This document shows positions 1-64,000 of a DNA stretch of 64,000 nucleotides, in pieces. Numbering within the stretch: the stretch's first letter is position 1; the number at the start of each line of letters is the position of its first letter. Made by a program: the position numbers and the translations under genes. Source of the stretch: a virus; IMG/VR virus record IMGVR_UViG_3300021365_002389, positions 1 through 64,000 of that record; one strand, written 5' to 3'. The notes beneath the pieces are model-generated. The model ran no database searches. It worked only from the letters and a program-made list of their open reading frames with translations, and had not been told where the DNA came from.

Positions 1-512
1 CATCGGAAGTTCTTTGCTCCCATAATCTGGTGCTCTGGGTATTTCTCTTTGATTTTCTCGTAGAGGCTCCACATATCTGGGTTTTGTACTTTGCCGAAGT
101 GAATAACTGAACCAGGCTCGGGTGCGAAGCGGCTGATAAACTCTTCTAGCAATTTCGTAGCAACACCTTGTCCCTTGTGTTCCCGGCGGGTCTTCATGTA
201 ATCAATATAAAGAAAGGGCTTACCGTCGGAGGTTTCGCCTTGGCTGTGATAATCCAAGAACCCAATAATATCATCGCCTGACCCTGGGGCTTCCAAGTGT
301 CTCTTCTTAGTCATCCGTCCCGTGCGGGGATTACGATAACTATACTGGTCGGCAAAACCGAAGTCCCCACGGTAAGGTGGTTCTATGCTGGGGTCTCGCA
401 GGGCTAGTCTCTGAATGTTGCTGGCACGGTCATAAGACAAAGGCGATTTCTCTTCCACAAACTCTTGTGATTCTTTTAGAAATTGTCGCCACTCTGTTAG
501 TAGTTTTTTCAT
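1..512 (-). CDS. GNAT-family N-acetyltransferase with N-terminal capsid-targeting-like tag (3' end outside window)
   Basis: Reading from an ATG at 512, 170 codons are visible and the C-terminus lies beyond base 1. The acetyl-CoA-binding motif A of GNAT enzymes is visible as RREHKGQGVATKLLEEF, preceded by the strand LYIDYM, so the protein probably moves an acetyl group from acetyl-CoA to an amine; the substrate is unknown. The first residues, MKKLLTEWRQFLKES, closely match the starts of the next two genes and end in an L-K-E site like those cut by the T4 prohead protease. The start overlaps the stop of the upstream gene as ATGA, which supports it. It is probably packaged in the head and delivered to the host (inference). 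Confidence 0.8.
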   Translation of the reverse strand, partial: MKKLLTEWRQFLKESQEFVEEKSPLSYDRASNIQRLALRDPSIEPPYRGDFGFADQYSYRNPRTGRMTKKRHLEAPGSGDDIIGFLDYHSQGETSDGKPFLYIDYMKTRREHKGQGVATKLLEEFISRFAPEPGSVIHFGKVQNPDMWSLYEKIKEKYPEHQIMGAKNFR

Positions 513-1339
513 ATGCCCACAGCCTCTGGGTATTTTGTTTTAGCAAACGCAATATATTTATCACGCAGTTCGTTGTAAAAGAAGTCTTTCAGTTCTTCTT
601 CTGTGTATTTTACTCTATATTCGCCGGGAGTTTCTTTCTCGTCTTCGGCGTTTATCTTGTCTCGGCGGCGGCGGAACATATCAAAGAATTGCTTGATACG
701 CATATCCAACGCTTCTGTGTAGGGCACCTTGTAATACTTTGCTCTTTTATAGACTTCTTTGGTGTAGGTGTCTGTTTCGGAGTCCGAAGCATAATATCCA
801 CGAATACCATCTATTTTATTGTAGTCCCATCTGGTCTGCGGGATTTTCAGGGGTTCTCTGGGCGGGAAAGCGGTGGCTAGCACATCATCAGTTTGTCCGC
901 CGTGCTGGATTTCGTGGATGGTGACAGCTTTGAGTTCACCAAGATATTCATTAAGGTCTTGCTCGTTGAAGCCAATGTCAAAATAACTATTGATTTTTAT
1001 GTAGTCGTCTTCCTTACCCTCACCAGGGACGCTCATATGCATCCCGCCTATCATAAACTTATCGCCTGTTTCTTCCGCTAGTTTTTTATCAATATGGAAA
1101 GTAAACTCAGCCATATACATCATATCTTCAAGTTCTTTTGGGAGAGTTTTACCTGCTTGATATTTCTTGCCGATTACGAGAATCAAATCCTTGCGTGAGT
1201 TTTGAACACCCTCACTGGGAATAACCTCGTCAATAATATATTTGACGTGAGGTATTACCTTGCGGGTCAGTTCTGTTGTGGCTGCTTCGTACCTTCCCTC
1301 TTGGAGAAAGCCTCGCCACTGTTCCATGATCAATTTCAT
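509..1339 (-). CDS. HExxH zinc metallopeptidase-like protein with capsid-targeting-like tag
   Basis: This 276-aa protein has a zincin signature HEIQH at residues 142-146 inside the helix-like VTIHEIQHGG. A possible third zinc ligand is Glu188 in YASDSETD, which would make it gluzincin-like. I chose the ATG at 1339 over an upstream in-frame start at 1489 because it directly follows the stop of the previous gene (1341) and gives the start MKLIMEQWRGFLQEG, matching neighbouring N-termini. That tag ends in L-Q-E, a T4 gp21-type cleavage site. The C-terminal third is Arg/Lys/Glu-rich. It is probably a head-packaged protease acting in the capsid or in the newly infected cell; the target is unknown. 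The motif is clear; activity is inferred. Confidence 0.72.
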   Translation of the reverse strand: MKLIMEQWRGFLQEGRYEAATTELTRKVIPHVKYIIDEVIPSEGVQNSRKDLILVIGKKYQAGKTLPKELEDMMYMAEFTFHIDKKLAEETGDKFMIGGMHMSVPGEGKEDDYIKINSYFDIGFNEQDLNEYLGELKAVTIHEIQHGGQTDDVLATAFPPREPLKIPQTRWDYNKIDGIRGYYASDSETDTYTKEVYKRAKYYKVPYTEALDMRIKQFFDMFRRRRDKINAEDEKETPGEYRVKYTEEELKDFFYNELRDKYIAFAKTKYPEAVGI

Positions 1340-1340
1340 T

Positions 1341-1805
1341 TTATTTTTCCGAAAATGGACTTCGAGATTGCCATTCGTGAGATACACTATCTTCATCAAT
1401 TGGTCCACCTTTGGCCCAAGTGTAACAAGCACGGGCTGAATGGCATTTGAAGTGGTGCATCCAACAATAGCCAAGTTCTCCGTCTTCATCAGAGGTTACA
1501 CCGGGCATACACTCTTTCATTCGAGGGGAAATATCGAAAGCCGTGCAATTTGCGCACAAAGATTTCTTTGCTGCATCAACAGAGGTATCCCAATACTTTG
1601 CTATCTTTTCCCAATAATCACCAGGCTCGTCAACATTCAAAGGTCCATATTTAATATGGTCTGCATGGATGGAAGCATCACGGTTTTTGGTATTTAGTTT
1701 TAAATCTTGAGTTGCTGGTGGGCAAACATAATCCTTGACTGCTCCAATAACAACTTTCATTTCTTCTTGGAGAAAATTTCTCCACTCTGTCATTAGTTTC
1801 TTCAT
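1341..1805 (-). CDS. Cys/His-rich protein with capsid-targeting-like tag, function unknown
   Basis: The 154-aa protein starts at the ATG at 1805, which overlaps the TAA of the upstream gene (TAATG); a longer TTG start at 1811 is less likely. The N-terminus MKKLMTEWRNFLQEE is nearly identical to those of the two genes downstream and ends in an L-Q-E site. The second half carries clustered cysteines and histidines: CANC, then KEC, then YCWMHHFKCHSARAC. Such spacing could hold zinc or an iron-sulfur cluster, but I cannot tell which. No enzyme motif is visible. The shared tag and tight overlap place it in the same putative head-packaged set. Confidence 0.7.
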   Translation of the reverse strand: MKKLMTEWRNFLQEEMKVVIGAVKDYVCPPATQDLKLNTKNRDASIHADHIKYGPLNVDEPGDYWEKIAKYWDTSVDAAKKSLCANCTAFDISPRMKECMPGVTSDEDGELGYCWMHHFKCHSARACYTWAKGGPIDEDSVSHEWQSRSPFSEK

Positions 1806-3079
1806 TACCAAGCCTTACAGGACCAGTAGCGTGCTTTCGTTTTGGGTCCTGGGTTTTTACAGTTATGACGGGCACGAAAAGACTTTCGTCTTTCTGGGTT
1901 TGACTTTTTAATTTTCATGTTAGGATCCCCAAAGTTTACCTTCTTCACGTTTCCAGTCTTAGGGTCTTTAACATAAACTTTAGATTTCTTTACGTCGCCA
2001 CGCATAGGTTTATTAAGAGTAACCTTGCGTCCTTGGTACTCTGCCTCTTCAATAACATCATCCCAAAATTCGATATCTTCTGCAAGTGTGCCATCATCAT
2101 ACATAGCATCCGCAATGTGATAGTATTGTTCTTGTTGTTTAACCTTGAGGGATTCCTTAACAATTCTTGTAATACTTTCTCTCGTAATTTTTATTTTACT
2201 GATATTGATGTCCTTACGATTTGCTGCCTCTTCCTCTTCCTCTTCCTCTTCTTCTTCAGCGTCCTGGTCAGCGTAGGGATAAAAAACATCGACATTACCA
2301 GTTTTCATTGCTTTTGCAACCTTCTCAGGTTCACCAGCGTCTGGTTCAAGAACCGGCATCTTATCTCTGGACTCTGCCCACTCTGGAGGTGGTTTTTGAA
2401 CATTTTTAAGTTGTGTGACAAAATGCGCTTTGGCTTGCTCTACTCCACCGTAAGCCTCATCCAGGACTCTCTTAACGGTTTCTGCATCTACAAAATCGCC
2501 AACACCCTCTTGAACAAATTTATTGATCATATTATTGACGTCATCAATAGTAGCAGTCATGATATTATGTGGTGATGGCTTCTTTCTCTCGCCAGGGTGA
2601 AAAGCATCACCCATCAGTGCCAGAACCTGAACAAGGTCTTCACCAGGCATGTCAATCTGAAAACCTCCTAGTTCAACCTCTGGTCCGACTGCAAAAATGG
2701 AGGCAGCCCAACGATGATGACCGTCCATAATATAACCATCATTAGAAATAACTGCACCAAGGTCTCCGCCGGGTCCGTCTTTAAAGGGGCCAGGTAGCTT
2801 ACCTATCATAGAAATAGCCATACCAAGAGCTTGACCTAATTTAATTTCCTTCTGGGAGGGTTTTAAATCATCGGCGCTAAAATCAGATCTTTTGTCATAA
2901 GACACCTGATCGTCGTTGGGTGGACCTTTGTCTAATTCTGGTTTTCCAGCTTGTGCTACAAATTTTGCGTATTTTCCTGACTTGTCTGGTGTGGGGTATG
3001 GAAACTTTGAAGCATCAAAATCTTGCTCCTTAATAACTTTCCTAACCGCCTCAATTAAAATTGATTTTTTAATTTTCAT
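1805..3079 (-). CDS. ParB/sulfiredoxin-fold domain protein fused to a second tagged module (putative packaged polyprotein)
   Basis: The 424-aa protein appears to be two tagged units joined. Unit one begins MKIKKSILIEAVRKVIKEQ (I-K-E at 16-18) and holds a ParB/Srx-like motif, GYIMDGHHRW, at residues 115-124; family members with this motif include DNA-binding and nuclease proteins. A run of ten Glu (about 275-284) links to a second tag-like helix, IKITRESITRIVKES, at 296-310. Unit two ends in a basic Cys-containing tail, RKSFRARHNCKNPGP through RYWSCKAW (398-424). Its last base overlaps the next gene's ATG. If a prohead protease cuts at I-K-E and V-K-E, two separate proteins would result (inference). 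Confidence 0.7.
   Translation of the reverse strand: MKIKKSILIEAVRKVIKEQDFDASKFPYPTPDKSGKYAKFVAQAGKPELDKGPPNDDQVSYDKRSDFSADDLKPSQKEIKLGQALGMAISMIGKLPGPFKDGPGGDLGAVISNDGYIMDGHHRWAASIFAVGPEVELGGFQIDMPGEDLVQVLALMGDAFHPGERKKPSPHNIMTATIDDVNNMINKFVQEGVGDFVDAETVKRVLDEAYGGVEQAKAHFVTQLKNVQKPPPEWAESRDKMPVLEPDAGEPEKVAKAMKTGNVDVFYPYADQDAEEEEEEEEEEAANRKDINISKIKITRESITRIVKESLKVKQQEQYYHIADAMYDDGTLAEDIEFWDDVIEEAEYQGRKVTLNKPMRGDVKKSKVYVKDPKTGNVKKVNFGDPNMKIKKSNPERRKSFRARHNCKNPGPKTKARYWSCKAW
2227..2257 (-). repeat. Glu-coding CTC/CTT microsatellite
   Basis: On the plus strand this is a run of CCTCTT and CTT units. On the coding strand it is GAA/GAG codons giving ten consecutive Glu at residues 275-284 of the ParB-like fusion protein. 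Unit changes of three would keep frame, so it is better read as an acidic linker than a phase switch. Confidence 0.75.
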
Positions 3080-3876
3080 CCTTTTTTACCTGCCTTTGAT
3101 TTTTTGCCGTAGCTGCCTCGCTTGCCACACGCTGAGGGCGTGGGTCGGCACTTTGGATATTTAGCTCGTTTTTCGCCGCTTTCACGACCGCAGGCACTAC
3201 ACTTCTTTCTGCCCGTCTTTTTATCTTTGCGGCAAGTATTACAATCTACCCACCCGCTCTTGCTTCCCTTTTCACCTTTGCGACCAAACCACTTGCGCAA
3301 TCCTTCGCTGTCAGCTTCTTCGATAGCTTCTTCTTTTTTTACAGAGTTAATATATTTTCTGTATACAGCAGCGGCTGATGCTTTGCCAGCAGCTTTTGCA
3401 CGTTGCTCCATGGCGACAGCAGCCTGAACTTTATGGGCGTGTGACCTGCTAGAGCTTTTAATTTTAGACACGCTTTTTTTAGCGTCTGCTTCTGTAGCAA
3501 ACTTTAATCCGTGTATGGTGCCCTTGGGGTCTTCATCGGTATAGAGGTCACTGTGTTTTTTTGACTTAGACTTCTGTCCTTTTTTTCTTGGAATGCGAGG
3601 GTTAGTTTTTTTTTCAGCCAACTCTGCTATAGCTTCACGGATCATGTCACGAAGCGGGTCTTGTTCTAGACCCTCCTTTTTGCTTTTGTTACCCCAGTTG
3701 GCAGCACCAACTTTACGACACTTAACCAAGGCACCAGAAGCATATGCAGAAGGCCACACATCATAACGGGCTTTCACCTTATGATAACAGGCATCTTTTT
3801 TACCGCCACTCTTTTTCTTCTTCTCAAGAAGGGCTTCTTCAACCATTCCCCGAAGTTGTGATAGTGTAATCTTCAT
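3076..3876 (-). CDS. Basic three-module protein with N-terminal and internal capsid-targeting-like tags
   Basis: This 266-aa Lys/Arg-rich protein contains three modules separated by tag-like helices. The N-terminus MKITLSQLRGMVEEALLEK ends in L-L-E (16-18). Module one (28-64) has ACYHKVKARYDVWPSAYAS and GALVKCRKVGAANWGN. A second tag-like helix, LRDMIREAIAELAEK (75-89), contains I-A-E, the exact residues cut in the T4 internal protein III signal. Module two (119-177) has HAHKVQAAVAMEQRA and VYRKYIN. Module three (192-266) is Gly/Lys-rich with CNTC and CSAC pairs and YPKCRPTPSAC, possibly metal binding. The strong positive charge suits packaging next to DNA. ATGA overlap couples it to the gene downstream. 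Function is unknown. Confidence 0.7.
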   Translation of the reverse strand: MKITLSQLRGMVEEALLEKKKKSGGKKDACYHKVKARYDVWPSAYASGALVKCRKVGAANWGNKSKKEGLEQDPLRDMIREAIAELAEKKTNPRIPRKKGQKSKSKKHSDLYTDEDPKGTIHGLKFATEADAKKSVSKIKSSSRSHAHKVQAAVAMEQRAKAAGKASAAAVYRKYINSVKKEEAIEEADSEGLRKWFGRKGEKGSKSGWVDCNTCRKDKKTGRKKCSACGRESGEKRAKYPKCRPTPSACGKRGSYGKKSKAGKKG

Positions 3877-3885
3877 TCTGATTCC

Positions 3886-4833
3886 TCATGCCATTAAAGC
3901 AATCTTGAATAAATAGGCATCAGAATCAATAAAAGGCGCATCTTCTTTGCGCTGTTCATAAACTTCTTGTGGCATCTCGCCAATATCTTTATACCCAGAG
4001 GTGTCCATAAACCGAACCTCTACATCATAAGCCAGTAAAGCTTTCACAAGTCTCATGGCTTTTTTGTGTGCGTCAGCATCCAGCCCCAACAGGACAGGAG
4101 TGTCGTTTTTTACAATCTTCCTGAAAAGTCGGCTGTCTTCTCGCAGGGTTGAGCCGAGCAGCGGGATACTGTTCTCGCCAGCAACGATTGCATCAAAAAC
4201 ACCCTCAACCAAAGTGACCTCTCGTTCCCAGTCAATCAGCAGTTCATTAAATATGATGTCTTTGTTGCCGGGTCCGTTCATATACGGAGGCCAGATGTTC
4301 GGGTCATATGTGCGGGAAGTAAAAAAGTTACAATAACCTTCTTCGTCAAATGATGGGAGAATCAGTCTGTTTTTGTATTCGCCGGAAGCGCAGTAGCCTA
4401 TCTTCCAAAACAGAATGTCTTTCCCTACAACGGCACGCTTGCGTAAATAGTTTAGGGGGACTCTTGCGGAAGCAGGGTGTGTTCGTCCCGTAAGTGTTTG
4501 AAACTCATTTGGAAGGTCGATTCGTTGGCTAGTTTCTTCCTCCTTGGCAAACAGGTTGTCTAGGTCGCCCAACTCAATATCGGCGTCAAAGTCCTTCCAT
4601 CTATGGATGTGACTTATATCACCCCAACGCCTGACTAGGCGTCGTAAATTTTTAGTGCGCCAGTCACAAGTCCAACACTTAGCAACATTCTTGTCAAAGT
4701 TGACTGATAGTTTCTTTTTGTGATGACCGCAACATCGGGAAGTATAAAGATATTCCTTGCCCTGGCGGGATGGCCTGCCAAGGACTTCATCAAGGATTCT
4801 TTTCTTCTTCGCCGAGTTGGGATCGTTGAGCAA
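3886..4833 (-). CDS. DNA primase (T4 gp61-like; zinc finger plus TOPRIM)
   Basis: The 315-aa protein, close to T4 gp61 in length, should synthesise RNA primers for lagging-strand DNA synthesis with a replicative helicase. An N-terminal CHC2-type zinc finger is visible as RCCGHH followed 17 residues later by CWTC. The TOPRIM catalytic core follows: EGVFDA (acidic motif), GLDADA (DxD) and YKDIGEM near the C-terminus. The start codon appears to be TTG at 4833, directly after the TAA of the upstream gene, with AGGG seven bases upstream; no suitable ATG exists before the zinc finger. It sits with the HAD gene behind a sigma70-type promoter, which suits early expression. Confidence 0.85.
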   Translation of the reverse strand: MLNDPNSAKKKRILDEVLGRPSRQGKEYLYTSRCCGHHKKKLSVNFDKNVAKCWTCDWRTKNLRRLVRRWGDISHIHRWKDFDADIELGDLDNLFAKEEETSQRIDLPNEFQTLTGRTHPASARVPLNYLRKRAVVGKDILFWKIGYCASGEYKNRLILPSFDEEGYCNFFTSRTYDPNIWPPYMNGPGNKDIIFNELLIDWEREVTLVEGVFDAIVAGENSIPLLGSTLREDSRLFRKIVKNDTPVLLGLDADAHKKAMRLVKALLAYDVEVRFMDTSGYKDIGEMPQEVYEQRKEDAPFIDSDAYLFKIALMA

Positions 4834-5439
4834 TTAGTACCCTAGTTCTTTGAGTTGCCTAATCGTATTATCCACATCATCTGGATTATGTTTAATAGCG
4901 ATACCACCACCTTCTCGGAACTCGTTGACATACTTATCACGGTCGTCAATCAGAAGTCCTTGTTTTCCTTTCCAGACTCCATAAGGCTTCTTGCTATCCG
5001 AAAGATTGACTTTTTCAACTGGGACACCCAGTTCTCGCTCAACCCACATCCGCTTGCCGACCTTTGATCCCTCAGCCATGGGAGCCGACAAAATCTCAAG
5101 ACCTGGAATATCTTTAATATAATCCCAAAGTTCTTTGCCACCACGTTCCCAGCCGAGGTTGGCCCAAAGGTCAACGTCGTTCTCTACGAGTCGATACATG
5201 AAGTCTCTCGTACGGTAATTTCTCTTTAGGCTTCCTTCTTGATCGGAGCGGGCAATGTGCCACTTATCAATCTCAACATCCCAACCGCCAATCTCTTTGG
5301 CTGCCGAACGGGCAAGTTTGTGATCAGGATGATCTGGCTGATCTTTTAGTTCCCGAAGACGTTGGTTCATAAATCTTAGAACGCCATCCTCAAAATTGAC
5401 GAGGACACCATCCATATCGCTAAAGACTTGGTACTTCAT
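4834..5439 (-). CDS. HAD-superfamily 5'(3')-deoxyribonucleotidase-like hydrolase
   Basis: The 201-aa protein begins MKYQVFSDMDGVLVNF, the HAD motif I (DxDGVL) typical of pyrimidine 5'-nucleotidases of the NT5C type. ILSAPM supplies motif II, and LLIDDRDKYVNEF supplies the acidic motif IV. It probably dephosphorylates deoxynucleoside monophosphates and so adjusts nucleotide pools, although other HAD phosphatases cannot be excluded. I chose the ATG at 5439 over an in-frame start at 5460 because a strong Shine-Dalgarno GGAGGT lies six bases upstream of it. The gene is followed immediately by primase and preceded by a promoter. Confidence 0.8.
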   Translation of the reverse strand: MKYQVFSDMDGVLVNFEDGVLRFMNQRLRELKDQPDHPDHKLARSAAKEIGGWDVEIDKWHIARSDQEGSLKRNYRTRDFMYRLVENDVDLWANLGWERGGKELWDYIKDIPGLEILSAPMAEGSKVGKRMWVERELGVPVEKVNLSDSKKPYGVWKGKQGLLIDDRDKYVNEFREGGGIAIKHNPDDVDNTIRQLKELGY

Positions 5440-5445
5440 AGGAGC

Positions 5446-5451
5446 ACCTCC
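5446..5451 (-). promoter_or_regulatory. Strong Shine-Dalgarno (GGAGGT) deciding the HAD gene start
   Basis: On the coding strand AAGGGAGGTGCTCCTATG places GGAGGT six bases before the ATG at 5439. It excludes the longer reading frame that would begin at 5460. Confidence 0.8.
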
Positions 5452-5461
5452 CTTCAACACT

Positions 5462-5489
5462 ATAATACCATATGTTTTTATTAGGTCAA
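5462..5489 (-). promoter_or_regulatory. Sigma70-type promoter for the nucleotidase/primase operon
   Basis: On the minus strand TTGACC (5489-5484) and TATTAT (5467-5462) are separated by 16 bases, each 5 of 6 matches to the bacterial consensus. It lies in a 57-base gap between the stop at 5497 and the ATG at 5439. Transcription would start near 5455 and read the nucleotidase, primase and possibly the tagged genes below. Its host-type form suggests recognition by unmodified host RNA polymerase. Confidence 0.65.
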
Positions 5490-5496
5490 GTAATTT

Positions 5497-6102
5497 TTAC
5501 TTGTTATCTTTTGCATCAAGATAGGCTGCTACAGCCATCTCTTGCTTTTTCTTTTTTGACTTGCCTTTAAATTGTGGGGCGTCAGAATCTCGAAAGTCCT
5601 TAACATAATCACCAGCGGTGGCGTCCTTGTCAAGTTTCTCCCCCATCACATGATCATATTCAAGATAGTGCTTGACGGCTCCGATATAGTCTGCTACCTT
5701 TGTCATTTTGCTCTGAATCCAGGCTGGAAACTCATCGCCGTCTTGAATATTGTCAAAGATTTCGGCAGCGTATTGGGCTGTTTTAAACATTTGGCGCTTT
5801 GCCATGTTCCCCTCGTGATCGTCATGATGTTTAACACCCATATCTATTGACTGCATTTTATCATAGCCCATTTCGTTTATGTCTCTTCTATTGCCTGCAC
5901 CAGTCGCAGCAGATGCAGCCTTAAATTGTTGCTGCGCAGCGTTCATGACGCTATCGGTGTCCATATCTTCGGCTGCTAATCTAGAAAGTATTCCGACTAT
6001 AGTACCAGCAGCCTCTTCCTCTTCGGGTCTCATTTCCAACAAGAGAGATCGTTGTATCTCTTCTTTTATCATGAATCTAAGGATATCGGTGTTTAATTCC
6101 AT
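5497..6102 (-). CDS. Tagged small structural or packaged protein, function unknown
   Basis: The 201-aa protein begins MELNTDILRFMIKEEIQ, an amphipathic helix like those of the other tagged genes, with candidate prohead-protease sites I-K-E (12-14) and L-L-E (21-23). An acidic stretch and an Ala/Gln-rich helix follow. The centre has GDEFPAWIQSKMTKVADYIG (121-140), an aromatic-helical module without a known catalytic motif, and the end is Lys-rich. It is separated from the other tagged genes by primase and nucleotidase but shares their tag logic, so it is probably another head-packaged protein (inference). Confidence 0.65.
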   Translation of the reverse strand: MELNTDILRFMIKEEIQRSLLLEMRPEEEEAAGTIVGILSRLAAEDMDTDSVMNAAQQQFKAASAATGAGNRRDINEMGYDKMQSIDMGVKHHDDHEGNMAKRQMFKTAQYAAEIFDNIQDGDEFPAWIQSKMTKVADYIGAVKHYLEYDHVMGEKLDKDATAGDYVKDFRDSDAPQFKGKSKKKKQEMAVAAYLDAKDNK

Positions 6103-6117
6103 GTCTTAAATAGTTCG

Positions 6118-6696
6118 CTAATCAACTAAAACAATTTTTTCCGTTAGGAATCCTTTATTGTCTTTATTTCTTAATAAGAATTCCCCAGCACGAGCTATGA
6201 CAACGGCGTCCGCCTTATCATCAGTGCCTTTCTTATAGTTTTTGTTACCACGAGCCATCTCGTATTTAAATGATGTTTTCTCTTTTTCGATGACTGCCTC
6301 AATAACCATCTTTTTTCTTTGTGGACCTTTAGTGCCCCGTGGAAAAGAAAGGCCATAAAGAGTCCGAGCAGTATTAACATTAATATAAGTCGGAGAAAAA
6401 CCAAAACATTCAAAACATATCCAAGATGCTATGCCATTAAACTTTGCTAACTTTATTATCGTGTCTGCTCTAGATTTTCCAGGTAAGAATTTTTTCAACG
6501 CTGTTTCTACAAAAACATTTTCTACATCAAATTCTGATCTTAAAGTATAAAGATTGGCACCAACAAGTTCCGCTTTGTCAAACAAAGTATCGCACTTCGA
6601 TATATCCCAGCCCTCACAATAAACAAGAGTCCTAGAGTCTGGGTCTATAATTGCAACTCCAACCATGGTGGTTGAAATATCTAATCCTAAAATCAT
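6118..6696 (-). CDS. RuvC-like Holliday junction endonuclease
   Basis: The 192-aa protein has the RNase H-fold layout of RuvC nucleases: LGLDIST at the N-terminus (first acidic residue), VFVETAL (Glu) near residue 60, and DDKADAVVIA near the C-terminus (paired Asp). It should resolve branched DNA during phage recombination and packaging, a role played in T4 by the unrelated gp49. Length fits the RuvC family (about 170-190 aa). It stands between the structural block and the nucleotidase/primase genes, with about 15-base gaps on each side. A related RuvC-fold nuclease with a different role is the main alternative. Confidence 0.8.
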   Translation of the reverse strand: MILGLDISTTMVGVAIIDPDSRTLVYCEGWDISKCDTLFDKAELVGANLYTLRSEFDVENVFVETALKKFLPGKSRADTIIKLAKFNGIASWICFECFGFSPTYINVNTARTLYGLSFPRGTKGPQRKKMVIEAVIEKEKTSFKYEMARGNKNYKKGTDDKADAVVIARAGEFLLRNKDNKGFLTEKIVLVD

Positions 6697-6707
6697 TACT
6701 TATTCTA

Positions 6708-8048
6708 TCAGAAGTCCATCTTTAATTTAAATGTAAAATCATCGGACTCTTTTTTCAAAACAGGATTTGCTAGTTTTGCTACACCAATAAGATTTTTATC
6801 TTTATCAAAAACCCCCACCTTACTAATAAAGACTTGTTTTTCAAAATCCTCTTCAGAAAGACAGAAATCATTTTGTGATGTATTTTTAATCTCTAAAAAT
6901 TCTGGCTCTCTAAATGTCCCTCTGTCATATTTTACTTTCTTGTTGGCTTTATCAGTCCAGCCTTTCATTGACGATGAGACCCATGTAGGATTTTGAGAGG
7001 AGTTCAGATCACCAGCCTCTGCTTCTGCAAACATTGTCATTACAGGAACTTCGTTTGTGCCCCTGAAAGACATCTCATATAGACTCGCACTTGGTGCAAG
7101 ATTGGACATAGTACCCGAAGAAAACGCTCCAAAGTAAATCCACTTAGGCAGTTTATGAGTTCCGTCAAATTCATAAGTATCACCACCAAAATTAGCATCG
7201 GCTGATCCTATGTCTGTTGACCCTGTAAGTAGAATAAAGCCCTCATTGTACAACACATTTCCAACAACCTGTCCACTAACTGGTGATGTTGTTGTTATGG
7301 AGATAAGTTCCCCGTTTTGTCTAACATCTTGTGCCTCATCAACTAGTGTCCCAGTGACAAAGAACTTTAAACTAATCGAACCTTTTTTAATTTTAGATCC
7401 ATAAAAGATCGAAGGTATGCTAATAAGATTTACTGATGCTGTTTCATAGCTCCCTGTATAGCCAAAAGTGTTAGAAAATCTTTTGTAAAAATCTAATGTG
7501 TTTCTTAGTGCGACGATTCTTTTTCTTGTTTCAAAGAATAAAAGTCCCCCACCACCAGTGTAAGAATTAGCGTTTGTAATAAAAGGCTTTGTCAATCGAG
7601 TCCCACGAAGATTGTCTGCGTTTGGGGTAGCTCCAACAGACGGTATAAATTCTCTCACCACGCTTGAAGTTAAAGGGTACTTGCCATAAAGAAAAGTCCC
7701 TGGTTGTGCTTCATTATAAACACCTCGTGATATATTCTTAAACGAAAAGTTTGTACCATCTTTAACAACGAAAGGCCTTATTAGAGCAGCCTCTCCTTGT
7801 CCATGACTAGCTGATCTAGCTATGCCGACGTTCAATTCGAACAAACTAATCGAGCCTGTAGGCACCTGTGGGTTGGTTGGGTGTTGGGTGCTTCCAATAA
7901 AAATTTCAGCAGACGAAGAATTAAAACCCGTAAACCTTGACCTATTTACAAACATTGATCCACTGTACATCGACACAGTGAACTGAGGTTCGGTCTTTAT
8001 ACTATTCCGAAATACAGAATCTCTAGAGAATTCGTGAAGGTAAGCCAT
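6708..8048 (-). CDS. Virion structural protein, tail-associated (paralogue of the next gene at its C-terminus)
   Basis: This roughly 446-aa protein is Ser/Thr/Gly-rich and beta-strand-rich, as tail and baseplate proteins of contractile phages often are. The last 45 residues (VFISKVGVFDKDKNLIGVAK and on to DFTFKLKMDF) align with the end of the upstream 379-aa protein (YITTVGLYSPDNELLAVAKL to EFTLRVRLDY), so the two share a C-terminal domain. The start could be GTG at 8051 or ATG at 8048; a GGCGG element lies upstream and I prefer ATG. It is the last gene of the structural block. No specific role is recognised. Confidence 0.65.
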   Translation of the reverse strand: MAYLHEFSRDSVFRNSIKTEPQFTVSMYSGSMFVNRSRFTGFNSSSAEIFIGSTQHPTNPQVPTGSISLFELNVGIARSASHGQGEAALIRPFVVKDGTNFSFKNISRGVYNEAQPGTFLYGKYPLTSSVVREFIPSVGATPNADNLRGTRLTKPFITNANSYTGGGGLLFFETRKRIVALRNTLDFYKRFSNTFGYTGSYETASVNLISIPSIFYGSKIKKGSISLKFFVTGTLVDEAQDVRQNGELISITTTSPVSGQVVGNVLYNEGFILLTGSTDIGSADANFGGDTYEFDGTHKLPKWIYFGAFSSGTMSNLAPSASLYEMSFRGTNEVPVMTMFAEAEAGDLNSSQNPTWVSSSMKGWTDKANKKVKYDRGTFREPEFLEIKNTSQNDFCLSEEDFEKQVFISKVGVFDKDKNLIGVAKLANPVLKKESDDFTFKLKMDF

Positions 8049-8060
8049 CACAAACCGCCA

Positions 8061-9200
8061 TTAATAATCTAGCCGAACTCTTAAAGTAAACTCGTTTGCT
8101 GGTGTTTTCTTAAGTGGTTCACTTAATTTTGCCACCGCCAAAAGCTCATTATCAGGAGAATAAAGTCCGACTGTTGTTATATAAGAAATTGGCTGGTCGC
8201 CCCGAACGTCTTTAACTCGTATTTTACTAGCCGATACATAAGTTGGGTTACTAGAGTAATTAAAGTCGTTGGCGTTCGCACGACACATATAAATTGTAGA
8301 GTTTAATTCTGTCGTATTGTTGAACGAAAGATTTTGAATTCTATTTCTTAGAGCGTCAGCGGCTCCAGATATAGAGGCTGTGGCAAGAACATCCTGCATA
8401 GTGAATGCTGTCGCTGCTGTGTTTCCACTAATCATATTAATATAGCCCTTGTTGACAGGAGGTAAATTACTTCCTGCAAACAGACCATGGTTAAGGAGCC
8501 CGCCACTAAATTCTGAGATAAACAAAGATGAGGTCAAAACTGCTATACCTGCCTGATAATACAGCAGCCCGCAAGCAACTCCGCCGCCGTTAGGCATCGA
8601 GGCTGCTAACACCCCAGTTTGTGATGCGGTTACAAAAAGTATACCATACTCACCAGCAGGAGAATTAGATTTAAATCCATTGGTACCACTAGCGTCCGTT
8701 AATACAAGCTGTCTGGTATTATTAGATCCTGCATTACCCGTGGTATCAACACCCAAGGTCATTGAGAATGTGCCCTTTTGTATCTCGTCTTTTGTTATCA
8801 GCCTAGCAAAATTAACAAAGAAACACTCTTTCAACTTTGCACCAGAGGATAAGTTGCCATCCTCATCAAAGTTTCTAATACTACCAGTTGCATCATGGCC
8901 TACAAGAACTTGTGCCATTTGGTTGTATATTTGTATTTTTTGTGTATTTTGTGTTGCTGCCGATGAGGAAAAGTTCGAAGCCGAGGCATATCCCAATGTA
9001 ATGTCCATTATATGATTAGCTGAAGAGCTAAGAAAAGGATAGTCGTAAACGGACTGAAACATTCCGTGGGCATAGTTTTTGATATTCAGGTCCGTATATG
9101 TTCCTGAAATAACTGTCCCAGTCAAAGGGATTGACTCGTGGAGTTTTGTTCTTGTGTTTTGAATGTCTTGGTTTAAAAGCGATTTAAAAGACGTAGCCAT
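8061..9200 (-). CDS. Virion structural protein, tail-associated
   Basis: The 379-aa protein begins MATSFKSLLNQDIQNTRTKL and is Ser/Asn/Ala-rich with short predicted strands. Its C-terminal 40-50 residues match the domain in the downstream 447-aa protein, so these are partial paralogues or co-assembling partners. It lies in a run of three mid-sized genes at the end of the tail block, where T4-like phages carry baseplate periphery or fibre-attachment proteins. I do not recognise a named family; placement and composition support virion structure. Confidence 0.65.
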   Translation of the reverse strand: MATSFKSLLNQDIQNTRTKLHESIPLTGTVISGTYTDLNIKNYAHGMFQSVYDYPFLSSSANHIMDITLGYASASNFSSSAATQNTQKIQIYNQMAQVLVGHDATGSIRNFDEDGNLSSGAKLKECFFVNFARLITKDEIQKGTFSMTLGVDTTGNAGSNNTRQLVLTDASGTNGFKSNSPAGEYGILFVTASQTGVLAASMPNGGGVACGLLYYQAGIAVLTSSLFISEFSGGLLNHGLFAGSNLPPVNKGYINMISGNTAATAFTMQDVLATASISGAADALRNRIQNLSFNNTTELNSTIYMCRANANDFNYSSNPTYVSASKIRVKDVRGDQPISYITTVGLYSPDNELLAVAKLSEPLKKTPANEFTLRVRLDY

Positions 9201-9215
9201 ACTTTATACCTTACC

Positions 9216-10253
9216 TTATATCTTTTTAATTAGTCTTAGTGGCACATCAACACGATACCCAGTTGTAAATCCTGTGATTCTTATTACTGTGTCAATAAAC
9301 CTAAATTGTGCCCCACTACCTAAATAGTTAGCGCCAGTTGTGCCGCCCAACTTTGAGAACAAAGTATTACTGGTTGCAACGTCATCGCTTGCCAATAATT
9401 GAACTGCGAACCTACTACCATATCTACCTGTTGTTGATGCATTGCCAATTACACTTAATTTATCAGCATTTTCTTCGTTATTGTTGTCCAACTGATAAGC
9501 TGGTATATCCTTGGGTGCGCTACCATCAGGAGATGCAAAATATTCTGAGTTTGAATTCAAAGAGAAGTAATAAGTTGCAATGTCATCGTCGTCTATGAAT
9601 GACGGACTAGCTTGTGTGCCCGGAGCAGCAGGAGTAGAAACTCGAACAAAACGATAATCTACTTCTACTAAATATTGTGTTTCTTTTAAAGGGTCACCAT
9701 TTGCAAGTTTTCCAGCAGATAGATCGGGAGTATCCAAGCCTTGATCCATGATGATGGGTCTGGACACGTTTGCAAAAGGTGCTCGGCCCCGGATAACCCC
9801 ATCAGCATCAGCTTGTGTTAATAAGGAATTAGCCGTATACGATGAGTTGTTAACATTCGATGTAGCGTGGTCAGCAGTTAAAACATAACCGCCACCAGGA
9901 ATATCAGTATCACTGATTCCCGATGCTAAATCAATTGTTGGGAATTTTTTATTGTTAAGCTTAATCACAGGAAGATAAAGAAGATCACCCCTGGCAAAGG
10001 ATATCAGTTTAGATTTCAACAAAGACGTATTATTAGTAAAAGCCTCCAAGACGGGGCTTTGCAAAATGTTAAGGTCATAAAAGGCTGAACCACTGGGGTG
10101 AGTTAAATTATAGAGATTGTAGTCGATTTCATCGTCGGCTAAAGCAAATTTTGCAATTCTAAAACTACCATCACCAGCCGCAAGTCTTTTTCTTCCTGTG
10201 TCGGTTAACACTGCATCTAAAATTATATCGCCACTGTTATCTAAAAATGCCAT
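9216..10253 (-). CDS. Virion structural protein with shared N-terminal 'FLD...LT..G...L..G' module
   Basis: The 345-aa protein begins MAFLDNSGDIILDAVLTDTG and continues to a DDEIDY motif near residue 40. The same pattern (FLD, acidic strand, LTxxG, LxxG, DDxIxY) starts the 330-aa protein at 17570-18562, so the two share an N-terminal module. The rest is Ser/Asn/Asp-rich and strand-like. A GGAG element precedes the ATG. A 109-base gap upstream (10254-10362) is the longest in this block; I see no convincing promoter or terminator in it, only weak -10-like sequences. Confidence 0.68.
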   Translation of the reverse strand: MAFLDNSGDIILDAVLTDTGRKRLAAGDGSFRIAKFALADDEIDYNLYNLTHPSGSAFYDLNILQSPVLEAFTNNTSLLKSKLISFARGDLLYLPVIKLNNKKFPTIDLASGISDTDIPGGGYVLTADHATSNVNNSSYTANSLLTQADADGVIRGRAPFANVSRPIIMDQGLDTPDLSAGKLANGDPLKETQYLVEVDYRFVRVSTPAAPGTQASPSFIDDDDIATYYFSLNSNSEYFASPDGSAPKDIPAYQLDNNNEENADKLSVIGNASTTGRYGSRFAVQLLASDDVATSNTLFSKLGGTTGANYLGSGAQFRFIDTVIRITGFTTGYRVDVPLRLIKKI

Positions 10254-10362
10254 TTTTTATCTCCGCTGTAATCCTACAGACATAACATATCTTAATTAGT
10301 CTGCAAATGATAATTTGTATCTATTTTTGAATAAAACAAGATTTTGAGTATCTAACAATGTT

Positions 10363-13300
10363 TTATCTTTCCCTAAAATCAACAACTATATTTATTTTCC
10401 TACCAGTATCCCTAGACACCAATCTGACTAAGAATTTGCTTTCTGTCACTTTATCATCCTCTTCACTAACAAGTCCCTTGCGAGATCTTACTAAGTCACC
10501 AGTATCGTTACGCTCATCAAAAGTTAAGCTCTGAATATCAGCAGCTTTTATCTCTATAAATCTAGCCATTTTTTTAGATGGCTTTGTGTTTTGTACCAAT
10601 GTTTTCTCAGGGTTGTACAATTTTATCTTCGGTATATAAACACCTTCGGAATAAGATAACATAACCTCATATATTTCAGATGGATTAGAAACTTGATTGT
10701 GTCTATCGACACTTCTAAACATATAATAATATTTTTGATTTGGTACCAGCGTATCAACTAAATCTAGTCCACCCTCTTGTAATATTGTCGCATAAAGTTT
10801 ACCTTTAAAGTTATCATAAAGTGATTGATCTTCATCAAAATGAGGTTCTATTGTTTCACTCCTGAAAACTTGGACACTGTGTATTTCCTCTAATCCCTCA
10901 TTTTTAAATCGAACACTACCTTTTTCTAGGTCAAAGTTTGTTAATCTTTTTTGCGTTTTTGATATGTTTTCAAATTGTTCTTTTTCTGCATCTGTCATGG
11001 CAATATATTTTTCAACACGGTTATCATTCATCGGTTGAAAATTCATCAGAACTTGCCTGTAATTGTCTTTATACGGATATATGAAAGCGTTCGGTTGAAC
11101 TGGTGGATTATCGACTACCCTAGCTAGCGGATATGAAACACCACCACCAAAATTATCATTTAATATATTTTCTTCATTCCACTCTTTTGTGAATATCGGG
11201 TATTCAATTACTTTAATATTTGGCAAGGTCTCTACATAGAAATCAAAATACAAAGCCCTGGGGACGTTCGCTGGCCAGCCTCCCCCTGAAGATTCATATG
11301 CATTTGTCCGAAATTTAAATTCTGAACCAAAAACTAACTCATACCCAACTAGTTCGTATTGATATGTCTGTTCGTATTTGACTTGTGTATCAACATACTC
11401 TATAATTTCAGACAATTGCGTGTTAGGAAAATAAAATTCATTAACTAAAGTTTTAGCGGCACCGTCTAAGTTTGTAGTGAATTTTTTTAACTTATACATA
11501 AAAGTTTCACTGTGGGATTCAGTTGATTCATAGACTGAGCTTAGTAAATTTACATACGTTACGGTAACTTCATCTGCTTTTGACTTAACTGCAAGTTTAA
11601 GATTATCAACAAAGTGCTGTCCAGATAAAGTAACAACTTCATTTGGCATTCTCTCTCCGCCGGCTCTATAGCTATTGCCACCAGTTTGTATGCTAGCAAT
11701 GTTCTCGCTCGTTGTTTGTATACCCTCTATCCATGTGTCAAAGTCATAAACAACAGAGTTTCTTCTAATTGCTAAGTTAGCTAACTGAACTCCGTTTTCT
11801 GGTGACTCCACGTCAAAAGGATCTTCTGGATTTACCGGTGCCTGATAGGCGTTACACTTAAATTGAAATTCTTCAGAAACAGTTGATGTCTCAACTAGTA
11901 TATTCATTATCGAGGTACTGGTTCCTGTTTGTTCTATCAGTGCCCCGATGGGTCCAATTGGTCCAGTTGGTACGCCTATCTTCATGCACATGGGAAAAGT
12001 TTTTGATCTAGAATTTAAACGGTTGAATATGTCTATTTCCCCCGCAGGAACGCCAAGATTTCTATACAGTCTAGTTAATTGTGACCCAAGGGATGTAACA
12101 AGTCCAGAACCAATGGCCTCTGCATAACTATCAAGATAAGAGGAAACATTTTCATCGCCAAGACTTGGCAATAATTGTTCAGAAAATTCTCCAAGAGTTA
12201 TTTGCTGTATTGCTTGCGATCGAATAGTTGATGCTCTATCTCCACCTAAGAAATCAACCGAGCCATTATCTGGAGTCTCGGGCAATGTTGTATTTGAAGC
12301 TATTATGTAAGTATAAAAGTTAGGCAACAAAGCATGTGGTATGCTGGATCCAGCAGTTGCTGTTTCGTACTTGGCGTCAAAATAATTATACTCTGGGTCT
12401 ATGTAGCCAAATATTGAGCCGTCAAAGCTACCTCCGGCTTCAGCCATCTTATGTCCGTATAAGTCTCTAGCTACACCTGTATAAGCTTTAAAATTATAGA
12501 AGCTGTAAGACACAAATGTATTTTCGATAACCTCTCTGGCACTTGACGAAGAAAGTCCTGCCATAAAAAGCAACCGGTCTTTTACACTGCCCTCAGTTAT
12601 GTTAAAGTAATCTCTAATAGCTCTATAGAAAACATATCCGTCAGAATTGTAGGGATTTATGTTAAATCTTTCGTCTTCCGCATATGCACGCAAAAAAGAA
12701 TTAACATTGAGTTGCCAGCCACCAATTCCTAGCATTTTTTGCATCTTCAACAAGTCGGCTTGAGGATATGGCTGTCCCTCAGCCGGTATTCTAAAAGAGG
12801 CATTTATCAAACGTGTTGCAGCCTGAGCACCAAAATACTCAACTGGGTCTGGGAAAGCAGCTAGTGCCAAATCATTCATCCTAGCAGGAAAATTAAATTG
12901 TTCTACTTGTCCAAATTCACCTCCCTCATTAGAGGTAAATAAGTTTCTTGGGACACCTGCAAGCTCCTGCTCACTTGGTGGGTTTTCGTCCGCATTGCGA
13001 GGAACCACACCATTGTCGCCAGCAGTAAAAGAAAAGTTCCACTTATTAATTTGCTGTGGTGCATTTTGATATCCCATAGGCATTTGTTCGAATGCATAGC
13101 CGCCCAAAGACCAGTTAACCCTGTCATTGGCTATTGATAGGTCAGTTCCCCTGTATCTAGCTATTTGGGATACTTGATTTGTCGATGGTTCGAATACTTG
13201 GTTCATAGATAATTTGGCATATGCTCGCTGCTGCATGTCGCCTACTACAACACGATATAAGGCATCATCAGAGGGTTTTGTAAATGCACTACCCGCTTGA

Positions 13301-14031
13301 AAATTTAAATGATAATATCTTGTTATAGGATCTAGTGTAGCATCACCAATAGGTCGTTTGGCCATGATCGTTCTTGTTCGACCCTGGGGTCCCTCTTGTT
13401 GCTCCGGGAAGAGTCTGCTTTCACGCTCTCTTTGTCTGCGTCTTTCTCTTGCCTCAATCCTTCGTCGGCGGACTCTATTCAAAGCCCTATCAATGTCTTC
13501 ATCGGTATCATTAGGGGGTATAAGAGCAACTCCGGCTTGCATAAGTCTTCTAAGTTTGCCAGCCCTTGTATCCTCTTCTGCTACAATCTCAAGTCCTCCG
13601 TCAGGTCCGTTTCGGGTAGTTTGTCTTTCTCGTTCAAATTCTTCGGAATCTCTAAAATTGTAGGCTTCTTCTATAAACATTCTTAGCCGCTCGATACCAT
13701 CCTCCGGTATTTCTTGATCTGGATTTCTGGTAAGAAATGTTGAGAAATCCTCAAAAAACCTGAGATTTTTTTGCGCTTTGACAGCATCCCCAGGACCAAA
13801 AGCGCCATCAACCGCTAGACGTAAATAATTTAGGTATAAATCTAGAAATGGTGGTATACCACCTTCACCTGTGCGAATTTGTTGCACAAGAGCAGCAAGA
13901 GTTACGTCTACGCCGGACTTGTCTCTGGGCGGGTCCGCAGGGTCACCTTTTGGCTCCGCCGGTCTGTTCTCGTTATTTCTATCTTGGCGATTATTTAAAT
14001 CATCGTTGCCAAAGTTCCAATTAAAAGGCAT
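10363..14031 (-). CDS. Large virion structural protein (1222 aa), baseplate/tail
   Basis: The protein starts at the ATG at 14031, one base after the stop of the upstream gene, with GGAG six bases before it; a longer start at 14049 is less likely. The N-terminus MPFNWNFGNDD leads into a charged, Pro-rich stretch, and an Arg-rich helix lies at about 184-205 (RRRRIEARERRRQRE). The body is long and Asn/Tyr-rich. Near the C-terminus (about 1045-1125) YYYMFRSVDRHNQVSNPSE resembles a fibronectin type III strand pair, a fold frequent in phage tail proteins. No enzymatic motif was seen. Position after gp6-like and giant wedge genes argues for a baseplate role. Confidence 0.68.
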   Translation of the reverse strand: MPFNWNFGNDDLNNRQDRNNENRPAEPKGDPADPPRDKSGVDVTLAALVQQIRTGEGGIPPFLDLYLNYLRLAVDGAFGPGDAVKAQKNLRFFEDFSTFLTRNPDQEIPEDGIERLRMFIEEAYNFRDSEEFERERQTTRNGPDGGLEIVAEEDTRAGKLRRLMQAGVALIPPNDTDEDIDRALNRVRRRRIEARERRRQRERESRLFPEQQEGPQGRTRTIMAKRPIGDATLDPITRYYHLNFQAGSAFTKPSDDALYRVVVGDMQQRAYAKLSMNQVFEPSTNQVSQIARYRGTDLSIANDRVNWSLGGYAFEQMPMGYQNAPQQINKWNFSFTAGDNGVVPRNADENPPSEQELAGVPRNLFTSNEGGEFGQVEQFNFPARMNDLALAAFPDPVEYFGAQAATRLINASFRIPAEGQPYPQADLLKMQKMLGIGGWQLNVNSFLRAYAEDERFNINPYNSDGYVFYRAIRDYFNITEGSVKDRLLFMAGLSSSSAREVIENTFVSYSFYNFKAYTGVARDLYGHKMAEAGGSFDGSIFGYIDPEYNYFDAKYETATAGSSIPHALLPNFYTYIIASNTTLPETPDNGSVDFLGGDRASTIRSQAIQQITLGEFSEQLLPSLGDENVSSYLDSYAEAIGSGLVTSLGSQLTRLYRNLGVPAGEIDIFNRLNSRSKTFPMCMKIGVPTGPIGPIGALIEQTGTSTSIMNILVETSTVSEEFQFKCNAYQAPVNPEDPFDVESPENGVQLANLAIRRNSVVYDFDTWIEGIQTTSENIASIQTGGNSYRAGGERMPNEVVTLSGQHFVDNLKLAVKSKADEVTVTYVNLLSSVYESTESHSETFMYKLKKFTTNLDGAAKTLVNEFYFPNTQLSEIIEYVDTQVKYEQTYQYELVGYELVFGSEFKFRTNAYESSGGGWPANVPRALYFDFYVETLPNIKVIEYPIFTKEWNEENILNDNFGGGVSYPLARVVDNPPVQPNAFIYPYKDNYRQVLMNFQPMNDNRVEKYIAMTDAEKEQFENISKTQKRLTNFDLEKGSVRFKNEGLEEIHSVQVFRSETIEPHFDEDQSLYDNFKGKLYATILQEGGLDLVDTLVPNQKYYYMFRSVDRHNQVSNPSEIYEVMLSYSEGVYIPKIKLYNPEKTLVQNTKPSKKMARFIEIKAADIQSLTFDERNDTGDLVRSRKGLVSEEDDKVTESKFLVRLVSRDTGRKINIVVDFRER

Positions 14032-14032
14032 A

Positions 14033-17000
14033 CTAGTCTCCAGTCTCACCGTTCAACAGAAAATACCTGTTGTAAATAGGCAAATCAAAAACATCTGATT
14101 TGTCAACAAACGAATTGGCGCTAAATTTATCTACAAAATTATCTGTTGGGGATAAATCCAAATCACCTATGGGTCGAAGCCTACACAAAAACTTCTTATC
14201 TATGTTACTTTCATAAAAAGCTCGTGTAAACTTTCTCCAAACCGGTCTCTTTGCTTTGTAGTAATAACTGTCATCTTCATTTTTTTGAATGTAGTATTTA
14301 GACACTGAGTTTGAATTTACTGAAGAGAACCCTGCCAAATACTCTACACAAGCAAGCTGTTTATAGTTCATCCAGAAAGCTAACATTTTAGCGTACGCTT
14401 TCATGGGGTCACCGGTTCTCTCATAGGGTGGGTACTCGCCCTCGTTAAAGACGGCGGATATATAATTGTTACCTGAAATTTCAACTTTATCTTTTAATTT
14501 GGGACGAACAGCGTCAAACCCATTTCCAAAAGATAATCCTTCATTCATTGTGGCCACAACAATCATGGATTTTAATTGGTTAGGTAAAGATGATGCGACG
14601 CTGCCCTCTAAAATATCTTGAATGTTTTGAGAACTCACGCCTAAAATGCTAGCTAAATTGCTCAAAGAATTAAACTCAATTGAGTTATAGTCTAAAGAGT
14701 TTGTCTCATTCATACCACTATTTACAAACAGTTCACCTAGAATATTAAACATTATTTTTGTTGGCATCTTTTTTTGTTGCGCAGAAACATTATTTCTTTC
14801 ATCATCTTTCTTGAGGTTTTCAAAATCACTATCTATTAGGCTTTTTTCTAGAGCAGATATTGTTTCTTTAGCTGAGGTAACTCCGCCGGATGCAGTGCTG
14901 GCGTCATCTCCTCCTCCGAGTACTGTTGTTCCCACATCTGTGCTTGACTCTTTTTTGGCACCTCTATCAATGACTGTTAAAACATCGTCCCTGATGTTAG
15001 CCGGGTCAAGTTCCGCAAATTGTAAATCAATACTAGGTACCACCTCACAAGATAACATGGTAAAAAGATCTTGTGTTTGTTTCCCTAGCGATGTCTCAAA
15101 GGTATCATTTACAGAATTGTTTTGCAAAAACTGGAACGGTGTTTGTTTTTTGTTAAGCTTTAAAAGATCAACGAACAGTTCAGCATATCGATTAAAATCA
15201 AAGTCAAGGGCATTTTCTTCATCAATCTTGTAAGATGTTTGATCAACTGGTTGTTTACCGTACACACTAATTTTTAACGGTGAATAATAACTAATAGAAG
15301 AATCTGCAAATCCCTCAGTTAAAGCGTTAGGATTGTTGGATCCGGCAATATTAAAGTATTTTGAAAATTCTGTCGAAGCCCTTGATAAGTGTGCTTGTTT
15401 TGATATTCTAGACAAACCCTGCAATGAATTTATAGAGTTTGGCACGTTTGAGGTCAGATAAGAATACCCAGATCCATAATGCTTACCGTAATCACTAGTT
15501 TCTTTAAAGTAATGTTCTGTTCTTAACAAAATATTTTTACTTGAACGTGACGTTTCAATTTTTGATTCTTTAACACTACCATCGACACCCGTATTATTCG
15601 GGTAGTAAGATCTCAACAAAGAGTTCAGTTCGTTAGAAAAAGTCAAAATAAGATCAGCAACATTTTTTATACCATCTGTATCGCCGGCTAAAATTCTTGT
15701 TTCCATATTTGTTCTAGCAATGTTCAGTGCATCAGATCTAATAACGCCAAAATTATCAAGTATTGATACATAAAATTCAATAGCGCCTGTCACAACTTCT
15801 TCGGCGTTAGTTTCGCCCACAGCAATACTAGAAAGCGAGGTTTCAAGCATTTGAGTTTTTTGACTATAGATGCCTGCACCAGGAGGTGAATAAACAATAG
15901 AATCATACACATTGCGAACAGCTTTTTCAAGGGACATCATAGCTGTTTGCACCCTAGTGAGATATAGTAGTGAGGAGTCATGAACTGTCACATTTACGCC
16001 GTACTGACAATCTATATCTGCTTGTGTTTTTTTCTCGGTTCTGTTAAAATACACACCCTCGTATATTTTAATGTAGTCTGTAATACCCTCACTTAAAAAT
16101 ATGTTCCGAACCTCCATTGCCTCGCCTATGTTTTTTTCAAAACCTAACCTGTCATCATAATACGTTTTGCTCGTTTGCACTGACAAATCATTTATTGCTA
16201 CAAATGAATTTTTTTCAACTCTTCTTTTTTTCATTGTTTTAGAAATAACTTTTGATATTTCTCCAAACTCTATAAAATCACCGCCACGAAGTAATTCAGA
16301 GCTTGTGCCATTACTAATGTACAAAAACGGAAACGGGCTATTTTCTGACAAATAGGAGGCCAAATCAAAAGCATAAGAATATCTAGTATTTTCCTCTTGA
16401 TCCTTACATATCCATAAATCTGAGAAATGGTTTTGGTTCTTTATTGTTTGAGATATTGTTCTTTCTCCGCCAATGGCACCGACCATTGTTCGGTAAAAAG
16501 TATCTTGCAATTTGTCTCTTAGGTTGTCGGGTGTTATGTTTTGATCTTGTCGAATATCAGAAAACATTCTGGCATCTGGGTTTTCCGTTGTTGCACTAAT
16601 AGTTGGTCCAGCTACAATATCACCAACTTGTGGTATGTATTTGGTCCTAGTGCCACTAAAAGTTTTTATATCTACAAAACCCATTCCGTTTCGTAATGCT
16701 GATGTGTCTATAGGGGGGTTAGCGGATATGTTAGAATCATATCTCTCCACGAAAGATTGGTAGTCCGAATAGCAATAACAATAAACAGAGAATGCTTGGT
16801 CTAAAAAAGTCTCAATGCCCAAGCTTGCTAAATCGATCTCAAACCCTTTAGAGGATACTATCTCTGCGGTATAATTATCTTGGTTTGTCAGTCTGCCGAC
16901 TTGCCAGGGTAGAGAGTTTAACTTCTTTTTAATAACCTCATTGTTGTCATCGTGAAGCAAGAAGTTTTTCAGCGGGACGTCATGTATCATAACTCCATCC

Positions 17001-17557
17001 ATTACACTGTCATCCACCTGACTATAGTTTAAAATAGGGTTTGGTCCATTTTTTATGGTTCTGGTGACATTTATAGTGTCATAAGGCCCGCCTGAACCCA
17101 TAATAGAATCAAACAATTCAAGAGAGAAAAGTTCATCGTCTTCATTATTAGATACAAAAGAATTATCAACAGCACCCATTAATGACTCATATAATATAGA
17201 GGCTTTGTCGTTGCCTCTAAAGCTCATTTTACCTGCCTGGTATTCGTTAAATCTCTGAGAGAGGAAATCTAGTATTTTTGTTGCCTGAGGGTTAAAAGAT
17301 ATTATGGTCCTAACTCTTAAATCGGGCAAGATATCTTCATTCAAATACCAGTTATTTTCTGGACTGCTCAAGTTTGAAGATATATTGTAAAACTCTAAGT
17401 TTGATTTTAAAACTGGACTACTTGAATTTTTGTTGAAAAGTACCGAGGATTTAAATATGGCAGTTGGAGAATCAGCAGACACATATCCTGTAACACCCGC
17501 AAAAGATGTTGTTGGTGGATTAATAAATCCTGGCGCTGGTAATCTATTATCAACCAT
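14033..17557 (-). CDS. Large virion structural protein (1174 aa), baseplate/tail
   Basis: This 1174-aa protein begins MVDNRLPAPGFINPPTTSF and contains no domain I recognise. It is rich in Asn, Ser and Asp with frequent aromatic residues, typical of tail proteins, and has a flexible Gly/Ser/Thr linker (GGGDDASTASGG) near residue 880. Its stop is one base from the ATG of the 1222-aa gene, so the two are translationally linked and likely made in similar amounts. It may build the baseplate together with that protein, but no direct similarity to a T4 gene product is visible. Confidence 0.65.
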   Translation of the reverse strand: MVDNRLPAPGFINPPTTSFAGVTGYVSADSPTAIFKSSVLFNKNSSSPVLKSNLEFYNISSNLSSPENNWYLNEDILPDLRVRTIISFNPQATKILDFLSQRFNEYQAGKMSFRGNDKASILYESLMGAVDNSFVSNNEDDELFSLELFDSIMGSGGPYDTINVTRTIKNGPNPILNYSQVDDSVMDGVMIHDVPLKNFLLHDDNNEVIKKKLNSLPWQVGRLTNQDNYTAEIVSSKGFEIDLASLGIETFLDQAFSVYCYCYSDYQSFVERYDSNISANPPIDTSALRNGMGFVDIKTFSGTRTKYIPQVGDIVAGPTISATTENPDARMFSDIRQDQNITPDNLRDKLQDTFYRTMVGAIGGERTISQTIKNQNHFSDLWICKDQEENTRYSYAFDLASYLSENSPFPFLYISNGTSSELLRGGDFIEFGEISKVISKTMKKRRVEKNSFVAINDLSVQTSKTYYDDRLGFEKNIGEAMEVRNIFLSEGITDYIKIYEGVYFNRTEKKTQADIDCQYGVNVTVHDSSLLYLTRVQTAMMSLEKAVRNVYDSIVYSPPGAGIYSQKTQMLETSLSSIAVGETNAEEVVTGAIEFYVSILDNFGVIRSDALNIARTNMETRILAGDTDGIKNVADLILTFSNELNSLLRSYYPNNTGVDGSVKESKIETSRSSKNILLRTEHYFKETSDYGKHYGSGYSYLTSNVPNSINSLQGLSRISKQAHLSRASTEFSKYFNIAGSNNPNALTEGFADSSISYYSPLKISVYGKQPVDQTSYKIDEENALDFDFNRYAELFVDLLKLNKKQTPFQFLQNNSVNDTFETSLGKQTQDLFTMLSCEVVPSIDLQFAELDPANIRDDVLTVIDRGAKKESSTDVGTTVLGGGDDASTASGGVTSAKETISALEKSLIDSDFENLKKDDERNNVSAQQKKMPTKIMFNILGELFVNSGMNETNSLDYNSIEFNSLSNLASILGVSSQNIQDILEGSVASSLPNQLKSMIVVATMNEGLSFGNGFDAVRPKLKDKVEISGNNYISAVFNEGEYPPYERTGDPMKAYAKMLAFWMNYKQLACVEYLAGFSSVNSNSVSKYYIQKNEDDSYYYKAKRPVWRKFTRAFYESNIDKKFLCRLRPIGDLDLSPTDNFVDKFSANSFVDKSDVFDLPIYNRYFLLNGETGD

Positions 17558-17569
17558 TATTATCTCTCA

Positions 17570-18562
17570 TTAACACGGATCCTCAGGTATAGTTGTTCTT
17601 CTGTTGCCGTACAAAGGACTACCAGTCGGCAGTGGTTCATCTATCTCGTCATCAACCCTTATCGATAAATAATAATCAACATACGAGTTATCAAGAGTTG
17701 CAAAATATTCTTCTATCTCACCTTCGGTACCATATATTTGACCAGCGAAAGAATAAAAATCTGTTTGTATTCTTAGATCTCCAGCCGCCGGAGACAAATC
17801 GTTTATAAAATGTAGCTTCTCAATCTTTTCATCTCCGCCTGATGTTATTTTATATACTTCTATATCAAAATTACCCTGTTCCTTAAAAACAGAATTTAAT
17901 TCCTCAATATCTAAAAGTAATCTTTCGTTCTTAATAAGCTGATAAGCAGGCCTGTCTACATTAATTCCTTGCTCAGGATCAAAAGCTTGCTCAGTTCTTG
18001 TTCCATATTGTAAATCTAGATTGGCAGTTAGTTTTGGCGTGCCACCTATAGAATAATTGTAATTTTCACTAAATTGTTTGCTACCTGAAATTGATCTCAC
18101 GGACCAAGCTGGTGCAAAATCTTTAAAAGGATCGTTTGAACCTATGGGTTTTTGAAATTTTTCCATATAAATTGGAACACCACGGGTTTGTTCTTCTCCA
18201 TCAGAGGTCCGTGGTCCATTAGGTTGTTCCCCTTGTTCCGACTGGTTAAATTCATTGGATAACGTTCCAAATGAAACCTCTCCTATTTGATTGTTGGTTA
18301 GAAACCCAACAAAATCAGTGGTTAATCCTATTCTTTGTGTGTCTTTTATTCTGTCAACTATCGCATTTTGTGGCTCGCCAAAAACAGGAGATGTAACTGC
18401 TCCACCAATTGTACCTGTTTGGTAATTTGAATCATAAAGAATGTCATCATCATAGAAAGAATAAAATTTAGGATCCAACTTTCCTACAGAAAATAAATGT
18501 TTCCCGTGATTGGTTAATTCAAATTCAATGACCTGCTCTTTTTTATCTAAAAATAATACCAT
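17570..18562 (-). CDS. Virion structural protein (330 aa) with shared N-terminal module, candidate gp8-position protein
   Basis: The protein begins MVLFLDKKEQVIEFELTNHG and reaches YDDDILYDSNY, matching the module at the start of the 345-aa protein (9216-10253). It follows the giant wedge-like gene, the position held by gp8 (334 aa) after gp7 in T4, and the length is similar; sequence similarity to gp8 was not established. The C-terminus is Pro-rich (PLPTGSPLYGNRRTTIPEDP). It is probably a baseplate wedge or periphery protein. Confidence 0.65.
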   Translation of the reverse strand: MVLFLDKKEQVIEFELTNHGKHLFSVGKLDPKFYSFYDDDILYDSNYQTGTIGGAVTSPVFGEPQNAIVDRIKDTQRIGLTTDFVGFLTNNQIGEVSFGTLSNEFNQSEQGEQPNGPRTSDGEEQTRGVPIYMEKFQKPIGSNDPFKDFAPAWSVRSISGSKQFSENYNYSIGGTPKLTANLDLQYGTRTEQAFDPEQGINVDRPAYQLIKNERLLLDIEELNSVFKEQGNFDIEVYKITSGGDEKIEKLHFINDLSPAAGDLRIQTDFYSFAGQIYGTEGEIEEYFATLDNSYVDYYLSIRVDDEIDEPLPTGSPLYGNRRTTIPEDPC

Positions 18563-18598
18563 ACAATAAATACTCTACAATAAAATTATTACCTTTTA

Positions 18599-21500
18599 TT
18601 AATAGCCTCCACCGCCAGAGAATCCGCCGCCGCCGCCGCCAGAAAATCCGCCGCCACCGCCGCCAGAAAATCCGCCGCCGCTATTATTATTAAAACCAGA
18701 TTGTAAAGCTCGTGTGTTAACAGTTAGACTTCTACCCAATCCTTGCGTAAATTGGGGGCGTGCGGGTGGTCTCTCGATCGCTGTTGCCGTAGTAAAATTA
18801 GTCATTTGTTGGGCTGTGTTTTGTACAGCCACTGCTGTAGCTTGAGTCGTAGCTGCCGCAGCTAATGCGTCCACATCCACAGTTACTGCTGCGGGTGGTG
18901 CAGAAGAAGGGGTCCCAACATTTTTCTGCCTACCTATCATGTTTGGATCAAGTTTTAAAGACTTTGCTATTTTTGAGGCAGCCTTCCTTCTAATTGATTC
19001 TTGTGCCTCTTCGCCAACTTCTGCGTAAGGCAAGTCTGGTCTAAATCCAACTTTAGCAGTCAACTTAGTCATTTCTATTAGCGAAAAATAATCGTAAGGC
19101 CAGTTAAAAGTGTTTCTGCCCTCGCCCAAATTATCAGAATGATAAAGTTGTTTTGTAAACTCATCTTTTCTCTTAAGCAGTTCTTCCTTCTGAGCATCAG
19201 GAAGACCATCTGCTAGATAACCATATATTGAAGCAAAGGATGTTTTATCATCGCCGCCATTTATTTCACTAAGAATCATTGAAGTATAATTTGTTTTGCC
19301 ACGTTTTTTGACTTTGAAAACTAACCATCTTATATCAGGAGTAAACCCATTCCTATCAGGGAATGCAGTTGTATCCAGTAAATCAACTCGTGGGAATCCA
19401 TCTCTTTCTATACCTAAGTCAATTTGTTTTTGTAACACTTCGTCAAAAACAGGTCTTGAACCTTTTTCAGTTGATTTACCAGGCATATAGTGATCGATTG
19501 AAGAAACAGATAATTGCGCTTTCCCACCAACATCGGGCATGATACCTTGCCATATATCGGACAGGTCTTGCCTTGACAAAGACACTTTATGTTCCAGCAA
19601 GTAGACAACTGGAACTTTTGCTAGGTCTGTATCGGTGAGAACCTCATCCAACTCATCGCCACCAAAAGGGTTTATAAAATTAGGAACGCTAGGATAATCT
19701 GGCGGTAGCAAACCTCGCAACGCTTTTCTTAAAGCTGGCGGGAAAGAATAGTTGGAAAAGACTCTTCTAAATTCTTTAACTTTGGGTCCTAGCTTGTCGG
19801 CGTCAGCCTGAAGGTTTACAAATGACACCTTCTGAGAATTTGTATCATAGTAATACGGAATAGCTAAAATTGCCTCCGATAGTATTTTTTCCCCATCCTC
19901 TGCAAGTTCACCAATTCGTTTTGCTTTATCCGGCAAAAACTGCCCAGGTGGCATAATATCTTCGTCCTTAAAGCCAACTAATTTAGCCAAAGAATCTATT
20001 TCTCGTTTAGAGCGTTTGACAAATGATGGAAGTTTTAATACTTTTAATAGTTTATAGGCATTCGAAGACGAACGTTCTCGGTTCGGATCATCATTTGTCA
20101 TTCTGATTTCAACCGCTTGACTATCAACATCAGAAATATACATATACAAACCCTGACCGTCATCTGGCATAACACCATATTGGTGCCACATTCCCTTAGT
20201 GGCAGAACTTGTTGAGAAAGCACCCATTGCAACGGACGATGAGAAATTATACCTACCTGTATGTGCTGGGCCGCTCAAACTCGATGTCTGGTCATACCTG
20301 GGAAAATCTAGGACCGGGCATTCCCACTTAGGCATAATAACCCAGCGGTTTTTATTTGCCGGCGAAAACTCTTTTCCAAAGTCTGAAGGATAACTATTAT
20401 CGATCACGATCGTTTCGTCTAAATCCATTCTATTTAACCATGCTCGATTGAAGCCATAATCAACGATTTCAGTGGACCCTGATGATTCTACTATCGCTCC
20501 GTTGGGCAGTGCAAAAGATCCACTACTTACCTCGTAATGAAAACCATCTTCGTTAACATATTCAACGTACAACTCAGTTCCATTAAGAATTTCATCCAAT
20601 GTTACATTTTTTGATTCGTCCGGAAAGTAAGTAAACCTGGCAACACTTGGTCCGTAGTAGTATGGTGGTGTGAATGGTGCAAACTCACCTCTATGTCGTG
20701 GCCAGTCTCTACCAGGAGGAACAGTTCCATAACCGTCAGAGGGGTTAGACGATCCTGTTGTTGGACGAGTATTGCCCGATGTGCCGTCCCAGTGCGATGA
20801 ACCTGTCGCAGTTGGAATACCAAAGGCAGCAGGGTTGTTGTATAGGTTAAAGCTATCAGTCTTCCTTAGGACAACCTCCATCAAGTATGCTTTTTTCTTA
20901 TCAACAAAAACAGTTCTTGGTTCTGTATCCGAAACAGCAGCGTTGCCTTTAGGGGAAGACGGGTCATTCTTAGCTGGCAATTCAGCCACTATCTTTGTCA
21001 TAAAGCCACCCTCTTTCTTTTTCTTCAAAAAGAATTCAGGCGTAGAGGCAAGGAAATTAGACATTGCTAATCTGTAAAGATTATCATCTGAAGCAGCATC
21101 GGGCCCGATCGATGCCGAGACAAAATGTCGTATGTAAGTATTAATATCATGTGTCAATAGAGCCTCTTTGCCCTCACCAATATGCTGTAAAGGATTTAAT
21201 AATCCCTCAAAGGGTACTGAATCAGCCCAAAACAATTCGGATACCACATCAAGACTAAAGTTGTAATTACTTTCTCCCCCTTGGCGGCGTCTTCTTCTGC
21301 CGCCGGGGAATTGCTCAAGAGTAGCGATATTAGTGCCGCTCAAACAGCCTCGAAGGGGTTCCATATAAGTGTCCATAAAGCAGGTAGTGCCGCCAAGGAC
21401 AATGGCAGATGCTGTCAAGTAATTGATGTCCTGCAAAATTGGTTGTCCACTAACGTTGTCTGCACCTAATTTTCTTCTGACAGGATGACTAACTGCAACA

Positions 21501-24500
21501 CCACCCTTAATGGAGTTGTATAAAATTCCAGGTGCAAAGAAAGGACGAGTCAGTGTTCGCCATCTTCCTGGGTGGCTTGCAGATACTCCACCATAAATTG
21601 CATGTGGACCGTAAGACTGAGAGAATAATTGAGCTATTTGTACTGTTCTTAAAACTGGATAAAACCCATCATATGGCAAGAGTTTCAACACAGCATCAGA
21701 TTTTAAAGATAATTGGCGGGGATATTTATTAATTTCTAAATCATCGCTCCCTGCCTGCATAAATGGATTCAAATATTCCATGACATCGGATGTAGAATAC
21801 CTCTCCAAGAAATCACTATCAGTAGAATCAAACACAGTATCGGATGCGCCAGTTAACTCAATTGATGAAGAAATAAATGAGGTAACAGATCCTTGTACCT
21901 TGTATTCCTCTAAGTTTTCGCTAATTCTAAACTCTGGTACGATGGCATAATCTTTAGCTATCACTCTTATTTCTTTTTTCCATGTATCATAGTCGTCATA
22001 GAAAGGATGACCCTCGGGAGCAAGTTGTCCTTTGTTTATTCCATCAACAAATCTTCTTCTTGTACCTGCGGTCCACGGAGGCAGAGCAAGAGATGGACAG
22101 CCAGGATATGATGCGGTAACCCTAAGATCTCTAGTGTTGGCACTCCCGTATGTTCCGGATATAAGACAAGGAGCAACATAAACATATTGGGCAGAATTTA
22201 CACTTGAGGTAGTCCACACATCACTCGTCGTAGACGACGCTGTATGGAGAGGTGCAGCGTTGAGAAAAGCTCTACCGTAATGAACCATCATCAATTCACC
22301 AGCCGGCAAAGTGCTAGCCATATTAGTTGCAAACTTTTGATCAGTAGCGCCACCAGTTAAATCTGTAAGCATGTAATCTGAGTACATGAAAGAGTCTAGT
22401 GGCCATACTGAACCGGAACCTAATATACTGCCGTCGCTCGTCTCCTCGTAGTCCGCTACATTTTTAGAATTTGGAACCTGCATGGTTTTTATTAAAAGAG
22501 TTCCCTGAGAAGTTGTGAAATTATCTTTCATCCTTGGGAACTGTCTGTTGTTCCTCTCCATTATGATATTGTTAAAAGCGGTGCCGACCCCTTCTGTGGC
22601 ACCGCCCATATCCGCCACAACCGCTGAAATATCTTGTGATCCCGTAACTTGATCATCTCTCCAAAAAGTTCTATTTGTAAAAGATAATCTAGCTCTAGTT
22701 CCCGACAGATAAGTGTATACCTCTTTTGGAAAAATAGTTTCCTCGTACACAAATGACTTTATATCACCCAAGCCAGAAATAGATTCGTCAACCCCGTCCC
22801 TTCTGTAGTCTAAGAATACCTCATATGGACGTTTTATTTTACCCAAAGAATAATTTCTAGACCCTTGTATTTCCTGATTAAGATCTCTATTTGCAAATCC
22901 TTGCAATACATTACCGTAAGAGTATCTAACATCTACTGTAACGGGGTCACCATTAATATTCTCTGGTGTTCCGGATGGAGTTTCAATTGTATGAATTAAA
23001 GGCTTATATCTTGATGTTACAGGCGGTTCTTTAAACTTTTTATAATGCCTAAAGTCTATACTTCTTTCAACAAGTTGTGTTGGATTATATTGAAGTGCTG
23101 CGTTCTCAAAGTATCCCCTATCAATATCAGTGCGAGTTGTTGTAGAAAACACCTCAAACATTTTTTCCGGGTCTCTTATGCCTTTTGGCTCAAGGAGCGG
23201 TGATTTTTTAGGCACTAACTCATATAAATTTTGCCTTCTGTGAAAAGACCCTAGTGTGGTTTGACCAACTCTTGTTTGGGTCCAGGGTGCTGGTGGCTGT
23301 ATTCTGGAATAAAAAGGATCGTAATTATAAATCACAGAGAGAGGCCTCTGTGGATTAATTTTCGATACTGCATCATATCTCTTACTATTATTGAGAGAGT
23401 ATGCCCCAAGCATATAACCGTTCAACTCAACAGAGCCAGTGTTGGCATAATCAGTTTTGATCACAATTATTGATTCTGGGAATCTAGAACCTGATAAGGT
23501 CCACTCGATCTCTTGATCTTTTAAGCCAGCCCCGGCACGGTTTATGTCTCTTGTAAAATTAGCGCCTGTTAAAAAGGTAAACCACTTTATTCTGTCGGCA
23601 GCAGGTATTGGTCTCTGTACAAAATCGTTGTCTCTGACGGAGGCTGTCTGAAATGTTCTGTATTCACCACCATCAGGATTATAAGGTGCGTCAGAAGATG
23701 ATCCAACAGGATAATTTTCAAGAATTTCAAACCTAGAAGTTTGGTTCCTTTGAGTTTTGTGTATGGCTGCAAAAGAACCTGAACCCTCATTCAATTGTGT
23801 CAAAGCAACAGGACCCTGATTATTGTCCATTGGTGATACGGCATCTGTTATTTTTGGATCAGGGAGTATACCTACAACATCTGAATTTTTAAATCCGCCC
23901 CACCCAGTAAAGGTCATGGACTGAGAATTAAAAATATTCCTTATGAGAAGGTTTCTAAATGGCAATGCATTATTAGGAGAAAACTGATCTGTAGCAATAT
24001 CTCTAAATTGCTGTTTTGAATCCTCTTTGCTACCGGGTGCGGCAAACCTGCTCGCTATTATGCTCTTGTTTGTTCTTCTTGTTTCTTTTTGTCGTGGCGC
24101 TGTATAATCAGCAGAGCCAGTAAGTCCAGCTAAACGTCGAGCAGGAGTTGTTAAAAATGCAGTTGGATTGCTTGCTGTATAAAAGCGATTGTTAAACACA
24201 AAATCCATGTTTGCATTTTCTCGTCCAAAGCCATGTATTACTTCATAGTTTTTATCAAAGTTGCCTAGTATTTGTATACCCCTGCTTGAACTGCCTGCTG
24301 CTGTTAAGCTGCCTGTTGCAGATCTTACATTAGCAATATTGACTGGTGACTTTGCTAGGTTGTTGCGGGTATAATGACCCTTTGGTGTAGTACCTATTTT
24401 ATGTGTTGCTAAATTTATGCCGAACAAGCTACCACTGGCGAAAACAGAAGTAGTTGCTTTGGGTGATCCTCCAGCAAACGCCGTGCCAGCGAAAGATGTG

Positions 24501-27500
24501 CCATTATCTCTGGGTCCAACATTACTTCCAAATACGGTAAGTACGTTTGCCCCAGCAAGGCTAATGGAAGCTGCCAGAGGTAAACCATCAGCCGTTGCGG
24601 CCAGATTTAAGCTTGTTACTAAATTTGTTGTTGCGTCGTCGGCATCAAAGGCATCAGCTACGCCAATAACAGTTTTTGACGTATCAGCACCATCTACCGC
24701 ACCATTATAAGTGGCTGAGTAATCAACTCCTCCGAGAGTTAAAGTTACTGTTAATCCGTTAAGTTCAGTTGCAGGATCAGATATTCCAGCATCAAGGACA
24801 ATCCGTGCCACAGAACTGCTCTGACTTGTAACAGTTGTAGAAAACACTTCTCTTCTGTTTATGTTTTGTGCAAGAATATTTTCTTTTAAGGCAGGTACAT
24901 TTCTACCCAAAAGTCCACCCACATGTTGACTAGTGAATGGCCCTTGTAACGGCATACCATCATTATAGTTACCCGGTATGTCCTCATGAAAATTAGTAAC
25001 ATCAAGATTCAAAGAACTCGAAGCCGCTTGTAATACAGTAACATAACCAGCGATGACCTCAGACCCACTTAAATCGTAGGCACTAAATGGAGCTATCAAG
25101 TCTCCAGACTTGTCCCCGTCTATAAAAGCATTTGCTCTAAACGGTATCTTTCTTTTTTGATTTGGAACAACTTTTCTTACATCTTCATTGTCCGGCAAAA
25201 CCTCATAATTATCCGTATTAACATCAAAAATGTTATTTTTCTTAGCTGGACTAGAACCTCTTTGTACGAGACTTCTGTTGTCTATCTTTTCTTGTTCGTA
25301 AAAAGCAGATATATTGACAGCCCTAGTTCTAAGATCTTCGCTTCTAGCTGCGTTTCTTATGCTAGTCTTGGCTGAGTTTAAGTCAGTGACGGACGAGGAT
25401 AACAGTGTTGGAACATCGGCAGTATATTTCCAGAACCCTGTGTTGTCCTTTTGAAGACCACTCAACGGTGGAGTCAAGAACTTAAATTGTGGTGCTTTTT
25501 GATTAGTAAGACTAAAACTAGATAAGCTGACTGTTTTGTCAAGTCCTTGTCTACGATTTTCTCGTATTGTTTGAGCACTTGAACTGTTCTGAGAGTAACC
25601 TAAATCACCGCCTACAAGTGATTCTATACCATCGTCTACAAGAGACAGCATCTCTTGCCTATTACCTAGATAACTATATTTGTGTTTGTTCCGCTCTAAG
25701 ACATGACTCTCTATAATTGTTCTGAGTTCTTCAGAGTGTTTTGCTGAAGCTGGGAATAGTTGTTGCACCAATTGTCCTATAGAAGAGTCTATCCACTTAA
25801 AGTACTTAACATATTTTTCCAAGTCTGGTGTATTGCCAACTTTTCGGAAGAATATCTCCCGCATCTTTTCCATGGATTTATAATTTGGTCTATAAGTATT
25901 GACAGGCTCACCTATCAGATTATTAAAATCGTCCATTGACGCAAACAAATCAAGCATCTTTCTAGAGATACTCTGATACATGCTCTTTTCCAAAGAATAA
26001 TAAAAATTAGACGGTCTCATTGTTGGCTGAAATATTTGGACATCAGCGTCTTGAATCTCAATCATATCACTACTAGCGACATATTCTGGCAGATTTTTCC
26101 TACTTGATTCAATATATTGTTTTGTGACAGGATCATAAGTATCCGAGAAAAACTCTCCTCGTCCTGTGTGTTGTCTAAGATTTATATTACTTAATAAAGG
26201 TCCCTGATAAGTTGCCTCATATCCACCCACTGCTGGGGTTACACCAACAGCCGAACCTGATGATCCCGAGGACATGTCAGCAACAATAAACCTACCAGAG
26301 GTGTCGCTTCCCGTGACATTTGAAAAATCCCAATTTAGAGCCAAAGTCTCTATTTCAGGTATGAACAAATCAGGATATGAACTTTCCGAGGAGGAGGCAA
26401 ATTCATACGCCTGGCGGAACGGATGTATGGTGCCGTGACTATCAACCTCTCTAGCGTGTAAGTCTATTGTTCCCGTTGATAAAATTGTTGACCAAACCCT
26501 AAGGCTACTAGCCCTGACATCAGTATTTGTCAGCACAGATCCTGTAAAGTTAGTTCGATGTGCTCCAATAAAGAACTTTTTATCAAGTGCCAAGGATTCA
26601 GATCCTGTGATATGAGGCAAGCTGGCAATTTCAAGGAAAGACCCTCTCTTTATTCCAGAGTCATAATTGACTCCATAAAGAGATAAGCTGTATCGGGCAG
26701 ATCCAGGCCCCACTACACCAGCAACGCCTCCAGATAAAGGATATTTTTCAGGTGCCAAAGTTAAAGACAGGTTCCACTTTTGATTATCATAAACATTTTG
26801 AAACACAGAGCTTGTAATCAAAGTATTATCAAATCTATCTTTTACAATAAACCGAACGTCTTTTCCTTTTTTTGGATCATCGGTTATCTCAGCATATGCT
26901 GACTGTGTTTTAACCGCATAAACCTGAAATCCTTTGTCAGATACACCAGCAGTCTCCGGATTTATGTCTGCCCAGGTTTGAGCGTGCATTCCAGTGTCAG
27001 CTACATGAGTGGCACTAGCAGGTGTATGCCAACCAAACAAAGAAGAACTAAGATAAAATGACTGACTTACAGAGGTTACATTGGACTCATCGAATCTTTG
27101 CCTATTAGGGAATATAAACTCTGCTTGGGCAGTAATACCCAAAGATGCTAGAATCCCATCTGATCCTGATATTGCACCATGGGAGGCTGGATTGCTTGAA
27201 TCATAAAACTGATAACAAGTAGCGGCTGAACTAGTTGCATCTGTTAAGCCGGAAAAATCTGCATATTTTTTCTTGCTTGATACTTGTTTGTAATTTTCCT
27301 GTAAGGTATAAGAATATTCGTTAGCATAAGTATTAAGAGATATTACATCATCATCAATACCATAACATCTAATGAGATTTCTTATCGCCTTTTCATTTCC
27401 TTTAGACTTGTATATGTAGGACAAGTTGTTATAGATGTTTTTATAAATCGTGTTCTTAATATTCTCAATTGTTTGCTCAAAGTTTTTATCTTCCGAGCGG

Positions 27501-29230
27501 TTAAAATATCTCTCCAGAACAGTTGCATTTGCAAACAACTCTGGGACCTCAAGTCCAAAATTTTCTAAAATTCTATCATTGTATGGAAATTCATTTGAGC
27601 TTCCAGTTAGAGTGCCACTTAAATATCTTAAATCCTTTATCTGATTAAGTTGTGACACTTGTACATACAAGGTGTCAAAATAGCCGCCTAGAACTTGATT
27701 TAGGTTTCTAAGTTCACCACCAGTGTTTTCATCCTCTTCAGATATCCATGACGGAAGCGTGTTCATCATGTTAGAGGTATTTCCATAATCGTACTGAGAT
27801 CCAGACTCTTCAAGATTTGTCTTGATATTTTGGAAGTTTAAATTCCCTACCCTAACAACAGGCGACGCATCCTCAAATACATCTGTTAGTCCCAATAAAT
27901 TAATCCCTGACCCTGTTTGTCTAGAATTCGTTGCGCTGTAGCCAACATGAGAAGCGTTAGACAGCCTGCCGGCATAATCTAAATAAACCTTGTCTATACT
28001 ACTAGTTCCCGTTGTTCCCTCGTTGAATCGATAATAGACACCTAAATTAAAGTCAGGATCATCTACGTCAGCACCACCATCAACATCTGTAAACCAATTT
28101 CTTCCTATTTCTTTACCTGTTCTAGCTGTTTTCCAAAATCTAAACTCATCTATCGAGGCGGATAACTTACCCCAGCCTTCGGCGGGCATCATATCATCAG
28201 ATGCGCCGCTAACCGGGGCTCTAAGAGCGCCAATGTTTGCAATCATTGTTCCCGTGACCTGAGATATAGAGCCTGACTTCACACCGCCGACAGAAGGATC
28301 ATCAGCTTGTGCCGGGTCTCTACCGGCGTAACTGCTAGCAGTAATATGTGTCTGATGACAAACACCATCCATGTAAAAATCTATAGTAGGATCTGATCCA
28401 GACGTATTAAAAACAAAGGCATAGTGATGAAAAGAACCACTTGCAATCTCTAGGCCGCCTGTTGTGGGGACTGATTGTGTCATAAACCCAGTGGTTCCAG
28501 AAACTAGTGTAACAAAAAATCTATCCTGATCGGGGTGGCGGAGTTCTATTCTCATGCGGGCGTAGCCTGTAGATCCAGTAACGCCGCCACCAATAGAGCC
28601 CCCGTCATGTGAAGACCCATCACCGTTAACCAAATCAAAGATTACTTGGTTATTTGATTGGGCATTACTGGCTGGGATAAGGTCGTTTTTCTTGAGTAAG
28701 AATTCAACTGTAGATCCGGACGGTCCACCAAAAGTTATATTTGTTGTTTTGTTGCTGCCAGAGGAGTATAGAGTTCCTGAGTGTGGTCCACCTTTTGCTT
28801 GGATGAAATCTATTGACGAGGAGTAATACCCTGTGGTATTGTCAGTAATTCCAGAAACATCACCATAAGTTGACCCAAAGGCAACAAATCCAGTCTCCTT
28901 AGGATAAACATGTTGCAGAGTATATTTTTCTAAAGGCGATAAATCATTATAAAATTTTGTTTTTTCTAAACCAGACCCATCATAAGGATAGTTATTAACA
29001 ATATGATCGAAAGCTGCACTATAATATTTTTCAGCAGACCCGTACCTTGCAAAGTTTTCAGGTCGGGAATAGTCTACCGGCGGTAGAAAATATTTTTGCT
29101 TTTCGACGCTTTCACTTAAGTGACCTAACGATTCTATTTTAGGATCAATAGAAGTAGATGAAGACTTCTTCAAGTACTTACTAATTGGCTTTCCTTTGTT
29201 ACTTTTTTCAAAAAGCTTTTTAACACTCAT
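18599..29230 (-). CDS. Giant baseplate protein (3543 aa) with LamG-like domains and a tail-protein-I-like region, gp7 position
   Basis: At 3543 residues this is the largest gene here. An N-terminal LamG/concanavalin-like region (about 80-390) has VEFLLKKND, FHHYAFVFN and DFYMDGVCH; a second lies at about 660-910 (KFFIGAHRTNF, ASSLRVWSTIL). Between them, at about 600-625, YNNLSYIYKSKGNEKAIRNL resembles the conserved KG-x-x-x-A-I motif of P2 gpI-type baseplate wedge proteins. An Ala/Thr-rich Ig-like insert spans about 1470-1595. The C-terminus ends in Gly-rich repeats. It directly follows gp6-like and 507-aa genes, so it holds the place of T4 gp7 (1032 aa) but is over three times longer. LamG domains may bind glycans. 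Confidence 0.75.
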   Translation of the reverse strand: MSVKKLFEKSNKGKPISKYLKKSSSTSIDPKIESLGHLSESVEKQKYFLPPVDYSRPENFARYGSAEKYYSAAFDHIVNNYPYDGSGLEKTKFYNDLSPLEKYTLQHVYPKETGFVAFGSTYGDVSGITDNTTGYYSSSIDFIQAKGGPHSGTLYSSGSNKTTNITFGGPSGSTVEFLLKKNDLIPASNAQSNNQVIFDLVNGDGSSHDGGSIGGGVTGSTGYARMRIELRHPDQDRFFVTLVSGTTGFMTQSVPTTGGLEIASGSFHHYAFVFNTSGSDPTIDFYMDGVCHQTHITASSYAGRDPAQADDPSVGGVKSGSISQVTGTMIANIGALRAPVSGASDDMMPAEGWGKLSASIDEFRFWKTARTGKEIGRNWFTDVDGGADVDDPDFNLGVYYRFNEGTTGTSSIDKVYLDYAGRLSNASHVGYSATNSRQTGSGINLLGLTDVFEDASPVVRVGNLNFQNIKTNLEESGSQYDYGNTSNMMNTLPSWISEEDENTGGELRNLNQVLGGYFDTLYVQVSQLNQIKDLRYLSGTLTGSSNEFPYNDRILENFGLEVPELFANATVLERYFNRSEDKNFEQTIENIKNTIYKNIYNNLSYIYKSKGNEKAIRNLIRCYGIDDDVISLNTYANEYSYTLQENYKQVSSKKKYADFSGLTDATSSAATCYQFYDSSNPASHGAISGSDGILASLGITAQAEFIFPNRQRFDESNVTSVSQSFYLSSSLFGWHTPASATHVADTGMHAQTWADINPETAGVSDKGFQVYAVKTQSAYAEITDDPKKGKDVRFIVKDRFDNTLITSSVFQNVYDNQKWNLSLTLAPEKYPLSGGVAGVVGPGSARYSLSLYGVNYDSGIKRGSFLEIASLPHITGSESLALDKKFFIGAHRTNFTGSVLTNTDVRASSLRVWSTILSTGTIDLHAREVDSHGTIHPFRQAYEFASSSESSYPDLFIPEIETLALNWDFSNVTGSDTSGRFIVADMSSGSSGSAVGVTPAVGGYEATYQGPLLSNINLRQHTGRGEFFSDTYDPVTKQYIESSRKNLPEYVASSDMIEIQDADVQIFQPTMRPSNFYYSLEKSMYQSISRKMLDLFASMDDFNNLIGEPVNTYRPNYKSMEKMREIFFRKVGNTPDLEKYVKYFKWIDSSIGQLVQQLFPASAKHSEELRTIIESHVLERNKHKYSYLGNRQEMLSLVDDGIESLVGGDLGYSQNSSSAQTIRENRRQGLDKTVSLSSFSLTNQKAPQFKFLTPPLSGLQKDNTGFWKYTADVPTLLSSSVTDLNSAKTSIRNAARSEDLRTRAVNISAFYEQEKIDNRSLVQRGSSPAKKNNIFDVNTDNYEVLPDNEDVRKVVPNQKRKIPFRANAFIDGDKSGDLIAPFSAYDLSGSEVIAGYVTVLQAASSSLNLDVTNFHEDIPGNYNDGMPLQGPFTSQHVGGLLGRNVPALKENILAQNINRREVFSTTVTSQSSSVARIVLDAGISDPATELNGLTVTLTLGGVDYSATYNGAVDGADTSKTVIGVADAFDADDATTNLVTSLNLAATADGLPLAASISLAGANVLTVFGSNVGPRDNGTSFAGTAFAGGSPKATTSVFASGSLFGINLATHKIGTTPKGHYTRNNLAKSPVNIANVRSATGSLTAAGSSSRGIQILGNFDKNYEVIHGFGRENANMDFVFNNRFYTASNPTAFLTTPARRLAGLTGSADYTAPRQKETRRTNKSIIASRFAAPGSKEDSKQQFRDIATDQFSPNNALPFRNLLIRNIFNSQSMTFTGWGGFKNSDVVGILPDPKITDAVSPMDNNQGPVALTQLNEGSGSFAAIHKTQRNQTSRFEILENYPVGSSSDAPYNPDGGEYRTFQTASVRDNDFVQRPIPAADRIKWFTFLTGANFTRDINRAGAGLKDQEIEWTLSGSRFPESIIVIKTDYANTGSVELNGYMLGAYSLNNSKRYDAVSKINPQRPLSVIYNYDPFYSRIQPPAPWTQTRVGQTTLGSFHRRQNLYELVPKKSPLLEPKGIRDPEKMFEVFSTTTRTDIDRGYFENAALQYNPTQLVERSIDFRHYKKFKEPPVTSRYKPLIHTIETPSGTPENINGDPVTVDVRYSYGNVLQGFANRDLNQEIQGSRNYSLGKIKRPYEVFLDYRRDGVDESISGLGDIKSFVYEETIFPKEVYTYLSGTRARLSFTNRTFWRDDQVTGSQDISAVVADMGGATEGVGTAFNNIIMERNNRQFPRMKDNFTTSQGTLLIKTMQVPNSKNVADYEETSDGSILGSGSVWPLDSFMYSDYMLTDLTGGATDQKFATNMASTLPAGELMMVHYGRAFLNAAPLHTASSTTSDVWTTSSVNSAQYVYVAPCLISGTYGSANTRDLRVTASYPGCPSLALPPWTAGTRRRFVDGINKGQLAPEGHPFYDDYDTWKKEIRVIAKDYAIVPEFRISENLEEYKVQGSVTSFISSSIELTGASDTVFDSTDSDFLERYSTSDVMEYLNPFMQAGSDDLEINKYPRQLSLKSDAVLKLLPYDGFYPVLRTVQIAQLFSQSYGPHAIYGGVSASHPGRWRTLTRPFFAPGILYNSIKGGVAVSHPVRRKLGADNVSGQPILQDINYLTASAIVLGGTTCFMDTYMEPLRGCLSGTNIATLEQFPGGRRRRRQGGESNYNFSLDVVSELFWADSVPFEGLLNPLQHIGEGKEALLTHDINTYIRHFVSASIGPDAASDDNLYRLAMSNFLASTPEFFLKKKKEGGFMTKIVAELPAKNDPSSPKGNAAVSDTEPRTVFVDKKKAYLMEVVLRKTDSFNLYNNPAAFGIPTATGSSHWDGTSGNTRPTTGSSNPSDGYGTVPPGRDWPRHRGEFAPFTPPYYYGPSVARFTYFPDESKNVTLDEILNGTELYVEYVNEDGFHYEVSSGSFALPNGAIVESSGSTEIVDYGFNRAWLNRMDLDETIVIDNSYPSDFGKEFSPANKNRWVIMPKWECPVLDFPRYDQTSSLSGPAHTGRYNFSSSVAMGAFSTSSATKGMWHQYGVMPDDGQGLYMYISDVDSQAVEIRMTNDDPNRERSSSNAYKLLKVLKLPSFVKRSKREIDSLAKLVGFKDEDIMPPGQFLPDKAKRIGELAEDGEKILSEAILAIPYYYDTNSQKVSFVNLQADADKLGPKVKEFRRVFSNYSFPPALRKALRGLLPPDYPSVPNFINPFGGDELDEVLTDTDLAKVPVVYLLEHKVSLSRQDLSDIWQGIMPDVGGKAQLSVSSIDHYMPGKSTEKGSRPVFDEVLQKQIDLGIERDGFPRVDLLDTTAFPDRNGFTPDIRWLVFKVKKRGKTNYTSMILSEINGGDDKTSFASIYGYLADGLPDAQKEELLKRKDEFTKQLYHSDNLGEGRNTFNWPYDYFSLIEMTKLTAKVGFRPDLPYAEVGEEAQESIRRKAASKIAKSLKLDPNMIGRQKNVGTPSSAPPAAVTVDVDALAAAATTQATAVAVQNTAQQMTNFTTATAIERPPARPQFTQGLGRSLTVNTRALQSGFNNNSGGGFSGGGGGGFSGGGGGGFSGGGGY
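18602..18684 (-). repeat. Gly-rich tandem repeat (GGGFSGGGG) encoding the C-terminus of the giant protein
   Basis: On the plus strand, units of CCGCCGCCGCC-AGAAAATCC recur about four times. On the coding strand they give GGGFSGGGGGGFSGGGG-type repeats ending in Tyr. Similar poly-Gly tracts are known in T4-like gp38 adhesins, though here the tract closes a baseplate-sized protein. Confidence 0.8.
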
Positions 29231-30750
29231 GGCGCAGGTTCTTCGACCCTAAATTTGAAAACTTCGGGCTGTTGTCTATACTCTCCTTGTAAATAGTATA
29301 CAAATTGAATTTTATATGTATAGCCCGGTTCTAAATAATTGGTGTCAACTTGGAAGTAGCTACCACTAACATCATACGACATTCTAGTATAGTCCTTGAC
29401 TGAACTTCCTGTTCCAAACGGAACAACTTCTAAATTGTCAACTTCCCTATGCAACCTATAGTACGCATCTTCAATTATTTCAGGCACAACTTCCGCAGTT
29501 GCAACCGTATAAATATTTGGATTCCAGTTTTTCTTTCTTGGGAATACTCTTAGTCTTGGTTGTTGCCCCTTTATATAAGAACTCTTAAGATTTGTTATAT
29601 CAGTTATATACTCATCTGAATACACAAGCTCTAAAGCCCTCAATGTTGTTGGCTCATATGACCCAGTAAAAAATTCTGTTATATTACCAACAGCCGATGC
29701 AGTATGCCAGACATCGTACAAATAATCATTAGAGGATGTTGTTGCAAAAGAACAAGTATAAACACCTGATACCTCTACACCATTTTCAATAAGGATTCCA
29801 CCTGTTAAATGATGTTCCGCATTGTTGTCTGAGTCAATTATTAAAACGCTTTGTGTTCCGGGAGAGGTGGCACTACCACTGTAAACTTTTACCAATAATT
29901 GATTGTCTTTGAGTCCCGGTATATTTTTTAGCTGTCCTCGAACGTTATTATAGAGAAAAAGAGTATTTAAATTATCTGTACCATCAGCAAGACTACTACT
30001 AACAATAAAATTACCTCTATTATCTTTTCTTGATGAATCCCAACGAGCCTCAAGAACAGGTCTTTTAAAATAAAACTCACTGTTTCTACCAAAAAACTTC
30101 TTGGTAAAAAAGGTTCCTTTTGCTCCAGCTATAACCTCGTCAGTGTGTTTCAAAATAAATCCGTTGTTATAAGTTGAGCCCGACGAGCGCCAGCGATCCA
30201 CAGCAAAATTAACATTGACATCTAAATCTTCCAGGCCGCCTGAAAAGAAATAACTCGCAGATGCGTTCTCACCTGTCTCAAAATATCCACCAGTGATAGC
30301 GGTCGCTGGATTTGCAGGATTTGAGCCCCAGAAAGTTCCTTTACTAGAACTTACCCAATTGCACACCCCTAGGTCTGTGTAACTGTCCATGTCTAATCCC
30401 CGTCCTTCTTCCCAGGACTGAGTAAGCATTATCACATTTAAACTATAGCTAAGAGGAGTTGTGTCTGTGTGGGGTGCGTTGTACATCTTGAGACGAAAAT
30501 CAACACTAGATGACGGGATCACACCGTTGGCAATATCATCTAATACCTGATTCATGTCAAATTGAAGTAAAATTCTTGACTGTTCTGCACTATTAGAGTC
30601 AATAGATGCTGATGTCTGTCCATGTATAACAAATGCCTCTAGTATATCTGAGGCTCCCATATTGGATCCTGTTCCTCGATTTTTTAGATCAGCCTTAAAG
30701 GCATTAGAAATTGTATTGTCTTGTGTTGCAAAATATCTTTTTATACCCAT
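29227..30750 (-). CDS. Virion structural protein (507 aa), beta-sandwich-like, baseplate region
   Basis: The protein begins MGIKRYFATQDNTISNAFKA. In the first 200 residues the pattern ILLQFDMNQVL, VDFRLKMYNA and LNVIMLTQSWEEG resembles the DNRLRE-type jelly-roll found in extracellular and tail proteins. The C-terminal part ends YKIQFVYYLQGEYRQQPEVF, a run of strands. Its start overlaps the end of the gp6-like gene by one base and its stop overlaps the ATG of the giant gene, so the three are a translational unit. A role in joining the wedge to outer baseplate parts is likely but unproven. Confidence 0.65.
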   Translation of the reverse strand: MGIKRYFATQDNTISNAFKADLKNRGTGSNMGASDILEAFVIHGQTSASIDSNSAEQSRILLQFDMNQVLDDIANGVIPSSSVDFRLKMYNAPHTDTTPLSYSLNVIMLTQSWEEGRGLDMDSYTDLGVCNWVSSSKGTFWGSNPANPATAITGGYFETGENASASYFFSGGLEDLDVNVNFAVDRWRSSGSTYNNGFILKHTDEVIAGAKGTFFTKKFFGRNSEFYFKRPVLEARWDSSRKDNRGNFIVSSSLADGTDNLNTLFLYNNVRGQLKNIPGLKDNQLLVKVYSGSATSPGTQSVLIIDSDNNAEHHLTGGILIENGVEVSGVYTCSFATTSSNDYLYDVWHTASAVGNITEFFTGSYEPTTLRALELVYSDEYITDITNLKSSYIKGQQPRLRVFPRKKNWNPNIYTVATAEVVPEIIEDAYYRLHREVDNLEVVPFGTGSSVKDYTRMSYDVSGSYFQVDTNYLEPGYTYKIQFVYYLQGEYRQQPEVFKFRVEEPAP

Positions 30751-32543
30751 TATCTAATAACTCCCACAATATCTGTTTGAGGTATCAAAATTTCCGCAAC
30801 AGCGTCATCAGGTATTTTTAGAAATCTACCATCGTCAGAAATGTTTGCATTTACGTCGTAAAAGAAACCACTATAAATACCACCTGCCTTATTTTCTAGG
30901 AAAACATTAACAGTATCTGTAACACCAGGAACTTCATTTAAAATTTTGAAAATATTAGTTATTTGAATTGATTCACCAATTGAGTGGCTTACGGAAAGTC
31001 TATCAATTAATTTTTCCGTACATCTACTAAGAACTTCAAACTTATTAACACCAAGATCAGTTATGATCTCAAAGTTAACACCGTAGTTTATTATTTTAGC
31101 ATTTAAAATATCAATTGTATCATTAAGCATTCTATGTCTGTTTAACCAAACTTTCAAATTTTTCTTAATGGTTGAATTTGCTTCTATAAAATTTCCGTTT
31201 TCGTTTTCTGATAAAACGTAAAGATTTAAGTTTCTCTTTAGTGCTGAAGAATCTTGTAAGATATTGGCTCTTTTTATTTTTCCAAATTTTGCAGGCATTC
31301 TGTAGCACAACGAAATGTAATCTGTACGAGTGACGGCTCTATTTTGTGAAGAGAAGCTAGACATTGCTCTTTGCTTAATCTCTTCGGCTGTTATAATATT
31401 TGAATCACCAAGGATTGGCTCCTCGTTTTCTACCTCTATTGTTGAGATCACTTCAGTTGCTGTTGCTTCTGTTAAAGTATCCCTGTTCTTAAATACCACA
31501 TCTGGGAATATAACTTTTGTGACAGCGCCAGCAGCGACATTTATCTCTCTAACATTATTAGATCGGTACCGAACAGTCAAGGTGGTGTTAGTCGGAACAA
31601 CACCAAACTTGTCGGTCTTAATTAAATTTGAAGGGTCAAAGCTGCCGTCCGTAATATGGTTTTTTCCATGAATATCAAGGACAACATTTGCTGGGTCGGC
31701 CACCAAATCAGTCGTTAAATTTTCACCAGAACCAAAACCAAATTGTAAAAAACAATTCCCTGACGAATCAAATTCAGTTACAAACCTTCTAGGTACAGGC
31801 TTTACTTTCATTATGTTTGGAACAACATCCTTGTCGTCTGAAAAGTTTGGTTCTTCATTTAATACAACATCCTGTGTCAAATGGTCCACTTCGTAGTATT
31901 CATTTCCCTGACTATCGACAACACTGAGTATTTCAATAACACTTGTTGCTTCTAGTGGTAACCTGAGAAATCTCTGATACTGATCAACTGTAATGTCAGT
32001 TTGATATAACTGTCCAGATATGACCTGACCAAATGATTTTATAGCGTAATGGGTAGGAACCCCGGTTGAAGTATTTACTTTTGCTACAGTTATTTCATTT
32101 TCTGGTCTTGAAAAATCTACACTTTCATTTAGTGTAAATGTTAAACCATTTGTGGCTGATAGTATGGATCCTCTTCTCAATATTGGACTGTAAGAAAAGT
32201 CCGGATTGCCGTTTGAGGACAAAGCAGGTATTATTGCATAGAAAGCACAGTTACCTACTGATGCGGCAGCACCTGGCATCTTAAAACCCATTTGCTTAGC
32301 TAATTTTACAATATTCTTGTACTCAATCGCAGAATCTATGAAACTTTCATTAGCTTGATAATCAACATAAAATGAAAGTTGATCTCCAACATACGCCACT
32401 AAGTCTAGCATCATTGCACCAAACGAGGCCTCGTTAAAATCTTGAAACGTGTTTGGGTAATATCTCTTAGCGTAATTTACCAGATCTTCCTTGATTGAAT
32501 CAAAGTCTCTGCTAGTATAAGAAATTGGTCTTATTTTTTTCAT
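30750..32543 (-). CDS. Baseplate wedge protein, T4 gp6-like (baseplate J family)
   Basis: The 597-aa protein (T4 gp6 is 660) begins MKKIRPISYTSRDFDSIKED, followed by FQDFNEASFGAMMLDLVAYV and DYQANESFIDSA, the conserved opening of gp6/baseplate J proteins. The middle contains beta-rich regions and EEIKQRAMSSFSSQNRAVTR, the segment common before the C-terminal dimerisation domain. In T4 gp6 forms the ring that ties the wedges together around the hub. It lies just after the gp25-like gene, the same order as in T4 (25-6-7-8). Confidence 0.93.
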   Translation of the reverse strand: MKKIRPISYTSRDFDSIKEDLVNYAKRYYPNTFQDFNEASFGAMMLDLVAYVGDQLSFYVDYQANESFIDSAIEYKNIVKLAKQMGFKMPGAAASVGNCAFYAIIPALSSNGNPDFSYSPILRRGSILSATNGLTFTLNESVDFSRPENEITVAKVNTSTGVPTHYAIKSFGQVISGQLYQTDITVDQYQRFLRLPLEATSVIEILSVVDSQGNEYYEVDHLTQDVVLNEEPNFSDDKDVVPNIMKVKPVPRRFVTEFDSSGNCFLQFGFGSGENLTTDLVADPANVVLDIHGKNHITDGSFDPSNLIKTDKFGVVPTNTTLTVRYRSNNVREINVAAGAVTKVIFPDVVFKNRDTLTEATATEVISTIEVENEEPILGDSNIITAEEIKQRAMSSFSSQNRAVTRTDYISLCYRMPAKFGKIKRANILQDSSALKRNLNLYVLSENENGNFIEANSTIKKNLKVWLNRHRMLNDTIDILNAKIINYGVNFEIITDLGVNKFEVLSRCTEKLIDRLSVSHSIGESIQITNIFKILNEVPGVTDTVNVFLENKAGGIYSGFFYDVNANISDDGRFLKIPDDAVAEILIPQTDIVGVIR

Positions 32544-32568
32544 TAAAAATCCTCAGATCACTATAAAA

Positions 32569-32976
32569 TTAAGTAGTGATTTCCTCAGTAAATTGTAACG
32601 TATCGCTAAAGTTTATTGATGGAGCGTTATATTGAATTGTAATTCTTAATTCATTTAAAGCCACCATGTTATTATCTTCGTTAGTCAAAAAACTTACTCT
32701 TTCTAAAACTATGAAGGGCATGTAGACGTCAATTTGTTTTTGAATTTGAGTTACAATTCTTTCTTTAGTTCTGCTCGAAAAGTTTTCAAATAGAATCCTT
32801 TTTAATCCAACACCAAAGTCTGGAATCATTATTCTTTCGCCGGGAGATGTTAGTATCATGTTTTTGAAATTTTGTTTTATAACCTGTCCTAAATTTTTAT
32901 TCAATCTATAAGGTCCGTCAGTTGCGTCTAATTGAAGCGGCAGAGCCACAGACAAACCTTGCATTTTATTTGACAT
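32569..32976 (-). CDS. Baseplate wedge protein, gp25-like (GPW/gp25 family)
   Basis: This 135-aa protein matches the gp25/gpW lysozyme-like baseplate family: NLGQVIKQNFKNMILTSPGE, then RIMIPDFGVGLKRILFENF, then the strand IVLERVSF. The EPR-type core (T/SPGER...PDFG.GL...LFE) is clear. In T4 gp25 helps form the inner baseplate core and start sheath assembly. An AGGAGG Shine-Dalgarno (32991-32986) stands nine bases before the ATG at 32976. Confidence 0.93.
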   Translation of the reverse strand: MSNKMQGLSVALPLQLDATDGPYRLNKNLGQVIKQNFKNMILTSPGERIMIPDFGVGLKRILFENFSSRTKERIVTQIQKQIDVYMPFIVLERVSFLTNEDNNMVALNELRITIQYNAPSINFSDTLQFTEEITT

Positions 32977-33014
32977 ATTAACTCTCCTCCTATAAGTATT
33001 CTTCTAGGTACAAT

Positions 33015-36000
33015 TTAGCTCAAACCTAAATGCCTTTTTAATATGTTAATTGATGAACTATCATCATCTGGGTTAATATTAGCAATATGCCTCTGCGTTA
33101 ACGAACTCAATATATAATAAACATGATTTATGGCAACCTTAATGAGATCATTTTGTCTAGATGACGCAGCGCCCGCTGAGTTTGCAATCAGATATTTCCA
33201 ATACGATAGAATATCATCCTCCAAACTAATAAGTTGATAGCCCTGGGCGTTGTACGGTGCGGGTCCGCCACCACGGCGCAAATAATCTGGGTCTAATACA
33301 AGCTTACCTCTCCTAATACCCCATTGCCCTGGTTGTGGATAGTTTATCATATCAAAATTATTTCTTTCCTGACTGCCATATGAATTAATGACGCCCGAAA
33401 GTTCATCATTGGATGATGTGTTTCTTGCCAGAGCCTCAGTTCTTTCTTTAGAGACCCACGCTTTTATTTTCGCTTTGCCGTCACTTGTTCTTTCTCCAAC
33501 AGGTGCATACGGATTGTGATTTAAAAAAGTGGAATAAGCTCTCTTATACAGTCTCATAAAAGTGTAGTCGCCGTTTGGTGGTGTAGCTATTTCTAAAACT
33601 CTTTTTCTCTCATAAAAAGCGAAAGCCTTTTGTGTGTTGGGGTTGGCTCTTTGTTCAGCGGTGCCCATCTCATCTCCCAAAGGAATATAACTTACTAACG
33701 ATGCATCACTGTAGTTATATTTTAAGGCCTCTTTGATCCAAAAATCTTGTTCCTCTGCTGGTAGTCTCTTAAATATTGGAACATACATTGAATACAAGGG
33801 GTTAAAAAAGTCTCTTCCATCATTTTCTGAGTTGTCTGTAAAAGTAGGACTATTAAATTCTAGAGCGCCGAGTTGCAAAGTTCTAAACTCGTTTTCTTGT
33901 GGAGTATTACCAAGTATGGTATAACTAACCTCCCCATGTTTATATGATAAGAAGTCATATGAACCATCGCCTCCGGAATATAAAGGCGTTTTAAGAACAT
34001 TAAGATATCTTTCATACGTTCCAAATTGTCTTTCATAAAGTTTAATCGCCTTCATGACTTCTTCATCTGAGTAGTATGTTTCGCCAGCGACTGTTAGCGG
34101 GTATCCACTAAACCTTTCACTAAACGCCGAAACGTTTTCTGGATTTATAGCAGTCAACAGTGTATCGTCAGCATTAGCTACTCTTTTTTCTGCAAAAAAT
34201 TTAAAGTTTGGTAATCTCTGTTGCGGCTTGACAGCATAATCATAATATATCATAGTCAATGCGTTCAATAGAGATATTGGCATATAATAATAACCATATT
34301 GTTGAGTCCAGGTTAGTTCAGCGGAACCATCAAAACCACCTGCTTGTTGCAATGCTGCTACAGTGGGAGCGACGGCAGGTCTATTAAATTCTCCGTCTGT
34401 AAAGCCTGCTAAAGAATTTGATGGGTTATAATTAGCAACTTGATCTCGACCCTCGGGTAAAACCTCACCTGTTCGTAAATAATTTAAAAGAGTTGTTCCT
34501 CGGTTATCAGTAGCCTGATTCTCGTAAGGATTTCTTCCTGGGTTTTCGAAAGACTGCTTAGAAATATTAAAGAACATTGACTGAACAGAAAATTTAATTG
34601 CTAATTTAAACTTTTCTCTTAGATCGTTTGTTGTAGATATATCAAACAAAACACCTGCTGCATTAGCGGGTCCTTTAGAAAAAGCTTTGTCAACATCATC
34701 CATCGATTTAAGATATATGTCAAACATTTTTTTGTCTGTCATTTCATACTCAAATTTTTTCGCCAAATACCCAGAAATCATATCAATAATATCGGGAACA
34801 CCCATACCCCAACCAAGAGCCGGGAACAAAACACCAGAATTCAATATAAAATTACTTATTCTCGTCTGTATCGAGTTTAAACAAGCGATCGCTATTCTCT
34901 CCTGCTGTGTCAAAACACAGGGATCACCATTAGTTGCAAATAGTGGTTCGGATATGGCCTGGGTTAGTGGTCTGAGTCTGTCCGAATTAGTGATATAAAA
35001 TGAAGTTACAATTTCAGCAATTTTGTTTGGGTTAGCAATCGCTAGCGGAAACCCGCCCTCTATAGTTCGTGACCTAATTACAGTGTTCTCTACCAAAGCA
35101 TTAATAGAGGTAGCTATCTCATTATTATAATTGTCTAAAGCAGCACTATATGCTCTGAAAAGCAAGCCATCTTCTTTAATGTAATTGTGCAGTGTTCCCT
35201 TGTTGATACCCATTCCATTATTTCTATTGAGTTCAAAAGACCCTAATGATTCAGTCATAAATTCTTCTTCATCTTCAGGGCTATCACTCGGTCGTTGTCC
35301 TGCCAGAAAGACAGTGTTACCTCTAATTTGAAAGTTAACAACAAATGTTTGATCAACACCAGCAGATATATACCACTGGAACACGTCATCTTTTTCTCGA
35401 TCCGTGGGGTTAGGGACCATCCTAACTTTTGGTATTATTCTTTGAGTCCCAAAATTTGTGGTTATAGTTGACCACAATTGAGTGTCTCTTACACTTGTTC
35501 TTTGTCTTTCAAGTGGTGCATCAGCAGCCTCGGCTGACATACTTAATGCATCGGATATAAACGCCTGAAAAAGTCTAGATAAGAACGCTATTTTCTCTAA
35601 TATAGCCCTGTATCCTTCAGCAATCGGTAATCCCTCTTCCCATTTGTTAAAGAATTTAAGATCGAATCCATCAAAAGCTCCATTAAAAAGTTCACACAAG
35701 TCTAAAAGTTTTGTCAATTCTGCTTGGGTTCCTTGCTGGACTTCTAGATTTAATTGTTCTAAGGATACTCCCACACCTTCTAATCCCCTGGCTGCCAACA
35801 GCTTTGGATCACAAAATGCATCCTCTGGTACCAAAGGTGAACTTGGTAATGAATCAGGACCTAAAGCTTTCCCCAATTCTTTAAAGTACTCTCTTAATTT
35901 ATTCTCATCAAAATCTAAAGTAGCATAACGAATATCACCAGATCTAAAAGACTCTGCTGACATTTTAAGTCTTATTTTTGCTGTCTCTGTAATTCCTAGA

Positions 36001-38975
36001 GCTTTTCTATCCTCAGTAAATCTAATACCTGCATTTTTTGCTAGTCTGGTGAAAATAACACTGCTAGGATCAGCATAATCAAAGTTATTTTCGACAGATG
36101 ATTGAATGAGTATTTCTTTTTGTTCGGCAGTTAAAAAATTGTTATATTCACCAATATCAATGTTGTCATTTGTCATATCAACAAGATCAACAACAAGATC
36201 CCTGGGTGCATTACCCTCCAGCAATCCCTCCACCTCTGATTTAGTGCAGGTATCAGAAATATCCTCATGAAGCTGGTATAGTTGCTCCTCTGTCACTGGA
36301 CTTATTGTCACTTGATCTAGGTTATCTCCCGTAAGAGTGGTATTTTTTATGTCTAGGTTTTCGCATATTTCAAGCAACTTAACTTGGCTTTCGGCGTTCT
36401 CAATTAAAAGATTTAACCTCAACTCTCCGTAAGATTCTAATAGTTTATTTTTATTTTCAGTTTCTTTATCCTCACTCTGCTCTGGCCCACATCCCAGCAA
36501 GGCTGTAACAACATCCTTAAAGATGTCTAGTATCATTTGTTTCAGAAAGCTCTCAATAATTTTTTCAACAGCCAAGCGCCAGCCTTTTTGACTGTCTCTG
36601 GTTGTTATCTTGTACCTTAAAAAATCAACCGTATAAGCCTTTGAAGATCTGTTGGTTTCGCTAACAACGTCACGAACAAGCGTTTTGAGTGGTCCGGGTT
36701 CATCAATAAGAGGATCTAGAATTAACTCATTAACGCCATCACCAATAAGATCGAATATGCAGCTTACCTGCCTGTAGATTTCCCTTTCAATTTCTTGAAG
36801 TAAAAAATCAGGTCTGTTTATATAAGATTCTACATTATCAGCAGATATTCTCAATTTACCAAATTCAAATACTGATTCTCCAGATAAAATCTTCTCCGGA
36901 TTTTCTAATACCTCAAAGGCATACTTTTTTTGAAGGAATAATATCGCATCTTTTGACTTAACAAGGATACCTGCTATCAGAGCTTTTTTATCTGCTCTAT
37001 TGCTAACAAGATCATATATTTGAAATGCCTCCGACAAAGCTGACGATAATCCTGTATCACAAGAACCAACAGCACTTCTTACGGCATTGTGAAGTTCTTT
37101 ACTAGAGATAAAATCTTTCTTTGCCCTAATTGTCCTTAAGTCTTTTTCAGACGGAAAAAGTTTAGTGTCTCCAGACGCTTTAGCCATTTTTTGTGAAGAG
37201 CTTTTTTTCCGATCACCGTCATCCATCAGTTTTGATATATCTTTTAAACTAGTAGAACTTCCTTGGTTGGTAGTATTTGCTATTTTACTCTTAAAGAAAC
37301 TATTGGCGTTTAAATTAGGATATGTATATTGAGTTAAGAAAGTAGTCCACGGTGGTATATCTTTTCTACCCTCAAATGTTGATAGCTCAGTTGAATAATA
37401 AAAATATCCCACTGAAGTGTTTGTCAATTCTTTGAACGCATTTTCAGAACTATTATCTTTTATGAGATTCTTCTTGGATAACCCGAGACCATCCAAAATA
37501 AGTGAACCATTATAGAAGGCATATCTTATTTCAAACTCAGGAGACATTCTAAATTCTATCATGTCATAGGTTTCATTAGGCAAGGCGTTCAGAGAAATAA
37601 ATTTTTGAACTGATTGATTTGTTAATCTAAAATTCTCCAGTTGATTCCTTATATTGAACCCTGATATCATACTTGGCGTTACTCTAGCGTTTGAAATTGC
37701 GTCAGAGTAATTGCTGATTACCTTTTCTGTTTGAACCAGGGCTGGTAACATGTTTTTAATTTGATATACCACACCTCTATTCACCGAGTTATTTGATATT
37801 AGTTTTTTGCTTATTTGGTAGGGTGATAAATAAGATTCATATGGTACTGTGTTTACCTGATTGTTGCGGTTTTTATTCTTAGTCTTAGCTTGTTTACCAC
37901 CCTTGCCCTTCTGGTTTCCTTCGTTTATTTGAACTTCTGGCGGTGGTGTTGTGGTGGTTGCAATATCTTTCAAGCTTTGTATATCGGCTAATTGAACTCT
38001 TGCCCCAAGGAGCCAGACAGATACTCCATCAGGCGCAGGGGGCCGGTCCCGGTCACCATATTTAGTTAAAAACTCTAACCTGCTTACAAATTCTCTTCTG
38101 TCCTCTTGGGGGACATAATCTATTTCCATAAAGGCTAGCATTTTTGATGTAGCTTTCTTAAGAAATGTCCTTTTTCTACCAAGGTAGTTACCGTCATTAG
38201 AAAATTTAGCATCGTAGCTATTAGCAGATCTTGATCTTGTTCTAGAGAGGTAGTAAATAAATCCATCCCTAGCGTTATAATAAACAACCGAGGGACTCTG
38301 AGATGGGCGGAGGTTCTTAGTCCAATCAACAAAATCTAACCCATCTCTCTGTTTTGTTTGAATTTTGTTTTCTATATCGTCTGCTTCCTCTATATTTTTT
38401 CCCAAGGTTGCTTCGGTAGGATTTAGACCAAAAGATTTTCTTATTTTTATAGTTCTATTTTGAGATGACTGGTATTTTATAGCTGGGAGTCTAAGATAAT
38501 TTAATTCTTCGCTATCCTCTTTATACAAAGCTAGTTCGGAAACAGTTAACAGAGAATTAGCAGAGGGCGATTGTGTAACAAATTGATATACTTGTTGCAA
38601 CTCAGTTATCATTGAGGCTCTAGACAAAGGAGAAAAATCAAACTGTGTTATAGCTTCAGATAAATTTTTTGGCTGTTCTAGCTTGATAACTGTTGCATTT
38701 TGTGGGTAAATAGCAGTATAAGCCATGGCATCTTCTAAGGTTATACTATTATCATTATCAGTTATGGGTCCACCAGAATTTATCACTGTTCCAATTTCTG
38801 GAAATGCCCCGTAATTTATAAAAGAATCATGTATCCCCTCAATAACCCATTTATTTCTCTCGTTGTCATAGTCATAAGTTATGCCAGATCTCCCGCCAGA
38901 TCCGTCAAACCCAGTATTGTCTGCGTATCTTTCAGGGTATGGATTTACTATGTCATTTAATCTATTAGTATTCAT
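33015..38975 (-). CDS. Large virion structural protein (1986 aa) between needle and gp25-like genes
   Basis: The protein begins MNTNRLNDIVNPYPERYADN and is largely helical and charged with no recognised domain. A low-complexity linker (TTTTPPPEVQINEGNQKGKG) lies near residue 345, and long Glu/Lys/Leu-rich helical stretches follow between about 480 and 1150. The C-terminal half is richer in Tyr, Pro and Asn. It sits between the gp5-type hub/needle genes and gp25, so it is probably a hub or inner baseplate component. The length would suit a tape measure, but the lack of an obvious long hydrophobic helical repeat argues against it. Confidence 0.6.
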   Translation of the reverse strand: MNTNRLNDIVNPYPERYADNTGFDGSGGRSGITYDYDNERNKWVIEGIHDSFINYGAFPEIGTVINSGGPITDNDNSITLEDAMAYTAIYPQNATVIKLEQPKNLSEAITQFDFSPLSRASMITELQQVYQFVTQSPSANSLLTVSELALYKEDSEELNYLRLPAIKYQSSQNRTIKIRKSFGLNPTEATLGKNIEEADDIENKIQTKQRDGLDFVDWTKNLRPSQSPSVVYYNARDGFIYYLSRTRSRSANSYDAKFSNDGNYLGRKRTFLKKATSKMLAFMEIDYVPQEDRREFVSRLEFLTKYGDRDRPPAPDGVSVWLLGARVQLADIQSLKDIATTTTPPPEVQINEGNQKGKGGKQAKTKNKNRNNQVNTVPYESYLSPYQISKKLISNNSVNRGVVYQIKNMLPALVQTEKVISNYSDAISNARVTPSMISGFNIRNQLENFRLTNQSVQKFISLNALPNETYDMIEFRMSPEFEIRYAFYNGSLILDGLGLSKKNLIKDNSSENAFKELTNTSVGYFYYSTELSTFEGRKDIPPWTTFLTQYTYPNLNANSFFKSKIANTTNQGSSTSLKDISKLMDDGDRKKSSSQKMAKASGDTKLFPSEKDLRTIRAKKDFISSKELHNAVRSAVGSCDTGLSSALSEAFQIYDLVSNRADKKALIAGILVKSKDAILFLQKKYAFEVLENPEKILSGESVFEFGKLRISADNVESYINRPDFLLQEIEREIYRQVSCIFDLIGDGVNELILDPLIDEPGPLKTLVRDVVSETNRSSKAYTVDFLRYKITTRDSQKGWRLAVEKIIESFLKQMILDIFKDVVTALLGCGPEQSEDKETENKNKLLESYGELRLNLLIENAESQVKLLEICENLDIKNTTLTGDNLDQVTISPVTEEQLYQLHEDISDTCTKSEVEGLLEGNAPRDLVVDLVDMTNDNIDIGEYNNFLTAEQKEILIQSSVENNFDYADPSSVIFTRLAKNAGIRFTEDRKALGITETAKIRLKMSAESFRSGDIRYATLDFDENKLREYFKELGKALGPDSLPSSPLVPEDAFCDPKLLAARGLEGVGVSLEQLNLEVQQGTQAELTKLLDLCELFNGAFDGFDLKFFNKWEEGLPIAEGYRAILEKIAFLSRLFQAFISDALSMSAEAADAPLERQRTSVRDTQLWSTITTNFGTQRIIPKVRMVPNPTDREKDDVFQWYISAGVDQTFVVNFQIRGNTVFLAGQRPSDSPEDEEEFMTESLGSFELNRNNGMGINKGTLHNYIKEDGLLFRAYSAALDNYNNEIATSINALVENTVIRSRTIEGGFPLAIANPNKIAEIVTSFYITNSDRLRPLTQAISEPLFATNGDPCVLTQQERIAIACLNSIQTRISNFILNSGVLFPALGWGMGVPDIIDMISGYLAKKFEYEMTDKKMFDIYLKSMDDVDKAFSKGPANAAGVLFDISTTNDLREKFKLAIKFSVQSMFFNISKQSFENPGRNPYENQATDNRGTTLLNYLRTGEVLPEGRDQVANYNPSNSLAGFTDGEFNRPAVAPTVAALQQAGGFDGSAELTWTQQYGYYYMPISLLNALTMIYYDYAVKPQQRLPNFKFFAEKRVANADDTLLTAINPENVSAFSERFSGYPLTVAGETYYSDEEVMKAIKLYERQFGTYERYLNVLKTPLYSGGDGSYDFLSYKHGEVSYTILGNTPQENEFRTLQLGALEFNSPTFTDNSENDGRDFFNPLYSMYVPIFKRLPAEEQDFWIKEALKYNYSDASLVSYIPLGDEMGTAEQRANPNTQKAFAFYERKRVLEIATPPNGDYTFMRLYKRAYSTFLNHNPYAPVGERTSDGKAKIKAWVSKERTEALARNTSSNDELSGVINSYGSQERNNFDMINYPQPGQWGIRRGKLVLDPDYLRRGGGPAPYNAQGYQLISLEDDILSYWKYLIANSAGAASSRQNDLIKVAINHVYYILSSLTQRHIANINPDDDSSSINILKRHLGLS

Positions 38976-38976
38976 T

Positions 38977-39912
38977 TTAGTTTGTGCTATTATAAGGACT
39001 GTTTATAAAGCCTTCCCCGATCGGAGTATAAAAATTTGTATTATGTAAAACAACATTAGTCTGGTGAGCATTTAAATCTCCCATCAAAAGAGCAACATTG
39101 TTTAATTGAGATATACAAGCTGCTGCCAAGTCTGGCGATGGCGATGATGGTCCGCCAACAAGAGGAGCACTAACATGAACATGAGCGGCTAAAGCTGCCA
39201 CCAAAGACAAATAAGCATTAATCAAACTAAACACAATACCATTTAAGTCAGTAATTAATTTGTTTTGGTCTTTCATCGCATTAACAAGACTGTTCCCTAA
39301 GACCAAGGGCTGTAATTCTGACCCTTTATTTCCTGCTATCAGATCTATGCCGGAGATAACTGATATTCTAATACCCTGTGAGTTAAAAACATCAGTTCCC
39401 GTCACTAACTTTATACCCTCACGAGCAACAACTCTGACATCATCAGCTTTTATTGCTATTGCCGATTTGGCCCTTGATACTCCTACTTTGCCATCATGCA
39501 AACTAAAATAGTCATCAATATCGGCTTTTTGGCTTATATAAATTCTAGCCGCATCAAGCTCTGGACTCTTGTTCGTAAAAACTGCTTCATTAGTGTTCGG
39601 ATTTTTTGCTCTAGCTAGACGACCAGACATGCCGGCAATAATATCTATACAGCCTGCATGAGTGTTTCCTCGTCCACCATATCCACTCGTAACGCCCCTT
39701 GGTCTATCCCTACCATAAACAATCATACAGTTTGACGGTCTGTATTCAGGCTCAACGACTTCTGGACCTGACCTTGATGGGTTTGGGACCGGCTCTATAA
39801 TTTTCTCGTTAAACATACCGCCGTTTAATTTAAAGAAGTCAGTGAAGTTAGAGGACTGCTCCAACAACTTCTTATCAACACCAAACTTCATATCTACAGG
39901 AACTATTGGCAT
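38977..39912 (-). CDS. Baseplate spike/needle-like protein (candidate separate gp5C equivalent)
   Basis: The 311-aa protein has short alternating strands in the middle (about 120-200: RIYISQKAD, KVGVSRAKSAIAIKADDVRV, EGIKLVTG, GIDLIAG), as in spike proteins with a beta-helical shaft. A hydrophobic helix follows (210-245), then an HVH motif at about 244-246; His-X-His motifs bind iron at the tips of some phage spikes. It directly follows the gp5-type lysozyme gene. In T4 the OB-fold, lysozyme and beta-helix are one protein cut during assembly; here the shaft-like part appears to be a separate gene (inference). Confidence 0.6.
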   Translation of the reverse strand: MPIVPVDMKFGVDKKLLEQSSNFTDFFKLNGGMFNEKIIEPVPNPSRSGPEVVEPEYRPSNCMIVYGRDRPRGVTSGYGGRGNTHAGCIDIIAGMSGRLARAKNPNTNEAVFTNKSPELDAARIYISQKADIDDYFSLHDGKVGVSRAKSAIAIKADDVRVVAREGIKLVTGTDVFNSQGIRISVISGIDLIAGNKGSELQPLVLGNSLVNAMKDQNKLITDLNGIVFSLINAYLSLVAALAAHVHVSAPLVGGPSSPSPDLAAACISQLNNVALLMGDLNAHQTNVVLHNTNFYTPIGEGFINSPYNSTN

Positions 39913-39917
39913 GTTTA

Positions 39918-41288
39918 CTATTTCCTCAACTTATCTTTATCTGTATATTTAAAGTTTTTGTTTCCAAAGAAAAACTCTGCCTCTTGCATCCTTCTTTTTC
40001 TAAATGCTGGGGTTAGATCTAAAAACGCTGAATATATTTCTTGCGGACTTCCTTTTCGATTCATGACTTTAGCAATTCTTAAAAGTGCTCTAGGCCCGCA
40101 CTGATATGATGCAGAAGTAACGGCGATTATCATGTCATCAGTAACCTCTACATCTTTTTTCAGATTGCCTATGAATCTCTTAACTGTTGGCACTACATCA
40201 TGCTCAAGCATTAATCTTTGTGCTTCAATCGGTGAAATGCTTGTATAATCTCCAGGTACAATTTTTGAATAGTTCGTAGTACCGTATTTAACCCAGGCTG
40301 TTTTTGGCACAGGTTTAAGTTTTCCGTCTCTGTCTAAACTGCCGACAGTTCCCCAGGTTGATCTTGGTCTAGTCTCCTGCAAGATAGACTCAAGCTTTGC
40401 TCGGCGGGCAGATCCGCCCGATCGTGGCGAGTCATCGACAACAGAACCATATCCGGCGCTATCAAGGCGCTCCTTGGTTCTTGTGTTGTAATCCCAATCT
40501 TCTCTTATTTGCGGAATAAAACCTTCGTGAGAGGCAATAAATTCGCCCAGTTCAGTTGTTGCCGCAGAAGAAAGAAGTGTGCCACCGGCTCGCAGATCAC
40601 CGGCAAGTTCAAAATCTGCTACTGAGTAAATCGTATTACACTTTTGTTTCAGTTGTGCCGGCGAGATCGCTCCAGCAGTTCTTGCATTCGATCCAGGGTT
40701 TTGTGATCCAGCATCTGCTTTCCCTGTTGCCGGAGTTACAGATGACGGTTGTATAAAATCACTACAAACCTTAAAGGCTGAACTGGGTGTTAGACCGGCT
40801 ATATCAACTCCTCTAGTATAGTTTGATTTTATGGTGCCATTAAAAAATTCTAATGGCGACTTTGGATATTGAAGGTCACCAAGAAACTCAGATCCTGGCT
40901 CCAAAGATGAAAACAAGTTAGCTTGAGTTGAGCTAAACTCTGGGTGTAGGAAAGCCTTACATATTTGAAGTCTACCAAAAGCGGTATCCTCATTAGGTGG
41001 TCCCTCTATTATTGGCAGATAGTCATGTATGTTTCTTGCTCGGCCTCTTACGGAAACAGTTGCCAATGCGCCCTCTCCCCTTGTTACCGGCTTAGTAATA
41101 GCCTTACACACATAATCATTTTTGTCTGCGGTTATGTCCGTGGTATACTGTTGTCTGATAATTTTTTTGAACTCAGACACACCATTATTAGAATCTAGAT
41201 CAAAACCTCTTCGTAGAGGAGCTTCTTTTCTGCGTGGAGTTGTAGCTGGGTTGGGGTTCAAACCTCTATTTGTTTTAGGGACTGACAT
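39918..41288 (-). CDS. Baseplate hub with OB-fold and lysozyme domain, T4 gp5-like
   Basis: This 456-aa protein carries an N-terminal OB-fold-like region (about 40-120: FKKIIRQQYTTD, VCKAITKPVTRG, TVSVRGRA) and a C-terminal phage-lysozyme-like domain (about 245-445). The catalytic Glu is in ASHEGF (Glu255). WVKYGTT (about 332-338) and SPIEAQRLMLEHDV resemble the substrate-groove and helix motifs of GH24 lysozymes. About 75 residues separate the two, more than in T4 lysozyme. In T4-like phages this enzyme opens peptidoglycan for tail-tube passage. The T4 beta-helix part is absent and may be supplied by the next gene. Confidence 0.8.
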   Translation of the reverse strand: MSVPKTNRGLNPNPATTPRRKEAPLRRGFDLDSNNGVSEFKKIIRQQYTTDITADKNDYVCKAITKPVTRGEGALATVSVRGRARNIHDYLPIIEGPPNEDTAFGRLQICKAFLHPEFSSTQANLFSSLEPGSEFLGDLQYPKSPLEFFNGTIKSNYTRGVDIAGLTPSSAFKVCSDFIQPSSVTPATGKADAGSQNPGSNARTAGAISPAQLKQKCNTIYSVADFELAGDLRAGGTLLSSAATTELGEFIASHEGFIPQIREDWDYNTRTKERLDSAGYGSVVDDSPRSGGSARRAKLESILQETRPRSTWGTVGSLDRDGKLKPVPKTAWVKYGTTNYSKIVPGDYTSISPIEAQRLMLEHDVVPTVKRFIGNLKKDVEVTDDMIIAVTSASYQCGPRALLRIAKVMNRKGSPQEIYSAFLDLTPAFRKRRMQEAEFFFGNKNFKYTDKDKLRK

Positions 41289-41582
41289 TTACTTTTCCTC
41301 GTTTATAATGTCAAATAGACTGTCTTTATCCTCATCAGATAATGCATTTGAATTTGATTGACTTTCTTTTTTATAAACTAGTGTAGCTAGCTTGACAAGT
41401 TGCTCATTACTTCTTTGCAAAGTTTCAACAAATTTAGCTGCTATATTTCCAGAATCTGAATATCGATCTTTCGAAACGCTCATATACTCTTTAAGTTCGT
41501 CAAGAAGTATTTCAGTTTCTTGACGATCATTGTTTATATTAGCAAGTGCTTGTTCTATTAAAGAATCTAGATCTTTTCTCAT
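41289..41582 (-). CDS. Small charged helical protein (97 aa), function unknown
   Basis: The protein begins MRKDLDSLIEQALANINNDR and is almost entirely predicted helix, rich in Glu, Lys, Leu and Ser, with a possible coiled coil between about 10 and 70. No cysteines, signal peptide or membrane segment is seen. A GAGGG element lies upstream of the ATG and its stop abuts the gp5-like gene, so it belongs to the baseplate operon. It could be an assembly factor or chaperone, but nothing in the sequence decides this. Confidence 0.6.
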   Translation of the reverse strand: MRKDLDSLIEQALANINNDRQETEILLDELKEYMSVSKDRYSDSGNIAAKFVETLQRSNEQLVKLATLVYKKESQSNSNALSDEDKDSLFDIINEEK

Positions 41583-41609
41583 ATTTTGCCCTCGAATATA
41601 AATAGAACG

Positions 41610-42299
41610 TCACTTAATTTCTCCCCTGTCCCATTTTTCCTTAAAAACTCTAAACCTGGCTCGCATTTTATTTAGACAACCAACTATCTGTTTGGTGTTT
41701 AGCCCTGTTATCTCTCTCATATAAAGATAAACCGCTTTTTTATTAAAAATTTCTATGTCTTCTATGTTTTTCATTAAAGTTAGTACGGCATCTAAAACTT
41801 TTTGATCGTTTCCTTTCATCTTTAGTCTTTGCCAACTTTCTACTTCATTCAGTAAAAAAGCCCAAAATTCTCTTTCCTCTGCCTCAGATAAAAAATCCGA
41901 CCTGTTAACATCGGCGATCTCTACCTCTTTTATCATGAGATCATAATTTATCTCTCTTTTGTTTTTTTGAGTTTGTTTTTTAGCCTTGTGGGTAAACCAG
42001 TTTTTCGTTACAACAGAAAAATATGAGAAAGCCTTAGTGCCTTGTGTAGGATCAAACTTAGACAATATTGTTGTTAGCCAAATTTTACAGTCGTCTTTTA
42101 ATACATCAATGTTTTCAAGGGAAGTAAATTTATAAGTATATACGATCTTGTCAACAAGCTCATTAAACGCTGGCTGGATTTGTTCTATGTAAAGTTTAGA
42201 CCTTACAGATAGATCATCAGTGCTGCAATAAGCAATTATTGCTCTCTCCGTATCTTTTGTAAAGTAATGGTTTTTATTCCTCTTCTTGGTCGATTTCAA
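41610..42299 (-). CDS. Sigma factor for late transcription, T4 gp55-like
   Basis: The 229-aa protein has a sigma70 region-2-like segment at about 60-115: VLKDDCKIWLTTILSKFDPT followed by AFSYFSVVTKNWF and a Lys-rich stretch, the helix layout used for -10 recognition and core binding. T4 gp55 (185 aa) has the same layout. The extra C-terminal part (about 175-222: KKAVYLYMREITGLNTKQIV) resembles a helix-turn-helix and may act as a region 4. It should direct host RNA polymerase to late phage promoters. It overlaps the small membrane protein gene by 26 bases. Confidence 0.78.
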   Translation of the reverse strand: MKSTKKRNKNHYFTKDTERAIIAYCSTDDLSVRSKLYIEQIQPAFNELVDKIVYTYKFTSLENIDVLKDDCKIWLTTILSKFDPTQGTKAFSYFSVVTKNWFTHKAKKQTQKNKREINYDLMIKEVEIADVNRSDFLSEAEEREFWAFLLNEVESWQRLKMKGNDQKVLDAVLTLMKNIEDIEIFNKKAVYLYMREITGLNTKQIVGCLNKMRARFRVFKEKWDRGEIK

Positions 42300-42552
42300 A
42301 ATTTACCTTCATTCCTGTTATGAACTCTGAAAAATCTTTCGTATGATTTAGGAGCCCTTGTAGAGTTGTGTCTCCATAAAACGTTTCAAGACCATAAACC
42401 TTTTCTAGGTGATCGTGATATACCTGTATCATATCCGAAAGGGCTTCAAAGTTTGTAGAAAAATAATTAAAGCGAATCAAAAGCTGCCTAACATACCAAA
42501 CAAAGAAAATATTACAGATAACAGAAAAGGCCAAAATATAATAAAGAGTCAT
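42274..42552 (-). CDS. Small membrane-anchored protein (92 aa), function unknown
   Basis: The N-terminus MTLYYILAFSVICNIFFVWY forms a single hydrophobic segment, most likely a membrane anchor. The remainder is cytoplasmic-type and acidic at its end (VNFEIDQEEE), with LEKVYGLETFYGD in the middle. It overlaps the sigma gene by 26 bases and the zinc-ribbon gene by 4, so the three are co-translated. The role is unknown. Confidence 0.7.
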   Translation of the reverse strand: MTLYYILAFSVICNIFFVWYVRQLLIRFNYFSTNFEALSDMIQVYHDHLEKVYGLETFYGDTTLQGLLNHTKDFSEFITGMKVNFEIDQEEE

Positions 42553-42809
42553 TTTCTTACCTCTTTCCTTTTTTTAGCTTTTTCATTTTCTATCTCTTTC
42601 TTAGCTTCTTCTATTGTCTCTATGACAACGCTTCCAATTTCTGGTTTTTTTTGTGTAACTTTATTTCTCACATTTATTGGGTTTCCAAGAAATTTTGAAA
42701 CAGTGCCGATTTCACCACAAATCTCACACTTTGTTATTTCATCTTTATAAGAATGAATTACATCAAATTGTTGATTGCACTTATTGCAAACATAGGTGTA
42801 CTTTGGCAT
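42549..42809 (-). CDS. FmdB-type zinc-ribbon protein (86 aa)
   Basis: The protein begins MPKYTYVCNKCNQQFDVIHS, with a CxxC pair at 8-11 and a second CxxC (CEICG) near 32-35, forming a zinc ribbon like those of the FmdB family. The C-terminal half is Lys/Glu-rich and probably helical. FmdB-type proteins are small regulators of unclear function; in phages they may bind nucleic acid or protein partners. It overlaps neighbours on both sides by 1-4 bases. Confidence 0.75.
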   Translation of the reverse strand: MPKYTYVCNKCNQQFDVIHSYKDEITKCEICGEIGTVSKFLGNPINVRNKVTQKKPEIGSVVIETIEEAKKEIENEKAKKRKEVRK

Positions 42810-42985
42810 TACTCTGTTTCAAATACCTGAGTTTTAAAACTGGGTGGGTTTGTTACAGTAACATCGCCCGCTTCATTAATTTCTAAATCCCAATCAGACA
42901 AAAGCTCAGTAATATCTTTCTCTTCTGCAAGGCACTTCTGAAGTGTCATCAATAGTGCTCCAATTGCTTGCTGTGATAATTTCAT
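42809..42985 (-). CDS. Short conserved-looking gene (58 aa), function unknown
   Basis: Translation from the ATG at 42985 gives MKLSQQAIGALLMTLQKCLA and ends FKTQVFETE, 58 residues, with an acidic C-terminal half. GGAGAAATAAAATG provides a good ribosome site. It overlaps the stop of the GDP-mannose dehydratase gene (ATGA) and the ATG of the zinc-ribbon gene (TAATG). Exact overlaps at both ends argue strongly that it is a real gene. It is helical at the start; no domain is recognised. Confidence 0.75.
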   Translation of the reverse strand: MKLSQQAIGALLMTLQKCLAEEKDITELLSDWDLEINEAGDVTVTNPPSFKTQVFETE

Positions 42986-43992
42986 TTTATTTCTCCTTTA
43001 TTTTTTGCGACGAGTTTATAGTCTTCCTCGTACATTTGTTTTGCTAATTCTTTAAATGTTATTTTTGGTTCCCAGTTTAATTTCTTTTTTGCTTTTTCGG
43101 GATTACCGAGAAGATAAGGAACTTCATGGGGTCTGAAAAGTCTTGGGTCAATATACAGATGTTTATCGACATCAAGACCAGCATGTGAGAAAACTTCTTC
43201 CAAAAATTCTCTAACTGTATGAGTTTCGCCTGTGGCGATAACATAATCATCTGGCTCATCTTGTTGTAGCATGAGCCACATGGCCTCGGTATAGTCGCCA
43301 GCGAAACCCCAGTCTCTTTTTGCCTCTAGGTTACCTAAGAAAAGTTTGTCTTGTAACCCCTGTTTGATTCTGGCTGCTGCTAAAGTTATCTTCCTTGTAA
43401 CAAACGTTTCGCCTCGGCGTGGAGACTCATGATTAAAAAGTATTCCACTTGAAACATGCATACCATATGCTAGTCGATAATTTCTACAGAGATTGTGAGC
43501 AAATACTTTAGCACAAGCATACGGAGATGCTGGCATTAAGCTAGAATCCTCATTGAAAGGATAATTTGGATTATCGCCATACATTTCTGAAGATGATGCT
43601 TGGTAAAATTTTGCATTTGGTACAAGTTCCTTACAGGCATTTAAAAGCCGCAAGGTTCCCATAGCTATTCCATCTACCGTGTGTTCAGGTATTTCAAAAG
43701 ATACTCTAACATGCGACATCGCTGCTAGATTATAGATCTCGTCTGGCTTGTATTTATTTATTAGTTCCCATGTTCTAGAAGTGTCGTTAAGGTCATAAAA
43801 TTCAAGAATAAAATTTGGCCTATCAAATAAACGATCGATCCTGTCAGTACAGATAGTAGAGGTTCTTCTTTTTGCCCCAATCACTCTGTACCCTTTATCT
43901 AATAAAAGTTCTACAAGATATGATCCGTCTTGTCCTGTTACGCCAGTAACAAAAGCTGTCTTATTGTAGGACTTTGTTTGCGTACCAGTCAT
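42982..43992 (-). CDS. gmd: GDP-mannose 4,6-dehydratase
   Basis: This 336-aa short-chain dehydrogenase begins with the NAD(P)-binding motif AFVTGVTGQDGSYL, typical of Gmd (TGITGQDG). The active-site region has SSSEMYGD (Ser/Glu pair) and SPYACAKVFAHN (YxxxK), and substrate residues follow in NHESPRRGETFVTRK. It converts GDP-D-mannose to GDP-4-keto-6-deoxymannose, the first step to GDP-L-fucose. The start overlaps the fucose synthase gene by 32 bases, with GGAG seven bases upstream of the ATG. GDP-mannose itself must come from the host or from outside this window. Confidence 0.93.
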   Translation of the reverse strand: MTGTQTKSYNKTAFVTGVTGQDGSYLVELLLDKGYRVIGAKRRTSTICTDRIDRLFDRPNFILEFYDLNDTSRTWELINKYKPDEIYNLAAMSHVRVSFEIPEHTVDGIAMGTLRLLNACKELVPNAKFYQASSSEMYGDNPNYPFNEDSSLMPASPYACAKVFAHNLCRNYRLAYGMHVSSGILFNHESPRRGETFVTRKITLAAARIKQGLQDKLFLGNLEAKRDWGFAGDYTEAMWLMLQQDEPDDYVIATGETHTVREFLEEVFSHAGLDVDKHLYIDPRLFRPHEVPYLLGNPEKAKKKLNWEPKITFKELAKQMYEEDYKLVAKNKGEIK

Positions 43993-44863
43993 ACGTCTGC
44001 TCCACTCCGTCTTTAAAGTTTATAAAATTATATTCACCAATCAAATCAATTAACTTCTCATTAGATCCATCTTTCCTAAACTGACCATCAAGGTTGTTGT
44101 TATAAAAAACTTCACAATTCTTTCCTGATTTCTCCTTGATCATCGATACCATTTCTGATATAGACAAGTTCTCATAAGGTGCTACAATCAAAGGGACTTC
44201 AGTGTGATGTTTGTCTAAAAGAATGGGAATTATATTTGCCAAATCATCAACGTACAATTGTTGCCGGAGTGGTTTTCCGGTTCCCCAAACTTCAACTGTG
44301 TCGCCATCACTCGCCTCGGAAAACTTTCTTATCATGGCCGGCACAAAGTGAGATGTGTTAAGGTTGAAATTATCTCCCGGACCATACAAATTAGATGGAC
44401 AAAAGGAACTATAATTTAAACCGTACTGTCTCCTGTACGCTAAAATTTGTATTAACAGGCTCCTCTTAGCATACCCATATGATATGTTGGTAGCCGCAGG
44501 AGGTCCATCAAATATATCTTCTTCGGTTAGTGGGTATTTTTTTACAACATCTGGGAATGTACATGTACTCAAAGAAGCTAGCACTCTTTTAACACCATTC
44601 TCGTAAGCCTTTTGAACGATGTTTGTGTTCATAGTTATGTTCATATAGTAGAAGTCTGCTGGTCGGTCGTCATTGGCTTTTATGCCTCCTACTTGACCCG
44701 CTAAATGAACCACAGCGTCGGGCTTTAATTCTTTGTACATCCTATCACAGTCACCTGAGTCCATTAGGTTATAATCTTTCGAAGAAAGATATGTCCAATC
44801 TGGCTTGATTAATTGCAGCCTTTTACCTACAAATCCAGAACCACCAGTTACTACAACTTTCAT
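43961..44863 (-). CDS. fcl: GDP-L-fucose synthase
   Basis: The 300-aa protein (family about 310-320) begins MKVVVTGGSGFVGKRLQ, the NADPH-binding GxxGxxG. The motifs HLAGQVGGIKAN, SLSTCTFP and SYGYAKRSLLIQ (Ser, Tyr, Lys) match GDP-4-keto-6-deoxymannose 3,5-epimerase/4-reductase, and LYGPGDNFN is diagnostic. With Gmd next door it completes GDP-mannose to GDP-L-fucose. The fucose could be used by the GT10 transferase at 53004-53885. Confidence 0.92.
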   Translation of the reverse strand: MKVVVTGGSGFVGKRLQLIKPDWTYLSSKDYNLMDSGDCDRMYKELKPDAVVHLAGQVGGIKANDDRPADFYYMNITMNTNIVQKAYENGVKRVLASLSTCTFPDVVKKYPLTEEDIFDGPPAATNISYGYAKRSLLIQILAYRRQYGLNYSSFCPSNLYGPGDNFNLNTSHFVPAMIRKFSEASDGDTVEVWGTGKPLRQQLYVDDLANIIPILLDKHHTEVPLIVAPYENLSISEMVSMIKEKSGKNCEVFYNNNLDGQFRKDGSNEKLIDLIGEYNFINFKDGVEQTYDWYANKVLQ

Positions 44864-46146
44864 TAGATTTTTATCTCCCCATCTTTTGTCACAATATGAG
44901 GATACGGCATCGGAAACATCAGCTTGCCGCCTGCCTGAATATAAGGCTGTTCCCTTTCGACAATTTCGTCTTTAAAGTACCAAGGTAATACAAGCATACA
45001 ACTAGGATTAAGAGACCGAGCGTGTTCCTCAGATATTAATTCTATGTCTGTGCCCAGCGTTCGTAATCCAACTTTATCTGGGTTGCGTTCGCTAATGTAA
45101 GGAAGCATTTTATTATCGATACCAAAAAGCTGAAGTAGCATGTTACCTTTAGTTGATGCTCCGAGACCTAGGACAAGCTCGCCTCTTTCAATTTCCGAAA
45201 GCATGGAGTTTTTAATTCTATCTCTAAGATCTTTTATTTTGTCATAAAACTCAACGTAAGTCTTTGGCTCATAGAGATTTAGTTCGTCCTCTTTCTTCAG
45301 AAGTTTTACAAGATCATCACTTTGAGCATCAGGGTGTTCAATGTGCTTAATGAAAACACGAGCAGACCCACCATTGACGTTGTTTAAGCTAGCGTCTACA
45401 ATTTTTAATCCATTTCTATTCATCAGTGTTTCAAGAACTTGCAGCGAATAATATTCCAAGTGTTCGTTACAAATATCATAAAAATTAATATTCTCAAGCA
45501 TTAAAGGCAAGTAACTCAACTGAATACACCAGACACCATCTTTGTCCAGACATTTTTTGATTGCAGCTACAAAGCTATTTGGATCATCAAGATCATAAAA
45601 CATGGCGCAACTTGTAAATGCCTTTACTTTTCTTCCTGCCAGTGTTGATTCCACGGCCTGCCAAGAAAAGTAATCATTAACAATTGTTATTGATTCATCG
45701 ACATGATCCCATTCAATATTTTCTGCTGGCTCAACTCCTACTCTCGCCAAAGAAGAGTCAAAGTAAGACAACATGGTGCAATCATTTGCACCAATATCAA
45801 GAACAACATCTCCACCATTCAAGTCTACTCTAGATGTAACATCGTCAACAACCTCTCTAAGGTCCTTGCGCATCGTATCACTTACGGCGGAGCGATAAAA
45901 GTATTGCTTGTATAATAAATCTGGCTTCACAGTTTCTTTGAGTTGTAAAAGTCCACAATTTTTACTATTTTTACTTTTGTCACAAAGAACTAAAGTCTGC
46001 CTAACAAGTAAACCTGCTAAATGATTATCTTTATTCGTTCGAACAAATGTCGGAGACAAATGTTGTTCCTCAATAGAGATAACCTCAGTCAAGTCCTGTG
46101 ATCCACAAATGCGGCACTGTGTAATATTTTTAAAGTGGTTTGTCAT
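44863..46146 (-). CDS. SAM-dependent sugar C-methyltransferase
   Basis: The 427-aa protein has the three-part layout of NDP-sugar C-methyltransferases (TylC3/NovU type). An N-terminal Cys zinc site (CRICG and LVLC...NCGLLQL) comes first, then a class I methyltransferase fold with motif I VVLDIGANDCTML near residue 115. The C-terminal domain contains GASTKGNMLLQ and SERNPDKVG. These enzymes add a methyl to a sugar carbon, usually of a 4-keto-deoxy sugar. Its neighbours are the nonulosonate and GDP-fucose genes. The substrate could be the RmlB product made further upstream. Confidence 0.85.
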   Translation of the reverse strand: MTNHFKNITQCRICGSQDLTEVISIEEQHLSPTFVRTNKDNHLAGLLVRQTLVLCDKSKNSKNCGLLQLKETVKPDLLYKQYFYRSAVSDTMRKDLREVVDDVTSRVDLNGGDVVLDIGANDCTMLSYFDSSLARVGVEPAENIEWDHVDESITIVNDYFSWQAVESTLAGRKVKAFTSCAMFYDLDDPNSFVAAIKKCLDKDGVWCIQLSYLPLMLENINFYDICNEHLEYYSLQVLETLMNRNGLKIVDASLNNVNGGSARVFIKHIEHPDAQSDDLVKLLKKEDELNLYEPKTYVEFYDKIKDLRDRIKNSMLSEIERGELVLGLGASTKGNMLLQLFGIDNKMLPYISERNPDKVGLRTLGTDIELISEEHARSLNPSCMLVLPWYFKDEIVEREQPYIQAGGKLMFPMPYPHIVTKDGEIKI

Positions 46147-47615
46147 ATTTTTTTCCTATAAATATTGCATGTTACTTTTCTGTCTTTTACTTCTTTTCGA
46201 AGAATTGATGGGTCAGTGTATATTGAATCACCACGATGATGAGTTGTAGAAACTTCTTCGATAACACAACCATTCAAAGTCTGGAAAGCGTGTGGTACAT
46301 TTCTGACAATAAGAAATGGCTCTCCAAGCTTTAAGTCAACAGTTTTTCCTTTTACGGCAATAGAACAGTCACCGTGTATTAACTCAAAGGTTTCTTCTTT
46401 TCTTATGTGATAATGCTCTGGGTGTTTTTGTCCTGGTAACATTACAATTAGCTTTTTACAATATTCTCTATTAACCTTATCAATGATAAAGGCACCATAT
46501 CTTTCAAAATTTTCCAATCCGTAATGACAAGAAATTTCACACTTATCTTTTGGGGTAACTGGTATTTTTGCGTGTTCTAAAACTTCTCTAACAGAGTCAC
46601 AGATTTTATGTGTCTCATCATCAGTTTTATTTATAATGTTTTCTAGACAGAGTTTTTCATTTCTGCTTTTTGCCACTTCAAGAGCAGAGCCCAAAACCAT
46701 ATCAATTTTTGATACATCCAGTTGATCCTCTTGGCAAGGCATTGCATAAAAAAGATCTTCTTCTGAGAGGGTGTGACCTTTGGGCAAATCTTCCCTAATA
46801 TACACTCCCCTTTTGAGGTTTCTCAAAGATTGTTTCTGCGTGTTAGATTTACCCTCAAAAGCAGACTGGTAACGCATCAAATCAACTATCATATTTTCAT
46901 ACTGTTCTCTAGTGCATGAATAAGCATTAAGATTTACTGTGTCTGTCTTTTTACCAACATGTTTTTCAAATATCGTACAACCCATGGCACGAGCATGTGA
47001 AGCTAACGATACCTCATCTGGTGATTCGTGAGTAGAAAAACCTATTTCTATATCAGGAAAAGTATCCCTAAGCGTTAGAATTCTAGACAAGTCTGCACTA
47101 GAAGTTGGTGTCGGATAATCCCCCACACAGTGCATGAAAGCAAAATCTCTATTGTTAGCCTTGAATAAGTTGTATGCTTTTTGTAGTACCGGTATTTCTG
47201 TGCCGGCGGTTGACATAACAATTTTTCTTTGTATTTTTGCAACCTGCCTTAAGAGTGGCCAATCATCAGCAGAACAACTAGCTATCTTTAGTATATCAAC
47301 ATCAAGTTCCTCGAACAATCTTAAAGATTCATTATCAAAAGGCGTTGCGACAGTTTTCATACCTTTTGATTTTGCATATTCTAAAATTTGTCGAAAATCC
47401 TCTACCTCTAGTCTAGTCTCATTAAACCTTTTAACATATTTCAGTCCAGAGTTCTTGAAATCAGGATGAATAAAGGTGTCAAGGTTACGAAACTGAACTT
47501 TTAAACCTACGTTTAAATCGTATTTGTTTTTAACTTCTACGAAATCATCAATAATAGCTTTTGCATGTTGCACACTACCCTGATGATTGTTAGCCATTTC
47601 TAAAATAAAAAACAT
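46143..47615 (-). CDS. Nonulosonic acid synthase, NeuB-SAF-cupin fusion
   Basis: The 490-aa protein has a NeuB TIM-barrel (about 1-260) beginning ILEMANNHQGS, with KVQFR, ATPFDN, GFSTHE and FEKHVG at expected catalytic positions. An SAF/antifreeze-like domain (about 262-330, RGVYIREDLPKGHTLSEEDL) follows, as in sialic acid synthases. A C-terminal cupin (about 395-470) has HPEHYHIRKEETFELI and a later PHAF, a metal-binding His/Glu set. NeuB condenses phosphoenolpyruvate with a C6 sugar to a C9 nonulosonate (Neu, Leg or Pse type); which one is unclear. Ordinary NeuB is about 345 aa, so the cupin is an added module. Confidence 0.87.
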   Translation of the reverse strand: MFFILEMANNHQGSVQHAKAIIDDFVEVKNKYDLNVGLKVQFRNLDTFIHPDFKNSGLKYVKRFNETRLEVEDFRQILEYAKSKGMKTVATPFDNESLRLFEELDVDILKIASCSADDWPLLRQVAKIQRKIVMSTAGTEIPVLQKAYNLFKANNRDFAFMHCVGDYPTPTSSADLSRILTLRDTFPDIEIGFSTHESPDEVSLASHARAMGCTIFEKHVGKKTDTVNLNAYSCTREQYENMIVDLMRYQSAFEGKSNTQKQSLRNLKRGVYIREDLPKGHTLSEEDLFYAMPCQEDQLDVSKIDMVLGSALEVAKSRNEKLCLENIINKTDDETHKICDSVREVLEHAKIPVTPKDKCEISCHYGLENFERYGAFIIDKVNREYCKKLIVMLPGQKHPEHYHIRKEETFELIHGDCSIAVKGKTVDLKLGEPFLIVRNVPHAFQTLNGCVIEEVSTTHHRGDSIYTDPSILRKEVKDRKVTCNIYRKKI

Positions 47616-48292
47616 TATTGATCCTTAAATATATTCTTTGCTTGAGTTAAATCTTGTTCGGTGTCAATGTCTATATTATAGTCATCTTCCATAAGATATG
47701 GAATACACCGCTCACCTATGATACTACTTTTTTTAGTAATTGTATCGGCTTTAATTATATCAATGCAAGCATTTTGATAAAAGCTAGTTCTTAATACCTG
47801 TCTCGGCGAGGAATGTAAATCATTATCAGGTATAACCGGCGTCAAAAATCCTTGCTTTTCCATAAACCAAGACTTGAACGGAGATTTTTCCATCCTTGTG
47901 ACAGACCTAAGGGAATCAACAATCTCGTAATTATTTTCAAACTTGGTTACTGCTTCTTGGATTATTTTAGCATTTATTTGTGGAGACGTCGCTCTCAAGT
48001 GAATAACATAATCATATTGATTATGATCAGATAAGAAATCCTGAAAACATTCAAAATCCGTTGTGAGATCCCCAGCCAACCAATAAGGTCGGTTATGTAC
48101 TTTGGCACCTAAAGTTTTTGCTAAAGATTTAATTTCTTCGTCCTCAGAAGATACCCAAACATCATCAATACCAGCGGCAAAGGCTGCTTTTATAGGATAT
48201 GACAATAGAGCTTGACCGTTTATCTTAACTAGGTTTTTCCTTGGTATGCTTTTGCTACCACCTCTTGCTAAGATAACCACACACTTTTTCAT
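47615..48292 (-). CDS. neuA: CMP-nonulosonate cytidylyltransferase (NeuA-like)
   Basis: The 225-aa protein begins with ILARGGSKSIPRKNLVKING, the nucleotide-binding signature of acylneuraminate cytidylyltransferases, and continues with DDVWVSSEDEEI and HLRATSPQ, where base and sugar contacts lie. It activates the nonulosonic acid made by the NeuB-like fusion with CTP to CMP-sugar. Its stop overlaps the NeuB start. A 62-base gap (48293-48354) lies upstream; I see no strong promoter or terminator in it. Confidence 0.9.
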   Translation of the reverse strand: MKKCVVILARGGSKSIPRKNLVKINGQALLSYPIKAAFAAGIDDVWVSSEDEEIKSLAKTLGAKVHNRPYWLAGDLTTDFECFQDFLSDHNQYDYVIHLRATSPQINAKIIQEAVTKFENNYEIVDSLRSVTRMEKSPFKSWFMEKQGFLTPVIPDNDLHSSPRQVLRTSFYQNACIDIIKADTITKKSSIIGERCIPYLMEDDYNIDIDTEQDLTQAKNIFKDQ

Positions 48293-48354
48293 AGGTATTC
48301 ACGACCCTCTAATAGTGATTGTATATCTTGATCGAAAAAATGTTTAGTAAAAAT

Positions 48355-49224
48355 TTAAGGTAATTCAGAAATTGGAAATAAATCAAACCAAGTTTGCTTG
48401 TTTAAGTTCATAATTTTTATATCTTTATTGTTAGCACTGTCAAGCAAAATTGTCAAGTCAGATATGAGATTTTTGTGATTGTCTTCCCAAAGGGTAAAAT
48501 GATCTTGGTGAAGTGCGATATCTTTTCTTGCATATCCCAACCTATAACTTAAATCAACACCAGACAAATATATTGGACTACATCCCATAAGAATAGCAAA
48601 AGCGATCGCATGTAGCGCAACTGTGTCCCCAGTGCTATAATGTCTATCAAGTCCTGTTTGTTTTTGTAGCTCTTCTTGTATTGTTAGTTGTGTCCTATCA
48701 ATCATTTTACAACACCTGCCATGCAGGTCAAAACCTGCCCAGCCATCAGGATAACCGATACGAGGTGGATGCCACATGGCACTATTGTTGCCATACTCTT
48801 TATAATCAAAGTTTTTATTTTTCACTTGATAGTCTTTAAAAGACTTAAGTATTTTAACACAATTGTGGCCTTTGAAATGTCTTTGATCATATGGTAAGTA
48901 ATCACATTGCAAGATAGATTGAATATATTCATCACTTGAAAAATCACCGTCAGTCGAATAAAGAACTGGTGACTTGTACTTATTCATTATTTCGTGCATT
49001 ACAGGGAAAGAAAACTGCGAATTAGAAATCACCCAATAATCAGGCGCAATTTTAAAATAATCATACCAATTGTTTACAGAAAATCTTATGATCTCATTAT
49101 TATTCTGCAACTCCTCTATTCGCTCTTTATCCTCATTAAGACTAGGACCGTGACCACAAATAACAGCAGCAGTCCCTTTGTGTTTATCGATAATATCTGC
49201 TAGCTTTAATTTATTTGCTTTCAT
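48355..49224 (-). CDS. Maf/DUF115-like nonulosonate transferase
   Basis: The 289-aa protein has AAVICGHGPSLNED near its N-terminus (the GxGPSL motif of the DUF115/MptE-like Rossmann group), YWVISNS in the middle, and STGDTVALHAIAFAILMGC then IYLSGVDLSY near the C-terminus. Maf proteins in this family transfer pseudaminic or legionaminic acid onto flagellin Ser/Thr. Its place next to NeuA and NeuB strongly suggests a nonulosonate transferase, here probably acting on a virion or host protein. A simpler polysaccharide transferase cannot be ruled out. Its start overlaps the Nudix gene by 14 bases. Confidence 0.75.
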   Translation of the reverse strand: MKANKLKLADIIDKHKGTAAVICGHGPSLNEDKERIEELQNNNEIIRFSVNNWYDYFKIAPDYWVISNSQFSFPVMHEIMNKYKSPVLYSTDGDFSSDEYIQSILQCDYLPYDQRHFKGHNCVKILKSFKDYQVKNKNFDYKEYGNNSAMWHPPRIGYPDGWAGFDLHGRCCKMIDRTQLTIQEELQKQTGLDRHYSTGDTVALHAIAFAILMGCSPIYLSGVDLSYRLGYARKDIALHQDHFTLWEDNHKNLISDLTILLDSANNKDIKIMNLNKQTWFDLFPISELP

Positions 49225-49645
49225 CTTTTTCCACGCTTTCTTTGGCCCATAAAATAGCGGGCTTCAAGTAATCATAAGTTTTTTCATACATCTCTTCCCA
49301 TTCCATCCATTTCAAGTATTCATGTTCTAATATCCCCGAATGTTCATTAGCCACCACTTTTCCAGGTTGACTTGTTTCAGCTAGATATACCTTAAGCTGA
49401 TCTACTATAATCGGTCTTTTTCCCCATTTAAAATCTAAGTCGGTGATACTTGATTCTTCTTCTGTTTCCCTTATGGCGGTCTCAAGAAATCCCTCGCCAC
49501 TTTCAACATGTCCTTTTGGAATATCATAGCCACCACGAGCCCACAAACCTAGAACTTTATATTCCTTATCAAAATTCTGAACTACAACAATGCCAGCGCC
49601 TGGGGATTGTGGTGCTGTTTCCCATGTCCATTTAAATCCTGCCAT
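49211..49645 (-). CDS. Nudix hydrolase
   Basis: The 144-aa protein carries a near-complete Nudix box, GHVESGEGFLETAIRETEEE (Gx5Ex7REUxEE), which binds Mg2+ and hydrolyses nucleoside diphosphates linked to another moiety. The N-terminus MAGFKWTWETAPQSPGAGIV and GYDIPKG resemble Nudix enzymes of the diadenosine tetraphosphate or nucleotide-sugar type. In a sugar island it may trim nucleotide sugars; in other phages such enzymes act on dNTPs or RNA caps. The C-terminal helix is Glu/Lys-rich. Confidence 0.87.
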   Translation of the reverse strand: MAGFKWTWETAPQSPGAGIVVVQNFDKEYKVLGLWARGGYDIPKGHVESGEGFLETAIRETEEESSITDLDFKWGKRPIIVDQLKVYLAETSQPGKVVANEHSGILEHEYLKWMEWEEMYEKTYDYLKPAILWAKESVEKDESK

Positions 49646-49648
49646 TCA

Positions 49649-51631
49649 TTACCTCTTGAACCCACTTAGCGGATTGAGAGCATCGGTTGTTTTATATTTT
49701 TTCGTTACCTTTGTTCTTTTTGTTTTACACGCACCAACACGACGACCCCACCATAGTGTCTCTTTTCCCCACTCATACAGATCACCGTTATAGTTTTTGG
49801 CGTTGAATTCAATTTCGTTTTTATATTTTCTAAGTTTTGATTTTTTAGTAATAACGTCATGAATGTTATATTTGAAAGATTTTCTCATTGGATAAGTTAA
49901 GGTTGGATCAAGAACACCAACTTTTTGATAAATCATTAATTCATCCATAACATCTTGTTGCATCTCTACTTTGAGATACCTATTCATAAAGTCTAGTATT
50001 TCTAGATAATACTTTTCTTTATGTAAGCAAACATTTATCGCTGTGGCCTCTTCAAAATCCCAGCCAAAGTTTTCTCTAACTTCATCAATGATTCTTCCCC
50101 ATGGTTGAGTAGCCCCCAAAGAACCCTCTAAATTAACTATTGTTTGCCTTAATTCGTTTCCTAGAAAACTATGTGGATTATCATAACAGTATTTAAGGAG
50201 ATTTTCATAAAAGTCTTTATAAGAAACATTATGCTCAGACCTTAAAAACCTACTGATAAATTGTGTTAGCCCTAGATAATGTCCGGACATGACAACCCAT
50301 CTAAAATAATGCATGTTTTTGTAATCTTCAAATGTTAGTTTTTTATGACCAACAACCATCTTTTCTCTTTCAAGTTCATTATCACCTGATATATCATAAT
50401 GATTAAAAGCTTGAAAAGTACTAATTATTTCAAGTTCATATTCATCTATATAAGACTGCTTCCCAAAGGGTGTATTAGGTAAAGCTGTCATAGCATAAAT
50501 ACCAATGTAATTGTGTTGGTCTAATTCAATAACGTCAGATATCCCCTGAATAAATGTTTCAAGAGTTTCTTCTGGAAGTCCTAAAATCAGTTCAACATAG
50601 GCGGGGACTTTTGCCTCGTTATACATCTTAAGAAACTCGCCAAGTTTACCATCGTCCAGGTTTCTTCTCTTCACAGCCTTGAGAGTTTCAGGATTTCTGG
50701 ACTGTAACGCAACCGTAATTCCCTTGTCCATTCCAGAATCAGTAAAAAGTTTAGCAAGTTCTAAAACTTTATCTGCTTTATTTTTAGCCCAGTCGCATCT
50801 GTGCTTGTCTGGGAATCCTGTTTCTTCTTTCTTTTTGACAAAATACTTTGTTACCTCTAGGTGGTTTGGAAGTAAGCCAAAGTTTGAATCAGCATTATAA
50901 ACAAAGGCAACCTTATTATCAGACATCCAGTCAATTTCTTTATAGACCTTTTCTAAATCTTGCCACTTAACTCTTTGATAATATTTTGTTCCAATTTCAC
51001 AAAAAGTACACTGGTAAGGGCACCCTCTTGTTGTCTCTAAAGTAGCCTCTAAAACATAGGGACAATCTTTTGCTATTTCGTCAAACAACCCATTTAGATA
51101 AGGGGTTGGCATACCATTTATGTCCGGGATTCGATCTCTGCTAGGGGTAACGAAGGTTGTTAAGTCTTCGAGAGGAACGGAGCAACCAGCTACCGAAGTC
51201 CAATCTTGTTCCTCTTTTGGTTTTAAATTTTCTAAAAGTATGTCCTTGAAGGTAAACTCGCCCTCACCGTGAACAATAATATCAACATAAGGATTGTCTT
51301 GGAAAAATCCTTGACTACGGTCTTGGATCGGAGGATACCAACCTCCAAAAACTATCTTACAATCTGGCCACTTCTCTTTAATCTTTTTTGAAATGTCTCT
51401 GTTAAATTTCCAATTCCACACAAAACAACTGAAACCTATGACCGAAGGGTTTTCAATTTTATCTACAATTTCATCCATATCTTGTCGGTAATAAAACCAG
51501 CCATCAAGGTTGTAATTATTTGTTATCACCTCGTCCAATATACAATAAGACCAAATAAGACCCGTACTATAGGGAAGTTTCATCTGATTTGCTATAATAT
51601 CGTTTATTTCAAACAAGTAGACGTTTTTCAA
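49649..51631 (-). CDS. B12-binding radical SAM enzyme
   Basis: The 660-aa protein has an N-terminal cobalamin-binding-like domain (about 1-150: VIGFSCFVWNW, IVFGGWYPP, DIIVHGEGEF), although the classical DxHxxG is not visible. A radical SAM core follows with GCPYQCTFC (Cys204, 208, 211) for the 4Fe-4S cluster and ELILGLPEETLETF. Such enzymes do methylations or rearrangements at unreactive carbons; the substrate may be a sugar here. It starts at TTG (51631) with GGGAG six bases upstream and an in-frame TAA just before, so no earlier start is possible. A strong promoter precedes it. Confidence 0.87.
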   Translation of the reverse strand: MKNVYLFEINDIIANQMKLPYSTGLIWSYCILDEVITNNYNLDGWFYYRQDMDEIVDKIENPSVIGFSCFVWNWKFNRDISKKIKEKWPDCKIVFGGWYPPIQDRSQGFFQDNPYVDIIVHGEGEFTFKDILLENLKPKEEQDWTSVAGCSVPLEDLTTFVTPSRDRIPDINGMPTPYLNGLFDEIAKDCPYVLEATLETTRGCPYQCTFCEIGTKYYQRVKWQDLEKVYKEIDWMSDNKVAFVYNADSNFGLLPNHLEVTKYFVKKKEETGFPDKHRCDWAKNKADKVLELAKLFTDSGMDKGITVALQSRNPETLKAVKRRNLDDGKLGEFLKMYNEAKVPAYVELILGLPEETLETFIQGISDVIELDQHNYIGIYAMTALPNTPFGKQSYIDEYELEIISTFQAFNHYDISGDNELEREKMVVGHKKLTFEDYKNMHYFRWVVMSGHYLGLTQFISRFLRSEHNVSYKDFYENLLKYCYDNPHSFLGNELRQTIVNLEGSLGATQPWGRIIDEVRENFGWDFEEATAINVCLHKEKYYLEILDFMNRYLKVEMQQDVMDELMIYQKVGVLDPTLTYPMRKSFKYNIHDVITKKSKLRKYKNEIEFNAKNYNGDLYEWGKETLWWGRRVGACKTKRTKVTKKYKTTDALNPLSGFKR

Positions 51632-51661
51632 TTTTTACTCCCAGACTTTTCCTATAACGTA

Positions 51662-51690
51662 ATTATACAGAAATTATTCTATTTTGTGAA
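51662..51690 (-). promoter_or_regulatory. Sigma70-type promoter upstream of the radical SAM/nonulosonate/fucose genes
   Basis: On the minus strand TTCACA (51690-51685, 5 of 6) is 17 bases from a perfect TATAAT (51667-51662). The -35 box lies in the last codons of the short aminotransferase gene; the -10 lies in the 47-base gap. Transcription would begin near 51655, giving a leader of about 24 bases before the TTG start at 51631. It would express the lower half of the glycan island separately from the upper half. Confidence 0.75.
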
Positions 51691-52335
51691 AATCTCGTAC
51701 TCAGAAAGATCTTTATAAGCCCAGTTGCCACCAGTATCTTTATTTTCTAAACTAATATCTTCAAATAAAATAATTCCTCTTGCTGCCTGCTCAGGAGTCA
51801 TGTACATGTTCCATCCCAGCACCTTGTGATCGTCTTGTTCGTAAGGCACCTTGAGATTTCTACCTTCATATCGAGCTATCTTAAACCATTCGTAAGCATC
51901 TTTATTGTCAGTAAAGATCATACCCCCTTTTCCAATTTTCAATATCTTTCTGTGATGAAAAGAAACACACTGATAAGCTCCTGGTACATACATACCTTTT
52001 GTAAACCTAGTTGCACCATCATAGACTGGTGTTGGTTTTAACTGATATATACCAGACCACTCAAAGTCTTCAAATTTAACAGTACATCCTGCATGTTTTA
52101 TCATCCCAGGAACAGATAACCATGTCTTACTAGGAATAGTAATTTCCCCTTGAAAATCTAGATATTTTAAACAAAGAAACATTCCGTCTGTGCAATTATC
52201 AACAGATACCGCATACTTACTGCCAGCAAATTTAGCTAGCTTCTTTTCAAAAATGTCAACAATATCCCATGGGTCGTTGACTTTGTAGCCCTGATCTTCT
52301 AGTAATGGAATAACGCTACTTATTGGCTCAAACAT
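51679..52335 (-). CDS. DegT/DnrJ/EryC1 sugar aminotransferase, short form lacking the C-terminal domain
   Basis: The 218-aa protein contains the N-terminal large-domain features of PLP-dependent sugar aminotransferases: VSVDNCTDGM, TIPSKTWLSVPGMI, and the Schiff-base segment SFHHRKILKIGKGG with Lys130. Normal family length is about 370 aa, so the whole small C-terminal domain is missing. The reading frame stops cleanly and no homologous continuation is seen in the 47-base gap downstream, where a promoter lies instead. It may be a working mini-enzyme or a decayed relic; intact codon structure and tidy gene spacing suggest it is kept. Confidence 0.75.
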   Translation of the reverse strand: MFEPISSVIPLLEDQGYKVNDPWDIVDIFEKKLAKFAGSKYAVSVDNCTDGMFLCLKYLDFQGEITIPSKTWLSVPGMIKHAGCTVKFEDFEWSGIYQLKPTPVYDGATRFTKGMYVPGAYQCVSFHHRKILKIGKGGMIFTDNKDAYEWFKIARYEGRNLKVPYEQDDHKVLGWNMYMTPEQAARGIILFEDISLENKDTGGNWAYKDLSEYEIFTK

Positions 52336-52342
52336 TCACACC

Positions 52343-53011
52343 TCACTTTTCAAATAATCTGTAATAACTACCAACAACAAACTGAGTGCCTTTTTCCGCC
52401 GAAGATTTAGATTTTTCTGGGTTGTACTTACTGAATGGGAGAACTCTAAAGTCCATACTTACTCTAGTATCGTCTGTTTCATTTGGTTTATTGCCATGCA
52501 TACACTTGTTACCATTAAAAATAACAAATTGATTCTGTTTAAGACTTAGTGGAAAGAAGTCCCTAAGTCCAGGAACACTTTCTATCCACATCGCCTGAGT
52601 ATCTCTTGAATTTGTTAAAGCTATCTGAAAATTAATTTCCCACTCAGGGTGCATGTGGTTTTTATCGCTATCAAAATGCCACTCATGAACAGCCTTCTTG
52701 TGTGGTAAATGAACTCTAAATGATGGGAAGGCCTGATAACAAAAAGACTCTTTAAAATAAGGAGATACTATTTCTTTTATAAAACGTTCATACGCTTTTT
52801 TAAGCTCAAGATTTTTAGAATCATCATTTAGAACAGAATAAAATTCTTTATGATAATCAGTTTTAACTTCATTGTGAAACCCAAGCTCATAATCAGGGTA
52901 CATTTCGTTACGATGCTTGTGCAGTTTAGTTAAATCTGTTACATTGAATATCTTTCTTACTTCTTTGGCAAATGTATATCTTTCTGTATCATACTCTAAT
53001 ACTTTAACCAT
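52343..53011 (-). CDS. 2-oxoglutarate/Fe(II)-dependent oxygenase
   Basis: The 222-aa protein has the iron-binding HxD at H112/D114 (EWHFDSD), a distal His172 in CMHGNKPNE, and Arg183 for 2-oxoglutarate in DDTRVSMDFRV, all on a double-stranded beta-helix scaffold. Phage enzymes of this type hydroxylate sugars, proteins or nucleobases; its position in the sugar island and similarity in layout to StrG-type proteins favour sugar modification. It overlaps the GT10 gene by 8 bases. Confidence 0.82.
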   Translation of the reverse strand: MVKVLEYDTERYTFAKEVRKIFNVTDLTKLHKHRNEMYPDYELGFHNEVKTDYHKEFYSVLNDDSKNLELKKAYERFIKEIVSPYFKESFCYQAFPSFRVHLPHKKAVHEWHFDSDKNHMHPEWEINFQIALTNSRDTQAMWIESVPGLRDFFPLSLKQNQFVIFNGNKCMHGNKPNETDDTRVSMDFRVLPFSKYNPEKSKSSAEKGTQFVVGSYYRLFEK

Positions 53012-53885
53012 TGTCTTTCAATCCTCTCTTTATAATATCGTAAAAAAAGTCGTCTTGGATCATGTAATATTTTGCTGCCTCATAGTTTTCTTTTACATAC
53101 GGGAGCATATCATAATAATCTTGTTTGTCTAAGTTTTTAAGTATTTTTTTTAATTCTTCTGGGTGGTCAAATTGAAGTATACCCTTTGGGTTGAAAAAGT
53201 TTCCGATATTTTTTGGACCCCAGTAAATCGGTACGGTGCCGGTTATAGCACAGTCTAAAATTTTGTCAGTGAAATAAAACTCTTTTTGAACATTTTCAGT
53301 CGCAATCTGAAACATATAATCCTGTAAAGTTTCTAACTTATCATCAACAAAGTTTCCAACACCAGCGCCAAAATAATCGATATTATAGGATAGGTCCAAA
53401 TTAGGGATAATACTCTTAGCTATGATGTGTCTTAGCTTATGTCCAAAAAGTTGTGTCTTTAAAGAATACGGAAAAGATATAAGTTTACTTTTTTTATGAA
53501 CCTTGCAACCCTCGGTCCTAATAGCAGCGGTGTCTCCAGGACAAAAAACGTAATTTTTACCTCTTTTGATTAGGTCAATGTCAAACGTTAGAATTAAATC
53601 ATAATGATCTTCAAACTGAACTATAACATCATAAGCCCATGGTAACAATTCTCTTGGCTCTTGTATGATTGCAACCTTGTAAGTTGAATCAACTTCTGGT
53701 GCTAGATGTAATTGTTTGTCTGTGAAGATTGTTATTCCACTAAAAGGGTTTTGATTTCTAGTATACTCAACATAAGTTGGTTTTCTCCAAAATTCTTTTG
53801 GACAAGCTGCGGCCATGGCAGACTCGCTGAAACTATCCTGTAAAGCAGTTATATCGAACCTGTTTATTAGCTCTTTTTTTACCAT
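53004..53885 (-). CDS. GT10-type fucosyltransferase-like glycosyltransferase
   Basis: The 293-aa protein shows the core GT10 donor motif at 190-223: YMFQIATENVQKEF, then FTDKILDCAITGTVPIYWG, matching the fucosyltransferase pattern with Glu-Asn, Thr-x-Lys and GTVPxxWG. GDP-fucose is the usual donor, and Gmd and Fcl are encoded about 10 kb downstream. The acceptor is unknown. The start overlaps the RmlB-like gene by 7 bases. No membrane anchor is present, so it acts in the cytoplasm. Confidence 0.8.
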   Translation of the reverse strand: MVKKELINRFDITALQDSFSESAMAAACPKEFWRKPTYVEYTRNQNPFSGITIFTDKQLHLAPEVDSTYKVAIIQEPRELLPWAYDVIVQFEDHYDLILTFDIDLIKRGKNYVFCPGDTAAIRTEGCKVHKKSKLISFPYSLKTQLFGHKLRHIIAKSIIPNLDLSYNIDYFGAGVGNFVDDKLETLQDYMFQIATENVQKEFYFTDKILDCAITGTVPIYWGPKNIGNFFNPKGILQFDHPEELKKILKNLDKQDYYDMLPYVKENYEAAKYYMIQDDFFYDIIKRGLKDNG

Positions 53886-54829
53886 ATGAAATTATCTTTG
53901 TACCAATTTGTTATACTGTCTATTTCTTCGTCAAAGTTTTTCTCTGGACTCCATCCAAGGTCTTTAATTTTAGAGTCATCAAGAGCGTACCTTAGATCTT
54001 GACCAACCCTAGAATAAGAATAATCAACATACTTTTCCCAGTTCTCATCAGTTTTGTGAAAAGCTTTAATTATTTTACGAACTGTCTCTTTGTTCTGTTG
54101 CTCAAAGTCACCAGCAATATTGTATATTTCATTCGTTTTACCCTTTTCTATAAGAGTTAATATTGCATTCGCTGTATCATCAGCATGTAACCAATTTCTT
54201 GTGGGAGTGCCATTATTATGAAGCCTTATTTTTCTACCCCTTAAAAGATTCTTTACACAGAGGGGTATTAATTTTTCTGGATATTGTCTGATCCCATAAT
54301 TGTTTGTAGGCCTTGCTATCATATACTCAATACCATATGTTCTAGACCAAGCCAACACTAACATGTCAGCCGACGCTTTCGCCGCTGAATATGGATTACT
54401 AGGGTGTAACAAATCTTTTTCTGTATGACTACCCTCTATTATATCCCCATAAACTTCGTCTGTACTTATGTGTAAGAAAACAGGGCGGTTGCCACAATTC
54501 TTAGGTTTGTTTCTCACTAAATCAAGTAAATTTTTTGTCCCTAAGATATTCGTATTTATAAATTCATCACTATCAATAATACTGTTTCCAACGTGTGACT
54601 CAGCAGCAAAATTAACAACGTAGTCACAATCATACAACAGGTTCATATCTTTGATATCAACTTGCTCAAATCTAAAGTTTTCATACTTTTGAAATTCTTT
54701 TAAAATCTTAGTATTTGCGGCATACGTTAACTTATCAACGCCAAAGACCATCCAACCTTTGTCTAGTGCTTTTTTAACAAAATAAGATGGAATAAAACCT
54801 AGGCACCCTGTAACATAGAGTATTTTCAT
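53879..54829 (-). CDS. NDP-glucose 4,6-dehydratase (RmlB-like)
   Basis: The 316-aa short-chain dehydrogenase begins MKILYVTGCLGFIPSYFV, with a variant Rossmann loop (normally GxxGFIG). VDKLTYAAN, HISTDEVYGD (catalytic Thr-Asp-Glu) and NPYSAAKASAD (YxxxK) match dTDP-glucose 4,6-dehydratase. It makes a 4-keto-6-deoxyglucose nucleotide, feeding the 3-dehydrase and perhaps the C-methyltransferase. A CDP-glucose version cannot be excluded, and that is what RfbH would normally follow. ATGA overlap links it to the RfbH gene. Confidence 0.87.
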   Translation of the reverse strand: MKILYVTGCLGFIPSYFVKKALDKGWMVFGVDKLTYAANTKILKEFQKYENFRFEQVDIKDMNLLYDCDYVVNFAAESHVGNSIIDSDEFINTNILGTKNLLDLVRNKPKNCGNRPVFLHISTDEVYGDIIEGSHTEKDLLHPSNPYSAAKASADMLVLAWSRTYGIEYMIARPTNNYGIRQYPEKLIPLCVKNLLRGRKIRLHNNGTPTRNWLHADDTANAILTLIEKGKTNEIYNIAGDFEQQNKETVRKIIKAFHKTDENWEKYVDYSYSRVGQDLRYALDDSKIKDLGWSPEKNFDEEIDSITNWYKDNFIW

Positions 54830-56202
54830 CTCTCTATACCACGATCCTTAAAAAAGTCATCCAAAACTTCCTCGATATAAGCAAGCTTTTCTTCAGTGAG
54901 TCCGATATATGTTCCCAAGAAAAAAGTGTTCTTTGTAACAACATCAGCGTTCGGGAACCTTGTAACAAGATCGCCATAATCTTTGCCATACTTTTCTGCA
55001 TACTCCCTATACGCTGGATGATAGAGACAATTACCCGTAAAATAGGATCTTGTTTGAACTTTATTTTCTTCGAAGTGAGATACAAGTTCTTGTTTCTCAA
55101 AAACATCGTTGTCTTTTACCGTTAGCGCATATCCAAACCAGCATGGGTCTGCTTTTTTTGTTGCTTTTGGCAGCATAAAAAAATCTTCATATTTCGAAAA
55201 AGATTCTTCCATCCGTTTAAAGTTCTTTCTACGAGCAGCGTCCATTTCAGGTAATTTATCAAGCTGATGTAGTCCCATGGCTGCTTGAAGATCTAACGGC
55301 TTGGTGTTGAAGCCAATCTCATCAAATACATACCTGTGATCATAGCAAATTTTGTTTTTCCCATCACTCAACCACTCTTGGAATCTATCGCCACAGGCGG
55401 TTCCAGAAGTAACATCCCCTGGCTTTCTTTCATTACAGTAACAAGCACGACCCCAATCTCTAATACTAGCTAAAACTTTTCTGACCCTGAGATTTGAGGT
55501 CGCTGCAAAGCCACCTTCACCTGTTGTCATGTGGTGTGCCGGAAAAAAAGAACAAGTCGATATCAGACCAAAGGATCCTAACTTTTTACCATCATAAAAT
55601 GATCCCAGTGCATCGCAGCTATCCTCTAAAAAATTAAGCTTATACTTCTCAACCAGCGACATTACCCGATCCATATCAGGTGGATTACCTAAAACATGAG
55701 CAAAAGTTATCGCTCTAATATTAGGGTCTTTTTCAAGTTCAGCCTCAACTTCATCAAGATTAAGATTCATACTAGGAAGATCTACATCAACAAACACTGG
55801 TTCATATCCAGCCTGTATGAGTGGGTTAATAGTAGTTGGAAAGCACACAACTGGTGTTATAAACTTAGACCCAGGTGGCATGTGGTACTTTCTCATGGCC
55901 ATCGACTTACTCTTAAACACATTCGCCATCAAAAGATTAGCGGAACTGCCTGAGTTTGTTAGTACGCCATACTTCTGACCAAGGTGCTGAGGGAAAACAT
56001 TCTCAAAGTGCCTGCCTTGTTTGCCAAAAATCAACCATTCGCTCAATAAAATCTTAATAGCCGAAGTATATTCATCAGAACTATAATAAGGTCCCGAATA
56101 ATTTACCCAGTCCTCTCCTTTAACCCATTTATCATTTTCTCTTCTTTCGTTGATGTACTCAGTTACTAACTCAAGAATCTGATCTACTTTATCGTTTGAC
56201 AC
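54826..56202 (-). CDS. rfbH: NDP-4-keto-6-deoxyglucose 3-dehydrase (RfbH/E1 type)
   Basis: The 458-aa DegT-fold protein has His in place of the Schiff-base Lys in FFPAHHMTTGEGG (221-231), the hallmark of sugar 3-dehydrases. Cys196, Cys254, Cys256 and Cys270 give a C-x57-C-x-C spacing like that of the [2Fe-2S] site of E1/RfbH, which separates it from cluster-free ColD. With PMP it removes the C3 hydroxyl to make 3,6-dideoxy sugars. The normal partner reductase (E3) is not in the window. Confidence 0.88.
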   Translation of the reverse strand: MSNDKVDQILELVTEYINERRENDKWVKGEDWVNYSGPYYSSDEYTSAIKILLSEWLIFGKQGRHFENVFPQHLGQKYGVLTNSGSSANLLMANVFKSKSMAMRKYHMPPGSKFITPVVCFPTTINPLIQAGYEPVFVDVDLPSMNLNLDEVEAELEKDPNIRAITFAHVLGNPPDMDRVMSLVEKYKLNFLEDSCDALGSFYDGKKLGSFGLISTCSFFPAHHMTTGEGGFAATSNLRVRKVLASIRDWGRACYCNERKPGDVTSGTACGDRFQEWLSDGKNKICYDHRYVFDEIGFNTKPLDLQAAMGLHQLDKLPEMDAARRKNFKRMEESFSKYEDFFMLPKATKKADPCWFGYALTVKDNDVFEKQELVSHFEENKVQTRSYFTGNCLYHPAYREYAEKYGKDYGDLVTRFPNADVVTKNTFFLGTYIGLTEEKLAYIEEVLDDFFKDRGIER

Positions 56203-56205
56203 TTT

Positions 56206-57054
56206 TTACTTCTCCATCGAATAAATTTCAGATATAGCTTCCCTCAACCCTGAAAAGAGGTTGTCGGGAAACGTCTTAGTACACAGCTTCCAGTCACCAG
56301 TATATCCGTTAGTGGTAATTTCGTTTAGTTTTAAATTTTTGTTAGGCTTGCCCATAACTTCCTCAAGATAATCTGATATTTCTTTGATAGTTAACTTTTC
56401 CTCATAAACCAAATTAATGTCTCTGGGTAAATTGTTTTTCTTGTAGTTATCCATATAATATTCAATTGCCCTACAGACATCCTTATCATAGAAAAAATCC
56501 ATGGTTTTTCTACCTTCGATAAAAGTTTCTGACTGTTCCTCTATACCTTTCGATAAAATCTTAAGTAGCCTGTTTTCTTCTTCGTCTTTGCCAAAGCAAC
56601 CAAAAAGTCTAAAGTTATAAATATTAGTTTTATGTTTTATAATTTTTCTGGCTATCATATTTTTTGATAGTCCGTAAAAATCCTCTGGCATAGAATCAAA
56701 TATTCGATCTTCCTTGAAACAGTTTATATGATTTTTTCTATCAAACTCAGCACCGGAAGCAAAATGAATCATCATTGAAAATCTGTGTTTATTTTCAAAT
56801 AAATTTTCAAACATTTTTATATTTGCCACATAGTCAGAGAAGCTATCATAGTTACCTCTACGACCACCTTTTACAGCCGTGTGAATTACGAAGTCAACTT
56901 TGTTTTGTCTAAACCAGTCAGTGACTTGTCCCTTATTAGTAACATCAAGATCTTGCCTTGTCAAGGAAAAAACTTCATGACCTTTGTTAGAAAAATACTC
57001 ACTTACAGATTTACCAAGGAAACCTGATGCTCCCGTAACTAATATTTTGCTCAT
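56206..57054 (-). CDS. NAD(P)-dependent sugar epimerase/reductase
   Basis: The 282-aa protein begins MSKILVTGASGFLGKSVSEY (GxxGxxG), with DLDVTNKGQV and VDFVIHTAVKGG typical of RmlD/SDR sugar enzymes. FYGLSKNMIARK (YxxxK) supplies the catalytic pair. It probably reduces or epimerises the 4-keto sugar at the end of the local pathway. A four-base overlap joins it to the transketolase beta-like gene. Confidence 0.8.
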   Translation of the reverse strand: MSKILVTGASGFLGKSVSEYFSNKGHEVFSLTRQDLDVTNKGQVTDWFRQNKVDFVIHTAVKGGRRGNYDSFSDYVANIKMFENLFENKHRFSMMIHFASGAEFDRKNHINCFKEDRIFDSMPEDFYGLSKNMIARKIIKHKTNIYNFRLFGCFGKDEEENRLLKILSKGIEEQSETFIEGRKTMDFFYDKDVCRAIEYYMDNYKKNNLPRDINLVYEEKLTIKEISDYLEEVMGKPNKNLKLNEITTNGYTGDWKLCTKTFPDNLFSGLREAISEIYSMEK

Positions 57055-57527
57055 CTTTTTAAATTAAGGTAGCTTGGTTTTCCATCAAACAGGAAAGTGT
57101 CAACTACTTTCTCCAATTCCGCTTCGTCAATTGGCCAGTAACTTGCAATGTTACTAAAATTAGCCATAGTTTTTTTATCATCTTCAGCCCAGTGAGAGAA
57201 CCCAAGGTACCCATAATCTTTATCACGACCACCACCCATTAACTTAACTGGTATTTTTTCATGGTTAATATAATTTCGAATAAACTCATATGGTCTATAA
57301 AGAACAAATGGAGTTATTGAGTAAACAAGTGGTATATATCCGTCTGTTGCAAGACCACAAGCAGCAGCAACCATCAATTGCTCAGATGATCCAAAATCTT
57401 GGAATCTATCCGGGAAATCAATCTTTATTCTGTCCCACAAACCATATCCAAGGTCACCTGTCAGTAAAAAAAGCCTCTCATCTTTCCCCATTTTGTCATG
57501 TAATATACTACTAAACTTTTTTCTCAT
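57051..57527 (-). CDS. Split transketolase, pyrimidine-binding half
   Basis: The 158-aa protein has FLLTGDLGYG and FGSSEQLMVAAACGLATDGY, in which the Glu of SEQ is the conserved residue that activates thiamine diphosphate. It lacks the C-terminal transketolase domain. With the next gene it should form one active site at the subunit interface, moving a two-carbon unit. Overlaps of 4 and 17 bases with neighbours indicate coupled translation. Such split pairs are found in surface-sugar clusters. Confidence 0.83.
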   Translation of the reverse strand: MRKKFSSILHDKMGKDERLFLLTGDLGYGLWDRIKIDFPDRFQDFGSSEQLMVAAACGLATDGYIPLVYSITPFVLYRPYEFIRNYINHEKIPVKLMGGGRDKDYGYLGFSHWAEDDKKTMANFSNIASYWPIDEAELEKVVDTFLFDGKPSYLNLKR

Positions 57528-58167
57528 TCAGTTCCTTTAGTGCTAAATTGTAATCATTTTCACTCATTATATGATAGTGTGCGTTCAAGCCTTTTAAGAA
57601 GGAAAATTCGTTAACTTTTGTGTATCTGATATTTATATCCGGCAAAAAACATTGCAGTCTTTTAACCAGATAGTCTGAATCAACCGCATCGTAGGCAGAA
57701 TATCCATTTACTGAAACATATACTTGGATATTTTTAAGGTTGTTTTCGTATATAAATTTAAGACTTTCCCAGATAGACCCCTCGGCGCACTCGCCGTCGC
57801 TTATCAAGCAATATACTTTTCTATTCTTGTTTGCAAGTGCTTTACCGACAGCAAAAGGGAGACCCATTCCTAAACTACCAGTGGAACAATGTATACCATC
57901 TTTGACATTTCGATGAGGGTGTCCACCATGCTTCTTAAATAATTTAGATGCGTCTGCATTCTCATATTTTTCCAAAACAGCATACAAAGCTAACGCCGCA
58001 TGTCCACAAGATAAGATAAAAATATCCTCCTTATTTTTGTTAGAGTATATTTCATCCACAACTGGAAGGCAAGAAAAATAACTGCCAAGATGTGACAGTC
58101 GGTTATCATATGCAATTTGAACAATTCTTTTTTTGGTGTCTAGTAGATGTTCCACTTTTCTCTCCAA
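57511..58167 (-). CDS. Split transketolase, thiamine-diphosphate-binding half
   Basis: The 218-aa protein holds the diphosphate/Mg2+-binding motif SDGECAEGSIWESLKF followed by VSVNG, and an upstream HCSTGSLGMGLPFAVG, as in the N-terminal domain of transketolase. SCGHAALALYAVL and KHGGHPHR are also family features. It pairs with the 158-aa gene downstream. A classic transketolase is about 650 aa; the two halves here total 376, without the third domain. Confidence 0.85.
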   Translation of the reverse strand: MERKVEHLLDTKKRIVQIAYDNRLSHLGSYFSCLPVVDEIYSNKNKEDIFILSCGHAALALYAVLEKYENADASKLFKKHGGHPHRNVKDGIHCSTGSLGMGLPFAVGKALANKNRKVYCLISDGECAEGSIWESLKFIYENNLKNIQVYVSVNGYSAYDAVDSDYLVKRLQCFLPDINIRYTKVNEFSFLKGLNAHYHIMSENDYNLALKELNEKKV

Positions 58168-58874
58168 TAAGATTGTATCAGACTATCGTAATTTATTTTA
58201 GACTTGTGCATACCCCAAGTAGCTTGTTCCTCATGCCAGCGATAATTGTAACCTATCCAACTAGGGACTGGTAAAATATAGTGTCCACTGTCAGCTAAAC
58301 CACAGTATAAATCATAGTCAGCCGCACCACTATACTTTTCTGGGTTTGTTTTTATCAATCCTTGATCATAAATCTCTCGTTTGTAAAAAACCGTTGGACT
58401 CGTCACCGGGCATTTGCTGACAGCTAAATTTTTAAACTCTTGAACCCCATCATAACGGTGCCCCACTCTGTTAATCTCTCTACCACTTACGTCAACACCC
58501 CTTATGGGACTCTGTATTAATGAAACTTTATCTTTTAACTGGTCCATGATTTGAACACACTTTTCTATGTATTCTAAACTGTAATAGTCATCAGAGCATA
58601 GGGTTGTTATGTAATCACCCGTGCATATTTTCAAACCCTCTTCCCTGGCCTCATCCCAACAAAAAGGATATATGTTTTTTGCGGTGGAGTAAACAACCCG
58701 TTTATTATCTGATGAGTAGGATTTTAAAATATCTAAAGTTGCATCGCTACTCTCATTATCAACAGCAACTATCTCAATATTTTCATAGGTTTGACTGAGA
58801 ACAGAACCAATAGCCTCTTTAATATAATTTTCTGCATTGTAACAAGGGATTATAACAGACACTTTTGCAGTCAT
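58140..58874 (-). CDS. GT2-family glycosyltransferase
   Basis: The 244-aa protein begins with KVSVIIPCYNAENYIKEAIG and has VDNESSDATL and CSDDYYS, the GT-A fold and DxD-like metal motif of family 2. The ATG at 58874 gives an ATGA overlap with the gene upstream; a TTG six bases earlier is less likely. It probably adds a sugar in the cytoplasm; donor and acceptor are unknown. No membrane segment is present. Confidence 0.87.
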   Translation of the reverse strand: MTAKVSVIIPCYNAENYIKEAIGSVLSQTYENIEIVAVDNESSDATLDILKSYSSDNKRVVYSTAKNIYPFCWDEAREEGLKICTGDYITTLCSDDYYSLEYIEKCVQIMDQLKDKVSLIQSPIRGVDVSGREINRVGHRYDGVQEFKNLAVSKCPVTSPTVFYKREIYDQGLIKTNPEKYSGAADYDLYCGLADSGHYILPVPSWIGYNYRWHEEQATWGMHKSKINYDSLIQSYWREKWNIY

Positions 58875-59179
58875 GTCCAATTCTCCGTATTCATAACCTT
58901 ATCGTCTATAAACAAATCATAGAAAGGTTTATCTAACCTTAATTCGTGATACTTTGCACCCCATTTTTCTAGCTGGCGTGTGGTAAGTTCAGTCCAATCA
59001 ATCCCTGTTGTTGCCCCTCTTGCAGTCCAGTAGATTACTGTATTACCTTCATCATACAGTCTGTTGGCCTTGTTGATATTTTCTGGTATTGGTGATGCTA
59101 AATTGTAATCACGAGCCCTACCGGGGGAACCTTCAGGATGAAGACAGATTGTTTCGTCTATGTCTATGTAAATAACCAT
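58871..59179 (-). CDS. Small HAD-type phosphatase-like protein (102 aa)
   Basis: The protein begins MVIYIDIDETICLHPEGSPG (DxD motif I), has VIYWTARG (motif II Thr) and FYDLFIDDKVMN (acidic motif IV). It resembles small capsule-biosynthesis HAD proteins, which lack a cap domain. It may dephosphorylate a sugar phosphate within the island. It couples to the GT2 gene through an ATGA overlap. Confidence 0.78.
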   Translation of the reverse strand: MVIYIDIDETICLHPEGSPGRARDYNLASPIPENINKANRLYDEGNTVIYWTARGATTGIDWTELTTRQLEKWGAKYHELRLDKPFYDLFIDDKVMNTENWT

Positions 59180-59182
59180 GGT

Positions 59183-60100
59183 TCATGTTTTCATTATTTT
59201 GTCAAGTATTTTTGGTAAACGCTGTTTTGATTCGTGTTCTTTTTTAAATCTATTGAATCCATTTTCAGCCATCCGTCGTCGTACATTTTCATTCTTTAGA
59301 AGGTATTTGCACTTTTCATACAGTTCAAGCGAGTTCTTAAAAGTAACGACCTCTTCATCAAGTTTATAATATTCCTCTAAACTTGGCGTTTCTTCTGTGC
59401 AAAGTAATGCTCTTCCGGCTGGAACTTCAAAGAGCCTCGCCTTGATCTGCCTTCTTGGAGGTGTAAGTGTCATGTTCTTTGAGAAGTTTAAACTTATCTT
59501 AGACCTGGCAAAAAGCTCGCACATATCCTCGTGCGAGATTCCATACTTATATTCCACAGGCATCTCTTGTCTTTTAAGAGCATTAGTAAAACTCTCTCTT
59601 TCGATATTTGGAATACCACAAAAAGATATATCGATGTCTTTTTCAATTACTTTGGGGTAAAAATCAAGATTAGTATGCCACATTGCGTGTATAATGTTGT
59701 TATAATCTATTTCTTTAAATTTTTCAATGTAATTTTTTTCCACGGTAGAACATACATGAAACACATTACAAACCTTAGAAGAAAAAGAATCAAATCTCCA
59801 AGTGTCATCACAGAACCAATTAAAAGTTTTACACCTTCCTTTATCTTTTTCTTTAACTAAGTCTTCCCATGGCTCATATGGAGTAAGAGATTTGTCTCCT
59901 GTCATACAGCAATAAATCAACTCAGGTTTAAAACTCTCAACTACCTCTGATAATGATTTTTCCGGTTCAGATGCAGTATCGTAGAAGTAAACTTGGTGTC
60001 CCAACTGCAACAAGGAATAATATGTGTTCCAAAATCCAATATCTATTTTGTGAATATTACCTCTTTTTAGTGTCTTGTTCCACACCATCACAATCTTCAT
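59183..60100 (-). CDS. CgeB-like GT-B glycosyltransferase
   Basis: The 305-aa protein has a Rossmann start, MKIVMVWNKTLKRGN, and a C-terminal nucleotide-sugar region with SLNFSKNMTL, RLFEVPAGRALLCTEET and VRRRMAENGFNRFKKEHE, the pattern of CgeB/group 1 transferases. These transfer sugar from an NDP donor with GT-B fold. Its start overlaps the stop of the gene upstream (ATGA). Confidence 0.8.
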   Translation of the reverse strand: MKIVMVWNKTLKRGNIHKIDIGFWNTYYSLLQLGHQVYFYDTASEPEKSLSEVVESFKPELIYCCMTGDKSLTPYEPWEDLVKEKDKGRCKTFNWFCDDTWRFDSFSSKVCNVFHVCSTVEKNYIEKFKEIDYNNIIHAMWHTNLDFYPKVIEKDIDISFCGIPNIERESFTNALKRQEMPVEYKYGISHEDMCELFARSKISLNFSKNMTLTPPRRQIKARLFEVPAGRALLCTEETPSLEEYYKLDEEVVTFKNSLELYEKCKYLLKNENVRRRMAENGFNRFKKEHESKQRLPKILDKIMKT

Positions 60101-60945
60101 TTAATAGTCTCCAATATATATTTTGGTATGCTCTCTCTTTTTTGCCTCATAAGGTCGATTAACTCTTTACCTTTCAAAGAAAACCACTCTTCGGAAGTAG
60201 CACCCAAAACACCATTTGTTATAGCTTTCATGTTCATCATTCGTGCCTCAACCACTACTCTACACAGAGTCTCCATTGTCTCGGGGAAGAATAAAAAAGT
60301 TTCATTTTGTCCCAATTTTTCCAGGAATTCGCTATAAGGCAATGAACCAACCAATTCATATGGTACATTTTTTACCTTACAGTATGCGACAGCCTTCGCA
60401 GTGTTTTTAATTGGGTTTGTAGAGTCCCATATAGAAATTTTGTTTTGCTTGCTTTTGCTAGATATGTTCTCCAATAAATTCAAAGAACTTAAATCCCATA
60501 TATTTCCGGACAAATTATGTATCGTTTTTAGTTTTAAGTTTTTTTCAACCGTTTCAGCGTGAAGTTTACTTTGGCAAAATATAGCAGTTGCTTTTTTATA
60601 AAAGGCTAGGTTTGCAAGTTCGTTTTTTGGGGCCAAGTAGTTCTCATACCCGGATGGATCTCTTTTGACTAAATATTTGTGATCATGCTCATAGATTGAA
60701 AATTTTGTTTTTCCTTGGACTATATGCTGATAAACGTTATTGTCAAGGTTAAGAAAATTTCCAAATATATAGTGACAATCCTTAGTTTGGTTGAGAATAT
60801 CAACGGTCAATAAATGTGAATTAATTGGAGTAACATCTACTCCCATATTACGAACCACCGAAATAAACTCATCATTGTTTAATTCGCCGCCGCCGTTGAC
60901 TTGTTCAGAAAACCAATCGGCAACAAAAATGATTTTTTTAATCAT
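60097..60945 (-). CDS. GT4-like glycosyltransferase (282 aa, short)
   Basis: The protein begins MIKKIIFVADWFSEQVNGGG, as GT-B transferases often do. The C-terminal region has FFPETMETLCRVVVEARMMN, an EX7E-like motif in which the first Glu sits in PETMET. It is shorter than typical GT4 enzymes (about 350-400 aa), so the fold is compact or partly reduced. Substrates are unknown. Confidence 0.7.
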   Translation of the reverse strand: MIKKIIFVADWFSEQVNGGGELNNDEFISVVRNMGVDVTPINSHLLTVDILNQTKDCHYIFGNFLNLDNNVYQHIVQGKTKFSIYEHDHKYLVKRDPSGYENYLAPKNELANLAFYKKATAIFCQSKLHAETVEKNLKLKTIHNLSGNIWDLSSLNLLENISSKSKQNKISIWDSTNPIKNTAKAVAYCKVKNVPYELVGSLPYSEFLEKLGQNETFLFFPETMETLCRVVVEARMMNMKAITNGVLGATSEEWFSLKGKELIDLMRQKRESIPKYILETIK

Positions 60946-62209
60946 GAGTTTCTAAATTACCCTCAATTTGCGATAACCAATCAGTAACCTCAAATACCTC
61001 AGGTGGATAAACCTTGTTAATCACATCGATATATTTTTCGTGTATTTTTTCTTCTGACATTTCATCATGAAGATATTCTTTCAATTCACTTGCCATAGCT
61101 CTCTTACTGGAGTAAGCATCATAAACATTTCTTAGTGCTTTTTTAAATGACTTTTGATCACTGAAAGCCCATTTAGAATCTTCAACAATAACATTTTCCC
61201 AAACTGCATTTTGTTGAACTTTTTCTAATTCATATTTAACTTTAGTAAATAAAGGTTTCTTATCTGGTTTGCCGTTTTTTTTCTTAAACTTTTTATATAA
61301 AAAATCTACATGACCAGACCATGCCGGTGCCACTACAGGAAGTCCACTATAAGCTGCTTCAAAAATTGGAAGACCGAAACCCTCACCATGAGTCGTAGTC
61401 ACATAACATTTAATTTTGTCGTGATTGTATAGGTGATGAATCTGCTCCTCATTTAAATTTCCGTGCAAAAGATAAACTTTACACTTTTTATCCTTTAGTT
61501 TTTGAATCCAGTGTTTCATACTAGTTTGAAGATTATGTCTATCTGCAATACTATTGTTTTGCATATTTGCTTTTACAACAAGACCGACATTCTCGTCTTT
61601 GAATTCCTCCGCAAACCATCTCACAGTTGCGTCAAGGCATTTTCTTGGTCCTGATTGAGCCACAGTCAAAAAATTAAAATCAGTTTTGAGTTCTAAGCCC
61701 ATATCCTCACAGTCTTTATTCTTAACAGGGTACCCAATGACATCAATTTCTTCAGGCTCTAATTTTAGATCCATCATTTGCCCATTAGCTACTGGTACCT
61801 TGTCCTTATACACTGAGTTTAGAAAAACATTTTTAGCATGATTAGAGACAACTATAACATGATCAATGTCTTTGCAAAATTGTACCCACGTTTCGGATGC
61901 TAAATCTGTTTCTATACCAGCAGTGACACCGATGTTTTTCTCGGCTATATTTGTCCACTCATTTGGTATCATAACCTGCAAAGATAAATTAAAAACACCT
62001 CTAAACTGCTGCCTTTTGTTAATACACGCAAATATTTCTTTATTCTCTTCAGAAACAGTATGAGACCATGGAGTTTTGCCCCAGATAGTTGGTTCAATAT
62101 AAATATCATATAAGTCTGGCCTGCTTTGCAATGCCCGAAAAACACTTCTAGCGTGTTCGCCATATCCGCTTCTGCTAAGGATTGGTCCTTTTAATAATAC
62201 AGTTCTCAT
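60938..62209 (-). CDS. GT4-family glycosyltransferase
   Basis: The 423-aa protein starts at the ATG at 62209, which overlaps the upstream stop as ATGA; a longer start at 62227 is possible but less likely. GPILSRSGYGEHARSVF forms the N-terminal glycine loop, and HGEGFGLPIFEAAYSGLPVV is the EX7E motif of retaining GT-B enzymes. It is similar in layout to the next gene upstream, so the two may build consecutive linkages. Confidence 0.87.
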   Translation of the reverse strand: MRTVLLKGPILSRSGYGEHARSVFRALQSRPDLYDIYIEPTIWGKTPWSHTVSEENKEIFACINKRQQFRGVFNLSLQVMIPNEWTNIAEKNIGVTAGIETDLASETWVQFCKDIDHVIVVSNHAKNVFLNSVYKDKVPVANGQMMDLKLEPEEIDVIGYPVKNKDCEDMGLELKTDFNFLTVAQSGPRKCLDATVRWFAEEFKDENVGLVVKANMQNNSIADRHNLQTSMKHWIQKLKDKKCKVYLLHGNLNEEQIHHLYNHDKIKCYVTTTHGEGFGLPIFEAAYSGLPVVAPAWSGHVDFLYKKFKKKNGKPDKKPLFTKVKYELEKVQQNAVWENVIVEDSKWAFSDQKSFKKALRNVYDAYSSKRAMASELKEYLHDEMSEEKIHEKYIDVINKVYPPEVFEVTDWLSQIEGNLETHD

Positions 62210-63483
62210 ATTTCCAGTAGCTCCCACTTTTTATGATTTTTTCTTGTTTCCCATGAGCCGTATTTTTCGTGAATGTGATTCATGATTTCAACCCATGTCT
62301 TTTGATAGTCTTCAAAATTATAGTTTTTCAATACATGATTTCTTCCGGCTTCGCCCATCTTATCTCTCTGTTCTTTGGGCATTGTGTACATTTTATACAT
62401 CGCATCAACAACGTCATCCTCGTTTAATCGATCCTCCCTGATGAAGGGAACGGTCAAAGATCCAATTATGGCTTTTGAGGCTGGCTCAATACCTATTCCA
62501 AACCAGTTTTCGCCATCAGTCACCTGTTCTTGAAGTCCGCCAGTCATGTTAACAATTATAGGTGTCTCGCACGCTAAAGATTCCAAAGTACCTAAACCAA
62601 AACCTTCGGCATCTGCTATATTAATTGTACAGTCCACCAAATTATACATAACTGCAAGTTGTTCTGGCGGAATTTTCTGCTTACTAAAAATAACTTGTCC
62701 GTTATTTAAACCCAGTTGTGCTGCTAAATATTCTAGAGGCTGCCCGTTTGGATCGTTAACCTCTGTATGCATCATAAGCACAGCTTTGTCGTGACCCACT
62801 TTATCTAAAAACTTCTTAAACCAAAACATTAATGTTCCGCTCTGTTTTCTTCTAGCGTTACGATTATTCCAGAAAAACTTAAACTTACCTTGTAAAGCAG
62901 GGTTATCAGAAATAGTATTTTTTAGTGCTTTTTTCCCTTCAGGGTCTTTATTTAGATTATAAAAACAATCTGTATTCACTGAATGTGGTACATATCTTTC
63001 TTCTACATCTGATGTAACTTCACGAACTACATTAGAAGTTACTTTTGATATGGTAGCAATAAAATCATTAGAATCATACCATGGCTTATTAAAAACAGGT
63101 GCTGGATAATTGTCCCACACATGATAATAAACCATAGGAACATTTTCTCTTATCTCATCTTCCATATTCCATAGCCACTCATAAAAGCGTGGATCAGTCA
63201 TAAAATACAAAATATCAGGCTTGAATTGTTGAAGAACTGATCTGATTTGAGAATCATTGCCATAGCCATCTACAGGCACAACAATCCAATCATCTCCCCA
63301 CTCCTCTGTTTTTGTTGGTGTATAATCGGGGTGTTGTATTGCCCCACCAAGAGATATAACTTGGTATTTTCCCGTTTTGAGTAATCCCTCGATGATGTAC
63401 TTCGTTTGAGTTCCTACCCCTGACGGTAACATCGGGTGATCACTAAGTGTTAAAACTTTTATTTTTCTTTCGGACATGGCCAT
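62206..63483 (-). CDS. GT4-family glycosyltransferase
   Basis: This 425-aa GT-B transferase has VLTLSDHPMLPSGVGTQTKY at the start (glycine loop) and DAEGFGLGTLESLACETPII near residue 290 (EX7E motif). The start is ATG at 63483 or ATG at 63477; AGGAG is three bases from the first and nine from the second, so the second fits better but either is possible. It opens the glycan island after the nuclease gene. Confidence 0.87.
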   Translation of the reverse strand: MAMSERKIKVLTLSDHPMLPSGVGTQTKYIIEGLLKTGKYQVISLGGAIQHPDYTPTKTEEWGDDWIVVPVDGYGNDSQIRSVLQQFKPDILYFMTDPRFYEWLWNMEDEIRENVPMVYYHVWDNYPAPVFNKPWYDSNDFIATISKVTSNVVREVTSDVEERYVPHSVNTDCFYNLNKDPEGKKALKNTISDNPALQGKFKFFWNNRNARRKQSGTLMFWFKKFLDKVGHDKAVLMMHTEVNDPNGQPLEYLAAQLGLNNGQVIFSKQKIPPEQLAVMYNLVDCTINIADAEGFGLGTLESLACETPIIVNMTGGLQEQVTDGENWFGIGIEPASKAIIGSLTVPFIREDRLNEDDVVDAMYKMYTMPKEQRDKMGEAGRNHVLKNYNFEDYQKTWVEIMNHIHEKYGSWETRKNHKKWELLEI

Positions 63484-63489
63484 TAACTC

Positions 63490-64000
63490 CTATGAACAAT
63501 ATTCCGTCTGGTAAAACTCGCAAGTGCCGAATCGGTCTTTACAACTTGTACATGCAGTACGGTTTTTGATATAATTTTCTTTATTGATATTATGCAATGC
63601 TTTTGTTAAAGCGTTAAGGGCATCTGTTGTTCTTTTTTTAGCTGCCGTCACTCTAACAAATTCAGCCTTCTTGCCAGGCTTGGCTGTGCGCTTCAACAAT
63701 ACGAAGTGGCAATCCACATCTGCGGGATCCACTTCATACTTGCGAGCATAAAAATGTTTGTAAAAAACAAGCTGATATGCCATGATTTTGTCGTTCTTCT
63801 TTTCACGACGCCAACCCCATGAACAAGTTTTCCAATCAATCAGATGGATCTTCTCATCTTTTTTGGAGTAAACCACAAGGTCAATGAATCCTTTGAACTT
63901 TTTTTCTGCTTCCGTGAATTCTGTAATGGGTACATACAATTGTTCTTCGGCTTTAAGAACTTCCCAGTCCTCACCTAACTTACCGAACTTATCCACTAAA
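63490..64000 (-). CDS. PD-(D/E)XK-family nuclease (5' end outside window)
   Basis: About 170 codons are visible and the frame stays open to base 64000, so the N-terminus is missing. The nuclease core shows GFIDLVVYS then IHLIDWKTCSWGW, the D...DxK catalytic pattern of RecB/Cas4-type nucleases. A C-terminal Cys cluster (CTSCKDRFGTCEFYQTEYC) could hold an Fe-S cluster as in Cas4 and AddB. It probably processes DNA in replication or recombination. It is followed by the glycosyltransferase genes. Confidence 0.8.
   Translation of the reverse strand, partial: LVDKFGKLGEDWEVLKAEEQLYVPITEFTEAEKKFKGFIDLVVYSKKDEKIHLIDWKTCSWGWRREKKNDKIMAYQLVFYKHFYARKYEVDPADVDCHFVLLKRTAKPGKKAEFVRVTAAKKRTTDALNALTKALHNINKENYIKNRTACTSCKDRFGTCEFYQTEYCS

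Follow-up and report, generated by a model that had tools for sequence, protein, structure and literature searches.

Packaging of internal proteins (IPs) into the head is an established principle for the T-even phages, and according to a review it may be general among T4-like phages (PMC3012670, PMC9026906). The T-even IPs have the capsid-targeting sequence (CTS) alone in common (PMC3012670). Within T4 IPIII, residues 4 and 7 control targeting and residues 8 and 10 processing (PMC9026906); a change at position 10 reportedly stops cutting and leaves packaging intact. T4 IPI, once injected, counters host defence (PMC3012670, PMC9391042), and the target of IPIII was still unknown as of PMC9391042. 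Here, we followed up a first-pass annotation of a window of 64,000 nucleotides, the start of a 124.7-kb IMG/VR record (IMGVR_UViG_3300021365_002389). The source phage is an uncultured marine T4-like virus, with Flavobacterium phage immuto as its nearest cultured relative. We consider it highly probable that the N-terminal peptides of a gene set in this window are T4-type CTSs, borne by packaged and probably injected proteins of host takeover or counter-defence.

An amphipathic N-terminal peptide opens all six proteins that had been annotated as sharing T4-like N-termini, and five of the six fit an exact register of hydrophobic residues at positions 8, 11 and 12 with Glu at 14. The (L/I)-X-E-type site assigned to these peptides stands, while the assigned range (residues 12–23) proved loose, with the cutting site mainly at E14. 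The six genes are real; the limit to six is not, as about 20 further genes of the same virus carry the tag, bringing the total to ~25 unrelated proteins. As with T4 IPI, IPII and IPIII and their CTS/gp21 processing, a short propeptide ending in [LI]-x-E accompanies an S77 protease, and one conserved tag precedes diverse cargo. Type-2 tags (pattern [WYF]xxF[LI]xE) are close to MKTYQEFIAE, and IPIII residues 4, 7, 8 and 10 map onto tag residues 8, 11, 12 and 14. The proposed capsid-targeting likeness thus agrees in length, cut-site motif and key IPIII positions. In contrast, the tag is mostly 14 residues here and 10 in T4, ~25 cargoes per genome compare with three IPs plus Alt, and tandem internal tags, enzymatic cargo domains and uncultured marine phages set the present system apart. 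The first-pass suggestion of an undescribed system is too strong: the mechanism is known from the T-even IPs, and novelty lies in its scale, in a tag fixed at 14 residues and in polyproteins with tandem tags.

The fixed register was computed across viral loci. In a second contig of the same virus (G001, 190.5 kb), a strict tag rule accepts 28 of 233 ORF rows, compared to 2.1% of internal-Met peptides; one gene was entered twice, and the binomial p of about 8e-13 was computed for 27/232. The 8/11/12/E14 register occurs at 131 of 1125 N-termini in tag-bearing loci (leaving out ORFs that match the search seed) versus 6 of 1161 N-termini when viral loci are taken at random (p about 2e-34). Two control patterns returned 0 matches, and a looser random pattern took their place. 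At any other offset in tag-bearing loci, the same combination is seen 0–17 times. Among 143 tagged proteins whose bodies are unrelated, K2 and E14 are conserved at ≥90%, although the set was picked by a regular expression that favours this very conservation. In immuto (host LMO8), the genes predicted to be packaged are immuto26A_176–179, 187–188, 191, 194–195 and 199. Tags of immuto, with their predicted cuts, include MKKSELVKLIKE (before E), MISIYNILKE (before V) and MENTFDLKKFLVE (before N); further tag peptides include MKKLLTEWRKFLKE and MKITKSQLRKIIKEEL. A tblastn search of the phage collection with the tag peptide gave no match, the query being too short. A glycosyltransferase of the same virus (60097–60945) also matches the register, probably by chance, and in HTVC008M and Microcystis phage Mel-JY01 some proteins have weak tags only.

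Many tags within one genome are nearly identical as protein, and the shared 5' ends could be copied DNA, in which recombination has distributed cassettes for translation initiation or promoters and no functional peptide is specified. However, synonymous differences among tag codons (0.63 for type 1, 0.76 for type 2) are near saturation whereas non-synonymous differences are few (0.17 and 0.27, respectively), a pattern of selection on the peptide, and internal tags lie distant from start codons. This explanation was discarded on synonymous saturation; it is largely refuted, and we assign it a probability close to nil.

The first-pass annotation had suggested a search of the rest of the genome for a gp21-type protease and more tagged genes. 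The 124.7-kb record gave a negative result in an S77 search, which is uninformative since it is missing the whole head module that is present in G001. There, an S77 (gp21-type) prohead protease was found (gene at 14940–15536, with the PF03420 match at 15033–15455, E=1.2e-31) as well as a gp23-type capsid protein (PF07068, E=7.6e-71), and the many further tagged genes of this virus include one within the head module itself (MKKSELKNIIKECVKEVIFEEG, 16814–17200), flanked by protease and scaffold. The immuto head module likewise contains a tagged gene, flanked by portal and protease. Across contigs, tags track the protease: S77 is present in 31 of 37 tag-bearing contigs (≥28 kb) versus 3 of 24 random contigs (Fisher p=3e-8). 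Furthermore, all 30 capsid proteins examined have an invariant Glu, within [LIV]-x-E, in the alignment column of E65, the known cut site of T4 gp23 (FLTE/A, the slash denoting the cut), and the propeptides of T4 IPII/IPIII (MKTYQEFIAE/A) and gp24 (MAKINELLRE/S) have the same look as the tags. The RHNC domain is tagged in the S77-positive C48C1 and bare in the S77-negative Kolga and CRP-901, the bare protein beginning at the point where the tagged one has LTE/AEYQG.

These observations bear on whether the peptide might instead be a docking helix for a target outside the head (host membrane, replisome or cell pole), with [LI]xE a by-product of a K/E-rich amphipathic helix. Such helices are common, and AlphaFold gives residues 2–15 as helix, albeit at low confidence only. 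The tag–S77 association, the sharp E14 register, the identity in type with the capsid-protein cut site and the tag-less cargo domain of S77-negative phages all argue against docking, which we regard as very improbable.

All six ORFs were recovered on the minus strand at the annotated positions. The starts of 509–1339 and 1341–1805 fall within slightly longer mechanical ORFs, and homologues back the start chosen for the former. The first gene (3–512) overruns the window edge and encodes a GNAT acetyltransferase domain (PF00583, E=1.8e-6, over cut-off) behind the type-2 tag MKKLLTEWRQFLKE (471–512, predicted cut before S); in G001 the gene has a normal end (183266–183778, 170 aa). The 509–1339 product is a putative zinc metallopeptidase with an HEIQH motif and type-2 tag MKLIMEQWRGFLQE (1298–1339, predicted cut before G). 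HEIQHGGQ is invariant in six homologues (76–91% identity), all of which keep the tag, and Pfam and PDB searches with this protein gave no match. A Cys-rich 154-aa protein (1341–1805) bears type-2 tag MKKLMTEWRNFLQE (1764–1805, predicted cut before E), and its homologue in L236 (79% identity) bears MKKILTEWRKFLSE.

The 1805–3079 gene encodes a fusion of a ParB/Srx-like N-terminal half (DGHHRW) with a C-terminal RHNC domain, with a tag on each half. The N-terminal tag MKIKKSILIEAVRKVIKE (3026–3079) has its predicted cut before Q; the internal type-1 tag KITRESITRIVKE (2153–2191, residues 297–309), which the first-pass annotation had missed, has its predicted cut before S. Each half also exists alone: the N-half stands by itself in L134 (tag MKIKKSVLTEIVRKVIKE) and L135 (tag MKITKKFITEVVKRVVQE), and the C-half is encoded separately, behind an N-terminal tag of its own, in L138, L223 and L226, the tag of the L138 gene aligning with the internal tag of the fusion. 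The Lys-rich basic protein encoded by 3076–3876 contains an KKDACYHKVKARYDVWPSAYASG module and type-1 tag MKITLSQLRGMVEEALLE (3823–3876, predicted cut before K, with V-E-E14 as an alternative); its homologues in L223 and L226–L228 (82–87%) and immuto26A_187 are all tagged. The sixth gene (5497–6102) encodes a 201-aa protein with type-1 tag MELNTDILRFMIKE (6061–6102, predicted cut before E), and homologues in L226 and L228 (55% identity) have tags MILTKEIISSLIREE and MLLTQDIIRRLIKEQ.

The cargo island is framed by untagged minus-strand genes for a DNA primase (3886–4833; phrog_47, E=5e-29) and a HAD/5'-nucleotidase-like protein (4834–5460; PF00702, weak), both syntenic in L223–L228, with a RuvC-like resolvase (6118–6696; phrog_159, E=2e-8; syntenic in L224–L228) as the upstream border. 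A scan upstream of the cluster for the T4-type late promoter TATAAATA found none and gave no useful signal.

The cargo behind the tags was annotated as unrelated, which is borne out on a larger scale: 180 cargo clusters were obtained from 307 tagged proteins. In the comparison across related phages, homologues are tagged too, and sister phages display the same cargo domain under different tags at the same locus, as well as locus turnover with exchange of the cargo itself. Tagged proteins contain internal tags at 24 times the density seen in untagged ones. It is conceivable that tags lead proteins into the prohead, with the cargo being structural or core components (scaffold aids or DNA-condensing proteins) rather than injected effectors. 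The tagged gene within the head module, the resemblance of the Lys-rich 3076–3876 protein to a DNA-binding protein and the similar propeptides on T4 core proteins would all be in keeping with this. In contrast, the number of clusters and the same-locus turnover misfit structural parts, and the enzyme domains among the cargo (GNAT, ART-PolyVal, AAA_33/Zeta, DUF3293/SAM lyase, 2H and zincin) suit host-directed roles. A structural role is thus unlikely, and an effector role is preferred, mostly by analogy, since most of the tagged cargo lacks any domain that could be recognised, and PADLOC returned no match for the 143 tagged proteins. NCBIfam searches with ten proteins of the virus gave nothing meaningful. 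ART-PolyVal (PF18760) was detected in 2 of the 143 tagged proteins (best 6.3e-15), and a match in L072, a close relative of the virus, is below the cut-off. AlphaFold models of the ART-like family (89415–90524) and of the 509–1339 protein have mean pLDDT of 59.6 and 47.5, the fold search found nothing and PDB sequence searches nothing meaningful; the ART and zincin assignments in the virus are therefore made at the level of motifs only.

The tagged ART-like proteins recall Alt, the ADP-ribosyltransferase that T4 packs into its head and injects, although they belong to another ART clade, and Alt undergoes an additional C-terminal cut (PMC9026906). A further comparison is with the polyvalent proteins found in phages and conjugative elements (PMC5512222), which have ART, metallopeptidase, ParB-like and 2H domains and a predicted early delivery in common with the present cargo. 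They are, however, giant multidomain polypeptides in a MuF/portal context, whereas here CTS and S77 accompany mostly small, single-domain, separately tagged proteins; in the window, all tagged proteins are small and only 1805–3079 is a two-module fusion. In P1 DarB (PMC9024508), compared by description, an N-terminal stretch also suffices to carry a reporter into the capsid and the cargo counters restriction; the signal differs in its location, among DarB residues 1–30, and no common tag family was seen. In SPN3US and phiKZ (PMC5694885), a prohead protease similarly cuts after Glu in ejected head proteins, with the difference that the motif is A-x-E, propeptides are mostly long (>100 residues) and there is no short common tag.

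With ~25 unrelated proteins under the same tag, the phage probably packs an exchangeable protein set that is injected with its DNA. While the tag and its selection, register and swapping, its association with S77, its likeness to the capsid-protein cut site and the diversity of cargo come from computation, we infer that the proteins are packaged, cleaved and injected, and what each of them does. During prohead assembly, the amphipathic helix would bind the scaffold core and so bring the tagged protein inside. The S77 protease that the phage encodes would then cut behind Glu in [hydrophobic]-x-E (E14 in most cases), releasing mature cargo within the head and, where internal tags are present, separating the modules of a protein. 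With the DNA, the cargoes (GNAT, zincin, ART-like, ParB-like, SAM-lyase-like, kinases and many unknown) would exit, and may take effect on the host during the first minutes of infection, in host takeover or counter-defence. In the open-access literature covered, no virion proteomics was found for any tagged phage, immuto and marine phages included. On balance, we lean towards a widespread system in mostly marine, uncultured T4-like phages, with a near-universal 14-residue head tag and 20–30 fast-exchanging packaged effectors per phage, some of them made as tandem-tag polyproteins that are cut in the head.

If the tags work as CTSs, the packaged and injected proteome, i.e. the proteins carried into the cell, could be listed straight from genome sequence, and a role as first-minute effectors or in counter-defence would be predicted for hundreds of so far anonymous genes of marine phages (in our sample, 180 cargo clusters). 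By comparison, the T-even IPs offer only few cargoes; a family of ~25, in which tags are swapped and nature provides controls that have no tag, makes the packaging code and the cargo functions directly testable. The tags would, furthermore, provide a short modular signal for protein delivery.

Six minus-strand ORFs at positions 1–6102 had been assigned T4-like capsid-targeting N-termini by the first-pass annotation, which took them for a predicted group of effectors packaged in the head; all six ORFs are present. The description of these as T4-like peptides ending in (L/I)-X-E can be sharpened to a single exact register (hydrophobic residues at positions 8, 11 and 12, Glu at 14) for five of the six, while the tag of the sixth (1805–3079) is longer and ends at E18. 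Two sub-types, type 1 (MKITKSQLRxIIKE/E, with the slash marking the predicted cut after Glu) and type 2 (MKKLLTEWRKFLKE/x), align without gaps. A strict tag rule returned 28 rows from 233 ORFs of this virus (one gene appearing twice), an undercount since the script-chosen starts missed 509–1339 and 1341–1805, compared to a rate of 2.1% among internal-Met peptides and to 7.6 after shuffling (27 of 232 against the internal-Met rate, p about 8e-13). The pattern MKITxxxLRxIIKEE was found in at least 120 stretches of viral contigs, where its reversed codon order gave 0 matches. In the cleanest test, ORFs matching this seed were dropped and starts were chosen without any tag rule: the 8/11/12/E14 combination occurs in 131 of 1125 N-termini in tag loci, with other offsets yielding 0–17, compared to 6 of 1161 in control loci collected with an unrelated pattern.

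The tags are under selection for their amino-acid sequence. Within one locus, synonymous differences between tags are near saturation (0.63 for type 1, 0.76 for type 2), whereas amino-acid differences are few (0.17 and 0.27, figures somewhat lowered by the regex choice of tags); codons of the unrelated cargo bodies that follow display no such contrast. Tags are also swapped between proteins. Tagged proteins 110 aa or longer number 307 and form 180 cargo clusters, and the island combines a fixed frame (RuvC, 5'-nucleotidase, primase, the putative zinc metallopeptidase HEIQH protein, an RseP-like protease and gp47) with exchangeable tagged slots. The slot following the HEIQH gene holds a GNAT in this virus, an ART-PolyVal-like protein in L224 and L225 (L-numbers denote individual loci) and another ART-like protein, by the motif YHGSTKDF only, in L226. 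Likewise the RHNC domain, the C-terminal half of 1805–3079, carries a type 2 tag in L223, a type 1 tag in L226 and an internal type 1 tag in the fusion protein of the window. Within the same loci, tagged proteins hold internal tags at 24 times the density of untagged ones, and a control set of some 205,000 residues holds none. Of the four hits counted as "untagged", two are fusion proteins of this virus with N-terminal tags that the regex misses. L072:3522–4706 contains three modules.

A gp21-type prohead protease (S77) and further tagged genes were sought in the rest of the genome, as the first-pass annotation had proposed, and both were found. None of the genes identified in the 124,740-base record containing the window encodes a terminase, portal, capsid protein or protease, so the negative S77 search of that record is not evidence of absence. 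A search with protein 1805–3079 retrieved a 100% identical copy in a longer contig of the same virus, G001 (IMGVR_UViG_3300020595_003017, 190,528 bases), of which the record is the reverse of 59,039–183,778. G001 encodes an S77 protease at 14940–15536 (PF03420, E=1.2e-31), in a head module with terminase (9722), portal (11297), a tagged gene (16814), a scaffold-like gene (17965) and the gp23 capsid protein (18959; PF07068, E=7.6e-71). Past the window edge the island continues with MKKLLTEWRKYLKEE, MKQLLTEWRKFVLTEG and the RseP-like protease, then a type-1 run (MRITKSQLIQLIKEE, MKLTASDLRQIIQE, MKITKSQLQQIIKEE, MKITKAQLRKIIKEE, MKITKSQLRKIIKEE), a gp47-like gene and the head module. The virus has additional tagged genes, found at record positions 87969, 88264, 89415, 90521, 91344, 119338 and 120820, and at G001 557, 48432 and 49127, giving by hand count ~26 in all, ~16 with strict register. 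The RseP-like site-2 metalloprotease (MLTFLGIIVLVIFVHELGHY; L221:15403–16206, G001 186403–187206) separates the type-2 from the type-1 run, a position kept in sister phages. The G001 ends (L217:1161–1806 and L221:18646–19528) hold near-identical copies of one tagged gene (..MVKQQIEERCQKGYKTHEKRKTKK), each with the start of gp47 after it, which may reflect a tandem duplication or an assembly join.

Other genes of this virus include a phage-borne PrkA kinase, SpoVR and YeaH-type DUF444 trio (L002:1484–5931, record 83484–87931; E from 1e-104 to 5e-140) directly adjoining tagged genes 87969–91559. The window also holds a ~20-gene surface-sugar cluster (42982–63483) with three NDP-sugar epimerases, a NeuB-like protein, a CMP-sugar synthetase-like gene, an aminotransferase and several glycosyltransferases, and a single 3543-aa ORF (18599–29230) with a weak Laminin_G_3 match only, flanked by baseplate and fibre-like genes.

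Tags are linked to the protease: 33 of the 39 tag-bearing records (31 of 37 IMG/VR contigs and two named phages) encode S77, including every one above 100 kb, whereas among 24 random contigs of 28 kb or more 3 have it over cut-off (Fisher p=3e-8). The column of T4 gp23 E65, the established cut site, is an invariant Glu within [LIV]-x-E in 30 of 30 capsid proteins examined (mostly from tag contigs), typically LLRE/S or LLKE/A, the same type as the tags. In the T4 record, internal proteins IPII and IPIII begin MKTYQEFIAE/A, and gp24 begins MAKINELLRE/S. Mutational work on IPIII, as summarised, assigns targeting to residues 4 and 7 and processing to 8 and 10 (PMC9026906); adding four to these numbers gives tag positions 8, 11, 12 and 14. 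Phage C48C1, which is S77-positive, has a tagged RHNC domain (MKKFKQYIDE/G...LTE/AEYQGKK). A search for S77 found none in Pelagibacter phage Kolga or Roseobacter phage CRP-901, and there the domain is bare (MAKYQGRTVKL... and MATYKGKSVSL..., respectively). The second junction of tagged RHNC proteins, [LIV]-x-E/AE[YF]QG, coincides with the start of the bare ones; HTVC008M has a weak N-terminal tag but keeps the junction PLEE/AEFQG.

Cargo in the window comprises the GNAT (PF00583, over cut-off), the conserved HEIQH protein, a DGHHRW ParB/Srx-like domain (motif only), a Cys-rich protein, a Lys-rich protein and one of unknown kind. Elsewhere the virus encodes a Zeta-toxin/AAA_33 kinase, a YHYT...STAR...EAEDR family that looks ART-like by motif only (its structure model being too poor), and a tagged DUF3293 protein (L219:8432–9130, G001 48432–49130; E=2.9e-9). 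Weaker similarity of the latter to S-AdoMet lyase (E=5e-4) makes it a possible packaged SAM-degrading anti-restriction enzyme. The wider sample includes ART-PolyVal, AAA_33, pentapeptide repeats, 2H phosphodiesterase, FliG_C and NT5C, with most cargo proteins lacking a known domain. The type-1 tagged protein L116:297–797 weakly matches 2H phosphodiesterase (PF08302, 6.7e-5, slightly short of cut-off) and could be a packaged counter-signalling enzyme. In the cultured Flavobacterium phage immuto, immuto26A_178 (L005:43366–43806) bears a MISIYNILKE tag soon followed by GEGDYGAVFLVGNRV, which resembles a protein-kinase P-loop, making it a candidate packaged kinase. Four proteins (L006:7631–8931, L007:1803–2318, L005:43806–44354) share a further N-terminal sequence that recurs in immuto, M(E)NFDLKKFLVENKLTxNS, possibly a third tag type with an L-V-E or L-T-E cut.

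A search of openly accessible literature found no paper describing such a system at this size and with tandem tags in marine phages; the basic mechanism is known from T-even internal proteins. Probably, the tag docks each protein on the scaffold core, and at prohead maturation the S77 protease would trim it after Glu and split multi-tag proteins. The cargo would then exit with the DNA and act ahead of any phage gene expression.
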